Shown piece after piece: positions 1 to 48,270 of a DNA stretch of 48,270 bases (position 1 is the stretch's first letter; every line of letters begins with the position of its first letter). Under the pieces are notes generated by a model that did not search any database, was not told where the DNA came from, and was given only the letters and a program-made list of their open reading frames with translations. Location of the stretch: positions 1-48,270 of the IMG/VR virus record IMGVR_UViG_3300008459_009695. One strand, written 5' to 3'. The position numbers were made by a program, and so were the translations under genes. The stretch is from a virus.

Positions 1-130
1 TAAAGACAATACGGTCAGGAGCAATATCTCTCCACTGTTTGAAGGCATCTTGTAAAATTCTCTTATACAAGTCGTGGTCTTTAAATAAACGAATGTGTAA
101 ATCACTGAAATGAACTATTTTTTTAATCAT
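1..130 (-). CDS. SbcD/gp47-like recombination nuclease subunit, N-terminus only
   Basis: The gene starts with ATG at 128-130 and runs off the left edge, so only about 43 residues are visible. They read as a beta strand followed by the metallophosphoesterase motif FSDLHIR (residues 8-14), then a helix and a strand ending in DRIVF. This is the usual start of SbcD, Mre11 and T4 gp47 nucleases, where the Asp and His of DLH bind the catalytic metals. Such proteins pair with an SbcC/gp46-type ATPase to process double-strand ends during recombination-dependent replication. The start overlaps the stop of the preceding gene (ATGA), which suggests translational coupling. Other calcineurin-like phosphoesterases share this motif, so the exact member is inferred from context. 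Confidence 0.72.
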   Translation of the reverse strand, partial: MIKKIVHFSDLHIRLFKDHDLYKRILQDAFKQWRDIAPDRIVF

Positions 131-360
131 AAGTCAAGTTTAGGCGAATCTTGAGTGAAAGGATTCAATTCATCGTTGATGTGTCCGCATTTTAAACAAG
201 CGTAAGTTGGGAATGGTACAATAGTATCATTTGGTGAACCTGTCATAAGTTTTGGTACCAATTTTAAGTAAGTAACTTCTTTGAATTGGTCAAATTCACA
301 AGCGTCACACTTAACAAAACTCATCTCTCTAAGATTGATTCTTGGTTTTTCTAATTCCAT
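127..360 (-). CDS. Small zinc-ribbon protein (77 aa)
   Basis: This 77-residue protein has two CxxC pairs, CDAC at about residues 18-21 and CLKC at about 55-58. The spacing is typical of a zinc ribbon that binds one metal ion. The segment between them is strand-rich and there is no other recognisable domain. It sits between the gp47/SbcD-like gene, whose start overlaps its stop by four bases, and a 27-codon membrane ORF that ends one base upstream of its ATG. Its position in a replication and recombination operon suggests a nucleic-acid or protein-interaction role, but the specific function is unknown. Confidence 0.75.
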   Translation of the reverse strand: MELEKPRINLREMSFVKCDACEFDQFKEVTYLKLVPKLMTGSPNDTIVPFPTYACLKCGHINDELNPFTQDSPKLDL

Positions 361-444
361 TTATTTGTCGTTTTTAATAGTTTTAATGATATCATAAGCA
401 ACGTATAATGATATCGTAATTGAGATAATTCCTGATATAATCAT
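361..444 (-). CDS. Predicted 27-residue single-pass membrane microprotein
   Basis: A 27-codon reading frame starts with ATG at 442-444 and ends with TAA at 361-363, filling the gap between two genes exactly. The product begins with a hydrophobic stretch of about 20 residues (MIISGIISITISLYVAYDII) and ends in a short charged tail rich in Lys and Asp. This fits one membrane helix with a cytoplasmic tail. Its stop lies directly against the next ATG and its start is two bases from the previous stop. That tight packing argues it is translated. No family is recognised, and it could still be a chance frame. Confidence 0.5.
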   Translation of the reverse strand: MIISGIISITISLYVAYDIIKTIKNDK

Positions 445-445
445 G

Positions 446-643
446 TTAGTCTTGGATATACATTATTGTTTGTGAAATTGGTACACGTAAGATTGGTTTA
501 GATTTTTCACCATCTTTCTTCATTACTTCATAGTATCCATCTCTAACTTGTACTGTTGGTACGTCAGTATAGGACTCTTGACTAAAGTCACCCATATCTA
601 CGGTAACTTCTTTTTCGGTTGTGTAAAATGTTAATTTAATCAT
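446..643 (-). CDS. Hypothetical protein (65 aa)
   Basis: This 65-residue acidic protein is predicted to be mostly beta strand and has no cysteines or membrane segment. It reads as a compact small domain, but I do not recognise the family. The ATG at 641-643 follows an A/T-rich leader without a Shine-Dalgarno sequence, as for most genes here. It lies in the same direction as the nuclease upstream and the zinc-ribbon gene downstream, so it is probably in the same early operon. Confidence 0.65.
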   Translation of the reverse strand: MIKLTFYTTEKEVTVDMGDFSQESYTDVPTVQVRDGYYEVMKKDGEKSKPILRVPISQTIMYIQD

Positions 644-675
644 AATTTAAAATATATTACTTTTTTGGTTAATTG

Positions 676-1530
676 TCAATTTAAATAATCTTTCATATTC
701 ATATTAAGAACGGTATCAATCACATCTTGTGGTACACGGTACTCTTCAAATTCTGAATCTTCACGCAATAATACGACAATACATCCATATAACCTAATCT
801 TTTCATATTTTGTCCCTTCCAACATTTTAAGTAATAATTTACCATAAAGTGGTAACTGAACATAATAGTGACCTAAAGCAGTGTTTGGGTATTTCTCAAA
901 TGGGTTAAACATTGGTTTTGTGAAGTTATTAGCTTGGAAGTTTTTTGGTTTGTTTGTTTTCCAGTCAGTAATTAACAATCCAAATTCATCACCTTTTTTA
1001 TTAATCACTAACCAAATTTTATCAGGTTGTCCTGTGTATCCAAGTTCAGGATGGCCCAATACCATTTCAGTATCCAATAACACAACATCCCTACCTTCCA
1101 TAAGTTTAAGGTATTTTGACCCGGCAGATATCATACTATCACCTTTCAAAATCTGAGTGAAGTCACAATCAAATACAGGTTGTCTTACTTCTTTGTAATT
1201 ACCATGTTTTTCAATTAACTTTTTTTCCAAGATATAGTGAACCCGGCTACCCATATTTGTAGAATAATCACCAGCCGCAGCCCATTCTTCAATAAGTTGT
1301 TGTTTAACAAGAGGGTCACCTTTTGATTTCTTTTCCGCAGCTTCGTCAGTTGGGAACTCAGGGTAGAACTTTTTTAGTACTTTTGAGACCGATGGGAATG
1401 TGTTTTTAACTTCACCATCCAAATCTTTCATATAATAAGTGTGAGTGTCTTCAATAAACGATAACTCTATCTCTTTTCTTTTATTTTCTAAAATCTCTCT
1501 AATTTCAAGAGCAACATTTTTTAAATCCAT
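676..1530 (-). CDS. PD-(D/E)XK nuclease, Cas4/RecB-like exonuclease
   Basis: The 284-residue protein carries the ordered motifs of the RecB/Cas4 branch of PD-(D/E)XK nucleases. These are GSRVH with His98, Glu155 in a strand before GxPxxGYTGQPD ending at Asp170, then ITDWK with Asp189 and Lys191, and the QLPLY motif (Gln225 to Tyr229). Together these form the metal-binding active site and the helix typical of the family. I see no four-cysteine iron-sulfur cluster, so it is not a canonical Cas4. In phages such nucleases act in recombination or DNA-end processing. Its ATG is one base from the primase stop, so the two are likely co-translated. No CRISPR genes are nearby. Confidence 0.82.
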   Translation of the reverse strand: MDLKNVALEIREILENKRKEIELSFIEDTHTYYMKDLDGEVKNTFPSVSKVLKKFYPEFPTDEAAEKKSKGDPLVKQQLIEEWAAAGDYSTNMGSRVHYILEKKLIEKHGNYKEVRQPVFDCDFTQILKGDSMISAGSKYLKLMEGRDVVLLDTEMVLGHPELGYTGQPDKIWLVINKKGDEFGLLITDWKTNKPKNFQANNFTKPMFNPFEKYPNTALGHYYVQLPLYGKLLLKMLEGTKYEKIRLYGCIVVLLREDSEFEEYRVPQDVIDTVLNMNMKDYLN

Positions 1531-1531
1531 T

Positions 1532-2434
1532 TTAATATTTCATTTCATAATAATAATCATCAATCTTACCTCGTAACTCGGCAACATCTGAATCTTTTGG
1601 TAGTTTTAAAACTTTAACCCTACCTCGTAACTTTCCACCATTTAACTGATTGTATAACTTTTGTGCGTCTTTCCAAGCGTCAGCATCCAAACAAATAATC
1701 ACATCGGACTTAGCGTTATCATAGATTGTCTCAAATAACTTTTCACTTAATACCTTACCCAAAAGTATTACTGGATTTGGAACAAAGAATCCATCAAAAA
1801 CACCTTCACATAGATAAATTGGTTTTTCCCAATCAATTAACCTTTCGTTAAATATAATAACCTCCTTTGGAGCTTCAGGGTTTTTATATTTGTTTTTAGT
1901 TTTAAACCAAGCTCGTGATACAAAATAGTTTAACTCACCTTCTTTATCATATGATGGAACAATAACCCTTCCCATATATTCCCCATCACAAGCAAAACCA
2001 ATATTATATTTTTCAATCATTTGGTCAGTTATTCCTCGTGACTTTATATACTTTAAAGCCTCTTTATGTGGGATGTGTAAAGGGTTAATATCTTTAAATG
2101 ATGTAAACTCCTTTGGTAATTTAAGTTTTGGTAAAACCTTATCTTTAATCTTTTGTTCTTCAGGTTTAAATAAATCATAGATTTTTCTTTGTCTTTTTGT
2201 TCCAAAGATATCAATTAATTTGCCTAATACCCCGTGGGTACCATTTGTCTCCGAACATGCCCAACATTTATAAACGTGTTCATTAATATTGATTTCTAAG
2301 TTACCTTTATTTTTCCCATCATCACAATAAGGACAATTAAATGAAATTTGACCTTTTGAGGAATAGAAATGTTTTTCTTTCCCAAAAAGGTCTCTCATCA
2401 TATCCACTAATACTTCATTTTCATCCATACACAT
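1532..2434 (-). CDS. DnaG-type DNA primase (T4 gp61-like role)
   Basis: This 300-residue protein makes RNA primers for lagging-strand synthesis. It starts with a zinc-binding domain (Cys34, Cys37, Cys57, Cys60 in CPYC and CWAC). A central region is followed by a TOPRIM domain with the catalytic Glu in LCEGVFDGFF (around residue 210) and the metal-binding DAD at 250-252. It is about half the length of bacterial DnaG and lacks the C-terminal helicase-binding domain, as is common in phage primases. It would work with the helicase at 45513-46883. Two ATGs (residues 1 and 3) are possible starts; a promoter-like sequence abutting the first favours neither clearly. Confidence 0.88.
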   Translation of the reverse strand: MCMDENEVLVDMMRDLFGKEKHFYSSKGQISFNCPYCDDGKNKGNLEININEHVYKCWACSETNGTHGVLGKLIDIFGTKRQRKIYDLFKPEEQKIKDKVLPKLKLPKEFTSFKDINPLHIPHKEALKYIKSRGITDQMIEKYNIGFACDGEYMGRVIVPSYDKEGELNYFVSRAWFKTKNKYKNPEAPKEVIIFNERLIDWEKPIYLCEGVFDGFFVPNPVILLGKVLSEKLFETIYDNAKSDVIICLDADAWKDAQKLYNQLNGGKLRGRVKVLKLPKDSDVAELRGKIDDYYYEMKY

Positions 2435-2465
2435 AAAATATAGTAAAAAAGTTATTTAAATCAAA
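2435..2465 (-). promoter_or_regulatory. Possible Bacteroidota-type promoter for the primase operon
   Basis: On the minus strand, TTTG (2462-2465) and TATATTTT (2435-2442) are separated by 19 bases. This is close to the Bacteroidota primary-sigma consensus TTTG-N19/21-TAnnTTTG, with one mismatch in the second box. The second box touches the first ATG of the primase, so initiation would give a nearly leaderless message starting near the second ATG. The 72-base gap 2435-2506 is the only divergent intergenic region in the window, so a promoter in it is expected. A/T-rich sequence makes chance matches likely. Confidence 0.3.
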
Positions 2466-2490
2466 CTACACAAACTTTTTGTTACTTCTA

Positions 2491-2498
2491 TATTTATT
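2491..2498 (+). promoter_or_regulatory. TATTTATT box upstream of the plus-strand fibre unit
   Basis: The box TATTTATT lies eight bases before the ATG at 2507. The same or a one-base-different box occurs shortly upstream of five minus-strand genes that begin after a gap (at 11913-11920, 14334-14341, 38715-38722, 41068-41075 and 42021-42028). It could be part of a late promoter or an A/T-rich translation-initiation element. The function is inferred from recurrence only. Confidence 0.3.
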
Positions 2499-2506
2499 TA
2501 AAAGTT

Positions 2507-2731
2507 ATGGCAGTTCAAGTTACGGTTAATAATATAACGGGGTCAACTCCTTATGATGTATATCTTTGTGACACTTCACAAACAACTTGCATTTATATTA
2601 ATCAAATTACCGATTCTGAATTACCATATAATTTTATAATACCACAACCATTTGACACTCAAAGTAATTATATTATTAAATTAATTGATGCCTACGGTTG
2701 TGTAATAACAAGTAATTTTAGTATAAGTTAA
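2507..2731 (+). CDS. Stand-alone fibre N-terminal module (ITG/VCD module)
   Basis: The 74-residue protein matches the first 75-77 residues of two minus-strand fibre proteins in this window (11953-14328 and 22416-23471). Shared landmarks are an N-terminal strand, ITGxxPY, a (V/L)CD motif followed by two cysteines' worth of spacing, a Pro-rich middle, and a closing strand with GC. In those proteins the module is fused to Thr/Pro linkers; here it ends at a stop that overlaps the ATG of the 1442-residue fibre (TAATG). It is probably a small tail-fibre subunit or an attachment domain produced with that fibre. No database family name is known to me. Confidence 0.7.
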
Positions 2732-5700
2732 TGTCATTACTACCAGGATATTATCAAGTCGCGAGATGTTGCGCATCTCCTGAGTTTTCAGAGAAGTATC
2801 AAATATATCTTACCTCAACTGCGTATGACGTAAACCCACCATCAAATGTTTATCAAGTAGGTGGAGTTTACGCAGTAGTATCTTCTTTATACCCAACCCC
2901 AAATTATGATTGTATAAAAATACTTGCAGGTCCTCAGTCAACTCCTTACGCAGATTTAACAATTGCAACTAGTCCACAATTTTATAGTACAGGAGCGTTT
3001 AGTTCTTGTGGAGCGTGTAAAGCAATAAATGCATGTCCTCCAGGTGTGAGTCCAAGTAGCACTCCAACAAACACTCCAACACCAACTAAAACTAAGACTC
3101 CTACACCAACTAAGACTCCTACACCAACAAAAACTAAGACTCCTACACCAACTAAAACTAAGACTCCTACACCAACTAAAACACCAACAATAACTCCTAC
3201 ACCATCAACAAGTCCTCCACCAGGTTATGTCGATTGTACAATATATTTAATAGATGCAAGTGCAGATAGGATTGCAACAATCAATCCAAGTGCAAATACA
3301 TATTCTCTTTTAGGAACTCTTAACCCTTCCTTAGGTTCAAATGACATTGCAGTCACCACAAGTTATATTTATACCTCAAATTTAGGAAACGTAATATATC
3401 GATATAATAAATCAACTCTCCAATTAATTAATACAATATCAACAACTATTACTCTTGGTAAGGGTTTGGCAAGTGTAAGTGAAAATGTATTAATATGTAA
3501 TTCAAGTAACTCAATTTACTCATTAAACGTAAGTACCTCAACCGCAACTAATACATTATTATTTTCACTACCTGCGGGTTATTCTATAACTGGTGATTTA
3601 ATCAAAACATCGTCAAACACATATATAATGTCTGTGACGAGTAATACCGGAATTAAGTATTTAAATGAGTATAATAGTTCAGGAGTCATACAAAATTCGA
3701 TAAACCTAACAAACTTAGGGTTAACTCAGGTTGAAGGTATTGCAACTCAAGGTAATAATGTTTATTTAGTAAATGGTTATTCTGTTTATCGATTAACATA
3801 CAGTGGTACAGCTTGGGTAGTAACATTCCAATTTGATTTGGTGGCTGGACAAAATATTTCAGGGGCAGATTCGTCAAGTCCTTCTTGTAATACTGTAACT
3901 TTACAAGATTTAATAGATAACCCTGTCTCACCAGCTCCCGCACCAACTCAAAGTCCCACATCAACACCAACACCCACATCTGTAAATAAAAATGCATATT
4001 ATATTCTACAAGAATGTTGTTCAGGTACTAACTATCAAGTAACAAATATTAATTGGGTTGGTCAGGGAACTATACCTCAAGTTGGGGTTACGGTCCATAT
4101 GTCAATTAAGAATTTATCTCTTGGGACAGAGATTACTAGTTGTTTTGTAATTACATCAATATCAACGGTATTCAATGGTACTTTACAATTATACGGACCT
4201 CCAACTGTATCGTCAACAACGATTACAAAATATGGTACAAATGATTGCGCCAACTGTTTATCGTCAGAAGGTATCACTTGTCCATCTCCAACCCCAACTC
4301 CAACAGTAACAAAAACACCAACTTTAACACCAACAAAAACACCTACAAAAACCCCAACAAAAACACCTACAAAAACCCCAACAGTAACTCCATCGTCAGG
4401 AACTGACTCTTGTCCAATATATGTAAACTTTTTAAATAGTATCTATCAAAACAATCCGGTAACAAACACAACCTCACTTATTGGTCAATTATACGGAGGT
4501 TCTCCATCCGGAGCAGATATCGCAATTTCACAAAATTATATATTTGTAGTATTCAACTTTATAATTTCATGGTACGATAGACAAACATTACAGTTTGTTA
4601 GTTCCCGTACAATGTCTTATAATGGTTCACAACTAGTACTAGGTGCAGGACTTGACGCCATAGATGATAGTACAGTTATATCTAATTCAGATGATATAAT
4701 TTACGAAATAGATTTATCCTCAAATCCTGCGATTTTAACACCTATATTTACATTAGGAGATGGAAGTGGGGTTCCAGTTGAGTTGAATGGTGACATTTTA
4801 AAATTATCAAACGGTAAATATCTCACTTCTGAGATTGAAAACTTTGGGAACGGTCCCGCATATATTAGACAATATAGTCAGGAAGGTGATTTAGAAGTTC
4901 AAATAAATGTTAGCGATTTAGGGTATAATAATATATACGGTATAGGAATTAAAGGTGGTAATTTTTACTTATATGATGGTGGAGCCGAAGGTACGGTATT
5001 ACAATTAACATATTATTCAGGTACTTGGTCAATAACACCCGTAGGTTCAACAGGAATTAGAAATGCCGGTGCGGCATCGTTAATTAGCTGTAACACACTT
5101 TCATTATCAGATGTTCAAAATAATCCAACCCCACCACCAGCACCTGTGCCCGCATCCCCAACACCAACATCTACCCCAACTCAAACTAAGACACCAACAC
5201 CGACAAGAACTTCAGGATTAGTGGGACCAACACCAACTTCAACACCGACAAGAACAGTAACACCAACTAAAACCAAAACCCCTACACCAACTAAAACACC
5301 AACTATAACTCCAACAGATACTCCATTTCCAATAAAATCATCACCAACACCTACAAAAACAGTAACACCGACCAAATCACCTGTGTGTATATCTCCTGAA
5401 ATATATAATGTAGTATTACACACTCCACCAAGCGCGTTTTTTATATTTTGGTCAGGTACAGGAGTTAATTGTTCATCTGTAACAGTTTACTATTCATTTG
5501 ACGGAATTAGTTACACACCTAGCACTGTTGGGTGTAGTTCTCCGGCAGCCGTTAATATGGCAGGATATGTTACAGGTCCGGTATATGTATATACTGAAGC
5601 AACATGTAGTAGTGGTGGTTCATCATCACCATCGAAAGAATACATAACTACACCAATTTCTGTTACTCCAAGTATAACACCTTCAATTACACCGACAAAT

Positions 5701-7059
5701 ACCCCACCTAGGTCCGCAACACCAACAGTTACTCCAACATCAACAGTTACTCCAACATCAACAGTTACTCCAACATCACAAAGTCCAACAGTTACCGCAT
5801 CAAATACACCAACACCAACACCAACAAAAACAGTAATTAATTTTAAATCACCAACACCAACACCAACTAACACATCAACACCAACCGTAACACCAACAGT
5901 AACTCCAACAACATATACAATTTGCCCTCAAGAGGTGTACACATTATACACTAATGACCCATTATATACACAATATGACGGAGTATATTTACAATATGGT
6001 GAGTATAATAGTGAAGCTTATTTTTGGAATCCATCTAATGAATATTTCATATATTATAATTCAGGAACAACAAGATGGTGTCTATCAACAAATTTAGGCG
6101 AATCATGTGTACTTGAAGGTAAGAGTCCTTGTTACAGTATTTGTCCTGATTTGTGTGATGATATACTTTACACAGGATATATAACACCTACTCCTTCTCC
6201 TTCAGATAACACATGTTCAGATTTTTATTTTGAAGCATTATTTGATTGTACAATTAATGAGTCATCCTACCCAGGATTAACTCCAAGCAATACTGTAACA
6301 TCAACTCCAACTCCAACTAAAACACCTACAGTCACACCAACACAGTATTGTTATGGCAAGTCAGTTGATGTGTCAGCAACAACTTTCACAATTTCAGTAT
6401 CTCCAACTCCAACTCCAACCCCCACAACAAGCCCTATACCTTATAATGTTGCAGTTTCAGGAACAGTAACTTATAACTCTTTTGAACAATACCTATTATG
6501 CCCAATATCTAAAAAATTAATAGATTGTAATTCAGACCAAGTATTTTATGTTACCGGTTCATTAGGTGACCTACCAATAGGTGGTGTTATCTCAGTGTTT
6601 ATAAATAACATAAGTTATTGTGTAACATATTCAGATATTGTTAGCACAGCCCCAACTCACACATTAACTTCGGTAGAATCAGGAGATTTATTAAATTGTG
6701 TTTTCTGCACACCTGGAGTTAGTCCTCAAGTAACACCATCAAATACTGTTACTCCTACCCCAACTACATCACCAACACCAACACCATCATCACAAGTATA
6801 CACATACATATACAGAGTTTGTAGAAGTTACCCATTAAGTCCTATTATTGTTATACAATCTCAACCTGTATTGAATGTTAGTTTAGGTCAAGGATTTACA
6901 TCTCAACCAACTTCACCATCATTAGGTAAAAAGGTAACATATATAAATGTAATACCAGGTTGGAACCCGTCGTATCCTGCAGACATTGTATACACAGGAA
7001 ATTACTTTGGTGTTGCTTCAAATATTTCAGACACACCGAATTGTCCTCCATCAGTCTAA
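2731..7059 (+). CDS. Giant mosaic tail fibre/adhesin with Thr-Pro linkers (1442 aa)
   Basis: This protein is a string of folded modules joined by Thr/Pro/Lys linkers of the PTPTKTKTP type. By position: a Cys-rich module (1-105, YQVARCC), linker, propeller-like module (about 168-400), a second Cys-rich module (about 420-512, YILQECC), linker, second propeller-like module (about 560-800), long linker, an Ig/FN3-like domain (about 888-975), linker, a further Cys-containing module (about 1063-1155), and two more C-terminal modules. The two propeller-like modules are clearly homologous to each other, sharing GDxxK and LTYxxxxW patterns. It is very probably a host-recognition fibre. It is one of only two plus-strand genes, ends at a terminator facing the resolvase, and has no signal peptide. 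Confidence 0.8.
3052..3219 (+). repeat. Thr/Pro/Lys linker repeat, first in the 1442-aa fibre
   Basis: Degenerate direct repeats of ACTCCTACACCAACTAAAAC type encode alternating Pro-Thr with Lys-Thr, for example [10 protein letters not shown]. The linker separates the N-terminal Cys-rich module from the first propeller-like module. Codons vary between copies, so the amino-acid pattern rather than DNA identity seems conserved. Confidence 0.85.
4331..4378 (+). repeat. Perfect 24-bp tandem duplication in a Thr/Pro linker
   Basis: Two identical 24-base units follow each other and encode TKTPTKTP-type linker sequence between the second Cys-rich module and the second propeller-like module. Perfect identity implies recent slippage or recombination. 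Confidence 0.85.
5122..5382 (+). repeat. Long Thr/Pro linker before the Ig-like domain
   Basis: About 87 codons of Pro/Thr-rich sequence with scattered Lys, Arg and Ser. It joins the second propeller-like module to the Ig/FN3-like domain. Such sequence should be extended, flexible and a candidate for O-linked modification. Confidence 0.8.
5725..5778 (+). repeat. Perfect 18-bp tandem triplication in a Thr/Pro linker
   Basis: Three identical copies of an 18-base unit (ACAGTTACTCCAACATCA) encode TVTPTS three times inside the linker that follows the Ig-like domain (about 5656-5915). Copy number is likely to vary between genomes. Confidence 0.9.
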
Positions 7060-7080
7060 ACTAAATTTTATAAAATAAAA

Positions 7081-7101
7081 AAGGGTCCTAATTGGACCCT
7101 T
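7081..7101 (-). terminator. Intrinsic terminator between converging transcription units
   Basis: A perfect 8-bp stem AAGGGTCC/GGACCCTT with a 5-base loop lies between the stops of the converging fibre and resolvase genes. Read on the minus strand, the stem runs directly into a T-rich tract, giving a good Rho-independent terminator for the long tail operon. On the plus strand a T-rich tract also follows, but about ten bases later, so it may work in both directions with the minus strand stronger. Confidence 0.85.
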
Positions 7102-7119
7102 AACTTTCTATTATTTTTT

Positions 7120-7713
7120 TTATTTTGAATTAAAGTAACTTAAAACTACCGTATAAGCATCTGTCATATCAAAATTCTCTTTCTTTAATGTATTGTTTCT
7201 CGTGTACAACCATGTTATTTGTGGCTCACGTTTAGCAACTAATTCCCATATAACTTGTTTTTTATCAATATCTTTAGGATACCCTCCAAATAAAACAAAT
7301 TTACCTTTATCATTTTCTTTAACTAATTCAGGAAATGCATTTTTTCTTGAGTTATATGTTGAGATGAATTCAGGTACAATACCTAAAACATCATACACCT
7401 CTTTGGTTATTAATGTGTTATACCTCAATAAAGTACCTATAGTATACACATTATTAGAATTGAGTAATGGTTCTTCAATCACAACCTTAACAATACCTAA
7501 ATTCTTATATTGTTCTAATTTTAATTTAAATAAATCAGATTTTTTTAGGAGTTCTTCTATCTTATCTTCTGATTTAGGTTTAGGTTGTGGAGAAATGTGA
7601 GTTAATTCCAATAACTCTTTAGTTTGTAAATCAAAAAGTGCCCATCCTATAGTTTTAGTTGACACATCTAATCCCAAAATTTTGGGATTATTCTTAAGCT
7701 CTTTCTTTGACAT
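7120..7713 (-). CDS. RuvC-like Holliday junction resolvase
   Basis: The 197-residue protein has the RNase H-like fold signature of RuvC-type resolvases. Asp16 lies in GLDVSTKTIGWA, Glu80-Glu81 in VVIEEP at the end of a strand, and the C-terminal acidic pair Asp182 and Asp185 in FDMTDAY. These are the expected metal-binding residues. Such enzymes cut four-way junctions, and in phages they resolve branched DNA before packaging. Its ATG overlaps the stop of the 727-residue tail gene (TAATG), and it is the last gene before the terminator. This places it with late genes, as with T4 endonuclease VII, which is a different fold. Confidence 0.85.
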   Translation of the reverse strand: MSKKELKNNPKILGLDVSTKTIGWALFDLQTKELLELTHISPQPKPKSEDKIEELLKKSDLFKLKLEQYKNLGIVKVVIEEPLLNSNNVYTIGTLLRYNTLITKEVYDVLGIVPEFISTYNSRKNAFPELVKENDKGKFVLFGGYPKDIDKKQVIWELVAKREPQITWLYTRNNTLKKENFDMTDAYTVVLSYFNSK

Positions 7714-9896
7714 TAAAAATCGTATTTAATCATTATCTGCTGTATACCACTTCTTTGGGTTGGTCTTTGCATTTTTGATATAAAAATAAGGTCTTTATCC
7801 GAATCGTAAAGACCGATTTCATTAAAATATGGAGTTATTGAAGTATTCCATGATGGATTACTACTACTAACAAACATTCCTGAAGGTAAGTTAACTCTAT
7901 ATTTCATTTCATATATGGTCGCTTGGATGTCTGTTTCAATATTACCATAGAAATAATATTCATCTCCAAAATTTAAACCTCCAGTACTTCCTAAAGTTGG
8001 TATGTACAATACCGACCCCATATCATGAATTGAGGCGTTATCATATAATTCAGAAGTTATAGTAAATGTACTTTGGTATAGTCCCTGTGGGTCAATATAC
8101 CCTCCAACAGTATATCCGCTTAATTGGTTAGTGAAATCAATTTCTTTCCAAAGGTTTGGGTTTGGGTATTCCCCTGTAGTAACTTTCTGAGCAATGACGT
8201 AAAATTCTTCAGCGACAAATCCTGTAACTCCATCAATATTCATACAACCAAATTCATTATTAAATATTAATGAAACATCCATTGCGTAGTTAGTACACCC
8301 ACTAGCAGGTCCTTGTATTTTTTGATAGTATTGACAATGTAAAGAATTTGTAAATGACCCATTATTATAAAAACCATATGAAACCCATAATGTTTCACCA
8401 TCACCACTTAAAACACCTGTACTTGTAATATCACCATTACATATATTAGGAGCAACTAAATTAACTTTAGGTGCGGGTAACGTCCAGTTTCTATTTGATT
8501 TATAAGACAATGCTGCAATTATTTCAGCGTCATCAATAACAATTAATTGGTCATCAGGAAATACTTTACCAATTCTACTCGGAGTACCTCCTGTATTTAA
8601 ATAATTATCCCAAAGGGTATAATATCTAATACCAGGATTATTCATATCCGAGTTTTTACTCGAATTAAGTAATCCTTGTTCCATAAATCCACCTCCATTT
8701 ACAGGTGGGTCTACATAAAAAGTTTCACCTGAACAACAATTACTACCTTTATGCCACATCAGTGTCGGGATATGTAATTTAAAATTGCGAGCCTGTCCTG
8801 TTTCACCAGGATTATTTTCGTCGTATTCTTCAACAGCAAATTTTTCACCGTAAAAATTATTTATCGCTTGGTTTGTAAAATGTATAACCGCAATTGATTT
8901 TTGTTCTTCAGGGGTCACTATAACTGGTTCATCGTATGAATTAAAATAAAAAACATCAGTGGTCGCCGATTGACCTAAAGAACTCATGTATCCTAAATAT
9001 TCTTTTGTACCTATATAGTCTTTTGATGCATAATAATTGTAGTCCTGATACACTGCATTATTAAGTCCCGCAATACTACTACTCCATATTATATTCATAT
9101 TCCAAACTAATGATGAAATTTGGTCAGTATAACATAAAGATTCGTAATTTACCACATCATCATTCCAATGACCTGCAGGTGTAATAGTATCATAAAGTTG
9201 TGTCATCCCTGAAGGATAAACCATTAATCTTGAGTTGGCGGTAGTTGTTAGGGTTGTAAAATCTACACAAGGTCTGTCTAAACCTATTAAATTAGTACCT
9301 GAATCATAGTAGGTTACCCTATACGTGAGAGTAGGGTAACAAGATTGATAACATGAACAAAGGTCTGATTGATTATAAAAAACAGTAACAAAATCACCAA
9401 TATCAATTGTACTATTAGCCGTAGAGTCGCAGGCTAACGGATTTGAAGTTCCAGATATTAATACTCCACCATCAAGTAATGTAGTATCAGTTTCAAATTC
9501 ACTGTTTATAGTATAAGCAGAACATGGTTGTACATACCAACAACTTGAGTCACCTGAAAAAAACCCTCTAGGTTCTGCACTATTATATATTGATACATAT
9601 TCAGATTCCATATAGGGTATACCATAAGTATTACCTGAAGTGCCTTGCATATAATACGGATACTTAATATAATTTTTTGTAGACTGTGGATATCCAGTAT
9701 TATTTTGAGCGTTATATGGTGGCATCAAAACTTTAGAAGTTGTTGATACTGAGTTAGTAACTCCAGTGTATAAAACCTCACTATCTCCAATTTGAAAATA
9801 TTGTATGTTTAAATTTCCTTGTGAAATTTTTCTTCTACCAACGTCGGTAATTCTAGTTGAGATTAATCCTGATGTATTTTGTAAAATATAACCCAT
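7713..9896 (-). CDS. Tail/baseplate-associated structural protein (727 aa)
   Basis: This large protein has no membrane segment or signal peptide. It starts with a short region (ISTRITDVGRRKIS, then YFQIGDSE) of the kind seen in phage tail proteins that bind the baseplate. It is rich in Tyr, Asn, Ser and Gly and ends in a strand-rich region with EIGLYDSDKDLI, like fibre-attachment or collar proteins. Several Cys pairs (SCYQSCYP, SNCCSG) occur in the middle. Its gene lies between the mosaic fibre gene and the resolvase, in the late tail operon. The precise role is not recognised; a fibre-connector or minor tail protein is most likely. Confidence 0.6.
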   Translation of the reverse strand: MGYILQNTSGLISTRITDVGRRKISQGNLNIQYFQIGDSEVLYTGVTNSVSTTSKVLMPPYNAQNNTGYPQSTKNYIKYPYYMQGTSGNTYGIPYMESEYVSIYNSAEPRGFFSGDSSCWYVQPCSAYTINSEFETDTTLLDGGVLISGTSNPLACDSTANSTIDIGDFVTVFYNQSDLCSCYQSCYPTLTYRVTYYDSGTNLIGLDRPCVDFTTLTTTANSRLMVYPSGMTQLYDTITPAGHWNDDVVNYESLCYTDQISSLVWNMNIIWSSSIAGLNNAVYQDYNYYASKDYIGTKEYLGYMSSLGQSATTDVFYFNSYDEPVIVTPEEQKSIAVIHFTNQAINNFYGEKFAVEEYDENNPGETGQARNFKLHIPTLMWHKGSNCCSGETFYVDPPVNGGGFMEQGLLNSSKNSDMNNPGIRYYTLWDNYLNTGGTPSRIGKVFPDDQLIVIDDAEIIAALSYKSNRNWTLPAPKVNLVAPNICNGDITSTGVLSGDGETLWVSYGFYNNGSFTNSLHCQYYQKIQGPASGCTNYAMDVSLIFNNEFGCMNIDGVTGFVAEEFYVIAQKVTTGEYPNPNLWKEIDFTNQLSGYTVGGYIDPQGLYQSTFTITSELYDNASIHDMGSVLYIPTLGSTGGLNFGDEYYFYGNIETDIQATIYEMKYRVNLPSGMFVSSSNPSWNTSITPYFNEIGLYDSDKDLIFISKMQRPTQRSGIQQIMIKYDF

Positions 9897-9925
9897 ATAT
9901 AATAATTATCAAAATCTAAATTTTA

Positions 9926-11905
9926 TTATCCTCCAAAAAACTGTTGTCCTAAATTAGCGAAAATTTCAACAATATCATTACCTATCGATACAGTTGAACA
10001 TGGAGCATTATACAATTTGACATTTCTTAATTGGTATTTTAATAAATATGAATACTTTTTGTTACATGGAAATGTTCCATTTGGTTTATTCCCTATTAAT
10101 ATAGAATGATTAAATGCTAAATTATATGTATCACTACTTGTGATTTGTAACGCATTATACATACTAACATCCAAGACAACTGTTTTGGCAGATAAAGCTC
10201 CTTTACATCCTGCCAATGCAAAATCAGTAGTAACTTGTGGTTGTATTATAGGTGTTTGTAATATTGAATTTTTTTCAACCGTATTATTAGTTCCCCAACT
10301 ATAATAATCTGAAGAAACATATTGTGGAGATTGGGTTATTTGACTTGTAAAACTTAAATCAAATTCAACAATTACTCCACTAGGTAATGATGGAGTAATT
10401 GTAATTTCCGCCAATCGACCATTTGTAATAGTTGTAGTATATATAGAAGACGGATTAGAATTCCAATTTGTAGTAGTATAATTTCCAGTTGGGTTACCAA
10501 CAAAATTTACATTTATAACATAATTTTGATTTTGTGTTTGAGATACAGTTACACCAGCGTTTGATGTATTACCGTTATTGTCCATAACATATAAAGTGTA
10601 ATTACCTGATACTAAATTATTAAATAACGGTGAGTTTTGATATGTTATATTATCAATTGAATACGTATAAGGAGGAGCTCCCCCATTTGCTGTAGCCAAA
10701 ATACTTCCATTATTTGTACAAGCATTATTAACTGTATAAGTTAATGATAACGTTTGAGATGAACAAGTACCTTCAGTTACTACTACTAAACCACTTGTTG
10801 TATTTCCACCACCTAAGAATGCCCAACCATTGTTTGGTATTAGTGAAGTTGTTGTAGATTTTAATTGTGGAGTTTGACTACCACACATAACTAAACCAAC
10901 AAATTCCCAATCTGTTCCATTGTGTAGTATAAAATATTGACCATTTTCAGAAATCCAAGAATAATGAGAATTTTGAGTTCCATTATTAATAAATGTAATT
11001 AAATAAGATTGTTCACAATATGTGAAAGACATACATAAATTTGGGATTAAAGGTTCACTACCAACACTTTGTGATGGAGTCATAGTAGGTGTTGTTGTTG
11101 GGGTACTTGTTGGTGTCGGTGTCGGTACATAGAATCCACAAGTAGTTGTTGACGAGAAATCACCATAATAATCTGTAACAACCGCAGTGTAAAAACCATA
11201 ACTAACGTTATTTAACGTTTGAGATGTCTGTCCATTAGACCATTGAATAGAATATGGGGCGGTCCCGCCAGTAATTAATAGAGAAATAATTCCGTCACTA
11301 TATCCAACACCTGAAGGTTCTTGGACTACTTGACATTGTACCTCCATTGGGTATATCGTAATAACGTCACATTCGTTTTTACCAGTTAACCTTAGACTTA
11401 CGGTAACTTCAGGGTATGGTGTTCTTGAAACTGAGATTGATGGAGTTACAGATGGTGTGTTTGTAATAGTCGGAGTAACTGTTGGAGTGGTGGTTTTGGT
11501 TGGTGTGGGTGTAAAACCTATACTTTTTGTTGGAGTACTTGTCTTAGTAGGGGTTATGGTTTTAGTAGGAGTTGGAGTCGGTGTTTTAGTCTTAGTAGGA
11601 GTAGGTGTTGGTGTTTTAGTCTTAGTAGGAGTTGGAGTCGGTGTTGAAGCCGCGCAACAATAACCAGGTGCTGACCCACATACTGCAGGAGCATTTAAAA
11701 CTAAACTTGCAGTATTTGCCCCATAATCATAACCTGATGAAGATGGACCAATTAAATTTTCAATAATAAAACAAAAATTAACACCCTCAACCGATTCAAT
11801 GTACCACATTTCACCAGGTTGTCCACCGCTTGGCATGTTAATTATATATTGATTACCATCACAACAGTTGGATACTAAATAATTATATGGCGGTACAAAC
11901 ATCAT
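9926..11905 (-). CDS. Mosaic tail fibre with Cys-rich, SprB-like and Thr/Pro linker modules (659 aa)
   Basis: Order of parts: an N-terminal Cys-rich module (1-85, YLVSNCC, closing in GYCC) resembling the Cys modules of the 1442-residue fibre; a Thr/Pro/Lys linker (about 87-163); an SprB-like repeat (about 170-258, [23 protein letters not shown] then VVTDYYG); a short linker; a module with [10 protein letters not shown] that recurs in the 1442-residue fibre; a second SprB-like repeat (about 388-455, [11 protein letters not shown] and [12 protein letters not shown]); and a C-terminal domain of about 200 residues. It is probably a receptor-binding fibre. Two adjacent ATGs begin the gene, after a TATTTATA box. 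The shared modules with an oppositely oriented gene point to domain shuffling. Confidence 0.75.
11415..11650 (-). repeat. Thr/Pro/Lys linker repeat in the 659-aa fibre
   Basis: Direct repeats encode three copies of [10 protein letters not shown] followed by related Thr-rich sequence. It is the inverted counterpart of the linkers at 3052-3219 and 5122-5382 and codes for nearly the same peptide with different codons. Confidence 0.85.
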
Positions 11906-11912
11906 TTTATAT

Positions 11913-11920
11913 TATAAATA
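11913..11920 (-). promoter_or_regulatory. TATTTATA box seven bases before the 659-aa fibre start
   Basis: The minus strand reads TATTTATA, seven bases before the ATG. The same octamer sits at nearly the same distance from the LRR fibre gene and the gp25-like gene. It could be a late-promoter or translation-initiation element. Confidence 0.3.
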
Positions 11921-11952
11921 ATTGTAATTGTGTTTTATTAAAAATAAATTCA

Positions 11953-14328
11953 TTATGGTTTAACAGTTACAGTCCAATTATAAGGTGAGTTTTTCAAACC
12001 TAAATAATAAGGGTTTGTTAATCCTCCTGTTGGTGATTCTGGTTGTATACCTGAAGTACCTGACAATAATAAAGTTTTGTTTGTTAAGGTACGAGCCGTT
12101 GCCAAATTGTAGAAATCTTGTAATAGGTAATCCACCGCCGCGGTTTTTAATCCTGTATTTGTAAATTGACCACTTGTAAATCCAGTCAAAGCGGAAAAAG
12201 TATTAGTCCATCCTGTTAAACTTGTTGTTGAATTAAACGAAAATATTTTTAAGGTTGACGGGAAATCTCCTTGTATTAGGTCGGACGATGTTTTAAAATT
12301 ATTATCTCCCAGATATATGGTATTTAGTGACGTAACCGCACTTAAATTAGTCATAGCACTTAAACTACTATTACTTGACAAATTAATGTAGGTAGCACCT
12401 GTCATTAAACCCAAATTAATGTTTGTTAAATTATTAAGGGTCATATCAATTGTTCTAATTGATGATGGGAAATTTTTAGTCCAAGCCGTTAATCCAACTC
12501 GACTAATATCAAATTCATTCAAACTTGTCGCACCAGTTAATTCTTGAGTCCATTCGGGTATGTAAGTATTTACCCCAAATTGATTTCCTACAATTATATA
12601 CTGTAACGATGTAGGTATATTACTTGTATATCCTGTAAATTGATTATTATTTAAATAAAGGTTTTGAATTGAATTTGGGAATGTCGGAGGTAGTGATTGT
12701 AAATCGTTATTATTTAATTTTAGTGTCACCAAACTTGTACATGCTGAAATTGAATTGGTAAACGCACTAATGTTATTTTGTTGTAAATCAATATATAAAA
12801 CTGACGATGGGAAAGTTTTTGTCCATCCTGTAAGTGAACATTCTCTAGCTCTAAAATATTGTAAATTAGTCGCACCTGATATTTCAACATCCCAAGAATA
12901 TAAAGCATTATTATAACCACCAACAGTTGAACTAATATCAAAATCAGTTGTTGATGTTGGAAAATTTGATGTATATCCTGTTAATAAATTATTTTGTAAC
13001 CACAATGTTGATATTGAATTTGGTAGGACTTGCGGTATTGTTTGTAACCTATTTCTATCCAATCTTAGTGTTGACAACGAGGTACATGCCGAAATTGTAT
13101 CTGTAATACTAGTCAAACTATTATTATATAGATATAATAATGATAAATTTGTATTATTATTTAAATTCGGTTGGAAAGATTTAAAGGAGTTGACACCACC
13201 TAACAATCCACCAGTCTGATTGTCTAAATCAATTCTTGTAATACTTGTTGGGAAATTTTCAGTCCACCCTGTAATTCTATTACTATCTAAACTAACTCTA
13301 GTCGTTGTCGTACTTGAACTCAATGGTGTTAAAAAATTAAAATTACTTAACGTAGCATTTTCCGCCAAATAAATCCAAGCACCTGTTTGTGGTGAACCAA
13401 AGTTGAGTTGTGTTAAATATGTATTATTTCTAACAGATAAACTTGTTGGTCTTGATGAGACTGTATATCCTGAATAATTAATTGTTGCCGAAGTAAAATT
13501 ATTATACCTATATTGAATGTTACCTAAATTGGTACTATTTTTAATTTCAAAATTAAACGTACTTGCAGAGTTATAATTGTAAATAAAAGTATCAAATGTT
13601 GTAGGATAATAAAAACTAAAATCTTCCACTGTTGAACCTGTAATACTAATTAAATCCAAATTAGTGAAAGCGGTAAAAGTATAAGTATTTGCAGATATTC
13701 CTGAAATTTTTCCAAAATATAATTCATTGATACCCGCCGCCGAATTTGGGAAAGTCGGTGACCCATATCTTAAATCATATAATGTGGTAGTGTAATCACC
13801 GCTAGCATAACTTTTACTTAATGCAATATTAGTAGTTGCGGTGTAAGCCGGACTTACAATAGAATAATTTAAAGCGGGGTCACCATTACCAAAATCAACT
13901 GTAAATTTAGAATTTAATAACGACCTTAATATGATAGTTTGAGGATTTGAACCATCTATATTCTGAACCTCAAAATAAGGTGGTATTGGCATAGATTTAG
14001 AAGGAGTAATACTTGGAGTTATACTTGGGGTTGGTGTTGGGGAGGTAGGTGGGGCGGATGGTGTGGGAGTAGGGGTTGGGGTATTTGAGGGTGTTGGTGT
14101 GGGTGTTGTTTGAATGAATTGTAATTCTTCGCATCCCTCAGAACTTTCCACAGTTACTTGTACAAATGGTAAAGTTGACCAATCTGACGGTAAATCAACA
14201 TAAATTGTTGGAGGTACGTATGATGTCTCATATGCCGCCAAAAAACAATTATTACCGTTGTTGTCACATACAGTTATTTGATACGGCGGAGTACCTGTTA
14301 TATTTGTTATTGTTATATAGCAACTCAT
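11953..14328 (-). CDS. Leucine-rich-repeat tail fibre with ITG/VCD N-terminal module (791 aa)
   Basis: Residues 1-77 are the ITG/VCD module (ITGTPPYQITVCD) shared with 2507-2731 and 22416-23471. A Thr/Pro/Ser linker follows (about 78-117). From about residue 190 to 740 the protein is made of leucine-rich repeats of about 20-23 residues, for example LxxLxLxxNxLxxIP and LYLNNNQFTGYTSNIPTS, with repeated TGWTxxFPSSIxxIDL units. LRRs form curved binding solenoids, so this is likely a receptor-binding fibre. LRR solenoids are also common in Bacteroidota surface proteins (BspA-like), so transfer from the host is possible. The start is fixed by the conserved module. Confidence 0.8.
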   Translation of the reverse strand: MSCYITITNITGTPPYQITVCDNNGNNCFLAAYETSYVPPTIYVDLPSDWSTLPFVQVTVESSEGCEELQFIQTTPTPTPSNTPTPTPTPSAPPTSPTPTPSITPSITPSKSMPIPPYFEVQNIDGSNPQTIILRSLLNSKFTVDFGNGDPALNYSIVSPAYTATTNIALSKSYASGDYTTTLYDLRYGSPTFPNSAAGINELYFGKISGISANTYTFTAFTNLDLISITGSTVEDFSFYYPTTFDTFIYNYNSASTFNFEIKNSTNLGNIQYRYNNFTSATINYSGYTVSSRPTSLSVRNNTYLTQLNFGSPQTGAWIYLAENATLSNFNFLTPLSSSTTTTRVSLDSNRITGWTENFPTSITRIDLDNQTGGLLGGVNSFKSFQPNLNNNTNLSLLYLYNNSLTSITDTISACTSLSTLRLDRNRLQTIPQVLPNSISTLWLQNNLLTGYTSNFPTSTTDFDISSTVGGYNNALYSWDVEISGATNLQYFRARECSLTGWTKTFPSSVLYIDLQQNNISAFTNSISACTSLVTLKLNNNDLQSLPPTFPNSIQNLYLNNNQFTGYTSNIPTSLQYIIVGNQFGVNTYIPEWTQELTGATSLNEFDISRVGLTAWTKNFPSSIRTIDMTLNNLTNINLGLMTGATYINLSSNSSLSAMTNLSAVTSLNTIYLGDNNFKTSSDLIQGDFPSTLKIFSFNSTTSLTGWTNTFSALTGFTSGQFTNTGLKTAAVDYLLQDFYNLATARTLTNKTLLLSGTSGIQPESPTGGLTNPYYLGLKNSPYNWTVTVKP
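13985..14110 (-). repeat. Thr/Pro/Ser linker in the LRR fibre
   Basis: Low-complexity sequence encodes alternating Pro-Thr with Ser, for example [11 protein letters not shown] and then [11 protein letters not shown]. It joins the N-terminal module to the LRR part. Unlike the other linkers it has almost no Lys. Confidence 0.8.
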
Positions 14329-14333
14329 TCAAA

Positions 14334-14341
14334 TATAAATA
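14334..14341 (-). promoter_or_regulatory. TATTTATA box five bases before the LRR fibre start
   Basis: The minus strand reads TATTTATA followed by TTTGA and the ATG. It matches the boxes before the 659-residue fibre and the gp25-like gene. The overlapping TATATTTG also fits the Bacteroidota -7 consensus, but I see no matching upstream TTTG at the right distance. Confidence 0.3.
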
Positions 14342-14350
14342 CCACTCCTA

Positions 14351-14803
14351 TCACTTTGTTAATTTATTAGAATTAATTCTTATAAACTTATACCAAATTC
14401 TTTCGTGTAAAAAATATACAATTGGTTTAATTAATAATTCACCAATTCCAATAAGTGATGACATTTGTACTGACGCCCCTAACAAGTAAGCAGTTGTAAC
14501 AGTAATTAAAGTACCCAACAATCTGTAAGATATTGTTTTTAAAATGTGACGAGTAAGTACTGATTCTTCTTTAACTGTTTGGATATAAGCAATATTATCC
14601 TTGATTGTACAGTGTCCTTTACAACTGATATGCCATTTATAATCATTAATTTCTTCAATCCAATCTTTAGTTGTCGATGTATATCCATCAACAATAATAT
14701 TTGAAACTAAAATTTCTTTCCCATTTTCAATTAATCTCCATCTATTAGTTTCATCGGTTGAATTTGTATTAAACCTTATTTGAAATGTTTTTATATTACT
14801 CAT
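14351..14803 (-). CDS. DUF2061 membrane protein with N-terminal soluble domain (150 aa)
   Basis: Residues 1-80 form a small strand-rich domain containing RWRLIENGKEILVS and a Cys pair (CKGHC, 61-65). Residues 84-140 match DUF2061: RHILKTISYRLLGT, two hydrophobic helices, then GELLIKPIVYFLHERIWYKF. I recall DUF2061 proteins as short membrane proteins sometimes linked to sulfate-activation genes. Here it follows an APS kinase and nucleotidyltransferase, with its start overlapping the nucleotidyltransferase stop by four bases (ATGA). The context suggests a membrane role in the same pathway, such as anchoring or transport, but no activity is known to me. The fusion of the N-terminal domain to DUF2061 is notable. 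Confidence 0.75.
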   Translation of the reverse strand: MSNIKTFQIRFNTNSTDETNRWRLIENGKEILVSNIIVDGYTSTTKDWIEEINDYKWHISCKGHCTIKDNIAYIQTVKEESVLTRHILKTISYRLLGTLITVTTAYLLGASVQMSSLIGIGELLIKPIVYFLHERIWYKFIRINSNKLTK

Positions 14804-15198
14804 AATAGTCCTTCGGTTTTCATTTGTTCTCTAATTTTAGTTGCCGAAATATCGTGAATCTCTTGAGGAGGTATTCTTTCAATAATATCATACCCTACAC
14901 CTCTACCAAATTCTATTGAGCATATGTCAGGAATTATTAATACTTTAACTCTATCATTCATATCTGAATAATGAGACTCGATATTTGTTTTAACTTCTAA
15001 AGCGGTAAATGGATTTTTTTCATCAGGTTGGATATCTCTGATACAGATTAACACATTTTTACCTTCGTCCAAAGCTTGTTTAAATAACTCTTGATGCCCT
15101 TTGTGAAGTGGTTGCCATCTTCCAACAAACATTGCATGCTGACCTTCCTTAGGTTTCAAAGATGATTCTACGTGTATTTTTTTATCCCAATTTTTCAT
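14800..15198 (-). CDS. HxGH-motif nucleotidyltransferase (NadM/cytidylyltransferase-like), possible ATP-sulfurylase substitute
   Basis: The 132-residue protein has GRWQPLHKGH (26-35), the ATP-binding HxGH motif of the nucleotidylyltransferase superfamily, and ISATKIR (117-123), the matching C-terminal motif. The central sequence (ICIRDIQPDEKNPFTALE) most resembles archaeal-type NMN adenylyltransferase. ATP sulfurylase belongs to the same superfamily. The gene overlaps APS kinase by four bases and no other NAD gene is nearby, so it may adenylylate sulfate to make APS. It could equally activate another small substrate. Substrate is inference from neighbours, not from residues. Confidence 0.75.
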   Translation of the reverse strand: MKNWDKKIHVESSLKPKEGQHAMFVGRWQPLHKGHQELFKQALDEGKNVLICIRDIQPDEKNPFTALEVKTNIESHYSDMNDRVKVLIIPDICSIEFGRGVGYDIIERIPPQEIHDISATKIREQMKTEGLL

Positions 15199-15623
15199 TT
15201 TCTATTAAATGGTATTAAGTTTAAACATTCAGACACTGTAATATTTGTAGTATCAATGTCAATATAATTCTCAGTTGGTTTTTCGTAATCTTTTGCAAAA
15301 TTTTGTTCCCTACCTCTTATTTCATCAGTATGTACGTATATTTCAACAACTTTATTTGTTTGTTTCAAAGAGTCTCTCATAATTTTATAAGGAGCAACTA
15401 CAGAAACAACCACAGTAAAACCTTTATGGTCTAAGAACCTACATAAATCTAAAACGGATTGTATGTTTTTTTCTCTACCCTCTTTTGAGTAGTCAAAGTT
15501 TTGGAATAGTTCTCTTAATCCGTCCCCATCAATATGGATACAATTATCTGAACAGTTTCTAATAAAAGCTTCCGCCAATGTTGTTTTTCCAGCACCTGGC
15601 TGTCCTGTGAACCAATAAATCAT
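15195..15623 (-). CDS. cysC: Adenylylsulfate (APS) kinase, CysC-like
   Basis: This 142-residue P-loop kinase has the Walker A motif GQPGAGKTT (7-15), then IDGDGLRELF (31-40) and DYSKEGREKNIQ, followed by VVVSVVAPYK (71-80). These are the APS-binding features of CysC, which phosphorylates adenylylsulfate to PAPS, the universal sulfate donor. It is shorter than bacterial CysC (about 200 residues) because the lid region after EIYVHTD is abbreviated. Overlaps of four bases with both neighbours (ATGA) tie it to the nucleotidyltransferase and sulfotransferase. Together they point to PAPS supply for sulfotransfer. Confidence 0.85.
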   Translation of the reverse strand: MIYWFTGQPGAGKTTLAEAFIRNCSDNCIHIDGDGLRELFQNFDYSKEGREKNIQSVLDLCRFLDHKGFTVVVSVVAPYKIMRDSLKQTNKVVEIYVHTDEIRGREQNFAKDYEKPTENYIDIDTTNITVSECLNLIPFNRK

Positions 15624-16444
15624 ATATTCTTTGGGTATTTAAAAATTTCATTATACCATCCATATTGATTGTAAATCCAATCACAAATATCAGAACCTAA
15701 TATCTTTTGAGCATCAGATGGTAACAACTCTAAAGTTTTTTTTATTTTATGGTCACCAAAAATTCCATAAACCTCATCATCTTCTTTTGTAATTTGTTCA
15801 ATATTTTCAAAGTCGTGTTGGAAATATGGTATTTCAAAATAATCATAAATTTTTCTCATAATCAAATCAGGATAAAGACACAGGTCTTCATATTTAATAA
15901 ACAGTATATTTTCGTTTATACCTTGTCTAAAAATTTCTTGTAGTCTTTCAATTGCCATTCCAACTGGTTGTGAGCTGGCCCATATGTCAATTCGTTTAGG
16001 TGTTGAGGTCCCTTTTAATTCAGCATGGTTTACAATTCCAAAATCTTTATGTTGATTTTTTCTGAAGTTTTTTTCCATAGATGTATAGATATCTCTGAGG
16101 TCTCTCACCATACAAACAATTTTTGGTTTGTCAACAATTTCTTTTAGAAACCCATAATGGATTCCCCACCCTCTACTTTTATCGACTACATATTTTTTAT
16201 CAGTAACACCTTCATAAAACCCTCTCATACCTTCTTTACAAAAAGATAAGAATCCATTTTTCATAAGTTCAGGGTCCTGAGCCTTAAACTCAGGTGAACT
16301 ACTATAGTTGGCTCTCGCAGCATAAACTAACTCCAAAACCCCACTTGTAGGTGTCGAATAGATGTCAGGATTTTGAGCCAAAATGTTTTGAAGTAAAGTA
16401 CTACCTGCTCGGGGTAGTGAGCTTTGAAAAAATAATTTTTCCAT
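15620..16444 (-). CDS. PAPS-dependent sulfotransferase
   Basis: The 274-residue protein begins with the 5'-phosphosulfate-binding loop SSLPRAGSTLLQ (8-19). It has the 3'-phosphate-binding segment MVRDLRDIYTS (112-122, Arg114 and Ser122). A WASSQPVGMAIERLQEI helix and a LFIKYEDLCLYP motif further match the sulfotransferase family. It moves the sulfo group from PAPS to a hydroxyl or amine on a sugar, lipid or protein; the acceptor cannot be read from sequence. The gene's stop overlaps the start of the APS kinase, so donor synthesis and transfer are genetically coupled. Placement among fibre genes suggests that fibres, or host surface glycans, could be the acceptor. Confidence 0.88.
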   Translation of the reverse strand: MEKLFFQSSLPRAGSTLLQNILAQNPDIYSTPTSGVLELVYAARANYSSSPEFKAQDPELMKNGFLSFCKEGMRGFYEGVTDKKYVVDKSRGWGIHYGFLKEIVDKPKIVCMVRDLRDIYTSMEKNFRKNQHKDFGIVNHAELKGTSTPKRIDIWASSQPVGMAIERLQEIFRQGINENILFIKYEDLCLYPDLIMRKIYDYFEIPYFQHDFENIEQITKEDDEVYGIFGDHKIKKTLELLPSDAQKILGSDICDWIYNQYGWYNEIFKYPKNI

Positions 16445-16446
16445 TT

Positions 16447-16833
16447 TTAATATATTTTTTTAACAGTTTTCCAATATTCTTGATTTCCGTAGGATGTACA
16501 TATTTCTTCTCCAATCTCAATATCCCTTAATGCTATAAAATAGTAGATTCCATTATCAGAATTACACGTCCATGTCGCATTATTATTATCACTGTGATTG
16601 TATATACAACCGTAACCTAAAGGTATTGCGTACTTTAATGGTTTTACACCACAGGGATATGAAAACCGATATTTTAATAAAATGTCGTCATTTAAACCTA
16701 AATCTATCTTGAAAAAAATTGAGTAGCAAGTTTCAATAATTTCATCTTTCAATATTTTTTCAGTAGCAAAAACTCCAAGTCCGTGAATTGGAGAAGATTT
16801 AACTTCAATTTTATTTGGTATTGGTATGTTCAT
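16447..16833 (-). CDS. SET-domain protein methyltransferase
   Basis: The 128-residue protein is an almost minimal SET domain. Motifs in order: HGLGVFA (17-23), the knot-forming YNHSDNNNATW (78-88), and IGEEICTSYG (107-116). These bind S-adenosylmethionine and form the lysine channel. SET enzymes methylate protein lysines. No pre- or post-SET cysteine clusters are present. I place the start at the ATG at 16831-16833, inside the end of the glycosyltransferase gene; a GTG two codons upstream is the alternative. Lysines in the fibre linkers (KTKTP) are an obvious but untested target. It is two bases from the sulfotransferase start. Confidence 0.82.
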   Translation of the reverse strand: MNIPIPNKIEVKSSPIHGLGVFATEKILKDEIIETCYSIFFKIDLGLNDDILLKYRFSYPCGVKPLKYAIPLGYGCIYNHSDNNNATWTCNSDNGIYYFIALRDIEIGEEICTSYGNQEYWKTVKKIY

Positions 16834-17701
16834 TATCACTTAGAGAATTTATAATCTCATTAATATCAAACATTTCAAATTCATTATTATATGGAAACTC
16901 TAATGGTTCTCCTTGTATGTTGAATTTATTAATGTATGACATTTTTAATTCTGGTTTCTTTGTAAACGGTTTTGAAACAATGTTCTTATTTGTCTCATAC
17001 CCAAAAACTTTAGGAGAATTAACAACCCATAGCACTGTTGATTCTAACTTTAGGGCTCCCGCAACATGTTGTCCAAAACTATCCATAAAAAATCTTTTAT
17101 TACTCATAGCAATTAAAGTTGCAACGGACCTGAAAGTGTCAGTAACTGGTACTGTATTTGGGAATGATGGTTGGTCTTCTCTCTTCAAATGAAAAATAGT
17201 GTAACCATATTTAAATTTTTCAATTACACTTTCAACAATGTGAAATGGAATATCTCTAGCCCAAGAATATTTTAAATTTTGTTCAACCCCTCCATTTGTT
17301 TGAATCACCATAATTGGTTTATCCGTTGTGTATTTTCTTGAGAAGTAATTAATTTCTCTTTCGGTCAAATATATGTTTGGTAATTCTCCATTATAATCTA
17401 ACCCAAAAAGTTTACACCATGTTTCAATTAAATTTTCCGTTTTATTAATATGATTAGTTTCAAGATAAGGGTCATGAGCAAAAAGTTTAAACTCTTTGTC
17501 TTCTATATAGTCCGAATAAAAGTAGGAATGTTCACCGAAGTTAAACGCCCTATCAACATTAGGGTTGTTTAGAAAAACATCAGGATATCCTGAAACAACA
17601 ATTAATTTAGAATTTGGGTATTTTTTTTTAATTACCTCAGTAACAGCGGTTGCGACTATACATTTACCTATTCCACCATTAATTTGAAAAATAATGTTCA
17701 T
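16811..17701 (-). CDS. GT9-like (heptosyltransferase-type) glycosyltransferase
   Basis: The 296-residue protein has the two-domain GT-B look of family GT9. An N-terminal GGIGK (9-13) follows a strand, with YPNSKLIVVSG next. A central MVIQTNGGVEQNLKYSW begins the C-terminal nucleotide-sugar-binding half, and DSFGQHVAGAL is the typical donor-binding helix region. GT9 enzymes usually add heptose to lipopolysaccharide core; related phage and bacterial members glycosylate proteins or other surface glycans. Its stop overlaps the SET gene by 23 bases. A strong inverted repeat lies five bases before its ATG. Acceptor and sugar are unknown. Confidence 0.78.
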   Translation of the reverse strand: MNIIFQINGGIGKCIVATAVTEVIKKKYPNSKLIVVSGYPDVFLNNPNVDRAFNFGEHSYFYSDYIEDKEFKLFAHDPYLETNHINKTENLIETWCKLFGLDYNGELPNIYLTEREINYFSRKYTTDKPIMVIQTNGGVEQNLKYSWARDIPFHIVESVIEKFKYGYTIFHLKREDQPSFPNTVPVTDTFRSVATLIAMSNKRFFMDSFGQHVAGALKLESTVLWVVNSPKVFGYETNKNIVSKPFTKKPELKMSYINKFNIQGEPLEFPYNNEFEMFDINEIINSLSDNEHTNTK

Positions 17702-17706
17702 ACTAA

Positions 17707-17735
17707 AAATCTTTTATTTAAAATATAAAAGATTT
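17707..17735 (-). promoter_or_regulatory. 11-bp perfect inverted repeat before the modification operon
   Basis: AAATCTTTTAT and ATAAAAGATTT are separated by seven bases in the 56-base gap 17702-17757. On the minus strand the hairpin ends five bases before the glycosyltransferase ATG and is followed by TTTTTAG. It could be an operator, a weak attenuator, or an RNA hairpin that controls translation. No other element is seen in the gap. Confidence 0.5.
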
Positions 17736-17757
17736 GTTCTTTATTGTGAATACGAAT

Positions 17758-17955
17758 TTAAGGTAATTTACTTATTATCTCATCTGAATTGTTACATAAA
17801 AATCCATTAATAGTTACCTCAGAACCAACAAAAGCATATATCCCCCCTCCCATGAAAATATGTACACACATGTTGTCTATTTTTTCATAAGACTCGTATT
17901 GGTAATCTGAATTTCGATAATTTATAAGATTGTTGTTAATTGAAATGTAATCCAT
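17758..17955 (-). CDS. Small protein coupled to the beta-roll fibre (65 aa)
   Basis: The 65-residue product has a central Gly-rich hydrophobic part (FMGGGIYAFVG) and no recognised domain. Its ATG overlaps the stop of the 1482-residue fibre (TAATG), so it is probably translated with it. Small genes in this position are often fibre-assembly chaperones, but nothing in this sequence shows that. Function unknown. Confidence 0.6.
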   Translation of the reverse strand: MDYISINNNLINYRNSDYQYESYEKIDNMCVHIFMGGGIYAFVGSEVTINGFLCNNSDEIISKLP

Positions 17956-20900
17956 TAGGCTTTATTTATTTGTACATGTATAAATGAACTTAAAGTTGAG
18001 TCCCCGACGTTCCCATTTTGTACCGCAACTATAACGTATTGGTTCACAGTCCAATTTATGTTATTTGACGCTACCGCACCAGTTCCAATAACATCATCAA
18101 GTGTTGATGTACCTCCAGCTTGGAAAGTTTCAGTATTAGTTGATGATTTTACAACAAGTGTTCTTGGTATTTGCAGATATACAGTGGTCGCGGCGGCTGT
18201 TGTACTTGTTCCGACTAACGAACCCCCAATCGCCGCGGAAGTGTTAACATAATATCTTAATATTACTGTTCCAGCGGTACCTGTTTTTCTAATTCTTGAC
18301 CTAATATTTAAAATGTCTCCAACACCTACAGTATTTGCAGGAATTAAAACACTAGAGGTCAAAGTACTGGCTATTGTACCTGTAACCGCAGTACCGTCAG
18401 TAACTGTTTGTAAAGTTTTAGTTATACCTGGAACAGTTATACTTGTTGCGGTAAATCCGCCTGTTATCATATTATTAGTGTAAAATGTACAGTTGGCCGT
18501 AGCATTTAATCCACAACCAGCGGCGAACGAAAAATTACCCGTAACAGTATTTCCACTACCACCAACAACACCACTTACTTGACCTGTAACTAAATTACGT
18601 TGTCCACCACCTATAAATGAATACCCCGCAGTTGTCGCACTATTAGAAAATCCTCCACCTATAAAATTACCAAAATTGTCATTTACATTACAAAAACCAC
18701 CAACAATAACCCCATAATCACCACTACTACAAATTCTATTATTACAACCACCACCAATAAAAGAATGTCCTATTAAAGCGTTACAAATTAAATTAGAACA
18801 CCCACCAACAATTGCAGAATTAATTCCTAAAGTCACAGAATTAAACACACCACCACCAATAAATGATTGACAAGTACACATAGAATTACTACACCCATTA
18901 AAAATACCACTATGACTTCCATTAGTACTTATAAGATTACTCCTACCTCCTCCGATTGTTGCCGATGAACCGCAATTAGTATTTAAACACCCGTTTATTA
19001 CGGTTGCGAATCCAACACCGGCAACAAGATTCGCCTGTCCATTAAATATTTGACCACTTGCCGTACATCCACTATTTGAAATACCATTTAAAATTGTTTG
19101 ATTACCAAAAGATTGATGTATAAAATTACTTTGACCATTTAAAATGGTTGAGATTGTCCCACAATTACAGTTACTTAATCCGTAAACTAATGAGTAGGAG
19201 TTTCCCGCAAGATTACCGGACCCGTTCAGTACTGTAGAATAAGTACCTGAAGCAGTATTGTTACTACCATTTAAAATAGTAGGATAACTTGTGGTAGTTG
19301 CAGAGTTAGAGCCGCCTCCACCAATAAAAGAATGTGATGAACAAGCTTTATTTAAAACCCCTCCCCCAATGAAAGAACACGCCCCAAAACTACAGTTTGA
19401 TACCCCACCAACAATAACCCCACCTGAACCACAATTCATGTTTTGACTTCCTCCAACGACAACTGAGTTTAAACACAGTGATAACCCACTATAACCTCCG
19501 GCAATTACTGAAAAATTACCTAATGCGCAATTAAGAAATCCTCCTGCAATTGTTGTTGTACAACCCGAAGATAAATTACAATAACCACCCCCAATTGTCG
19601 CATAAAATGTTGCCCCTGTATTGAATGCACCTCCAGCGACCACAGAATTTGCACCTGACGCCAAATTACCGTAACCACCAATAATTGACGAATAGCAAGA
19701 CGATACAGTATTTTGTCTACCCCCTCCAATAGTAGAAAACCCGTTACTTACAGTATTACAGAACCCACCAGCAATTGTTGCGTATGTGTCTGAACTTGTA
19801 TTAGTCTTACCTCCAACAACAACACTATTTACTCCTGACGCTAAGTTAGACTCACCAGCACCAACAAAAGAGTAGGTACTTGTACCGCTATTACATATAC
19901 CACCACCAACAAAAGAGTAATTAGCATTTGCCACATTTTTAAATCCGGCAACTATAATACCACTGGCACAAGTAGTATTACATTCCCCGCCACCTATAAA
20001 ATCAATACATCCCGCCAAAATACAATTAGACAAACCACCACCAATAAATGTTGCACAAGTACCCTTACCACCAAATGAACAAATTTTATTTAAACACCCA
20101 CCAACTATTGAACCACATGATGGCCAATCTATAGTATTTTGAATACCCCCAACCACACTTGAGTATGGTCCGCAGACTGTATTATTCGCACCTCCACCAA
20201 TAAATGAGGAGAAATGTCCGGTTTGACCTGAGATTATATTATTTGAACCTCCAACAACTGAGGAATAATTTGAACATGTGACCCTATTACTTGAGCCTCC
20301 AACCACGCTAGAGTATGATGCGGAATTATCAATTTTATTATTTATTCCTCCTCCTACAAATGTTGAAATCGTACAAGAATTACAATTAAGTGACCCCCCC
20401 ACAATTGAAGAACAAACTCCACAATTTATATTGTTTATACCTCCACCTATAAAATTAAAACACCCAAAAAGACTTATTGATGTTAAATTTCTAATTGGTT
20501 CGGAACTATTAAAGTTAGTTCCTGTAGAAACATCTAAATCCAAACAAGTGTAACCTCCACTATATGATGATGCGGTAATATTACCTTTTATTATTTTGTT
20601 ATCATATATATTAAAATATTGGACAGTATTACCATTAGGAAAACTAGCCGTTACGTCTCCAGAAATTAATACTCTGTTATAAGCAGATTGTGTTGTATAT
20701 ATATTTGATTGGGTTATAGTCCCTCCATTTATATTAGCCGCTCCCCCATGTATTCCACTACCTAAAGAAATATTATTGTTTCCAGCCCCACCTGTAGTCG
20801 TAGTTTCGTTACCACAATTTAAATTATAATAACCCCCACCAATAAATGAAGTACACGTATATGTTGAGATTGTATTTTTATATCCCCCAACAATTGATGT

Positions 20901-22403
20901 CCCACTACTAGAAAAATCAATAGAGTTTAAACATCCTCCAAGTATTAAAGAGTTTGGTGAATTTTTTCCGGCAAATTGATTACCCGAACCACCTAAAATT
21001 GATGAATAATCACTACTAGGACTAATAGAATTTTTAGCTCCACCTCCAATTAATGACCCTATAGCGCCTTGAATACAATTACCTCCTCCCCCAACTATTG
21101 AAGCGTTTTTAGAGGAATATACACTATTTGTATAACCCCCACTAATTGTTGAATAGTACGAAGAAGATGTTACTGAATTACCTCTACCACCACCAACTGT
21201 TGCATAATCTGAACAAGCCGAATTTTGGTATCCTCCACTAACAGTTGTTGAACACCCTTGTGTTTGATTATTGTAACCTCCAGATATTGTCGAATAATAG
21301 GAATTTGATTGTGATAAATTATTCTGTCCTCCGGCAATTACCGAATAAACTGAAGTATTAAATATCTTATTAGAGTCCCCTCCAAGAATTGACGAGAAGG
21401 TAGTTTCCACCAAATTATTACATCCACCACCTATTGTAGAGTAACTACTTCCTGAAATGATATTATAATAACCTCCACTTATAGTTGACCCATTACCAAC
21501 AGCAGGTCCAACAGAATTAAAAGACCCTCCACCTATCGTAGAACCATATGAACTACTAGTATTTTTGTAACCCCCACTTACAGTTGACCTAATACAATTT
21601 GCAGCGTTATTATGACCACCCCCAACAAAAGAATAATCACCACCAGCAATATTATTATAACCCCCGCTAACTATGGATGTGTTTCCACTTGAGGTGTTAT
21701 TTCTTCCACCTCCTACAAAACTATAATTAGTAGAAGCGGTATTACCCGAACCAGCAAGAGAACCCGCAAAATCACCCGCAGCCGTATTACTTACCCCACA
21801 TCTTATTGTGGAATTAATACCTGTACCTGTTATATATAATGTAGTCGCTGATGATGTAGTTCCACCACTACCTGAACTATATTTTTTCCAAACCGCCGTC
21901 ACATGTGTTTCACCTCCAATACCTTCGATGGTAGATGCCGTCCAAGCATTTATAAAATTTTGACCCTCAACTGTTGTACTATCAACTGTGGTTCCAAAAT
22001 CATAAAAAGTTATAGCAGTAGTCGCAGTAACCGCAGTCCATAATGATTCATAATTATTAATTCTAAATTGGTATATTTGGTCGTCCTCATAAACATAGGC
22101 CAACATACCTAATCTTCTTCTACCTGAAGATATATTATCAGAGTTAAGAGTTAATACATCGGGCGAGAATACCGCGCCTGTACCTTTTGTAAATTGTATA
22201 GGTATAGTATTACCACTATATTCTATAGGTCCAAATGTTGCGGGAGGAATCGTATATACTAAATCAGTAAGATTAAATACTTCCATATAACCTCCAACAC
22301 CAAGAACGGAAAAATTTGTCCCAAATGTTTCGGACCTTAGTACTGATTGGACTCCGTTTAGTTGTTCAGAGCTTATTGGATTTTTATACGGAAATGTAGA
22401 CAT
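17955..22403 (-). CDS. Giant YadA-like beta-roll tail fibre (1482 aa)
   Basis: The first 190 residues are a baseplate-binding-like region. From about residue 205 to 1290 the protein consists of roughly 60 short repeats of 14-18 residues of the form S-(F/T)-(I/V)-G-G-G-x-x-N, such as SFVGGGRNN and STISGGYNN. This is the left-handed beta-roll of YadA-type trimeric adhesin heads. A non-repeat insert of about 90 residues splits the array (about 570-660). The last 180 residues form a distinct domain. Trimeric fibre with a repeat shaft or head is likely. Cys is frequent in the repeats (NCxxCSS), which is unusual for this fold. No membrane-anchor is seen, so it is a phage fibre rather than an autotransporter. 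Confidence 0.82.
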   Translation of the reverse strand: MSTFPYKNPISSEQLNGVQSVLRSETFGTNFSVLGVGGYMEVFNLTDLVYTIPPATFGPIEYSGNTIPIQFTKGTGAVFSPDVLTLNSDNISSGRRRLGMLAYVYEDDQIYQFRINNYESLWTAVTATTAITFYDFGTTVDSTTVEGQNFINAWTASTIEGIGGETHVTAVWKKYSSGSGGTTSSATTLYITGTGINSTIRCGVSNTAAGDFAGSLAGSGNTASTNYSFVGGGRNNTSSGNTSIVSGGYNNIAGGDYSFVGGGHNNAANCIRSTVSGGYKNTSSSYGSTIGGGSFNSVGPAVGNGSTISGGYYNIISGSSYSTIGGGCNNLVETTFSSILGGDSNKIFNTSVYSVIAGGQNNLSQSNSYYSTISGGYNNQTQGCSTTVSGGYQNSACSDYATVGGGRGNSVTSSSYYSTISGGYTNSVYSSKNASIVGGGGNCIQGAIGSLIGGGAKNSISPSSDYSSILGGSGNQFAGKNSPNSLILGGCLNSIDFSSSGTSIVGGYKNTISTYTCTSFIGGGYYNLNCGNETTTTGGAGNNNISLGSGIHGGAANINGGTITQSNIYTTQSAYNRVLISGDVTASFPNGNTVQYFNIYDNKIIKGNITASSYSGGYTCLDLDVSTGTNFNSSEPIRNLTSISLFGCFNFIGGGINNINCGVCSSIVGGSLNCNSCTISTFVGGGINNKIDNSASYSSVVGGSSNRVTCSNYSSVVGGSNNIISGQTGHFSSFIGGGANNTVCGPYSSVVGGIQNTIDWPSCGSIVGGCLNKICSFGGKGTCATFIGGGLSNCILAGCIDFIGGGECNTTCASGIIVAGFKNVANANYSFVGGGICNSGTSTYSFVGAGESNLASGVNSVVVGGKTNTSSDTYATIAGGFCNTVSNGFSTIGGGRQNTVSSCYSSIIGGYGNLASGANSVVAGGAFNTGATFYATIGGGYCNLSSGCTTTIAGGFLNCALGNFSVIAGGYSGLSLCLNSVVVGGSQNMNCGSGGVIVGGVSNCSFGACSFIGGGVLNKACSSHSFIGGGGSNSATTTSYPTILNGSNNTASGTYSTVLNGSGNLAGNSYSLVYGLSNCNCGTISTILNGQSNFIHQSFGNQTILNGISNSGCTASGQIFNGQANLVAGVGFATVINGCLNTNCGSSATIGGGRSNLISTNGSHSGIFNGCSNSMCTCQSFIGGGVFNSVTLGINSAIVGGCSNLICNALIGHSFIGGGCNNRICSSGDYGVIVGGFCNVNDNFGNFIGGGFSNSATTAGYSFIGGGQRNLVTGQVSGVVGGSGNTVTGNFSFAAGCGLNATANCTFYTNNMITGGFTATSITVPGITKTLQTVTDGTAVTGTIASTLTSSVLIPANTVGVGDILNIRSRIRKTGTAGTVILRYYVNTSAAIGGSLVGTSTTAAATTVYLQIPRTLVVKSSTNTETFQAGGTSTLDDVIGTGAVASNNINWTVNQYVIVAVQNGNVGDSTLSSFIHVQINKA

Positions 22404-22415
22404 ATACTATAATTA

Positions 22416-23471
22416 TTAACTTACTGTATTTCCTTTGAAATATATACTCGAAGTATTCAATAAATTAAAGTTAGTTGATGGGTAAGTTGTGTAAACCCTA
22501 TACGTTGTTTGAGGTATTGTAGACCCAGTATATGTAAAATAATAAGAATATATTGTTGGTTCAGTGTTAACAGTAGTTGGAGGCATAGAAGGACTTGAGG
22601 TACTATAGTCAATCTTTTTCTGATACAATCCATTTGTCATTCCCGTAGGAATCATCCAAGTAAACCAAGCTTTACCTGATACAGTATTAGCGGAAACTTG
22701 CGTTGTTTTAAAATTATAAGCAACAATTGCATTACCGAAAGAATCGTTTCCACCTGTAGTTTGAGGTACATCTTGATTTATAATTGACGGGAATAGTCCT
22801 GAAGTCCACCCTGAAAAATCAACATACACATTTAATTGGGTGTTAAAAATACTTTGATTTGTAGTTGGCGCACTGCTGTTAGTAAACCCATAAAACGTTT
22901 GTCCATTATCATACATCCATTGTCCAATACTTGTACTACCTGTTTGAGGTTCAATGAATAAAAACGCCTTCGTAGGTGGTAATGGCGATGAAGTCGGAGT
23001 TATAGTTGGAGTTTTTGTAATTGTTGGTGTGGCAGTTTTTGTAATTGTTGGTGTGATAGTTTTTGTAGGAGTATTTGTTGGCGTAGGCGTTGGGCTTTGT
23101 GATGATGGAGTTATTGTAGGTGTAATTGTATTTGTCGGGGTAGGTGTTGGACTTTGTGATGATGGAGTTATTGTAGGTGTAATTGTATTTGTCGGGGTAG
23201 GTGTTGGACTTTGTGATGATGACGTTACTGTGATTGAAGGTGTGGGTGTTAACATTGTTAAGGTGTTTTGACTAATACAACCATTAACATCATATACTTT
23301 AACTAAAATAATTGGAGCCAAACTGTATGGTTCAGGAACCGCAAGTACTAAATTTGGAGGTATGTACGAATCATAATAACCAATTACTTGACAGTTAGCA
23401 CCGAAATAATCACAAACCTCAATTGTATAAGGAGGTTGACCAGTAATAATATTTAAATTTATTAAACACAT
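22416..23471 (-). CDS. Tail fibre with ITG/VCD module and Thr/Pro linker (351 aa)
   Basis: Residues 1-77 are the ITG/VCD module ([13 protein letters not shown]) shared with 2507-2731 and 11953-14328. Residues 80-165 are a Thr/Pro/Ser linker with near-identical 19-residue units ([19 protein letters not shown]). Residues 166-351 are a strand-rich C-terminal domain with many Thr, Tyr and aromatic residues and no recognised family. It is probably a short fibre with a receptor-binding tip. It lies twelve bases from the beta-roll fibre start and three from the SprB-like protein stop, so it belongs to the same operon. Confidence 0.75.
23101..23214 (-). repeat. Perfect 57-bp tandem duplication in a Thr/Pro linker
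   Basis: The 57 bases at 23101-23157 are repeated without change at 23158-23214, and a diverged third copy begins at 23215. Each copy encodes 19 residues of Ser/Gln/Pro/Thr linker. Perfect identity implies recent duplication and likely length variation of the fibre. Confidence 0.95.
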
Positions 23472-23474
23472 CTA

Positions 23475-25682
23475 TTAAGATTGACAATCTAAATCGTATT
23501 CAATTTTTAAATCAATGTTTATGTCTAAATCTTGTAGTACATCATAACTCAAATTACAATCTGAAGATATTATGACAATATTCATTGAAGAGTCTATTGA
23601 AACATTTCCAACGCCGTATGCTCCATTTAACGCCGACTGTATAGATTCAATAAATAACCCGTCAGTTGGGATATCAGTTAATGAATATGAAGTATAAAAT
23701 AAAGTAGAATATGTTTGTGTGCCTATTGTTATTTCAGTTATAAAGTTTGCATAATTTAAAACACAATTAGAACCTTCGGATAAATCTTGATATCCTTCAT
23801 TATACATTTGAATAATACCTCGTTTTTGATTTGAGGTTTCTGTAAACACTTGTTCACAAATATTAAATATTTGATAAGATGAACTGACTAAATTACCACA
23901 TGTCACAGATACTGATTTTGTCAGAATACACCCATTAGAATCAGTTAAGGTTAAATAATATTCACTACTTGTTAATCCTGTTATGTATATACCTGTTTGA
24001 GAACCTAAGGATATTATACCCTCAATAGTACTTGCGCTCCAATAAAAATTATAAGGAGGAGTACCAGCATTAATAATCGCACTAACTGTCCCCTCAGAAC
24101 CTAATCCACAACTAGTGGAAAATAAATTAAAATCAGTCTCAGATTGATTAATTAAAGTAACATTACCTGTTTGAGTACACCCGCTCTCATCCGTAACAAT
24201 TATGGTGTAAATTCCGGTACTTAATCCACTAAACAAATATGAAGTGTCACTAATAAGACCTGAGTTTTCTATACCCTGTAGATTATAACTAAATAATGTC
24301 GAATTAAAAGGCGTTACATCTACTAAAATAGTACCATTTTGAGAATTACATGTAGTACCTGTTGAGGATATTTCGATTGCGAAATCAGGTGATTGTTCAA
24401 TCACATACGTATCGGTATACTCACAACTACCCAAATAGTCTGAGATAGTTACGGTGTACGTGTCAGCCGTTAAATTTGTAAATTGATAATTATTAACCTG
24501 AGTAATTACGGTATTAGAAACTCCGTTACTGTTTTCTATTGTATAAGTAAATGGCGGATTACCTATTAAATTTATAGATAACGAACCATAAGATGTACAA
24601 GTCATATTGTTTGTTACAACTGATATGACATTGAAATTACCTTCCATGGGTACTTGTACGTCTTGTGAAAAATTACAAATCGCTAAATCAACCAACTGTA
24701 GGGTATAAGTATTAGCCGCAAGTCCTGAGAAGGTATAAACATTAGAATAACTAATTGCTGAATCCCCATTAGATAAAATATAATAATATGGTGGAGTCCC
24801 TCCTGAGATGTTAAAAGTTATTGTCCCATCGTCAGATAAACAACTAGCAGGTGTTGCAGTATAATAATTTAAACCTAATGGTGGTACAGTACTTATTATT
24901 GCAGATTTTGTTACTTGACATCCGGTTGAATCTGTAACAACCACGCTATATGTACCCGCAGATAAACCGCTAACAGTTGTAGCACTTATACTCGCGTTTG
25001 GTACATTTGAAGACCACTGATATTGGAATGGTCCAACTCCAGTGTTACCTGTTACCGATAGTCTTCCAAATCCATTATTACATGCAGATGCGTTAGCAAC
25101 AAGTAAACCAAAATCAAATTCAGACGAATTTCTAATTATACAAGTTTGACTCGAACACTGACATCCTCCGTAATCAACAAGAGTTACTTGATAGGTTCCT
25201 GCGGAAAGTCCGTCAAAGTAGGCCGAAGTTGATACTCCAGGTGTCGGTGACAATGGTGGGGGAGCGTCTTCCGTAACATAACTAGTTAATGCACTTGTGA
25301 TATATTGTCCGTCTTTATATAAATAAGCAGTCCCATACGACGGAGCATATGCAGTTGTAGCGGTTAAGGAACCATTTGGTAAATTACATGTAGTGTCTTG
25401 AACATCTATTGTAACACAACATCCCGTACTTATATAAAAATTAATATTATTACTATTATTAACTGGAATTGATTGGTCACTAACATAAAAACTGTATGAC
25501 CCACCCGATAATGATGTTATTGTTGTAGCACTACCGGCCAATACAATTGGGGATAGGGATGGTGATAACCAAGTTATTGTGTAGTTAGGAGTCCCACCAG
25601 ATATAGTTAACGATACCGCACCTGATGAATTGTTTTGACAATCACCTGTTATTTGTAATCCATAATTTAATGTTATTGCCAT
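23475..25682 (-). CDS. SprB-repeat tail adhesin (735 aa)
   Basis: I count seven repeats of 75-95 residues over about residues 1-600. Each has a Cys near its start, a GxxPPYxYxW-like core, a GLSxGTYxVxVTD strand pair and a closing GC. This is the SprB-repeat pattern, named for the Flavobacterium gliding adhesin. The last 135 residues form a different domain rich in Tyr and Asn that resembles the C-terminus of the next upstream protein (25682-28726), both ending in a Cys-containing strand. It probably forms an extended fibre or a baseplate accessory. Its ATG overlaps the stop of the 1014-residue gene (TAATG-type), so the two are made together. Confidence 0.75.
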   Translation of the reverse strand: MAITLNYGLQITGDCQNNSSGAVSLTISGGTPNYTITWLSPSLSPIVLAGSATTITSLSGGSYSFYVSDQSIPVNNSNNINFYISTGCCVTIDVQDTTCNLPNGSLTATTAYAPSYGTAYLYKDGQYITSALTSYVTEDAPPPLSPTPGVSTSAYFDGLSAGTYQVTLVDYGGCQCSSQTCIIRNSSEFDFGLLVANASACNNGFGRLSVTGNTGVGPFQYQWSSNVPNASISATTVSGLSAGTYSVVVTDSTGCQVTKSAIISTVPPLGLNYYTATPASCLSDDGTITFNISGGTPPYYYILSNGDSAISYSNVYTFSGLAANTYTLQLVDLAICNFSQDVQVPMEGNFNVISVVTNNMTCTSYGSLSINLIGNPPFTYTIENSNGVSNTVITQVNNYQFTNLTADTYTVTISDYLGSCEYTDTYVIEQSPDFAIEISSTGTTCNSQNGTILVDVTPFNSTLFSYNLQGIENSGLISDTSYLFSGLSTGIYTIIVTDESGCTQTGNVTLINQSETDFNLFSTSCGLGSEGTVSAIINAGTPPYNFYWSASTIEGIISLGSQTGIYITGLTSSEYYLTLTDSNGCILTKSVSVTCGNLVSSSYQIFNICEQVFTETSNQKRGIIQMYNEGYQDLSEGSNCVLNYANFITEITIGTQTYSTLFYTSYSLTDIPTDGLFIESIQSALNGAYGVGNVSIDSSMNIVIISSDCNLSYDVLQDLDINIDLKIEYDLDCQS

Positions 25683-28600
25683 TAATTACACGCTAATGAA
25701 AAGTTTATACCAACGTTTAATTTAAACGTTTGATTCAAAAAATCTTGACCACAATCTAAATTTTGTACATAAAGTATAGAATTACTAATGTAATAACTTA
25801 AATTAAAATTATTTAATTGTGGTAAATAATTGTTAAGTGCGACCGACCATTGTCCTTGTGTTGGATAAGCCTGAGCGCCATTTAAACCATAACCTTCAAA
25901 GAAAGGTTGTTGTATCAATTGGTTTCCTCCAACATTAATATCCACATACCACACACTATACAAACTATTTAAATCACAATCAGTAAATGTCAACCCATTT
26001 TGGGATAAGTAATTATTTAAAGTCTGATATAACACATCCCCAAATGATGGTACAGAAGTTAATCCACTATCCCAAGGATAGATTGGACAACTAATTGTTT
26101 CGTAATTACAATCATATGAAAATAGAGGTCCTGTCGCATTACATGTTTCACAAGGTACGGGTATTATTTCACAACCTTGTTGTCTTCTATAAACATATTT
26201 TTGTCTGTGAAAAATTGAGTTTTCTAATTTAACACCTGTGTTCCATATTGTTGTAGCAGGTACCATTTGCTCAATTAACCTAATCCAATAATCCCCCAAT
26301 CCTTCAACGTATTCAATTAAATTTTGATATGAAAATTGATTTGTAGGTATATTAACGGCCTGTTCAGATAAAAGATATTGCCAAAATATAGACTGTAATT
26401 TAGGGTAACCCCCTGTTTTACCGTCAGTAATAAACAACCTATCTCTAACATTTATCATGTTTTTGATAAAATCTTGAGCAAACTCAAAGAAAGTTTTCTT
26501 TTGTGGTTTAGGATTAATTACTGTTCTATCAAATTGGTATCCACAATAAACTAAACTATCAACATTAGTCCCCGCAGTATAATTACAATTACCCAAATTA
26601 AATCCATTTAAATAATTTCCGGACGAAAAATTTGGTAATCCCGTATTTGGTATTGGGAAATTCGAAGTCTGTGATAAATACCAAACATCATATAATAACC
26701 CTTGTGCAGGATTCAAATATAAATCTACATTTTTAACATTAAGTACAAGTCTATCATCTCCAACATAGTAATCGGAATTAAAACCAGCATCAGAATTAAT
26801 TCTAGATGTGTCAGTAGAAACCCAACTTTTTTTATTATCATTAATTTTTTGTAATCCAAATCCAAAATTCAAATATGGGAAATTCGCATACCTCTGTAAG
26901 TAAGGGTAACCATATGTAAATGGTGTTAACTGTGTCTGTACATTAAAATTTTGTCCTGTAAATACACTAGTTGTATAATTTATAACTTCAGAACTTCTAT
27001 GTGATGGTGTCGATTCAAACCATCCCGCACCTATTTGAAAATAATAACTTTCATTTGCACTAATCATTGAGGGGTATCCTTGATTATCTACAGGATAATC
27101 TGTTCTTGTAGTGTCAGTCTCAATTACAGTATTAGTTAAAGTAAAAGCAGTGTATATATTACCTTGTATTGAATATGTCGAGTTAGGGTCTAAAACTACT
27201 GACTCCTGTATATACGACCCTCCAGCAATTAATTCATACCTCTGATTAAATTCATTAATGTTAATTTTTTGGTCAGCAACATAAACTGTTTCATTAAATT
27301 CAACAATAGCTTCAGGTGCCCCAATTAATCTTAATAATCCTTCAATTGACTTTCTAGTACCTTTAGATTTAAAAAGGTACGCCGAGTTCATTATTAAATT
27401 TCTAAAATATTGATAATTTAATTCGTCAGGTGTTGGGTTAGAACTTATACCATCAAAGAGTGGTGTTGGGTTTGTAGTAAATAACGAATCTAAAAAGTTG
27501 TCGTTTGTTATTGGTGATATGTCAGTATTCCATCCTAAAGTTTGTGCTAAATTTTTTAATAGTTGAGACGGAATGTCATTACCAATATTATAATTTATCG
27601 AAGTCATGTTAGCCAATGCATCAATAAACACTTTTGTCTCGTCAAAACTTCTACCATAAATTTTTAAAACTTTATCAAGTTTTTGGTCAGTTGTATCAAA
27701 TTCAATCAATGAATCAGTTACTAAAAATCTAGCAATTAAATTAGTCTTATAACTATCAAAATTTTCAGCTATTTCATTTAATTTTTCTAAATAAACTGTA
27801 AATGAATCAGTATAAATATCTAAATTCCATTGTCCAAATAATGGCCATGTAACTTTATCAGTCGCATTGTATGTATTACCATTTTCACCTTCTAAAGGAA
27901 CTGTAAATTGAGCAGTATAAATTGGGGTTGTTGACCTATCTAATATAAAATTATCAACATAATCTAACTCAAGGTTGAATACTTTGTTTACTACATCATC
28001 GTTAGGTCTGATTATTAAATAGTCATAACTAAATGGGTTATTATTAAATGGGTTACCTTCAACATACACGGTTAAAGTTCCCGCAGTTAATGAATTTGTT
28101 GGGATTATGTTATTAATATTATAATTCTCACCATTAACATTTAAAATATAATTTGGATATTCTACCGTTAAATTTCTTAAATCAGATACTTTAATTTCTC
28201 TTGTGGATAAGTTAATTGTTGAATTTGTTGTAAAATCAATTCCAAATGGATTTGATATCGATTCAACATCAATTTCAAATTCTGTTAAATTCTCATTTGT
28301 GTCAAAAATAATATTATTGGCAGTAACTCCAGTTGAGAAGTCAGGTCTATTTTGACTGATTTCCAAAGCGGCTGGAAAATAATTTACAATATGTTCAATT
28401 GATGCGGAAAGTCTTTTATTGAGAGGTCCGTACAATGTAAAACTTGTTACCTCGGTTAAATCAATATTTGGAAAAACTTGAAAATTATTTGAAAGTATTG
28501 ACCTAGATTGTTCAAGTGTGGTATTTAAACTTTCTAAAGAAATTGGATTAGAAAAAACTCCAGTCTCAAAATTTCTATTAGACTTTTCAGTAATTGAATT

Positions 28601-28726
28601 TGTAAATTGGAAATTACCTTGAGTAAAACCCCCACCTTGCACAAGTTGAAATCCTACCAAATTATTGGAGAATGTTCCTGAGCCAGCGGCACTTTGTGGT
28701 GGACATGTATACTTTGTTACAGCCAT
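25682..28726 (-). CDS. Baseplate/tail protein with a tail-protein-I-like segment (1014 aa)
   Basis: The protein has a long N-terminal part with several strand-rich regions. A middle helical segment (about residues 330-490) contains KVFIDALANMTSINYNIG and then FKSKGTRKSIEGLLRLIGA. The latter resembles the KGT-motif of phage tail protein I and related T4 gp7-like wedge proteins, which join gp6/J-type proteins at the baseplate rim. The last 140 residues resemble the C-terminus of the adjacent SprB-repeat protein. Position within a baseplate operon supports a wedge or rim function. The exact T4 equivalent is uncertain. Confidence 0.62.
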   Translation of the reverse strand: MAVTKYTCPPQSAAGSGTFSNNLVGFQLVQGGGFTQGNFQFTNSITEKSNRNFETGVFSNPISLESLNTTLEQSRSILSNNFQVFPNIDLTEVTSFTLYGPLNKRLSASIEHIVNYFPAALEISQNRPDFSTGVTANNIIFDTNENLTEFEIDVESISNPFGIDFTTNSTINLSTREIKVSDLRNLTVEYPNYILNVNGENYNINNIIPTNSLTAGTLTVYVEGNPFNNNPFSYDYLIIRPNDDVVNKVFNLELDYVDNFILDRSTTPIYTAQFTVPLEGENGNTYNATDKVTWPLFGQWNLDIYTDSFTVYLEKLNEIAENFDSYKTNLIARFLVTDSLIEFDTTDQKLDKVLKIYGRSFDETKVFIDALANMTSINYNIGNDIPSQLLKNLAQTLGWNTDISPITNDNFLDSLFTTNPTPLFDGISSNPTPDELNYQYFRNLIMNSAYLFKSKGTRKSIEGLLRLIGAPEAIVEFNETVYVADQKININEFNQRYELIAGGSYIQESVVLDPNSTYSIQGNIYTAFTLTNTVIETDTTRTDYPVDNQGYPSMISANESYYFQIGAGWFESTPSHRSSEVINYTTSVFTGQNFNVQTQLTPFTYGYPYLQRYANFPYLNFGFGLQKINDNKKSWVSTDTSRINSDAGFNSDYYVGDDRLVLNVKNVDLYLNPAQGLLYDVWYLSQTSNFPIPNTGLPNFSSGNYLNGFNLGNCNYTAGTNVDSLVYCGYQFDRTVINPKPQKKTFFEFAQDFIKNMINVRDRLFITDGKTGGYPKLQSIFWQYLLSEQAVNIPTNQFSYQNLIEYVEGLGDYWIRLIEQMVPATTIWNTGVKLENSIFHRQKYVYRRQQGCEIIPVPCETCNATGPLFSYDCNYETISCPIYPWDSGLTSVPSFGDVLYQTLNNYLSQNGLTFTDCDLNSLYSVWYVDINVGGNQLIQQPFFEGYGLNGAQAYPTQGQWSVALNNYLPQLNNFNLSYYISNSILYVQNLDCGQDFLNQTFKLNVGINFSLACN

Positions 28727-29634
28727 TAAGCGATTATATTTTCAAAACTTTTACTAAAATCAATATTACCATCTCTATCTTGTCTAACCTCATAAAGAAG
28801 TTCATTGAATTGGTCTCTAATTTCGTATAAGTTGTATTGTTTATATATGTTATTACTTGAGTCGTATATTGTGTAGATACCGTCATCCATTGACTTGGTT
28901 TGATTACCATAAAGAGCCAATGCTAATGTTGATGCATCATGTTCAACTATTTCAACATCCAAGGTAACAGGATTAAAAAATGTATTACTAATAATAATGC
29001 TCTGTCCAGGTACCCCAATATATGGAGTGGCATTAGGTTTGTTTGTCGGAGCGGAAGATGGAGTTAAAGTACAAAAGATTAAATTAGATGCGTTATCAAT
29101 ATATCTGTATCTAACAACTTTTTGTTGTGTTGTTGTCAAGTTTTGAGTTACAGGTTCGCAGTAAAAACTTGAGGTAATATACCTAAAAAAGTTAGGAACT
29201 TTTGAGCCATCGGTATTAAGATACTCAACTCTAAATCCTACCAAACCTTGGGTAACAAATTTGTTACGATATTGACTTGGTACATTTGAAATGTCAATTA
29301 TAATACCTTTAACATTTGGTAAAGCTGATAAAACTCCACAATCACTTATCTCTGTTCTTATTTGTACAGGTCTCAAATATAATGTATATATACCTAACTT
29401 GTTAAACTCGTTAGATGGTAATTTTAAATTATATAACCCACCTAATATTTCAACATTCGGATTTCCTCCAGTACTACTGTTGTTGAAATAAGGTGTGAGT
29501 ATTGTTGACGCATCTAATTTTTTTAAAACAAAGTTTTCAGTGTAGTCTCTTGATGGGGTATAATGCAGTATTATTTCAACATCCGCAGGTGAAACATCTG
29601 ATGGTCTAATTGTACCGTATGAACCTATTGCCAT
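28726..29634 (-). CDS. Baseplate-operon structural protein, unknown (302 aa)
   Basis: This strand-rich protein has no cysteine cluster, membrane segment or recognised motif. It begins MAIGSYGTIRPSDVSPADVE, and its C-terminal 70 residues contain a repeated-strand region ending IYDSSNNIYKQYNLYEIRDQ, followed by a charged tail. It lies in the baseplate operon, two bases from the PKD-domain gene stop, and its stop overlaps the start of the 1014-residue gene. A baseplate wedge or fibre-connector role is inferred from position alone. Confidence 0.55.
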   Translation of the reverse strand: MAIGSYGTIRPSDVSPADVEIILHYTPSRDYTENFVLKKLDASTILTPYFNNSSTGGNPNVEILGGLYNLKLPSNEFNKLGIYTLYLRPVQIRTEISDCGVLSALPNVKGIIIDISNVPSQYRNKFVTQGLVGFRVEYLNTDGSKVPNFFRYITSSFYCEPVTQNLTTTQQKVVRYRYIDNASNLIFCTLTPSSAPTNKPNATPYIGVPGQSIIISNTFFNPVTLDVEIVEHDASTLALALYGNQTKSMDDGIYTIYDSSNNIYKQYNLYEIRDQFNELLYEVRQDRDGNIDFSKSFENIIA

Positions 29635-29636
29635 AT

Positions 29637-30737
29637 TTAATATTTTTTAATTTTGAAGAATTTATAACCGTATTTAACTAAGTCCCCCATATTTTGTACT
29701 TCACCTAATCTTTGGGTCTTTTCAATACCGGAATCTTTTCCTCTTTCAATAAATACATTTGAGTAGATTTCCGGCTGGTCAATTACGCCTAAAAGATATT
29801 CATTTTTAGTTATGGCGGACTGAACTATCATTTCAGATGTAATACCGCTACTTTGAGTGTATGAAATTGTAGTACCTCCACTAAAATCGTAATAGTCAAT
29901 ATTGTTAATTGTGTACCCAGTATATTCACCATTAGGGTCAATTCCAAAAATAACCCCTTTATAAACCGAATTAGTTCCAACTCCTGAGTATATTGGTTGA
30001 TTAACTACATATTTTTGTGGCCCGTAAAGTGATAGTTCCGAAAGTTGTGATTTAGTATTAGCGGTAACATAGAATGGTACCGTCACGTAATTAGAACTAA
30101 TTTGTTGATTAATTGTATTTTCAGCATCCCCATTAAAAATAAAATCATATGACAAAGGTATATTAGACCAAGAACCTCCTTGGGGGGTAAAAAAAACTTC
30201 TCCATACGGATTTGTATTAGGAACTAACTCATATGGTACTTTAACCTTTTTTACAACCTCAATGATTCCCCATGGGTTTGTTTGAATTAATTTAATTGTA
30301 TATGTATAAGGAACTGAAAGATAAGTATGTAACACAGGGGTAGGTGCAACAACAGAGATTGTTTGTAGTGGAGAGCCATCTCCCCAATCAACTTGATACG
30401 TTGACTCTGATAATAATTTTTTTTGAGACATTTCAGATGTGTTAAAAAATTCTACAACATATGAACCATCTTGTTGTGTAAATAAAAAATTAGTTACAAC
30501 ATCTTTTTGTAATAAATTACCATCAAACCCATCATAATACCCATAATCAATGCCAGTTTGAAATAATGGAATAGGTATACTTAAATCAGTTAGTAAAGAA
30601 TTTCCATTAGTACCACCACTAAGTATCTCACTCATACCTGAAATCACACCGTAAGATTTATCGTCAACAATGACAGTCCTTACGTCACCTGTAATAACTT
30701 CTGGTGAAATTTTATATCTATAATATTGAGTCTCCAT
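29637..30737 (-). CDS. Baseplate-operon protein with a PKD-like domain (366 aa)
   Basis: A PKD-like domain lies at about residues 110-160: YQVDWGDGSP (114-123), then HTY and a strand pair YTYTIKLIQ. PKD domains are Ig-like beta sandwiches used in extracellular adhesion and are common in Bacteroidota. The rest is strand-rich with no other recognised motif. The gene begins with an ATG overlapping the previous stop. It is probably a structural baseplate or fibre-attachment component exposed at the particle surface. Confidence 0.6.
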   Translation of the reverse strand: METQYYRYKISPEVITGDVRTVIVDDKSYGVISGMSEILSGGTNGNSLLTDLSIPIPLFQTGIDYGYYDGFDGNLLQKDVVTNFLFTQQDGSYVVEFFNTSEMSQKKLLSESTYQVDWGDGSPLQTISVVAPTPVLHTYLSVPYTYTIKLIQTNPWGIIEVVKKVKVPYELVPNTNPYGEVFFTPQGGSWSNIPLSYDFIFNGDAENTINQQISSNYVTVPFYVTANTKSQLSELSLYGPQKYVVNQPIYSGVGTNSVYKGVIFGIDPNGEYTGYTINNIDYYDFSGGTTISYTQSSGITSEMIVQSAITKNEYLLGVIDQPEIYSNVFIERGKDSGIEKTQRLGEVQNMGDLVKYGYKFFKIKKY

Positions 30738-31534
30738 TATGGATTAACATATTCATAAAGATTTATTGGTGTAGTTTCACTACCTATCGGGTCATTATTA
30801 TTATCAAAATATTGATACGTGTAATCAGTATAGTTTAAAACAACTTTTAAAAAAGAGTACTCATCAGGATTAAAATTGTTATTAGTTATCGTTGATGGGT
30901 TGACAGTAATAAAACTTTTGAATTGTCCTTTAGTTCCATCAAAAAATTTAAAACTCGCGTAAAATACGTTTATATTTAAAACCGTAGGGTCAGATAAAAA
31001 ATAAATAAAATAACCTTCTTTATCTTTTAAATAATCTAATTTCAAATAAGGAGTTTTTAAGTTTACAAATCCGTCATTAGAGTACCAACTTGGAAATATT
31101 TGTTCTGAAACTATCTCACCTTGTTGTGTCGGTATTATTACTGTGAAAACTATTTTCTGTTTCTTTTTTTCACGAGAATCATAAAAATCTAGCTTATAAA
31201 AAGAATTTGAAAATGAACTTGTATTAAAATAAATTTGTTGTGGTTCAAATATTGGTGAGTAACTTAAAACCCACCCATTCAACGCACCGCTATAAAAATT
31301 AAATTTAAAATTAAGGCTAGAATTAATGTAAACTCCAAATGGCGAAATCGGTTTTGGAATAAATCTTGTGATTTCGTAATTTTTAGGTTCACCAATTATT
31401 TCATCAACTACTTCGTTTTGAATAACTTCAACCCCCATATCTAAACCTAAATAAGTATTATCCGTTTCAACAGGAAATACTAATTTATATTCATTATTTG
31501 TATTTTGTATTATTTTAAAATTATTCACAGTCAT
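30737..31534 (-). CDS. Baseplate-operon protein, unknown (265 aa)
   Basis: The protein is predicted to be mostly beta strand, rich in Asn, Tyr, Phe and Lys, without recognisable motifs, membrane segment or signal. Its ATG lies inside the end of the 598-residue gene (14-base overlap) and its stop overlaps the next start. Tight coupling with both neighbours suggests a subunit made in fixed ratio, such as a baseplate wedge component. I do not recognise the family. Confidence 0.55.
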   Translation of the reverse strand: MTVNNFKIIQNTNNEYKLVFPVETDNTYLGLDMGVEVIQNEVVDEIIGEPKNYEITRFIPKPISPFGVYINSSLNFKFNFYSGALNGWVLSYSPIFEPQQIYFNTSSFSNSFYKLDFYDSREKKKQKIVFTVIIPTQQGEIVSEQIFPSWYSNDGFVNLKTPYLKLDYLKDKEGYFIYFLSDPTVLNINVFYASFKFFDGTKGQFKSFITVNPSTITNNNFNPDEYSFLKVVLNYTDYTYQYFDNNNDPIGSETTPINLYEYVNP

Positions 31535-33317
31535 CTGATATTGGTTGATTAATATAGTTTATATTGTTGTTAGCAATATTTGAACCTTCAGGTAAAATTT
31601 TAAATAAAAAATTATTATGTACATAATGACTATTATTTGTAAATGGATTGTCAACCCCAACATTATTTGAGTCAATGTACCCATAAGGATACAAGTCTCT
31701 CCAACGATACTCTTGTTGTGATTGTGAATAAAAAGCGTAATCAGGGATATCAACAACATTTTCAGTAATTGGTGCGGTTTCCACATAATCAGAAAAAACT
31801 CTAAGAGTAAATTTATAATGTGGTTTATAATAATAACCCCTCGGGTTAATTTGTTGCCCAATTGTTGCATTATCATCAATTAAGATACTTCTATTTAATA
31901 CAAATTTGTGATAAATTTCTGAAATTTCTCGTTCTCTTTGTTCAAAATCATTCCACTCACAATACGCCCCGTCTAAAAAATCACCAACATTTAAATCATC
32001 ATTATAGTAAAATGTAAAAATATTTCCATTATCAACTTTTTGATAACTTGAAACCGTTATTGAGGTGTCCGAGTTACTATTATTTGGATTTCTTCTCCAA
32101 TAAGGTGACAGGTTTTCATAGTCAATATTAAATTCCCACCCTTGTTTTAAAGAAGTATTACCTTGATTTACGGGTTCATTAAACCATCCAAACGACCCTT
32201 TATTTATTATCGTATAATATAACTCAGTTAATGGTCTATTTTGATTATCTTTTATCCCATTAATATCAATTTTAAATTTATTTGTTAAATTATAAACTGT
32301 GGTACCTTCTTTAAACGCAACTTTATTTAAGTTATTAGTAGTTAAAGCCGCAGGAAAAAATTTACTATTATCCGAAAATATTTGTCTTTCAAACCCCGCA
32401 GGAGTTATAACTAAATTATCATAATCATTTAAAATTATATGTTCTCTAATATAATATTTTGAAGTTGTTTCAGTTAAATTATCAGGGTCAATTACTCTTT
32501 TAAATGTACCTATAGTCCCATCACTTAGAAAACCATTTAAAAACCCTATATTTTGGATTGAGAAGTAATATTCTTCAGACCCGACTGTCTCATTACCTAA
32601 AAAATAAACTTCAAAAATATTAGTAGTCGTATTATTTGACGGATTAGTATAGGATACTGATAATTGAACGTTCTCACCAACCGATAATCCATGTTTAACA
32701 AAACATTCAAAAGTTATTAAACTTTCACCATTAATTTGAGAATAGTAAGTTTTGAATGGAATCCCGTCACCAACAATCCAATTAGTATAATAACTATTAT
32801 AATTCGATAAAGTTTTAGTGTAATTGTTCCTATATGGATAAGAAATATAAAAAGACCAATTTAAAATATCAGATTTGTTCTGAGGGAAAACCCCGTGAGG
32901 TTCACCAAATTCACCAAAAGTTGTGTAACCACTTACATTATAATCATTCCTTGTTAAATCAAACTCTTTAAATTCAGGGTACCCACCCCAATATCCGTCA
33001 TAGTTAGGTTGGAAACTCAATTGCTGGTAATAATTTTCATTAACATAAAAAAGATTATTTCTAAATTGAGTGTAATTAGTTTTACCAGTATATGTGTTTT
33101 GAAAAATTACAGAAAATTTAGAAGACAAATTAAAATTAGTCGACACCTGTCTTTCCGAATCAAATACATCATTTAAGAAAAGATTATAATTTCTATCGTA
33201 CTCAATGATTTCTTTCTGTTTAGATTGTAGAGATATATCAACATAACTATCTAACTCAGGAGCACCCTGAAACCTTTCAGTAGGTAAGACAAAAGATATT
33301 TTATTATCGTTATTCAA
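31521..33317 (-). CDS. Baseplate-operon protein with TTG start and no internal Met (598 aa)
   Basis: The frame opens directly after a stop, and the first usable start is TTG at 33315-33317, eight bases inside the end of the 1797-residue gene. I see no Met codon anywhere else in the reading frame, so a later ATG start is excluded. The protein is strand-rich and heavy in Asn, Tyr and Phe, with no recognised domain. It lies between the 1797- and 265-residue proteins in the baseplate operon. A structural baseplate role is inferred from context. Confidence 0.6.
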   Translation of the reverse strand: MNNDNKISFVLPTERFQGAPELDSYVDISLQSKQKEIIEYDRNYNLFLNDVFDSERQVSTNFNLSSKFSVIFQNTYTGKTNYTQFRNNLFYVNENYYQQLSFQPNYDGYWGGYPEFKEFDLTRNDYNVSGYTTFGEFGEPHGVFPQNKSDILNWSFYISYPYRNNYTKTLSNYNSYYTNWIVGDGIPFKTYYSQINGESLITFECFVKHGLSVGENVQLSVSYTNPSNNTTTNIFEVYFLGNETVGSEEYYFSIQNIGFLNGFLSDGTIGTFKRVIDPDNLTETTSKYYIREHIILNDYDNLVITPAGFERQIFSDNSKFFPAALTTNNLNKVAFKEGTTVYNLTNKFKIDINGIKDNQNRPLTELYYTIINKGSFGWFNEPVNQGNTSLKQGWEFNIDYENLSPYWRRNPNNSNSDTSITVSSYQKVDNGNIFTFYYNDDLNVGDFLDGAYCEWNDFEQREREISEIYHKFVLNRSILIDDNATIGQQINPRGYYYKPHYKFTLRVFSDYVETAPITENVVDIPDYAFYSQSQQEYRWRDLYPYGYIDSNNVGVDNPFTNNSHYVHNNFLFKILPEGSNIANNNINYINQPISDDCE

Positions 33318-36300
33318 TTACTATTTCACTATCAACATATTTTATGTAGAATAAATCTACCGCACTTCTACCTTTTTTTAATCCAAAATAAAAATGATAA
33401 GGCGAACCAACGGTATATTTGTCTTCAGTTATATTACCTAAGTCCTCTCTTAAATTACCATCACTATCTACATTATAAATAAACCCTTTCATGTATTTTG
33501 CTTGATTAGATTCCGCCATGAAGTATCTTGAGGTATTTTCAGTTCTATCTAAATACTGTATATTTCTTTGGAAAAATGTTGTAGTACTGTCATTTATTGG
33601 TTCTGTGTACCAATCATTCTTATGCGAACCAAAAATAACTTCTTGTCCTGACAAAGAAGGAATCGGAACATTAATACCTAAAGGTAATTCTATAAAATCT
33701 GCTCTTATCATGTAATCATTCTGCCATTGATAGAATGGTACAGATTGACTTGGTTGGGTGTATAATGTGATATCATTCAATTGAAATGGTAATTGAGCGT
33801 TTTGGTTCCACACAATTCTTTTTGGACTAATTGCATCTCTCTTACTATTATCACTCTGAAAGAAAATACCTATTGTGAATTTTGCTGGAGTTAATAAAGC
33901 CGCAACCCCACCTGAAGCAAGCGCTGTGAGTAATACGTCATAATCAAACAAATTATACAAAGGTATAATTCTTATTGAATTTGCCGATGGGTATCCCGCA
34001 GGATTAAAAGGTTTTACACCATATTCAGAATTAATTGAAATCATCTGAGCTAAATCAGCGTTTACCTTGTCGGGTTCTCTTGAGTTTCTATCACCAAAAA
34101 AGTTTTTGGTTGGGTCTCCACCTCCCACTAATAGTAATACTGCAGGGTTTACTATTGCGAGACTTATTGCTACAAAAGTATTAACTGCCTGTTCATAAGC
34201 GGTTTCAATTTGTCTCGAAGCGACAAAAAAGTTGACAATGTCTGTAATATCTCTAAAACTTGACGGTGTCAATGTATTAGCAATATATCCTGAGTACCCA
34301 ACCCCTTGAACTAACTCTTGGGTATAATTAGTAATTGGTCCTAAATTGATTATTGTTGTAGGTGTTTTTAAATTTCGATAATTACCTCTTACAAAATTAT
34401 TAAATCCGGCAATCTCGTTTCTTTGTCTTGTTCTACCGCCAACAAAACCATACCCATATCTATACGGACTACTTCTGTAATAATAGTTTTTAGTATCTTC
34501 ATGAAAAACAATAATGTCTTTACAGTATTTTCTTACAGGAAATCCATCATCATTTAATTCAGTGATACTATAAAATGTCGGCATAAATAAATTACCACTT
34601 ACCCAATTGTTAAAGAAGTGATATTGGATACCTTCCATACATAAAAACAAACTTGTTATTGTTCTTTTATACCATTCATTTATCCTGAAAAAATCCCATG
34701 GAATACCAATTATAGGAATAGTTACCAAAGAATAACAACCTTTACCATTTTGGAAATATGGGACCCCTAATGGTCCTGTTGTACAGTCAGGGAAATCGTC
34801 GATTATCACGACCCCGTCATTATCAATATTATAACATTTTAAAGGTACCGCACTTGCACACTCACTAAAACTAGCAACTACTTGGTCATTTAAAGCCCCT
34901 AAAGTAGAACCATCAGAAAATAATGCTTGTTCTAATTCAATTGCATCCACACTACTTGAGGAAGCGTATACTTCACCCGTATCCGAAATCCTAAATGCCG
35001 AGAAATTTCTATTTTGGAAAAATAAAAAAGTGTTACGTTGAGCTGTTGTGGTTGTGGTGGATGTTGGTAATCTGTCTGAACGGAAAACAATATTTGTAGA
35101 ATTGTTTATCAAAGTTTTACCGAAATTACCATAAGTTCCTGCAAATCCTCCATTTATGTAAGCCGGTGAATAATAAACAGACCTACTTTTTTTCCATTCA
35201 TTATTGTCCCCACCAAAATGCATGTACATAAAAGAACATCCATCAACTGAATCCCCCATTAAGTTATCACTACTTGGTGCATAGTGTAACATATATGCAG
35301 AACCACCCCAAGTACTACCCCCATTTTCACCAACACCATTAACAATCGCATTATCATTAGGTTTAGGTGGGAACCCCCATTTATCATCGCCCTCCCATTC
35401 ATAGTGAGCAGTAAATGCGTTACACCCATAACCAGTTCCTGGGTCCATATCTTCTTCACATTGTAATGTCTGACCTTTCATTCTAACAAGAAGATATCCC
35501 TCTGAATTCTCTATTACCTGTAATGGATTTAAATTTGTTGACGAGGTCGCCCATGGTATAACATTAAATAAGTTAATCAGCCCTGAATCCATACTACCAT
35601 AGTATTTAGTTAGTTCAGTTTCAAATGGTTGGAATTCGCTACCGGGTTGGAAAAACCATGATGGGAAAAATGTTTTTCCCCCAAATTGGTCAGATGAATT
35701 ATTATTAACAATTTTATTATGTCGAGCAGACCTTTTTTTATTACTTGTAGAGGTTCCACCTGGTTGTACAGGTATATTCAATTTGTACATAACATCTTCA
35801 CCTCCACCAACAACAACACTACCGTAACTTCTATTTAATATACGACTTATGTCATATTTGATTTTATATTTTGGCGAATAAGGGTCAACACCTCTTACCA
35901 TTATTACTATTTTTGAATTTCCCAACTCGGAAAATGTACTTTCGTTACAGAAAACCGGCGGAGTTTTGAATTCTGCCTGAAATTGTGATTGGTTACCCGC
36001 AGTATCTTTAGCAAACATAACCGACATTGGTGACTTAAATATTCTATGATAAAATGTACCATGTGAACTTAAATCACTAGCCGGACTATTAACAGAAATA
36101 AACTGAGAATACGTTATTGCAGTAACAACTTGAAAATACTCAATGTCGAAACGGTATCTTGCAAATGTTAAATATTCATCAGAGTCTTTAAGTGGTAAAT
36201 TATAAACTTTTGTATCTGTCACAGTATTATTGTCTAATGTACAATAGGTTATATTCACGGATGTTGCAGATGTTGAGGTTCCAGATATCTGATATAATCC

Positions 36301-38703
36301 GTCAGCAGTTTCATTAATTCCCAATTCACCATTTGGGTCAGTAGATAATGTTGGGTCTTGGAATGTAATTAATGCTCCGGGTTGGTAGATGTCGTCACAT
36401 CCTTGTATTAGGGTTACTAATACATTATCAGTGTGGTATTGATTACCATTTAAATCAGGTTCAACATATGTTCTAATTGATGATGATTGTGCAAAATATT
36501 TTTGTTTTGTATTTGATAAATTTATTCTTTCCGCAAAAGTTAAACTATTTGAAAACAAAAATTCTCTTTCGTCATTGTAATCTAGTCCTCCTGTCGACCA
36601 TGGACTATTATATGCGGATGTTGGAATCCTAGCGCTACAGTTTCCACCTGAGTTTGGTAATCCCGCGATTATTTGTGGAAAATTTTGTTGTTGTTCTCCA
36701 GGTAAATCAAGTGTTGGGGTTACCGCCCCACCATCATTTAATGGAAAGTGACAACTATTACCTAATTCAGAAAGAAGTGCTCCAGCCGCTGAGTTTGTAT
36801 ATTCTTGGGAGTCTTCACCTTCTTTACATTCACAAAAAGTACATTCATTTTCAGATTGTAATAATAAAGGTAATGGTATTTTTTTTATTCTTAATTTGTC
36901 CCAAATAATTCTCGATAGTTCAGCCGGAGTCTTTTTTAATGGATTATTTAACGGAGCACCAGGGGCTAAGAAATTAACTACCGCAACAACTGCCGCAATA
37001 AAATAATAAATTGGGGCGTAAATTAACCAAACAATTATTTGTAATATAAAGTTTACAATATATAATACTAATGATATTGCGTGCATTACAACAACAAGTG
37101 GGAATAATAAAAGTTTTGTTACAGATAAAAGATATCTAAACATTAAAAACATTATATTATTACCTTTGTACGCATCATTTACAGGGTATTTGTTGTTCTC
37201 AGCACTACAGTCGTCATTAAGGATATTTTTTATACCTATGAATCTAAGTTTATTACCGTTTTTATATTTGTCCATCAATTGTGAAACAGTATAAACTTTT
37301 TTAAACTCAAACAAATAAAATCTATCTTCACAATTAATCGCATCTTGTATCATTTCTAAACCCTCAGGTGTTGTAGGGTCTCCGTAATCATACCAATCCA
37401 AACTAAATGAGTATGACTGTTGGTATCTTAAATAATTGTCGTTAGTTGAATACTGAGGATAGAAAGCAGGATTTTCATCATCATTATAAGTATTTCCAGG
37501 TTCACCCCATCCCCATTCCTTAACATTAGGAACTAAGAAATACGCTCTTCTTGTTTGTTCAGACAAAGAAGGTGATTGATTCCATTTTATTTTAAAACGA
37601 TATTTTCCTTTAGTTGGAACCCCGATTGTTGGGTCTGTCGAAATTACTTGTTCACCAAACTCATTTGTGTAAACATAATCTAAGTTCATTGGTACCTCAA
37701 CTAACCAAGCCCCATTTTCATCAATCACATAACCGTCATTTTGTAAATTATATTTTTCTAACTGAGGGTATCCAAATGTTAAAGAATTAACATCCGTGTC
37801 ATAATTAATTGTTTGTCGTATCGCCAATATTTGTCCAGGACCTGCAACTAAATTACAAAAATCCCCAACTTTTTTATCTATCTTACAATTATTATCAATT
37901 TTCGCCTCATCTACAGTGCTCATAATTGAACCCATGAATACTGCAGTAGGTGTTAAATCAATATTAGCTTCAGCGGTTAAGTCGAAGTCTGTTCTTGTGA
38001 TTGACGGCTGACAAATTTCTTCGTTACCCCATAAAGGTAAAACTTCAACTTGTTTTGTTAAACTTATAATTTGAGGTAAACTGTTTAAATTTGTAGACGC
38101 ATTAAATTTAACACCTGAAACTTGTCCCTCAGTTGCCAATCCTATTCTTATTAAATCTTGTGGGTTTAAAGAGAATTGTCCAATATCACTTAAATCTAAA
38201 TCTAAAAATATTGTGAACGAGCCAACAGGTACACCAAAAATCATGTAGTCACCTGAATCATTAGTTTTTACAGTAAACTTATAGTATTTGTCATATACCT
38301 CATAATAATTTTTTTGTGTTAAAATTTCTTCTCTTGTTGGAAAATTCCCAGTCGGTACGTGTCCTGAATGTGTCTGTTCTTTTGGTAAAAGATTATACCT
38401 ATAACCATTCACATCCAAATCTGTAATATTTGTATACGGATATATGTCTGTTATTTCAGGATTTCTAGCATCTTCCTCGCTTAGTGGAATAAAAAGTGAA
38501 ATTTTAACATTCGGAATACCAAAACCATTATTTGCAAATACTCTACCGCAAATAACACCATAATCTGAGCAGACTCTAGTATACACGTCTCTTTGGTATA
38601 TTTTTAGAGACAGAATTTCTAACACTTCGAAATCTTGTTGTAGGTCAACTTGTACTGATTTGTCAACACCTACTTGCGTTCTTACTCTATATGATGAATT
38701 CAT
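33310..38703 (-). CDS. Giant baseplate protein with a membrane-like segment (1797 aa)
   Basis: The gene follows the gp6-like gene, where T4 has gp7. Residues about 40-190 contain a carboxypeptidase-regulatory-like beta-sandwich (CGRVFANNGFGIPNVKISL, then TNDSGDYMIFGVPVG). Residues about 515-580 are a run of some 60 mostly hydrophobic residues (LLLFPLVVVMHAISLVLY and so on) that could form two or three membrane helices. A Cys cluster follows (CTFCEC). Further hydrophobic stretches occur near residues 1510 and 1590. The rest is strand-rich. I infer a large wedge or rim protein; the hydrophobic part is unusual for a baseplate and may reach the host membrane or be buried in a complex. It is the longest gene here. 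Confidence 0.62.
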   Translation of the reverse strand: MNSSYRVRTQVGVDKSVQVDLQQDFEVLEILSLKIYQRDVYTRVCSDYGVICGRVFANNGFGIPNVKISLFIPLSEEDARNPEITDIYPYTNITDLDVNGYRYNLLPKEQTHSGHVPTGNFPTREEILTQKNYYEVYDKYYKFTVKTNDSGDYMIFGVPVGSFTIFLDLDLSDIGQFSLNPQDLIRIGLATEGQVSGVKFNASTNLNSLPQIISLTKQVEVLPLWGNEEICQPSITRTDFDLTAEANIDLTPTAVFMGSIMSTVDEAKIDNNCKIDKKVGDFCNLVAGPGQILAIRQTINYDTDVNSLTFGYPQLEKYNLQNDGYVIDENGAWLVEVPMNLDYVYTNEFGEQVISTDPTIGVPTKGKYRFKIKWNQSPSLSEQTRRAYFLVPNVKEWGWGEPGNTYNDDENPAFYPQYSTNDNYLRYQQSYSFSLDWYDYGDPTTPEGLEMIQDAINCEDRFYLFEFKKVYTVSQLMDKYKNGNKLRFIGIKNILNDDCSAENNKYPVNDAYKGNNIMFLMFRYLLSVTKLLLFPLVVVMHAISLVLYIVNFILQIIVWLIYAPIYYFIAAVVAVVNFLAPGAPLNNPLKKTPAELSRIIWDKLRIKKIPLPLLLQSENECTFCECKEGEDSQEYTNSAAGALLSELGNSCHFPLNDGGAVTPTLDLPGEQQQNFPQIIAGLPNSGGNCSARIPTSAYNSPWSTGGLDYNDEREFLFSNSLTFAERINLSNTKQKYFAQSSSIRTYVEPDLNGNQYHTDNVLVTLIQGCDDIYQPGALITFQDPTLSTDPNGELGINETADGLYQISGTSTSATSVNITYCTLDNNTVTDTKVYNLPLKDSDEYLTFARYRFDIEYFQVVTAITYSQFISVNSPASDLSSHGTFYHRIFKSPMSVMFAKDTAGNQSQFQAEFKTPPVFCNESTFSELGNSKIVIMVRGVDPYSPKYKIKYDISRILNRSYGSVVVGGGEDVMYKLNIPVQPGGTSTSNKKRSARHNKIVNNNSSDQFGGKTFFPSWFFQPGSEFQPFETELTKYYGSMDSGLINLFNVIPWATSSTNLNPLQVIENSEGYLLVRMKGQTLQCEEDMDPGTGYGCNAFTAHYEWEGDDKWGFPPKPNDNAIVNGVGENGGSTWGGSAYMLHYAPSSDNLMGDSVDGCSFMYMHFGGDNNEWKKSRSVYYSPAYINGGFAGTYGNFGKTLINNSTNIVFRSDRLPTSTTTTTAQRNTFLFFQNRNFSAFRISDTGEVYASSSSVDAIELEQALFSDGSTLGALNDQVVASFSECASAVPLKCYNIDNDGVVIIDDFPDCTTGPLGVPYFQNGKGCYSLVTIPIIGIPWDFFRINEWYKRTITSLFLCMEGIQYHFFNNWVSGNLFMPTFYSITELNDDGFPVRKYCKDIIVFHEDTKNYYYRSSPYRYGYGFVGGRTRQRNEIAGFNNFVRGNYRNLKTPTTIINLGPITNYTQELVQGVGYSGYIANTLTPSSFRDITDIVNFFVASRQIETAYEQAVNTFVAISLAIVNPAVLLLVGGGDPTKNFFGDRNSREPDKVNADLAQMISINSEYGVKPFNPAGYPSANSIRIIPLYNLFDYDVLLTALASGGVAALLTPAKFTIGIFFQSDNSKRDAISPKRIVWNQNAQLPFQLNDITLYTQPSQSVPFYQWQNDYMIRADFIELPLGINVPIPSLSGQEVIFGSHKNDWYTEPINDSTTTFFQRNIQYLDRTENTSRYFMAESNQAKYMKGFIYNVDSDGNLREDLGNITEDKYTVGSPYHFYFGLKKGRSAVDLFYIKYVDSEIVIE

Positions 38704-38714
38704 GTTATTTTTTT

Positions 38715-38722
38715 AATAAATA
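38715..38722 (-). promoter_or_regulatory. TATTTATT box before the 1797-aa gene
   Basis: The minus strand reads TATTTATT eleven bases before the ATG. It overlaps a hairpin-forming inverted repeat. It resembles the boxes before five other genes that start after gaps. Confidence 0.28.
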
Positions 38723-38737
38723 GTTTATGAACTATTT
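38718..38737 (-). promoter_or_regulatory. 8-bp inverted repeat in the leader of the 1797-aa gene
   Basis: AAATAGTT and AACTATTT are separated by TATG in the 50-base gap 38704-38753 between the gp6-like and 1797-residue genes. The stem is entirely A/T-rich except for one G:C pair. On the minus strand T-residues precede rather than follow it, so it is a poor terminator. A regulatory hairpin or protein site is possible. Confidence 0.3.
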
Positions 38738-38753
38738 TAAAAAAATAAATAAG

Positions 38754-40592
38754 TTAAGAGAAATTAACGGTTTTAAAATTTTTGACTTGGACGGTTATGT
38801 CTCTATTTGGAAATCTTACTTGGTATATTTGACTTGGTTCCGCAAATAATGTTTCATCAACTAAAGATATTTGTTTAGTGGTAGAATCACTATAACTCAT
38901 AGACGTTTGATTTGACGAATACTCGCCTCCAACTTTATTAAAGACTAATACTTCAGTAATACTTATAACACCATTTAAACTCTGTACTTGTCTTTTTATT
39001 TCAGAAATATAAACATTCTCACCCATTTCAATATTAGTTGGACTCATGTAAGTTGAGACAATATTAACAATAGAAGAAATAACATTTCCTTGGTTTTGAC
39101 TTGAGTCTAAAACAACACTTATTTGGAACGATATATCAATTACCTGAGCCGACTCAACAGATATGTAATCATTTATCATTCTATAATTTGAAAGGTAATT
39201 CGCAATATTTTCTTGTATCGTATTAGAGATTAAACTAGTTAAAGCTCCACTACTATCATACGATAATACTTTAATTTTAATCTTATTTTCCTCCTCAACA
39301 ATTGCAACTTTACCAGGTGCTCCAAATTTTGAAGGCATTGTATTAATTAATGATTGATAGTCATTAATTGTAACAGCTCTTTGTTGTGCCGCAAAATTGA
39401 ATGAGACGTAATTTCTTACTTCTTCTATACTTGGGGCATCTGAACCACCAATTGCCGCAGTTACGTTATTACACGATAAAGAATTAATAACATTAGTATT
39501 AATTGTTTGACTTGGACCATTTACAAAAAATGTGACGGTTCCAATTTGGTTAATAACATTTACACCCAAATTACTACCTGAACCACCACCAACTCTATAC
39601 TGAATGAATAATGTCGAATTTGGTTTTAACGTTGAGCCTAATCCAAAGTTATTTTGATATCTTGATAAATCTAATGGAGTACCATTTCTTGCAAAGTCTC
39701 TTAATAAATCATCAGCAGATGTATTACCTCCACCAAAAGTTAATTTACAATAACCTAATGGAGTATATTCCGAAATAAATCGTGTATTTGTAGTAATGTA
39801 CCTTCCAACTTTAACACCTGGTCTATCTGAAACTTTTGTGGGGTCCTCAATAAAAACTCTATCTTCAGCTAAAGAATTAACTTCATACCATTTGTTAACA
39901 GGACTTAAAAAATCATCATAAGATGGAATTCCATTATAATTTGTACCATCTTTTAGTATTACGTTTGTTATTGATAGAACGTTTTGTTCAGGTAAAAATA
40001 CATCTAAAAATGGTCTAGCATCTTGAGCATTAATAGTACGTCTAAAAACTTTAGTAGTACCATTAACAACTGTTTCTCTTTTAGTTATAGTGTAATTTAT
40101 TAAATTATTGTTGTTATCAAAATTTGGTATTTTTAATCTGTTTGGTCTACCTAAAGAATTAAATGGTGACGAAAAATCAACATCATCAACAGTTTCAAAA
40201 ACTTGACCTCCTCCAATAAATTGGGCTCCTCTTCTCAAGAATCCACAATATCTTAAATCTTCTTGGTCTCCTAACGCAGGTACTGTAATACTGATATCAA
40301 GTAAAGTAACTGAAGGTCTCACATTTGGAATTTTTAAACCATAAGTTCTTGCAATATTATAAATTGAGGACCTTTGTTGAGCGTATTGGAGAACCGTTTC
40401 TTGAATACTCCTATCAATATTATAATAAAGGTTATCAGTTACCGCAGCATTCAAATCCATCAAAACTGAAAACACTGATGCGTCATTGAAATTTTGAACA
40501 ACTGTCGGGTAATAAGTTTTTGTAAAATTTATAAGCTCAGTTCTGATTGCTTCAAAATCCTTTACAGTATATGATATTTTTTTGTTTGCCAT
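38754..40592 (-). CDS. Baseplate wedge protein, T4 gp6/gpJ-like
   Basis: The 612-residue protein opens with the signature of gp6-like wedge proteins: YTVKDFEAIRTELINFTKTY, then NFNDASVFSVLMDLNAAVTDNLYYNIDR and later QRSSIYNIARTYGLKIP. The C-terminal half contains the SFNFAAQQRAVTINDYQSL region and a following acidic segment that match the baseplate J family. gp6 dimers form the inner ring of the T4 baseplate. The gene is eight bases from the gp25-like gene, the same order as in T4-type and contractile-injection systems. An AAAAGAAG sequence before the ATG is one of the few SD-like sites here. Confidence 0.88.
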   Translation of the reverse strand: MANKKISYTVKDFEAIRTELINFTKTYYPTVVQNFNDASVFSVLMDLNAAVTDNLYYNIDRSIQETVLQYAQQRSSIYNIARTYGLKIPNVRPSVTLLDISITVPALGDQEDLRYCGFLRRGAQFIGGGQVFETVDDVDFSSPFNSLGRPNRLKIPNFDNNNNLINYTITKRETVVNGTTKVFRRTINAQDARPFLDVFLPEQNVLSITNVILKDGTNYNGIPSYDDFLSPVNKWYEVNSLAEDRVFIEDPTKVSDRPGVKVGRYITTNTRFISEYTPLGYCKLTFGGGNTSADDLLRDFARNGTPLDLSRYQNNFGLGSTLKPNSTLFIQYRVGGGSGSNLGVNVINQIGTVTFFVNGPSQTINTNVINSLSCNNVTAAIGGSDAPSIEEVRNYVSFNFAAQQRAVTINDYQSLINTMPSKFGAPGKVAIVEEENKIKIKVLSYDSSGALTSLISNTIQENIANYLSNYRMINDYISVESAQVIDISFQISVVLDSSQNQGNVISSIVNIVSTYMSPTNIEMGENVYISEIKRQVQSLNGVISITEVLVFNKVGGEYSSNQTSMSYSDSTTKQISLVDETLFAEPSQIYQVRFPNRDITVQVKNFKTVNFS

Positions 40593-40599
40593 ACTTCTT

Positions 40600-41061
40600 T
40601 TAAATATTAATTATGATAAAATCACTACTAGCAAAGGTATTATTTTTTATTTTATAATCAATCCTTACTTTTGCAGTATAATCTCTCACTCCTTGACCTG
40701 GTATATTATATGTGTTATTAATTACCGCACCATTACTTAGTACAACTTTATCAAATTCCTCATCACTTGCGGCGTAAACTTTAACAGAAGTTAAAAGTAA
40801 ATTTGGCATGTAGGTTTCACATGCAGTTCTTATATCTGATTCAATATCACCAAATGAAAGTCCGTCAAGTGGGTTAAATATATATTCGTAAATTCGTGTA
40901 CCAAAATCGGGAAGAAAGTATCTTGAACCTTTTCTAGTCAATATTAAATGTATTAAACTACTTCTTATTTCCTCATCTGATGTTTCAGACAAGTCTAAAT
41001 AAAATCCATATGGAGAATCTCTAAATGGAAAATTAATACCGTATGTAATTGGGCTTGGCAT
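40600..41061 (-). CDS. Baseplate wedge protein, T4 gp25-like
   Basis: The 153-residue protein belongs to the GPW/gp25 family. After NFPFRDSPYG and LSETSDEEIRSSL comes LILTRKGSRYFLPDFGTRI with IFNPLD, the conserved core. The C-terminus ends in strands (VRDYTAKVRIDYKI). gp25 forms part of the wedge and helps nucleate the sheath around gp6. Its position directly upstream of the gp6-like gene supports this. It begins with ATG after a TATTTATA box six bases away and is probably the first gene of the baseplate operon. Confidence 0.9.
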   Translation of the reverse strand: MPSPITYGINFPFRDSPYGFYLDLSETSDEEIRSSLIHLILTRKGSRYFLPDFGTRIYEYIFNPLDGLSFGDIESDIRTACETYMPNLLLTSVKVYAASDEEFDKVVLSNGAVINNTYNIPGQGVRDYTAKVRIDYKIKNNTFASSDFIIINI

Positions 41062-41067
41062 ATATTT

Positions 41068-41075
41068 TATAAATA
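41068..41075 (-). promoter_or_regulatory. TATTTATA box six bases before the gp25-like gene
   Basis: The minus strand reads TATTTATA then AAATAT and the ATG. The same octamer precedes two fibre genes at 5-7 bases. It may mark starts of late units. Confidence 0.3.
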
Positions 41076-41079
41076 TTAC

Positions 41080-41253
41080 TTAAATCAAAACTACTAATTT
41101 ACCGTCAATTTTTTTAACCCCTCCATTTTCAAACTCATATTTAGGGTGTGATATTTTTTTTAGAATTGATTCGGTTATTGGGTAATATGGTATTTGAGTA
41201 ATACTTAATGAGTTATTTTCGTATTTAAAAAAACCTATATTATTTTTTTCCAT
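41080..41253 (-). CDS. Hypothetical protein (57 aa)
   Basis: A 57-codon frame starts with ATG at 41251-41253, overlapping the end of the reductase gene by 14 bases, and ends with TAA at 41080-41082. The product is a small charged protein containing ITQIPYYPITESI and a C-terminal strand GKLVVLI. It fills the gap between the reductase and gp25-like genes and reads like a compact domain. No family recognised. Overlap with the upstream gene supports translation by coupling. Confidence 0.6.
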   Translation of the reverse strand: MEKNNIGFFKYENNSLSITQIPYYPITESILKKISHPKYEFENGGVKKIDGKLVVLI

Positions 41254-42019
41254 TTAAATTAAAATCTTTAATAAATGTTTTATAGCTATTCTTATAGGAT
41301 TTTAAAGTTTCATCGTTTTTATCTTGGGTATATTGCCAATTCCAATATAAATTATTATTAATTTTAAACCCATAAAATTTATGTACTTCTTTTTGTACAT
41401 CTATAATATTTTCACCTCCCCAATTTTGTCCAACACATATGAAACCACTTTCAATATTTTCCACTAAATTTTTCTCATCTAAAGAATGGTTAATATTTTC
41501 AATCCAAGTTAATCTTTCAATTAAATTTTGATAAAACATATTTGCTTGTCCCCATCTAACTGATGTGAAAAATAAAACCGCTTCAGATTCAAACAATTCT
41601 TTTGATATTTTCCAAAGTTCGTCAGTTTTATTATTTAAACTAGCCCAACATCTATGGTTTCCTGATGGATTCTTTTTTTTATCTTTAAGTAAAGCTTTCA
41701 ATAGTCCACAACTATTACCTTCTTTTCTTGATACATTACCCTCACATGGAAAAATTTTTAAATCAGGAACATCAATTAAAACTGCCTTACCCCCTAATTC
41801 TTCTTTCAAATACTCCGCTAAAATTTTAGATTTAGGTATGTCAATATTATTCTCATCCCAATTGTACCTATTAGAACAACTTAATAATAATACTTTATTT
41901 TTTTTAGATAATATATCTAAAGTTTTTTTTAAAGAATTTAAACTTTCATTTGATGACTCTTCAAGAATCATCATTTTTTTTATCTTATCTATTTCTTCTC
42001 GTAAAAAATTTTCCATCAT
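41240..42019 (-). CDS. Flavodoxin-fold NAD(P)H-dependent FMN reductase-like protein
   Basis: After an N-terminal helical region of about 40 residues, a flavodoxin-like fold begins with KVLLLSCSNRYNWD, whose SCSNR loop suits FMN phosphate binding, followed by SKILAEYLKEEL. A later FFTSVRWGQANMFYQNLIERLTW matches the flavin-contacting strand and helix of the NADPH-dependent FMN reductase family. Several Cys residues (FPCEGN, NSCG, HRCW) could bind metal or act in redox. The start is placed at the ATG pair 42014-42019, because an upstream frame extension would run through the terminator. Position after nrdAB suggests a link to reduction, but this is not shown. Confidence 0.68.
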   Translation of the reverse strand: MMENFLREEIDKIKKMMILEESSNESLNSLKKTLDILSKKNKVLLLSCSNRYNWDENNIDIPKSKILAEYLKEELGGKAVLIDVPDLKIFPCEGNVSRKEGNSCGLLKALLKDKKKNPSGNHRCWASLNNKTDELWKISKELFESEAVLFFTSVRWGQANMFYQNLIERLTWIENINHSLDEKNLVENIESGFICVGQNWGGENIIDVQKEVHKFYGFKINNNLYWNWQYTQDKNDETLKSYKNSYKTFIKDFNLNGKK

Positions 42020-42020
42020 A

Positions 42021-42028
42021 AATAAATA
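42021..42028 (-). promoter_or_regulatory. TATTTATT box before the flavodoxin-fold gene
   Basis: The minus strand reads TATTTATT one base before the first ATG (four before the second). It lies just after the terminator at 42053-42072, where a new transcript would need to start. Confidence 0.25.
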
Positions 42029-42052
42029 CATCAGTATTTTATTTAAAAAAAA

Positions 42053-42072
42053 ATCCCGACCTAGCTCGGGAT
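42053..42072 (-). terminator. Intrinsic terminator after nrdA
   Basis: ATCCCGA and TCGGGAT form a perfect 7-bp stem with a 6-base loop, 16 bases after the nrdA stop. On the minus strand it is followed by a run of eight or nine T residues. This is a strong Rho-independent terminator that separates the replication/nucleotide genes from the reductase and tail genes. Confidence 0.9.
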
Positions 42073-42087
42073 AACACATCGGATTTT

Positions 42088-44520
42088 TTAGGATGAACAT
42101 CCAAAACAATCAAATTCACTATTTTCAGGTTTTGGAGGTAAATTCATATGAGAGTAATCTACCTTTGGGGGTTCAGGTGTTGGGTTTGGTTTTTTAATTT
42201 TTGAAGTATCAATTGCCAAATGTTTTGCCCCTGTTGAAATCGCCTTTGTTCTAACGTAATAACAAAGTGTTTTTAATCCTTTTTCCCACCCATAGAAGTG
42301 TGAAGATGAAATCTTTGATAAGGTTGGGTTACCCATATAAATGTTCATTGATTGTGATTGGTCAATGAATGGTGCCCTGTCAGCCGCCATTTCAATCAAT
42401 GACTTTTGAGAAATTTCCCAAATGGTTTTATACTTTTCAATTAACCTTTCAATTCTTTTAACTTTAAAGTTATATCTTTTATCTTCAGTGTCTAAGTAAT
42501 TTAAAAAGTTGATTCCTTGTATTGACCCTTCATTCATAATGATTTCATTCTTCAAATCCTCACACCAAATTCCAATCTTTTCAAAATCGTTAATTAAATA
42601 CTTGTTAACAATCATAATTTCACCACCAACAACACGTCTGTTAAAGATTGCCGAATGAGCGGGTTCTGTCATTTCATATGAACCTGTAATCTTAGCAGAA
42701 GACGCCACAGGCATTTGAGCCGTAAATAAAGAGTTACAAACACCATATCTACTAACATTTTGTTTTAAGATACCCCAAGGCCATCTTCCTGATAACTCAT
42801 CTTCTTTCAACCCCCACATATCAAATTGGAAATTACCTTGTGACATAGGAGAACCTTCAAAGTGTGAGTATGGTTTATACTCGCCATCCATACACAATCT
42901 ATTACTTTCAGTGATAGCGGCAAAATAGATAGTTTCAAAAATTTCTTTATTCAATTTACGAGCTTCATCAGATGTAAAGATGTAATCCATCAAATAAAAT
43001 ACGTCAGCAAGACCTTGAGTCCCAATTGCAATTGCCCTTTGAGCAAGTCCTCCGATTTTACCCTTTTCAGTTGAGTAGTTGTTAATGTCAATAACTTTAT
43101 TTAACGCTCTTACAACTTTACGAGTTTCTTCATACAATAGTTGGTGATTGAACTCCCCGTCTTTAACAAAGTTTTTCAATACCATAGATGACAAAGTACA
43201 TATCGCTGTAGTATCCTCATCAGTATATTGATAAATCTCATTACAAAGATTTGATTGTTTGATTACACCAATATTCTGATGGTTAGTCTTCTTGTTAGCA
43301 TTGTCTTTAGAACATAGGTACGGAACACCCGTTTCAATTTGGGACTCAATAATCTTATTCCAAATTTCCTGTGCCTTAACTTTTTTACCAATACCTAGTT
43401 CAACAGCTCTATTGTAGTTTGTCTCGTATTCGTCACCATAACATTCTTGTAGTGGTTTAACTCCTGACTTCTTAATATCGTTAGGACAGAACAAATACCA
43501 ATCTTCATTGTTCTTTACCGCCCTCATAAAATTATCAGGAATCCAAAGTGCTGTGAATAAATCACGAGCCCTTAATTCTTCAGCCCCTGTGTTCTTTTTA
43601 ATATCTAACAAGTCAAAGATGTCTTTATGCCAAGGCTCCAAGTATATGGCCGCAGAACCTGGTCTTCTTCCTTGTTGATTAAAGAAACGAAGTGACTCGT
43701 TAACAATCTTTAAGTACTTTAATAATCCACCAGCATATCCTCCTGATGAGTTAATACGACTTTCCTTACTACGAATATTTGACATACAAAGACCAATACC
43801 CGCAGCGTCTGATGAATATGTTGAGATGTCTCTCATAGTATCCAAAAGACCTTCACGAGAATCTTCATCATTATATTTCAACACACAAGATGCAAGTTGT
43901 GGGGTCTTTGTACCCGCATTAATCATAATAGGGGTAGCAGGTGAGATAAGTTGGTTGGATAAAGACTTATAATATTCAACCGCTTGTTCAAATGATTTTG
44001 TAACCCATAACGCAACACGCATGTACATATGTTGTGGACGTTCGATAACTCTACCATTTGGTAATTTTAATAGGTACATCTCCTGTAAGGACCTCCAAGC
44101 AAAATAATCAAAATTATAATCATTTTCATGATTTATAATTTCATCAATATTACTTGGTCCATACTGTTCGATAATCTCCATCAATTTATCATTAATCACA
44201 CCATCAACATGTAAAGTATGCATTACATTAGAGAAACTTTCATCAGTTTCTTTATGATAAGATGAAATCGCAACTGATGAAGCCAAACGAGAATAATCAT
44301 GATGACTACCTGTAAAAGCCGCAGCAATCTCATAAATCAACTTATCTAATTCTTTAGTTGTAATAATACCTTCAGTTGGTACTGAAGTTATTACCTTAAT
44401 GAATATTTCATCAGAATTAACACTTAACCCTTTTGAGGCTCTCTTAATTCTGTTGTAAATTTTTTGTGGGTTAAAAGACGCATCTTCCCCACTTCTTTTT
44501 TTAATTCTAAGTGACATCAT
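42088..44520 (-). CDS. nrdA: Class Ia ribonucleotide reductase, alpha subunit
   Basis: The 810-residue protein reduces ribonucleoside diphosphates to deoxy forms for phage DNA synthesis. An ATP-cone occupies about residues 5-95. The active site residues are present: Cys212 (ASCVL), Asn424, Cys426 and Glu428 (SNLCNEI), Cys441 (AICTLSS), and the radical-transfer tyrosine pair in LCYYVRTKA near the C-terminus. The C-terminal tail ends in CFGCSS, the shuttle cysteines reduced by thioredoxin or glutaredoxin. It is slightly longer than E. coli NrdA. It lies 19 bases downstream of nrdB and is followed by a terminator. The order nrdB then nrdA is the reverse of most bacteria. Confidence 0.95.
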   Translation of the reverse strand: MMSLRIKKRSGEDASFNPQKIYNRIKRASKGLSVNSDEIFIKVITSVPTEGIITTKELDKLIYEIAAAFTGSHHDYSRLASSVAISSYHKETDESFSNVMHTLHVDGVINDKLMEIIEQYGPSNIDEIINHENDYNFDYFAWRSLQEMYLLKLPNGRVIERPQHMYMRVALWVTKSFEQAVEYYKSLSNQLISPATPIMINAGTKTPQLASCVLKYNDEDSREGLLDTMRDISTYSSDAAGIGLCMSNIRSKESRINSSGGYAGGLLKYLKIVNESLRFFNQQGRRPGSAAIYLEPWHKDIFDLLDIKKNTGAEELRARDLFTALWIPDNFMRAVKNNEDWYLFCPNDIKKSGVKPLQECYGDEYETNYNRAVELGIGKKVKAQEIWNKIIESQIETGVPYLCSKDNANKKTNHQNIGVIKQSNLCNEIYQYTDEDTTAICTLSSMVLKNFVKDGEFNHQLLYEETRKVVRALNKVIDINNYSTEKGKIGGLAQRAIAIGTQGLADVFYLMDYIFTSDEARKLNKEIFETIYFAAITESNRLCMDGEYKPYSHFEGSPMSQGNFQFDMWGLKEDELSGRWPWGILKQNVSRYGVCNSLFTAQMPVASSAKITGSYEMTEPAHSAIFNRRVVGGEIMIVNKYLINDFEKIGIWCEDLKNEIIMNEGSIQGINFLNYLDTEDKRYNFKVKRIERLIEKYKTIWEISQKSLIEMAADRAPFIDQSQSMNIYMGNPTLSKISSSHFYGWEKGLKTLCYYVRTKAISTGAKHLAIDTSKIKKPNPTPEPPKVDYSHMNLPPKPENSEFDCFGCSS

Positions 44521-44539
44521 AGTTTATAAAGATAGTAAA

Positions 44540-45487
44540 TTAAAAGTCGTCAGTAAATGAGAGGGACTCATTTAATTTTGCTTTTTGATATTCAACTGTT
44601 CTTGATTCAAAGAAATTACCTTTTGTTTCAACGGCAATCTGTTCCATAAATTTAAATGGTTGTTCAACATTAAATTGTTTTTTACATCCCAATTTAACAA
44701 GGAGACCATCAACCACAAACTCCAAATATTGTTTCATCAAGTTTTGATTCATACCAATAAGTGAAACAGGTAATGATTCTGTAATAAATTCTTTTTCAAT
44801 TTCCAACGCAGATAAAAGAATTTCTTTAATTCTCTTTTCACTTGGTTTGTTTTCAACGTGGTTGTTTAACAAGTGAATTGCAAAATCACAATGTAAGTTT
44901 TCATCTTTGAAGATTAGAGAATTTGCGTTACATAAACCTTGCATGATTCCACGAGACTTTAGCCAAAATATTGAACAAAATGACCCTGAGAAGAAAATAC
45001 CTTCAACCGCCGCAAATGCAACAAGTCTTTCTTGGAACGATGCGTTTTCAATCCAATCTAAGGCCCATTTAGCCTTTTTCTGAACTGCAGGTAAATTATC
45101 TAAAGCTGTGAAACATTTGTTCTTTTCTTCCTCATTTGAGATGTAAGTGTCAATCAATAGAGAGTACATCAATGAATGAATGTTTTCCATTGCAAGTTGC
45201 ATCCCATAGAAAAATTTAGCCTCAGGGTACTGAACTTCTCTATAAAAATTTTCAGCCAAATTTTCATTAACAATACCATCCGAAGCTGCAAAAAATGATA
45301 ATACATTTTTAATAAAATATTGTTCATTTTCTGAAAGATTTTCCCAATCTCTAATATCACCACTCAAGTCCACTTCTTCAGCGGTCCAAAACGCAGCTTG
45401 ATGCATTTTATAATATTCCCAAATATCATTGTATTGTATTGGGAAAATTACAAATCGGTTTGGGTTTTCTTTTAATATTTTTTCCAT
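44540..45487 (-). CDS. nrdB: Class Ia ribonucleotide reductase, beta subunit
   Basis: The 315-residue protein carries the di-iron centre and tyrosyl radical. Ligands and the radical site are visible: Asp70 (AASDGI), Glu101 and His104 with Tyr108 (MENIHSLMY), Glu162 (VEGIFF), and Glu196 with His199 (KDENLH). The spacing of Glu101, His104 and Tyr108 equals that of E. coli Glu115, His118 and Tyr122. It is shorter than E. coli NrdB (376 residues). The gene lies 25 bases after the helicase and 19 before nrdA, with an A/T-rich leader and no Shine-Dalgarno. Confidence 0.95.
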
Positions 45488-45512
45488 AATTTTTTTGTTT
45501 CTGTTTTAATAA

Positions 45513-46883
45513 TTATACTTGTTTTTGTTTTCTTTGTTCCATAATTTCTTTAATTCTGTTTCTTTTTTGCTCTTCCTTTTGTTCCTCTAATCCCAAGAAA
45601 GTAACAGAACTTTCTGTATCAATATCCAACATTTCATTGTTAAATTTACAGTTTTCAAATACAACACCGTCTTTACCAATACGAGACTTTGTAATTGCAA
45701 TTGTTGCAAGATTTAATTCTTTTTGTTGTAAGGATTTTGCTACGGTAATAATTACGTGACCAACCTGAGCCTTTTTAATTGACCCACCCATTTGGTCTGT
45801 AGTTACAACATCAGAGGATATTGAACTTCTGTTACCTTGGGTTGCTGTCCATCCAACAATATTCAATTCATGACACATAGCCTCAAACGCTCTCATTACT
45901 GAACCTTCACTTTTCCATTCATCCTCTAAAGCCTTCTCAGGTGTTACACAATCAATATAATCCAAAATAATCATATCAATGTGAGTACCATCGGCAATCA
46001 TTTTACGAATTTGATTCTTAATCTGACTCATAGTAAATGTATCAGATTGAAGTTTTTTAAGTATTAACTTATTTGACATTTTCTCTTCAATCTCAGCAAC
46101 TTTTTTAAACACTTCTTCTCTATGAGCACTAAGGTCATCAGGAGCAATACCTGTCCAACAAGTAAAATGTTTTCTCTGTATAATTTTTGGGTTGTCCTCA
46201 AAGAATATCTGTAAAACATTGAATCCTAAATTAAATGCATTGTTTGCAATTTTTGTAGTAAGGGTTGATTTACCAACACCTGTGGGTGCTAATATAACAC
46301 CAATCTCTCCTTTGGCCAAACCACCCTTCAATAAATTATCAATACCAGGTATTCCCATAGGTATTGGGTGTCTATAATCATCCGCCAAAACATCTTCTAA
46401 GTTTTCAAATACATCTCCAGTTCCTCTATCAACATTACCAACTTGTAACGCTTCTCGAACCATTTCTTCCAATGTATCGTAATTTTCAAATTCTCCGTGG
46501 TCAATAATCTTTTTTGCCTTTTCCATCACTTTCTGTAACTCTTGTTGTTTACAGAATTTTAAGGCCTTTTCTTGTACGAACTGAGTTCCACTTTCATCAA
46601 CATTCTTTATATCTGAAATTGTGTCAAGAGTTATCTTTAACAATAACTCTTGAGCAATTTCGCTTTTTGCAACCTGACTAAGAGTATCAAAACTTGGAGA
46701 ATGCTCAAACTTTTGATAATACTCTTTAACCATTTGTACGATAAGTTTAAAGTATTTGTTTTCAAAGTAAGAAGGTTCTAAAACCTCTACGATGGAATGG
46801 GCGAAGTCCTTATCAACAATAAGTTGATTAAGTAACTGTAACTGAAATTGATTTCCTAAATATTCAAAATTTTTGTCCGCCAT
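45513..46883 (-). CDS. Replicative DNA helicase, DnaB/gp41-like
   Basis: The 456-residue protein is a hexameric replicative helicase. An N-terminal helical domain of about 100 residues is followed by a linker helix region and a RecA-like core. The core has Walker A APTGVGKST (199-207), Walker B MIILDYID (304-311), and the WTATQGNRSS motif (345-354) with the sensor Gln and Arg. It unwinds the fork and would recruit the primase at 1532-2434. The leader has AGAGGAATT before the ATG, one of few SD-like sites here. It is upstream of nrdB in the same operon. Confidence 0.93.
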   Translation of the reverse strand: MADKNFEYLGNQFQLQLLNQLIVDKDFAHSIVEVLEPSYFENKYFKLIVQMVKEYYQKFEHSPSFDTLSQVAKSEIAQELLLKITLDTISDIKNVDESGTQFVQEKALKFCKQQELQKVMEKAKKIIDHGEFENYDTLEEMVREALQVGNVDRGTGDVFENLEDVLADDYRHPIPMGIPGIDNLLKGGLAKGEIGVILAPTGVGKSTLTTKIANNAFNLGFNVLQIFFEDNPKIIQRKHFTCWTGIAPDDLSAHREEVFKKVAEIEEKMSNKLILKKLQSDTFTMSQIKNQIRKMIADGTHIDMIILDYIDCVTPEKALEDEWKSEGSVMRAFEAMCHELNIVGWTATQGNRSSISSDVVTTDQMGGSIKKAQVGHVIITVAKSLQQKELNLATIAITKSRIGKDGVVFENCKFNNEMLDIDTESSVTFLGLEEQKEEQKRNRIKEIMEQRKQKQV

Positions 46884-46908
46884 AATTCCTCTTTTTAATT
46901 AAATATCT

Positions 46909-47361
46909 TTAAACTAATGAGTAACCCATATAATCGTATGTTAATTTTTTACTTGACAATACTTCGGTCAAATCATTCAAAATACCTTTTAAGTAAGGTC
47001 TAACATCCACAGTGTATCTAACTTTAGGAGGATAAGGTTTAGCGTCAAAGATTTGGTGGTACAATACCTTATCACCATTCTTAATGTAGACGTTAAAAAT
47101 TTCAGGACCATCGGTAAATGATGTGTTTAAAACTTCAGGGTCTTCAGTAATTTGATATTGATTGTCAAGCATATAACTCACAGACTTCATTTTGAAGTTA
47201 TGTTTTAATTCACTAACAAACCCTTCGATTAGGTCAATTAATTCCGCCGAACGGTGTGAATTTGGGTTATACCCTTTAACATTAAAAAATCTTTGAACAA
47301 TAAAATTGTTGTTCACTGTCATCAGAAACTCTAGTTTCGTAATGTCTTGTTGCTCTCTCAT
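46909..47361 (-). CDS. Hypothetical protein in replication operon (150 aa)
   Basis: I place the start at ATG 47359-47361, giving 150 residues and an 11-base gap from the exonuclease. A GTG start 24 codons upstream would overlap the exonuclease by 61 bases and add a Lys-rich tail, and is less likely. The protein has an N-terminal helical part (ITKLEFLMTVNNNFIVQRFF) and later strands. The family is not recognised. It lies between exonuclease and helicase, so a replication accessory role is possible. Confidence 0.68.
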   Translation of the reverse strand: MREQQDITKLEFLMTVNNNFIVQRFFNVKGYNPNSHRSAELIDLIEGFVSELKHNFKMKSVSYMLDNQYQITEDPEVLNTSFTDGPEIFNVYIKNGDKVLYHQIFDAKPYPPKVRYTVDVRPYLKGILNDLTEVLSSKKLTYDYMGYSLV

Positions 47362-47372
47362 AATTTTTGGTT

Positions 47373-48270
47373 TTACTTTTTGTTTTTTTCTTTTCTTGTT
47401 AATTTCATAAATGGTTTTAAAAAATATGTCCACGAATCGTCCCCTTTGGGTAGGTACTTAAACAAACCGTCTTCAACCATGTAACGGATAATGTTTTTAT
47501 AACTTCTACCTTCAGTTTCTAATGTTTCGTTAACAATTTGGTAAATTTCTTCTTTGTCCTCGTCTTTGAGGAGTGGGTTTGATAAATCAACGATTTGTTC
47601 ATTTACTTCAAAAAATTCGTTTTCAAATATTCCTGACTTTGTTTTTCCTGTAAGAAGATTTTTTAAAGTTTGATTGTCTTTTTGTTCCTTTAATAAATCT
47701 TCAGCCTTTTTTAAAATATCGGAATAACTAACTTCTTTTTCAAGTATCTCAGGAAAAAATTTAATTAATGTTTTTTCACCAAGTAAATATATACCCTCAA
47801 TATTGTCAGATTTATCACCTGTTAATATTTTTAACGTTTTAACATTGTAATGAGGGTACTCGTACTCATCAAATTTAATCTTATCTCCATGTTTAAACGT
47901 AGCTTTAAGTGACGGTGAGTATACTGACACCTTTTCAGAAATAAGTTGGGTTAAATCCCTATCTGATGAAAAAATTAATTTTTGTTCATTCTCCGATATA
48001 TGACAATAATGAGCAATTAAATCGTCAGCTTCTCTTCCACTAATCTCAAGTTGTCTAATATAAACTTCTTCAAGATATTGTTTAATACGATTTTTTTGTT
48101 TTAGGTAGGACATAAAGACTGCGTCCTCCATTGTAAGTCTACGATTTTGTTTGTACTTGGGGTAAAGAATTCCACGTAAACTTGTGGAATCTTCACCATC
48201 CCAAAATACTACAACCTTATCGAAGTTCTGTTCGTCAATAAACTTACGGAGAGTATTCATAAAATGATAC
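47373..48270 (-). CDS. 5'-3' exonuclease/RNase H, FEN family, N-terminus missing
   Basis: The reading frame stays open to the window edge. The ATG at 48258-48260 is internal, because the first metal-binding strand of the family and its Asp are absent. Visible motifs, numbered from that Met: FWDGEDSTSLRG (19-30) followed by YKQNR, the acidic cluster EADD (77-80), SSDRD (98-102), and TGDKSDNI (147-154) with the helix-hairpin-helix region after it. These are the metal-binding and DNA-binding parts of T4 RNase H and the Pol I 5'-nuclease. It removes RNA primers on the lagging strand. The downstream end is complete with a Lys-rich tail. Confidence 0.87.
   Translation of the reverse strand, partial: YHFMNTLRKFIDEQNFDKVVVFWDGEDSTSLRGILYPKYKQNRRLTMEDAVFMSYLKQKNRIKQYLEEVYIRQLEISGREADDLIAHYCHISENEQKLIFSSDRDLTQLISEKVSVYSPSLKATFKHGDKIKFDEYEYPHYNVKTLKILTGDKSDNIEGIYLLGEKTLIKFFPEILEKEVSYSDILKKAEDLLKEQKDNQTLKNLLTGKTKSGIFENEFFEVNEQIVDLSNPLLKDEDKEEIYQIVNETLETEGRSYKNIIRYMVEDGLFKYLPKGDDSWTYFLKPFMKLTRKEKNKK

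Follow-up and report, generated by a model that had tools for sequence, protein, structure and literature searches.

Results

Gene content of the locus

The window, that is, the whole stretch of 48,270 nucleotides of aquatic phage DNA analysed here, carries six ORFs at 14351-17701, all on the minus strand, which confirms the positions given in the first-pass annotation. Large fibre-type genes lie on either side (11953-14328, LRR and Thr/Pro-rich; 17955-22403, a repeat protein), also as described before.

9926..11905, minus strand: SprB-repeat, Thr/Pro-rich fibre-type protein, 659 aa (PF13573 SprB, 3e-13)
11953..14328, minus strand: LRR, Thr/Pro-rich fibre-type protein, 791 aa, second candidate substrate (LRR matches; TPTPTPS linkers)
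14351..14803, minus strand: DUF2061 membrane protein, 150 aa, a soluble N-terminal part of ~85 residues plus DUF2061 (PF09834, 2e-15, residues 87-137)
14800..15198, minus strand: NT, 132 aa, adenylyltransferase of the HxGH type (CTP_transf_like, 2.3e-7), proposed to make APS from sulfate and ATP as a non-orthologous ATP sulfurylase
15195..15623, minus strand: APSK, short APS kinase (APS to PAPS), 142 aa (PF01583 APS_kinase, 2.6e-17)
15620..16444, minus strand: ST, predicted PAPS-dependent sulfotransferase, 274 aa (PF13469 Sulfotransfer_3, 1.7e-18; PF00685, 8e-12)
16447..16839, minus strand: SET-domain protein, 130 aa (PF00856, 1.2e-12), a probable lysine methyltransferase in an accessory role
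16811..17701, minus strand: GT, glycosyltransferase of GT-B/GT9 (heptosyltransferase-like) fold, 296 aa (AlphaFold and Foldseek; putative sugar transfer)
17955..22403, minus strand: repetitive fibre-type protein (SFVGGG..N / GG..N repeats), 1482 aa, candidate GT-ST substrate (linkage to GT)

The genes are tightly packed. Overlaps of 4 bases join ST to APSK (15620-15623), APSK to NT (15195-15198) and NT to the DUF2061 gene (14800-14803), and SET and ST are separated by a gap of 2 bases. The three short overlaps reported previously thus stand; the fourth, reported as 23 bases, lies between GT and SET; it has that length if SET starts at an ATG, and is 29 bases long with the GTG start two codons earlier, at 16839.

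Protein families and folds

The enzyme classes proposed initially (GT9-like, SET, sulfotransferase, APS kinase, HxGH nucleotidyltransferase and DUF2061) were borne out by Pfam matches and, for GT, by an AlphaFold model. GT itself had no match in Pfam, and its profile had none among PDB sequences. According to the model (pLDDT 92.4), GT has a GT9 fold: the best Foldseek match was 3tov (GT9, 2e-12), followed by heptosyltransferase II (1psw), WaaC and TibC, with TMq of 0.5-0.68 for GT9 matches. At the level of sequence, the N-terminal loop expected to carry the GT9 catalytic Asp reads GGxGK, not GD.

The SET-domain protein scores 48.5 bits against a PF00856 cut-off of 22.4, and its NHS and GEE..xxY motifs can be read in the sequence. 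ST is above the cut-offs of both Sulfotransfer_3 (68.2 bits vs 27) and Sulfotransfer_1 (45.5 vs 22), and its alignment has a conserved PRxGSTLLQN 5'-phosphosulfate loop and an RDxR...SMEKN 3'-phosphate motif, as predicted of a PAPS-dependent sulfotransferase. APSK scores 63.7 bits against a PF01583 cut-off of 21.1, its nearest solved relatives are APS kinases, and its P-loop, DGDxxR, Y..GRxxN and PY motifs show little or no variation among 49 sequences. The NCBIfam apsK model gives 71 bits, under its cut-off of 138.7, with a match that spans residues 2-100 only; the phage protein is predicted to be a divergent short form that falls short of the full-length lid region.

NT is closest in both sequence and fold to NMN adenylyltransferase, not to ATP sulfurylase. 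Its N-terminal ~80 residues have an NMNAT/PPAT-type fold, the nearest folds are ATP-using adenylyltransferases, and its best NCBIfam and PDB matches are archaeal NMNAT and NadM. The motifs GR.Q..H.GH, GR..GY and S.T..R are invariant, and so are H32, G34, H35, S118, T120 and R123 in 60 sequences. NT carries the HxxH nucleotide-binding and ISxT..R motifs of the nucleotidyltransferase superfamily, which are weak evidence for a Sat-type identity because they are common to HxGH enzymes in general. It stays below the gathering cut-off of PF01747, the Sat-type ATP sulfurylase (18.5 bits vs 24.3, over 51 residues only), and no homology to CysD or CysN was found among its Pfam or NCBIfam matches.

Two recurrent modules in related viral loci

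No match to the whole cassette was found among phage records at the level of DNA similarity. Dozens of other viral contigs nevertheless have these genes side by side, which puts the arrangement far beyond chance. Two units are repeated across the 160 related loci, GT-ST and APSK-NT-DUF2061. The neighbourhood check suggested in the first-pass annotation thus came out positive, and the lack of conserved co-occurrence in related genomes that it had named as counting against its reading does not apply. The idea of one six-part system was not supported. SET is found in only 12 of the 160 loci, where it lies between GT and ST without exception; it was therefore rejected as a core part, and lysine methylation seems to be an addition made in particular lineages.

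To judge from their distribution, the two units move separately and are two co-located modules in the window. ST is present in every related locus that carries the window-type GT, and ST and APSK occur together in 65 of the 101 ST-bearing related loci, as they do in the window. In comparison with loci L082, L084 and L085, the position between ST and the fibre gene either holds APSK-NT-DUF2061 as a whole or lacks it altogether; on the L084 and L085 contigs the module is located elsewhere. A constant association of the PAPS module with a sulfotransferase was not upheld: a Sulfotransfer_3 gene was found in only 6 of 23 long viral records with the module and in none of the other 17, which suggests that the PAPS of some modules may go to enzymes of another kind, or to sulfotransferases that escaped detection.

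NT in place of ATP sulfurylase in cellular genomes

Textbook sulfate activation has two accepted types of ATP sulfurylase, CysDN and Sat. Both CysD and Sat are absent from 43 of 50 cellular genomes with NT, many of them incomplete; one or the other is also present in the remaining 7. In one Flavobacteriales family, 40 genomes with APSK divide into 32 with CysD and no NT and 8 with NT and no CysD, with no mixtures and none with Sat (Fisher 1.3e-8), a within-family contrast that may reflect few independent events. In the Marinisomatota (Marinimicrobia), a known sulfurylase is found in 75 of 81 genomes that have APSK and lack NT, vs 1 of 9 that have both (p=3e-7). The replacement can be seen at the level of single loci: L201 and L225 have genes in common on either flank, and L225 has cysC-cysD-cysN in place of cysC-NT. 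Cellular NT loci contain full-length APS kinase, a CysQ-like phosphatase and sulfotransferases; the order in L201 is cysC, NT, a deoC-like gene, an inositol phosphatase/CysQ-like gene, a flippase and three sulfotransferases. Across bacteria, archaea and phages, NT adjoins APSK or forms one protein with it, coming first in some cases and second in others; PHROG 10255 is an APSK-NT fusion.

Because NT is complementary to CysD and Sat in its distribution and takes their place in cellular genomes, the most likely reading is that it is an ATP sulfurylase not orthologous to either, and that the phage genes form a complete sulfate-to-PAPS pathway. The earlier claim of a self-contained PAPS supply with a sulfotransferase is thereby supported, on firmer ground than its authors knew. 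The DUF2061 protein is proposed to be an accessory of sulfate activation: DUF2061 is fused to APSK in L202 and L207, and a DUF2061-like ORF adjoins cysC-cysD-cysN in L226.

Fibre genes linked to GT

Of 67 GT-bearing loci, 41 have a homologue of the repetitive fibre protein no more than 3 kb from GT, vs 0 of 38 loci with APSK and without GT/ST, a contrast partly confounded by phage lineage. Homologues of the 791-aa LRR protein directly follow ST in L082-L085, where homologues of the 659-aa SprB protein are also found. Some cassettes, such as L003, adjoin other glycosyltransferases instead of the repetitive fibre. Because of the linkage to GT, virion fibres are favoured over the host surface as the target of sulfation; fibre decoration, as suggested initially, gains from this result, with host-surface modification beside it as a second conjecture.

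Two isolated phages with NT relatives, Clavibacter phage 33 and Stenotrophomonas DLP_6, have an APSK/NT-type gene with no annotated sulfotransferase nearby. These relatives gave no help in assigning the acceptor.

Discussion

From the gene content, folds and families, conservation, module mobility and replacement of CysD and Sat by NT established by sequence comparison, we infer the chemical activities, the sugar, the acceptor and the benefit. During infection, the APSK-NT-DUF2061 module would convert sulfate in the cell to PAPS: NT, as an adenylyltransferase of small size and NMNAT-like type, would join AMP to sulfate to yield APS, as ATP sulfurylase does, APSK would phosphorylate APS to PAPS, and the DUF2061 protein would be a membrane accessory. 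The GT-ST module would then place a sugar on an acceptor and sulfate it with this PAPS. The acceptor would most likely be the neighbouring repetitive or Thr/Pro-rich fibre proteins, with sulfated, negatively charged glycans on the virion as the outcome, and SET may act as an accessory methyltransferase. We regard this account, taken as a whole, as reasonably probable.

The most serious competitor holds that GT-ST sulfates LPS or capsule during infection and blocks superinfection, the proximity to fibre genes marking nothing but a host-interaction region. Host-recognition clusters of the T4-like pelagimyophages likewise have glycosyltransferase genes among tail-fibre genes, read by the authors as LPS modification, although sulfotransferase or PAPS genes such as those found here are not mentioned in that paper (PMC7029224). 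Two of the enzymes that GT resembles in its GT9 fold, WaaC and heptosyltransferase II, have LPS as their substrate, the cassette in L003 adjoins a further glycosyltransferase, and cellular NT operons with a flippase and sulfotransferases point to polysaccharide sulfation. However, the cassette lacks a flippase, a polymerase and a sugar-nucleotide pathway, and the fibre family is linked to GT-bearing loci rather than to loci with the PAPS genes only. We consider host-surface remodelling a possible but less likely reading. It is unlikely that APS and PAPS feed host sulfate assimilation instead of sulfation; the long PAPS-module records in which no Sulfotransfer_3 was detected would fit such a role, as would some cellular NT genes that, read by eye, adjoin methionine/SAM genes (L187, L194), but the co-occurrence of ST and APSK argues against it.

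Two further alternatives concern NT itself. As an NMN adenylyltransferase or NAD-salvage enzyme, it would sit in the operon by chance and APS would come from the host. Its best matches are indeed of this kind, but the similarity to the NMNAT model TIGR01527 is confined to the N-terminal 70-80 residues or so (36 bits vs a cut-off of 181), and both the fusion to APSK and the complementarity with CysD and Sat would be left unexplained. On the cut-offs and the genomic replacement we rejected this reading as quite improbable. The phosphoramidate (MeOPN) pathway of the Campylobacter capsule pairs an APSK-like kinase with a cytidylyltransferase, and the APS_kinase and CTP_transf_like pair in the window could by analogy make a nucleotide diphosphoramidate donor. 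Against this stand the PAPS-type sulfotransferase directly upstream, the ATP-using enzymes nearest to NT in fold and the company of NT in cellular loci; we set this pathway aside as very improbable.

Compared with CysDN/CysC and Sat/PAPS synthetase, the putative NT-APSK pair would carry out the same reactions with an APS kinase partner, including fusions in either order. NT differs from CysDN and Sat in its lack of detectable CysD/CysN homology, its sub-threshold PF01747 score and its size of about 110-160 aa. The BAHT glycosyltransferases (TibC/AAH) are defined by a four-Cys iron-binding site. These autotransporter heptosyltransferases, of which TibC O-heptosylates serines of a surface protein (PMC4358343), resemble the phage system in their GT9-type fold and in a glycosyltransferase gene near a repetitive surface-protein gene. 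In contrast, the phage GT has only two Cys in 296 aa and therefore no four-Cys iron site, a sulfotransferase is added, and the acceptor is a candidate. Another parallel is offered by the fibril glycan clusters of giant viruses: Moumouvirus australiensis (ma457-ma468) and Cotonvirus encode a predicted PAPS synthetase, a sulfotransferase and glycosyltransferases proposed to decorate virion fibrils, with sulfation a proposal in both systems (PMC10117803). In the giant viruses a single bifunctional protein combines sulfate adenylyltransferase with APS kinase, and sugar-nucleotide pathways are present, whereas the tailed phage has a separate APSK, an NMNAT-like NT and a two-gene GT-ST unit.

Our broadest proposal, which we hold tentatively, is that NT is a third kind of ATP sulfurylase, a minimal NMNAT-fold enzyme that replaces CysDN/Sat in lineages of Bacteroidota, Marinimicrobia and archaea, and that a mobile, phage-borne three-gene PAPS module powers sulfation of the phage's own fibres. 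We found no description of NT as a sulfurylase or of phage fibre sulfation in the open-access literature, which is weak as evidence of absence. NT seems to be a small sulfate-activating enzyme of a previously unrecognised kind and, in some bacteria, to stand in for the usual one. The compact gene set of the phage appears to convert plain sulfate to the sulfate donor of the cell and then to sulfate a sugar, probably one carried by the phage's tail fibres. If true, a third type of ATP sulfurylase would explain how the pathway can start in the many marine bacteria and archaea whose genomes make them seem unable to activate sulfate, and annotations of NT genes as NMN adenylyltransferase or hypothetical would be corrected. 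With a self-sufficient sulfation module, phages would not depend on the host for a sulfated, negatively charged surface, and phage-host recognition would gain a new layer.

Cassette genes and their phage

The six genes lie exactly where the first-pass annotation had placed them:

16811-17701, minus strand, glycosyltransferase (GT)
16447-16839, minus strand, SET protein
15620-16444, minus strand, sulfotransferase (ST)
15195-15623, minus strand, APS kinase (APSK)
14800-15198, minus strand, HxGH nucleotidyltransferase (NT)
14351-14803, minus strand, DUF2061 protein

The classes proposed there for SET, ST, APSK, NT (CTP_transf_like) and DUF2061 also held, with Pfam matches exceeding curated cut-offs, and both PAPS-binding motifs are present in the aligned ST. 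GT matched no sequence family in the Pfam search; its GT9-like assignment stands at the level of the predicted structure (pLDDT 92), which resembles GT9 heptosyltransferases, including TibC, an enzyme that O-heptosylates serines of surface autotransporters (PMC4358343).

The IMG/VR record, a 48,270-base viral fragment, belongs to a T4-like phage: it carries nrdA/nrdB and the baseplate wedge genes gp6 and gp25. A Bacteroidota host is probable, as judged from SprB repeats in two fibre-type proteins (9926-11905 and 23475-25682) and from the nearest isolates, which include Flavobacterium phages for gp6 (24% identity, within six weak matches) and are Cellulophaga and Tenacibaculum phages for NrdA (41%). 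Mucin-like TPTPTPS linkers occur in four fibre-type proteins (2731-7059, 9926-11905, 11953-14328, 22416-23471).

NT as a candidate replacement for known ATP sulfurylases

NT, the proposed ATP sulfurylase, carries HxGH and ISxT..R motifs with invariant H32, G34, H35, S118, T120 and R123, and a family-specific GR..GY motif at residues 98-103. By sequence and predicted fold, its N-terminal ~80 residues are like NMN adenylyltransferase and phosphopantetheine adenylyltransferase; it scores far under all curated NMNAT cut-offs, and its match to PF01747 (Sat) is also under the cut-off. On 62 cellular contigs, the family mostly adjoins APSK or is fused with it in either order, and the APSK half of a fusion is in some cases a canonical enzyme of full length (about 200 bits with TIGR00455).

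Among 50 NT-containing cellular genomes, many of the searched genomes being partial, CysD was found in three, Sat in four others and neither in 43. Complementarity between NT and known sulfurylases was seen in two phyla. APSK is present in 40 of the 52 genomes of the family of L201, a cellular locus; all 32 without NT have CysD, whereas all eight with NT lack both CysD and Sat (Fisher p 1.3e-8). In 149 Marinisomatota genomes (70% completeness floor), Sat or CysD accompanies APSK in 75/81 genomes without NT versus 1/9 with it (p 3e-7); both p values are inflated by relatedness. In L201, L227, L228 and L229, cysC-NT is bounded by conserved flanks: on the left a ~2000-aa protein, a GcvH-like protein (by eye) and a ~220-aa protein, and on the right deoC-like, CysQ-like inositol-phosphatase, flippase and sulfotransferase genes. 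The same flanks enclose cysC-cysD-cysN in L225, from a CysD-containing genome of the L201 family; within a sulfation operon, the ATP sulfurylase has been exchanged in place. Cellular and phage members are intermixed in a tree of 94 NT sequences (a short alignment with many unresolved forks), consistent with repeated exchange.

DUF2061 likewise has a genomic link to sulfate activation: it is fused to APS kinase next to NT in two Chitinophagaceae MAGs (L202:7216-8007 and L207:7297-8007) and adjoins cysC-cysD-cysN in L226. The fusions hint that it tethers PAPS synthesis to the membrane or assists it there. The window protein (14351-14803) has an additional soluble N-terminal domain of ~85 residues, common to many phage homologues, which matched no family.

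Two mobile modules

Conservation of the neighbourhood in related phages was confirmed, with cassette genes recurring across 160 viral loci collected in two viral-contig scans, one by APSK and one by ST; counts are partly non-independent, as some locus pairs share one contig. ST is present in 81/81 GT-containing loci, SET in 12 loci, and the APSK-NT-DUF2061 trio recurs in many, with or without GT-ST. DNA alignment reveals how the window came together: three relatives (L082, L084, L085) match it on either side, at 17.77-15.61 kb and 14.34-11.0 kb, but have no APSK-NT-DUF2061 unit (1.27 kb) separating ST from the LRR fibre gene. For L084 and L085, a PAPS module lies at another place on the contig (L007 and L002); L007 shares 79% DNA identity with window positions 15624-14359. 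The complete six-gene unit recurs in L003 (75% identity) among other neighbours. By these scans and alignments, GT-(SET)-ST and APSK-NT-DUF2061 form two mobile modules, often in the same phages. In L003, set in a different phage backbone, a GlcNAc glycosyltransferase follows the cassette (7290-8540; PF11397, 1e-68).

Of 23 long viral records carrying a PAPS module, 17 show no Sulfotransfer_3 along their whole length, so not all such modules serve a window-type ST. APSK is extended by ~115 HAD-type phosphatase-like residues (FCDIDGT motif, by eye) in L013 (5989-6756), L015 and L016, possibly for PAP recycling. Modules without sulfotransferase in L022, L024, L033 and L058 (~2500-9500) lie among genes that were read by eye as NodU-like carbamoyltransferase, tryptophan-halogenase-like and 2OG-oxygenase genes, and possibly belong to other decoration systems. 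Isolates also carry APSK+NT-type (phrog_10255-like) genes, namely Clavibacter phage 33 (L230:3590-4327) and Stenotrophomonas DLP_6 (L231:3593-4324), surrounded by genes for replication and lysis; no sulfotransferase is annotated in their vicinity.

Candidate targets of sulfation

In loci that extend 2.5 kb or more upstream, the 1482-aa repeat fibre has a homologue no further than 3 kb from GT in 41/67 GT-containing loci, versus 0/38 APSK loci without GT/ST and 0/13 loci that have ST but no GT. For Thr/Pro-rich proteins, counted up to a distance of 6 kb, the figures are 15/67 versus 0/38. These counts link GT to fibres and not to PAPS supply, as an association confounded by phage lineage rather than proof. 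In L006, L008, L042 and L050, another virion-type protein (PHROG 'virion structural' or 'tail spike') lies upstream of ST. Comparable pelagimyophage glycosyltransferases were read by their authors as modifiers of host LPS (PMC7029224), and remodelling of the host surface is an alternative to which we give about a third of the weight; the fibre association, lineage-confounded as it is, speaks against it. Decoration of the fibres ranks first, at slightly better than even.

In the open-access literature we found no account that assigns NT an ATP sulfurylase role, and one may exist elsewhere. That a virus may bring its own PAPS synthesis, along with a sulfotransferase and glycosyltransferases, to act on virion fibrils is so far a proposal, made for Moumouvirus australiensis and Cotonvirus (PMC10117803). 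The window resembles them in virus-borne PAPS synthesis, sulfotransferase and glycosyltransferase, predicted from genes in both cases, but differs in coming from a tailed phage, in having its module compact and mobile and, most of all, in NT.
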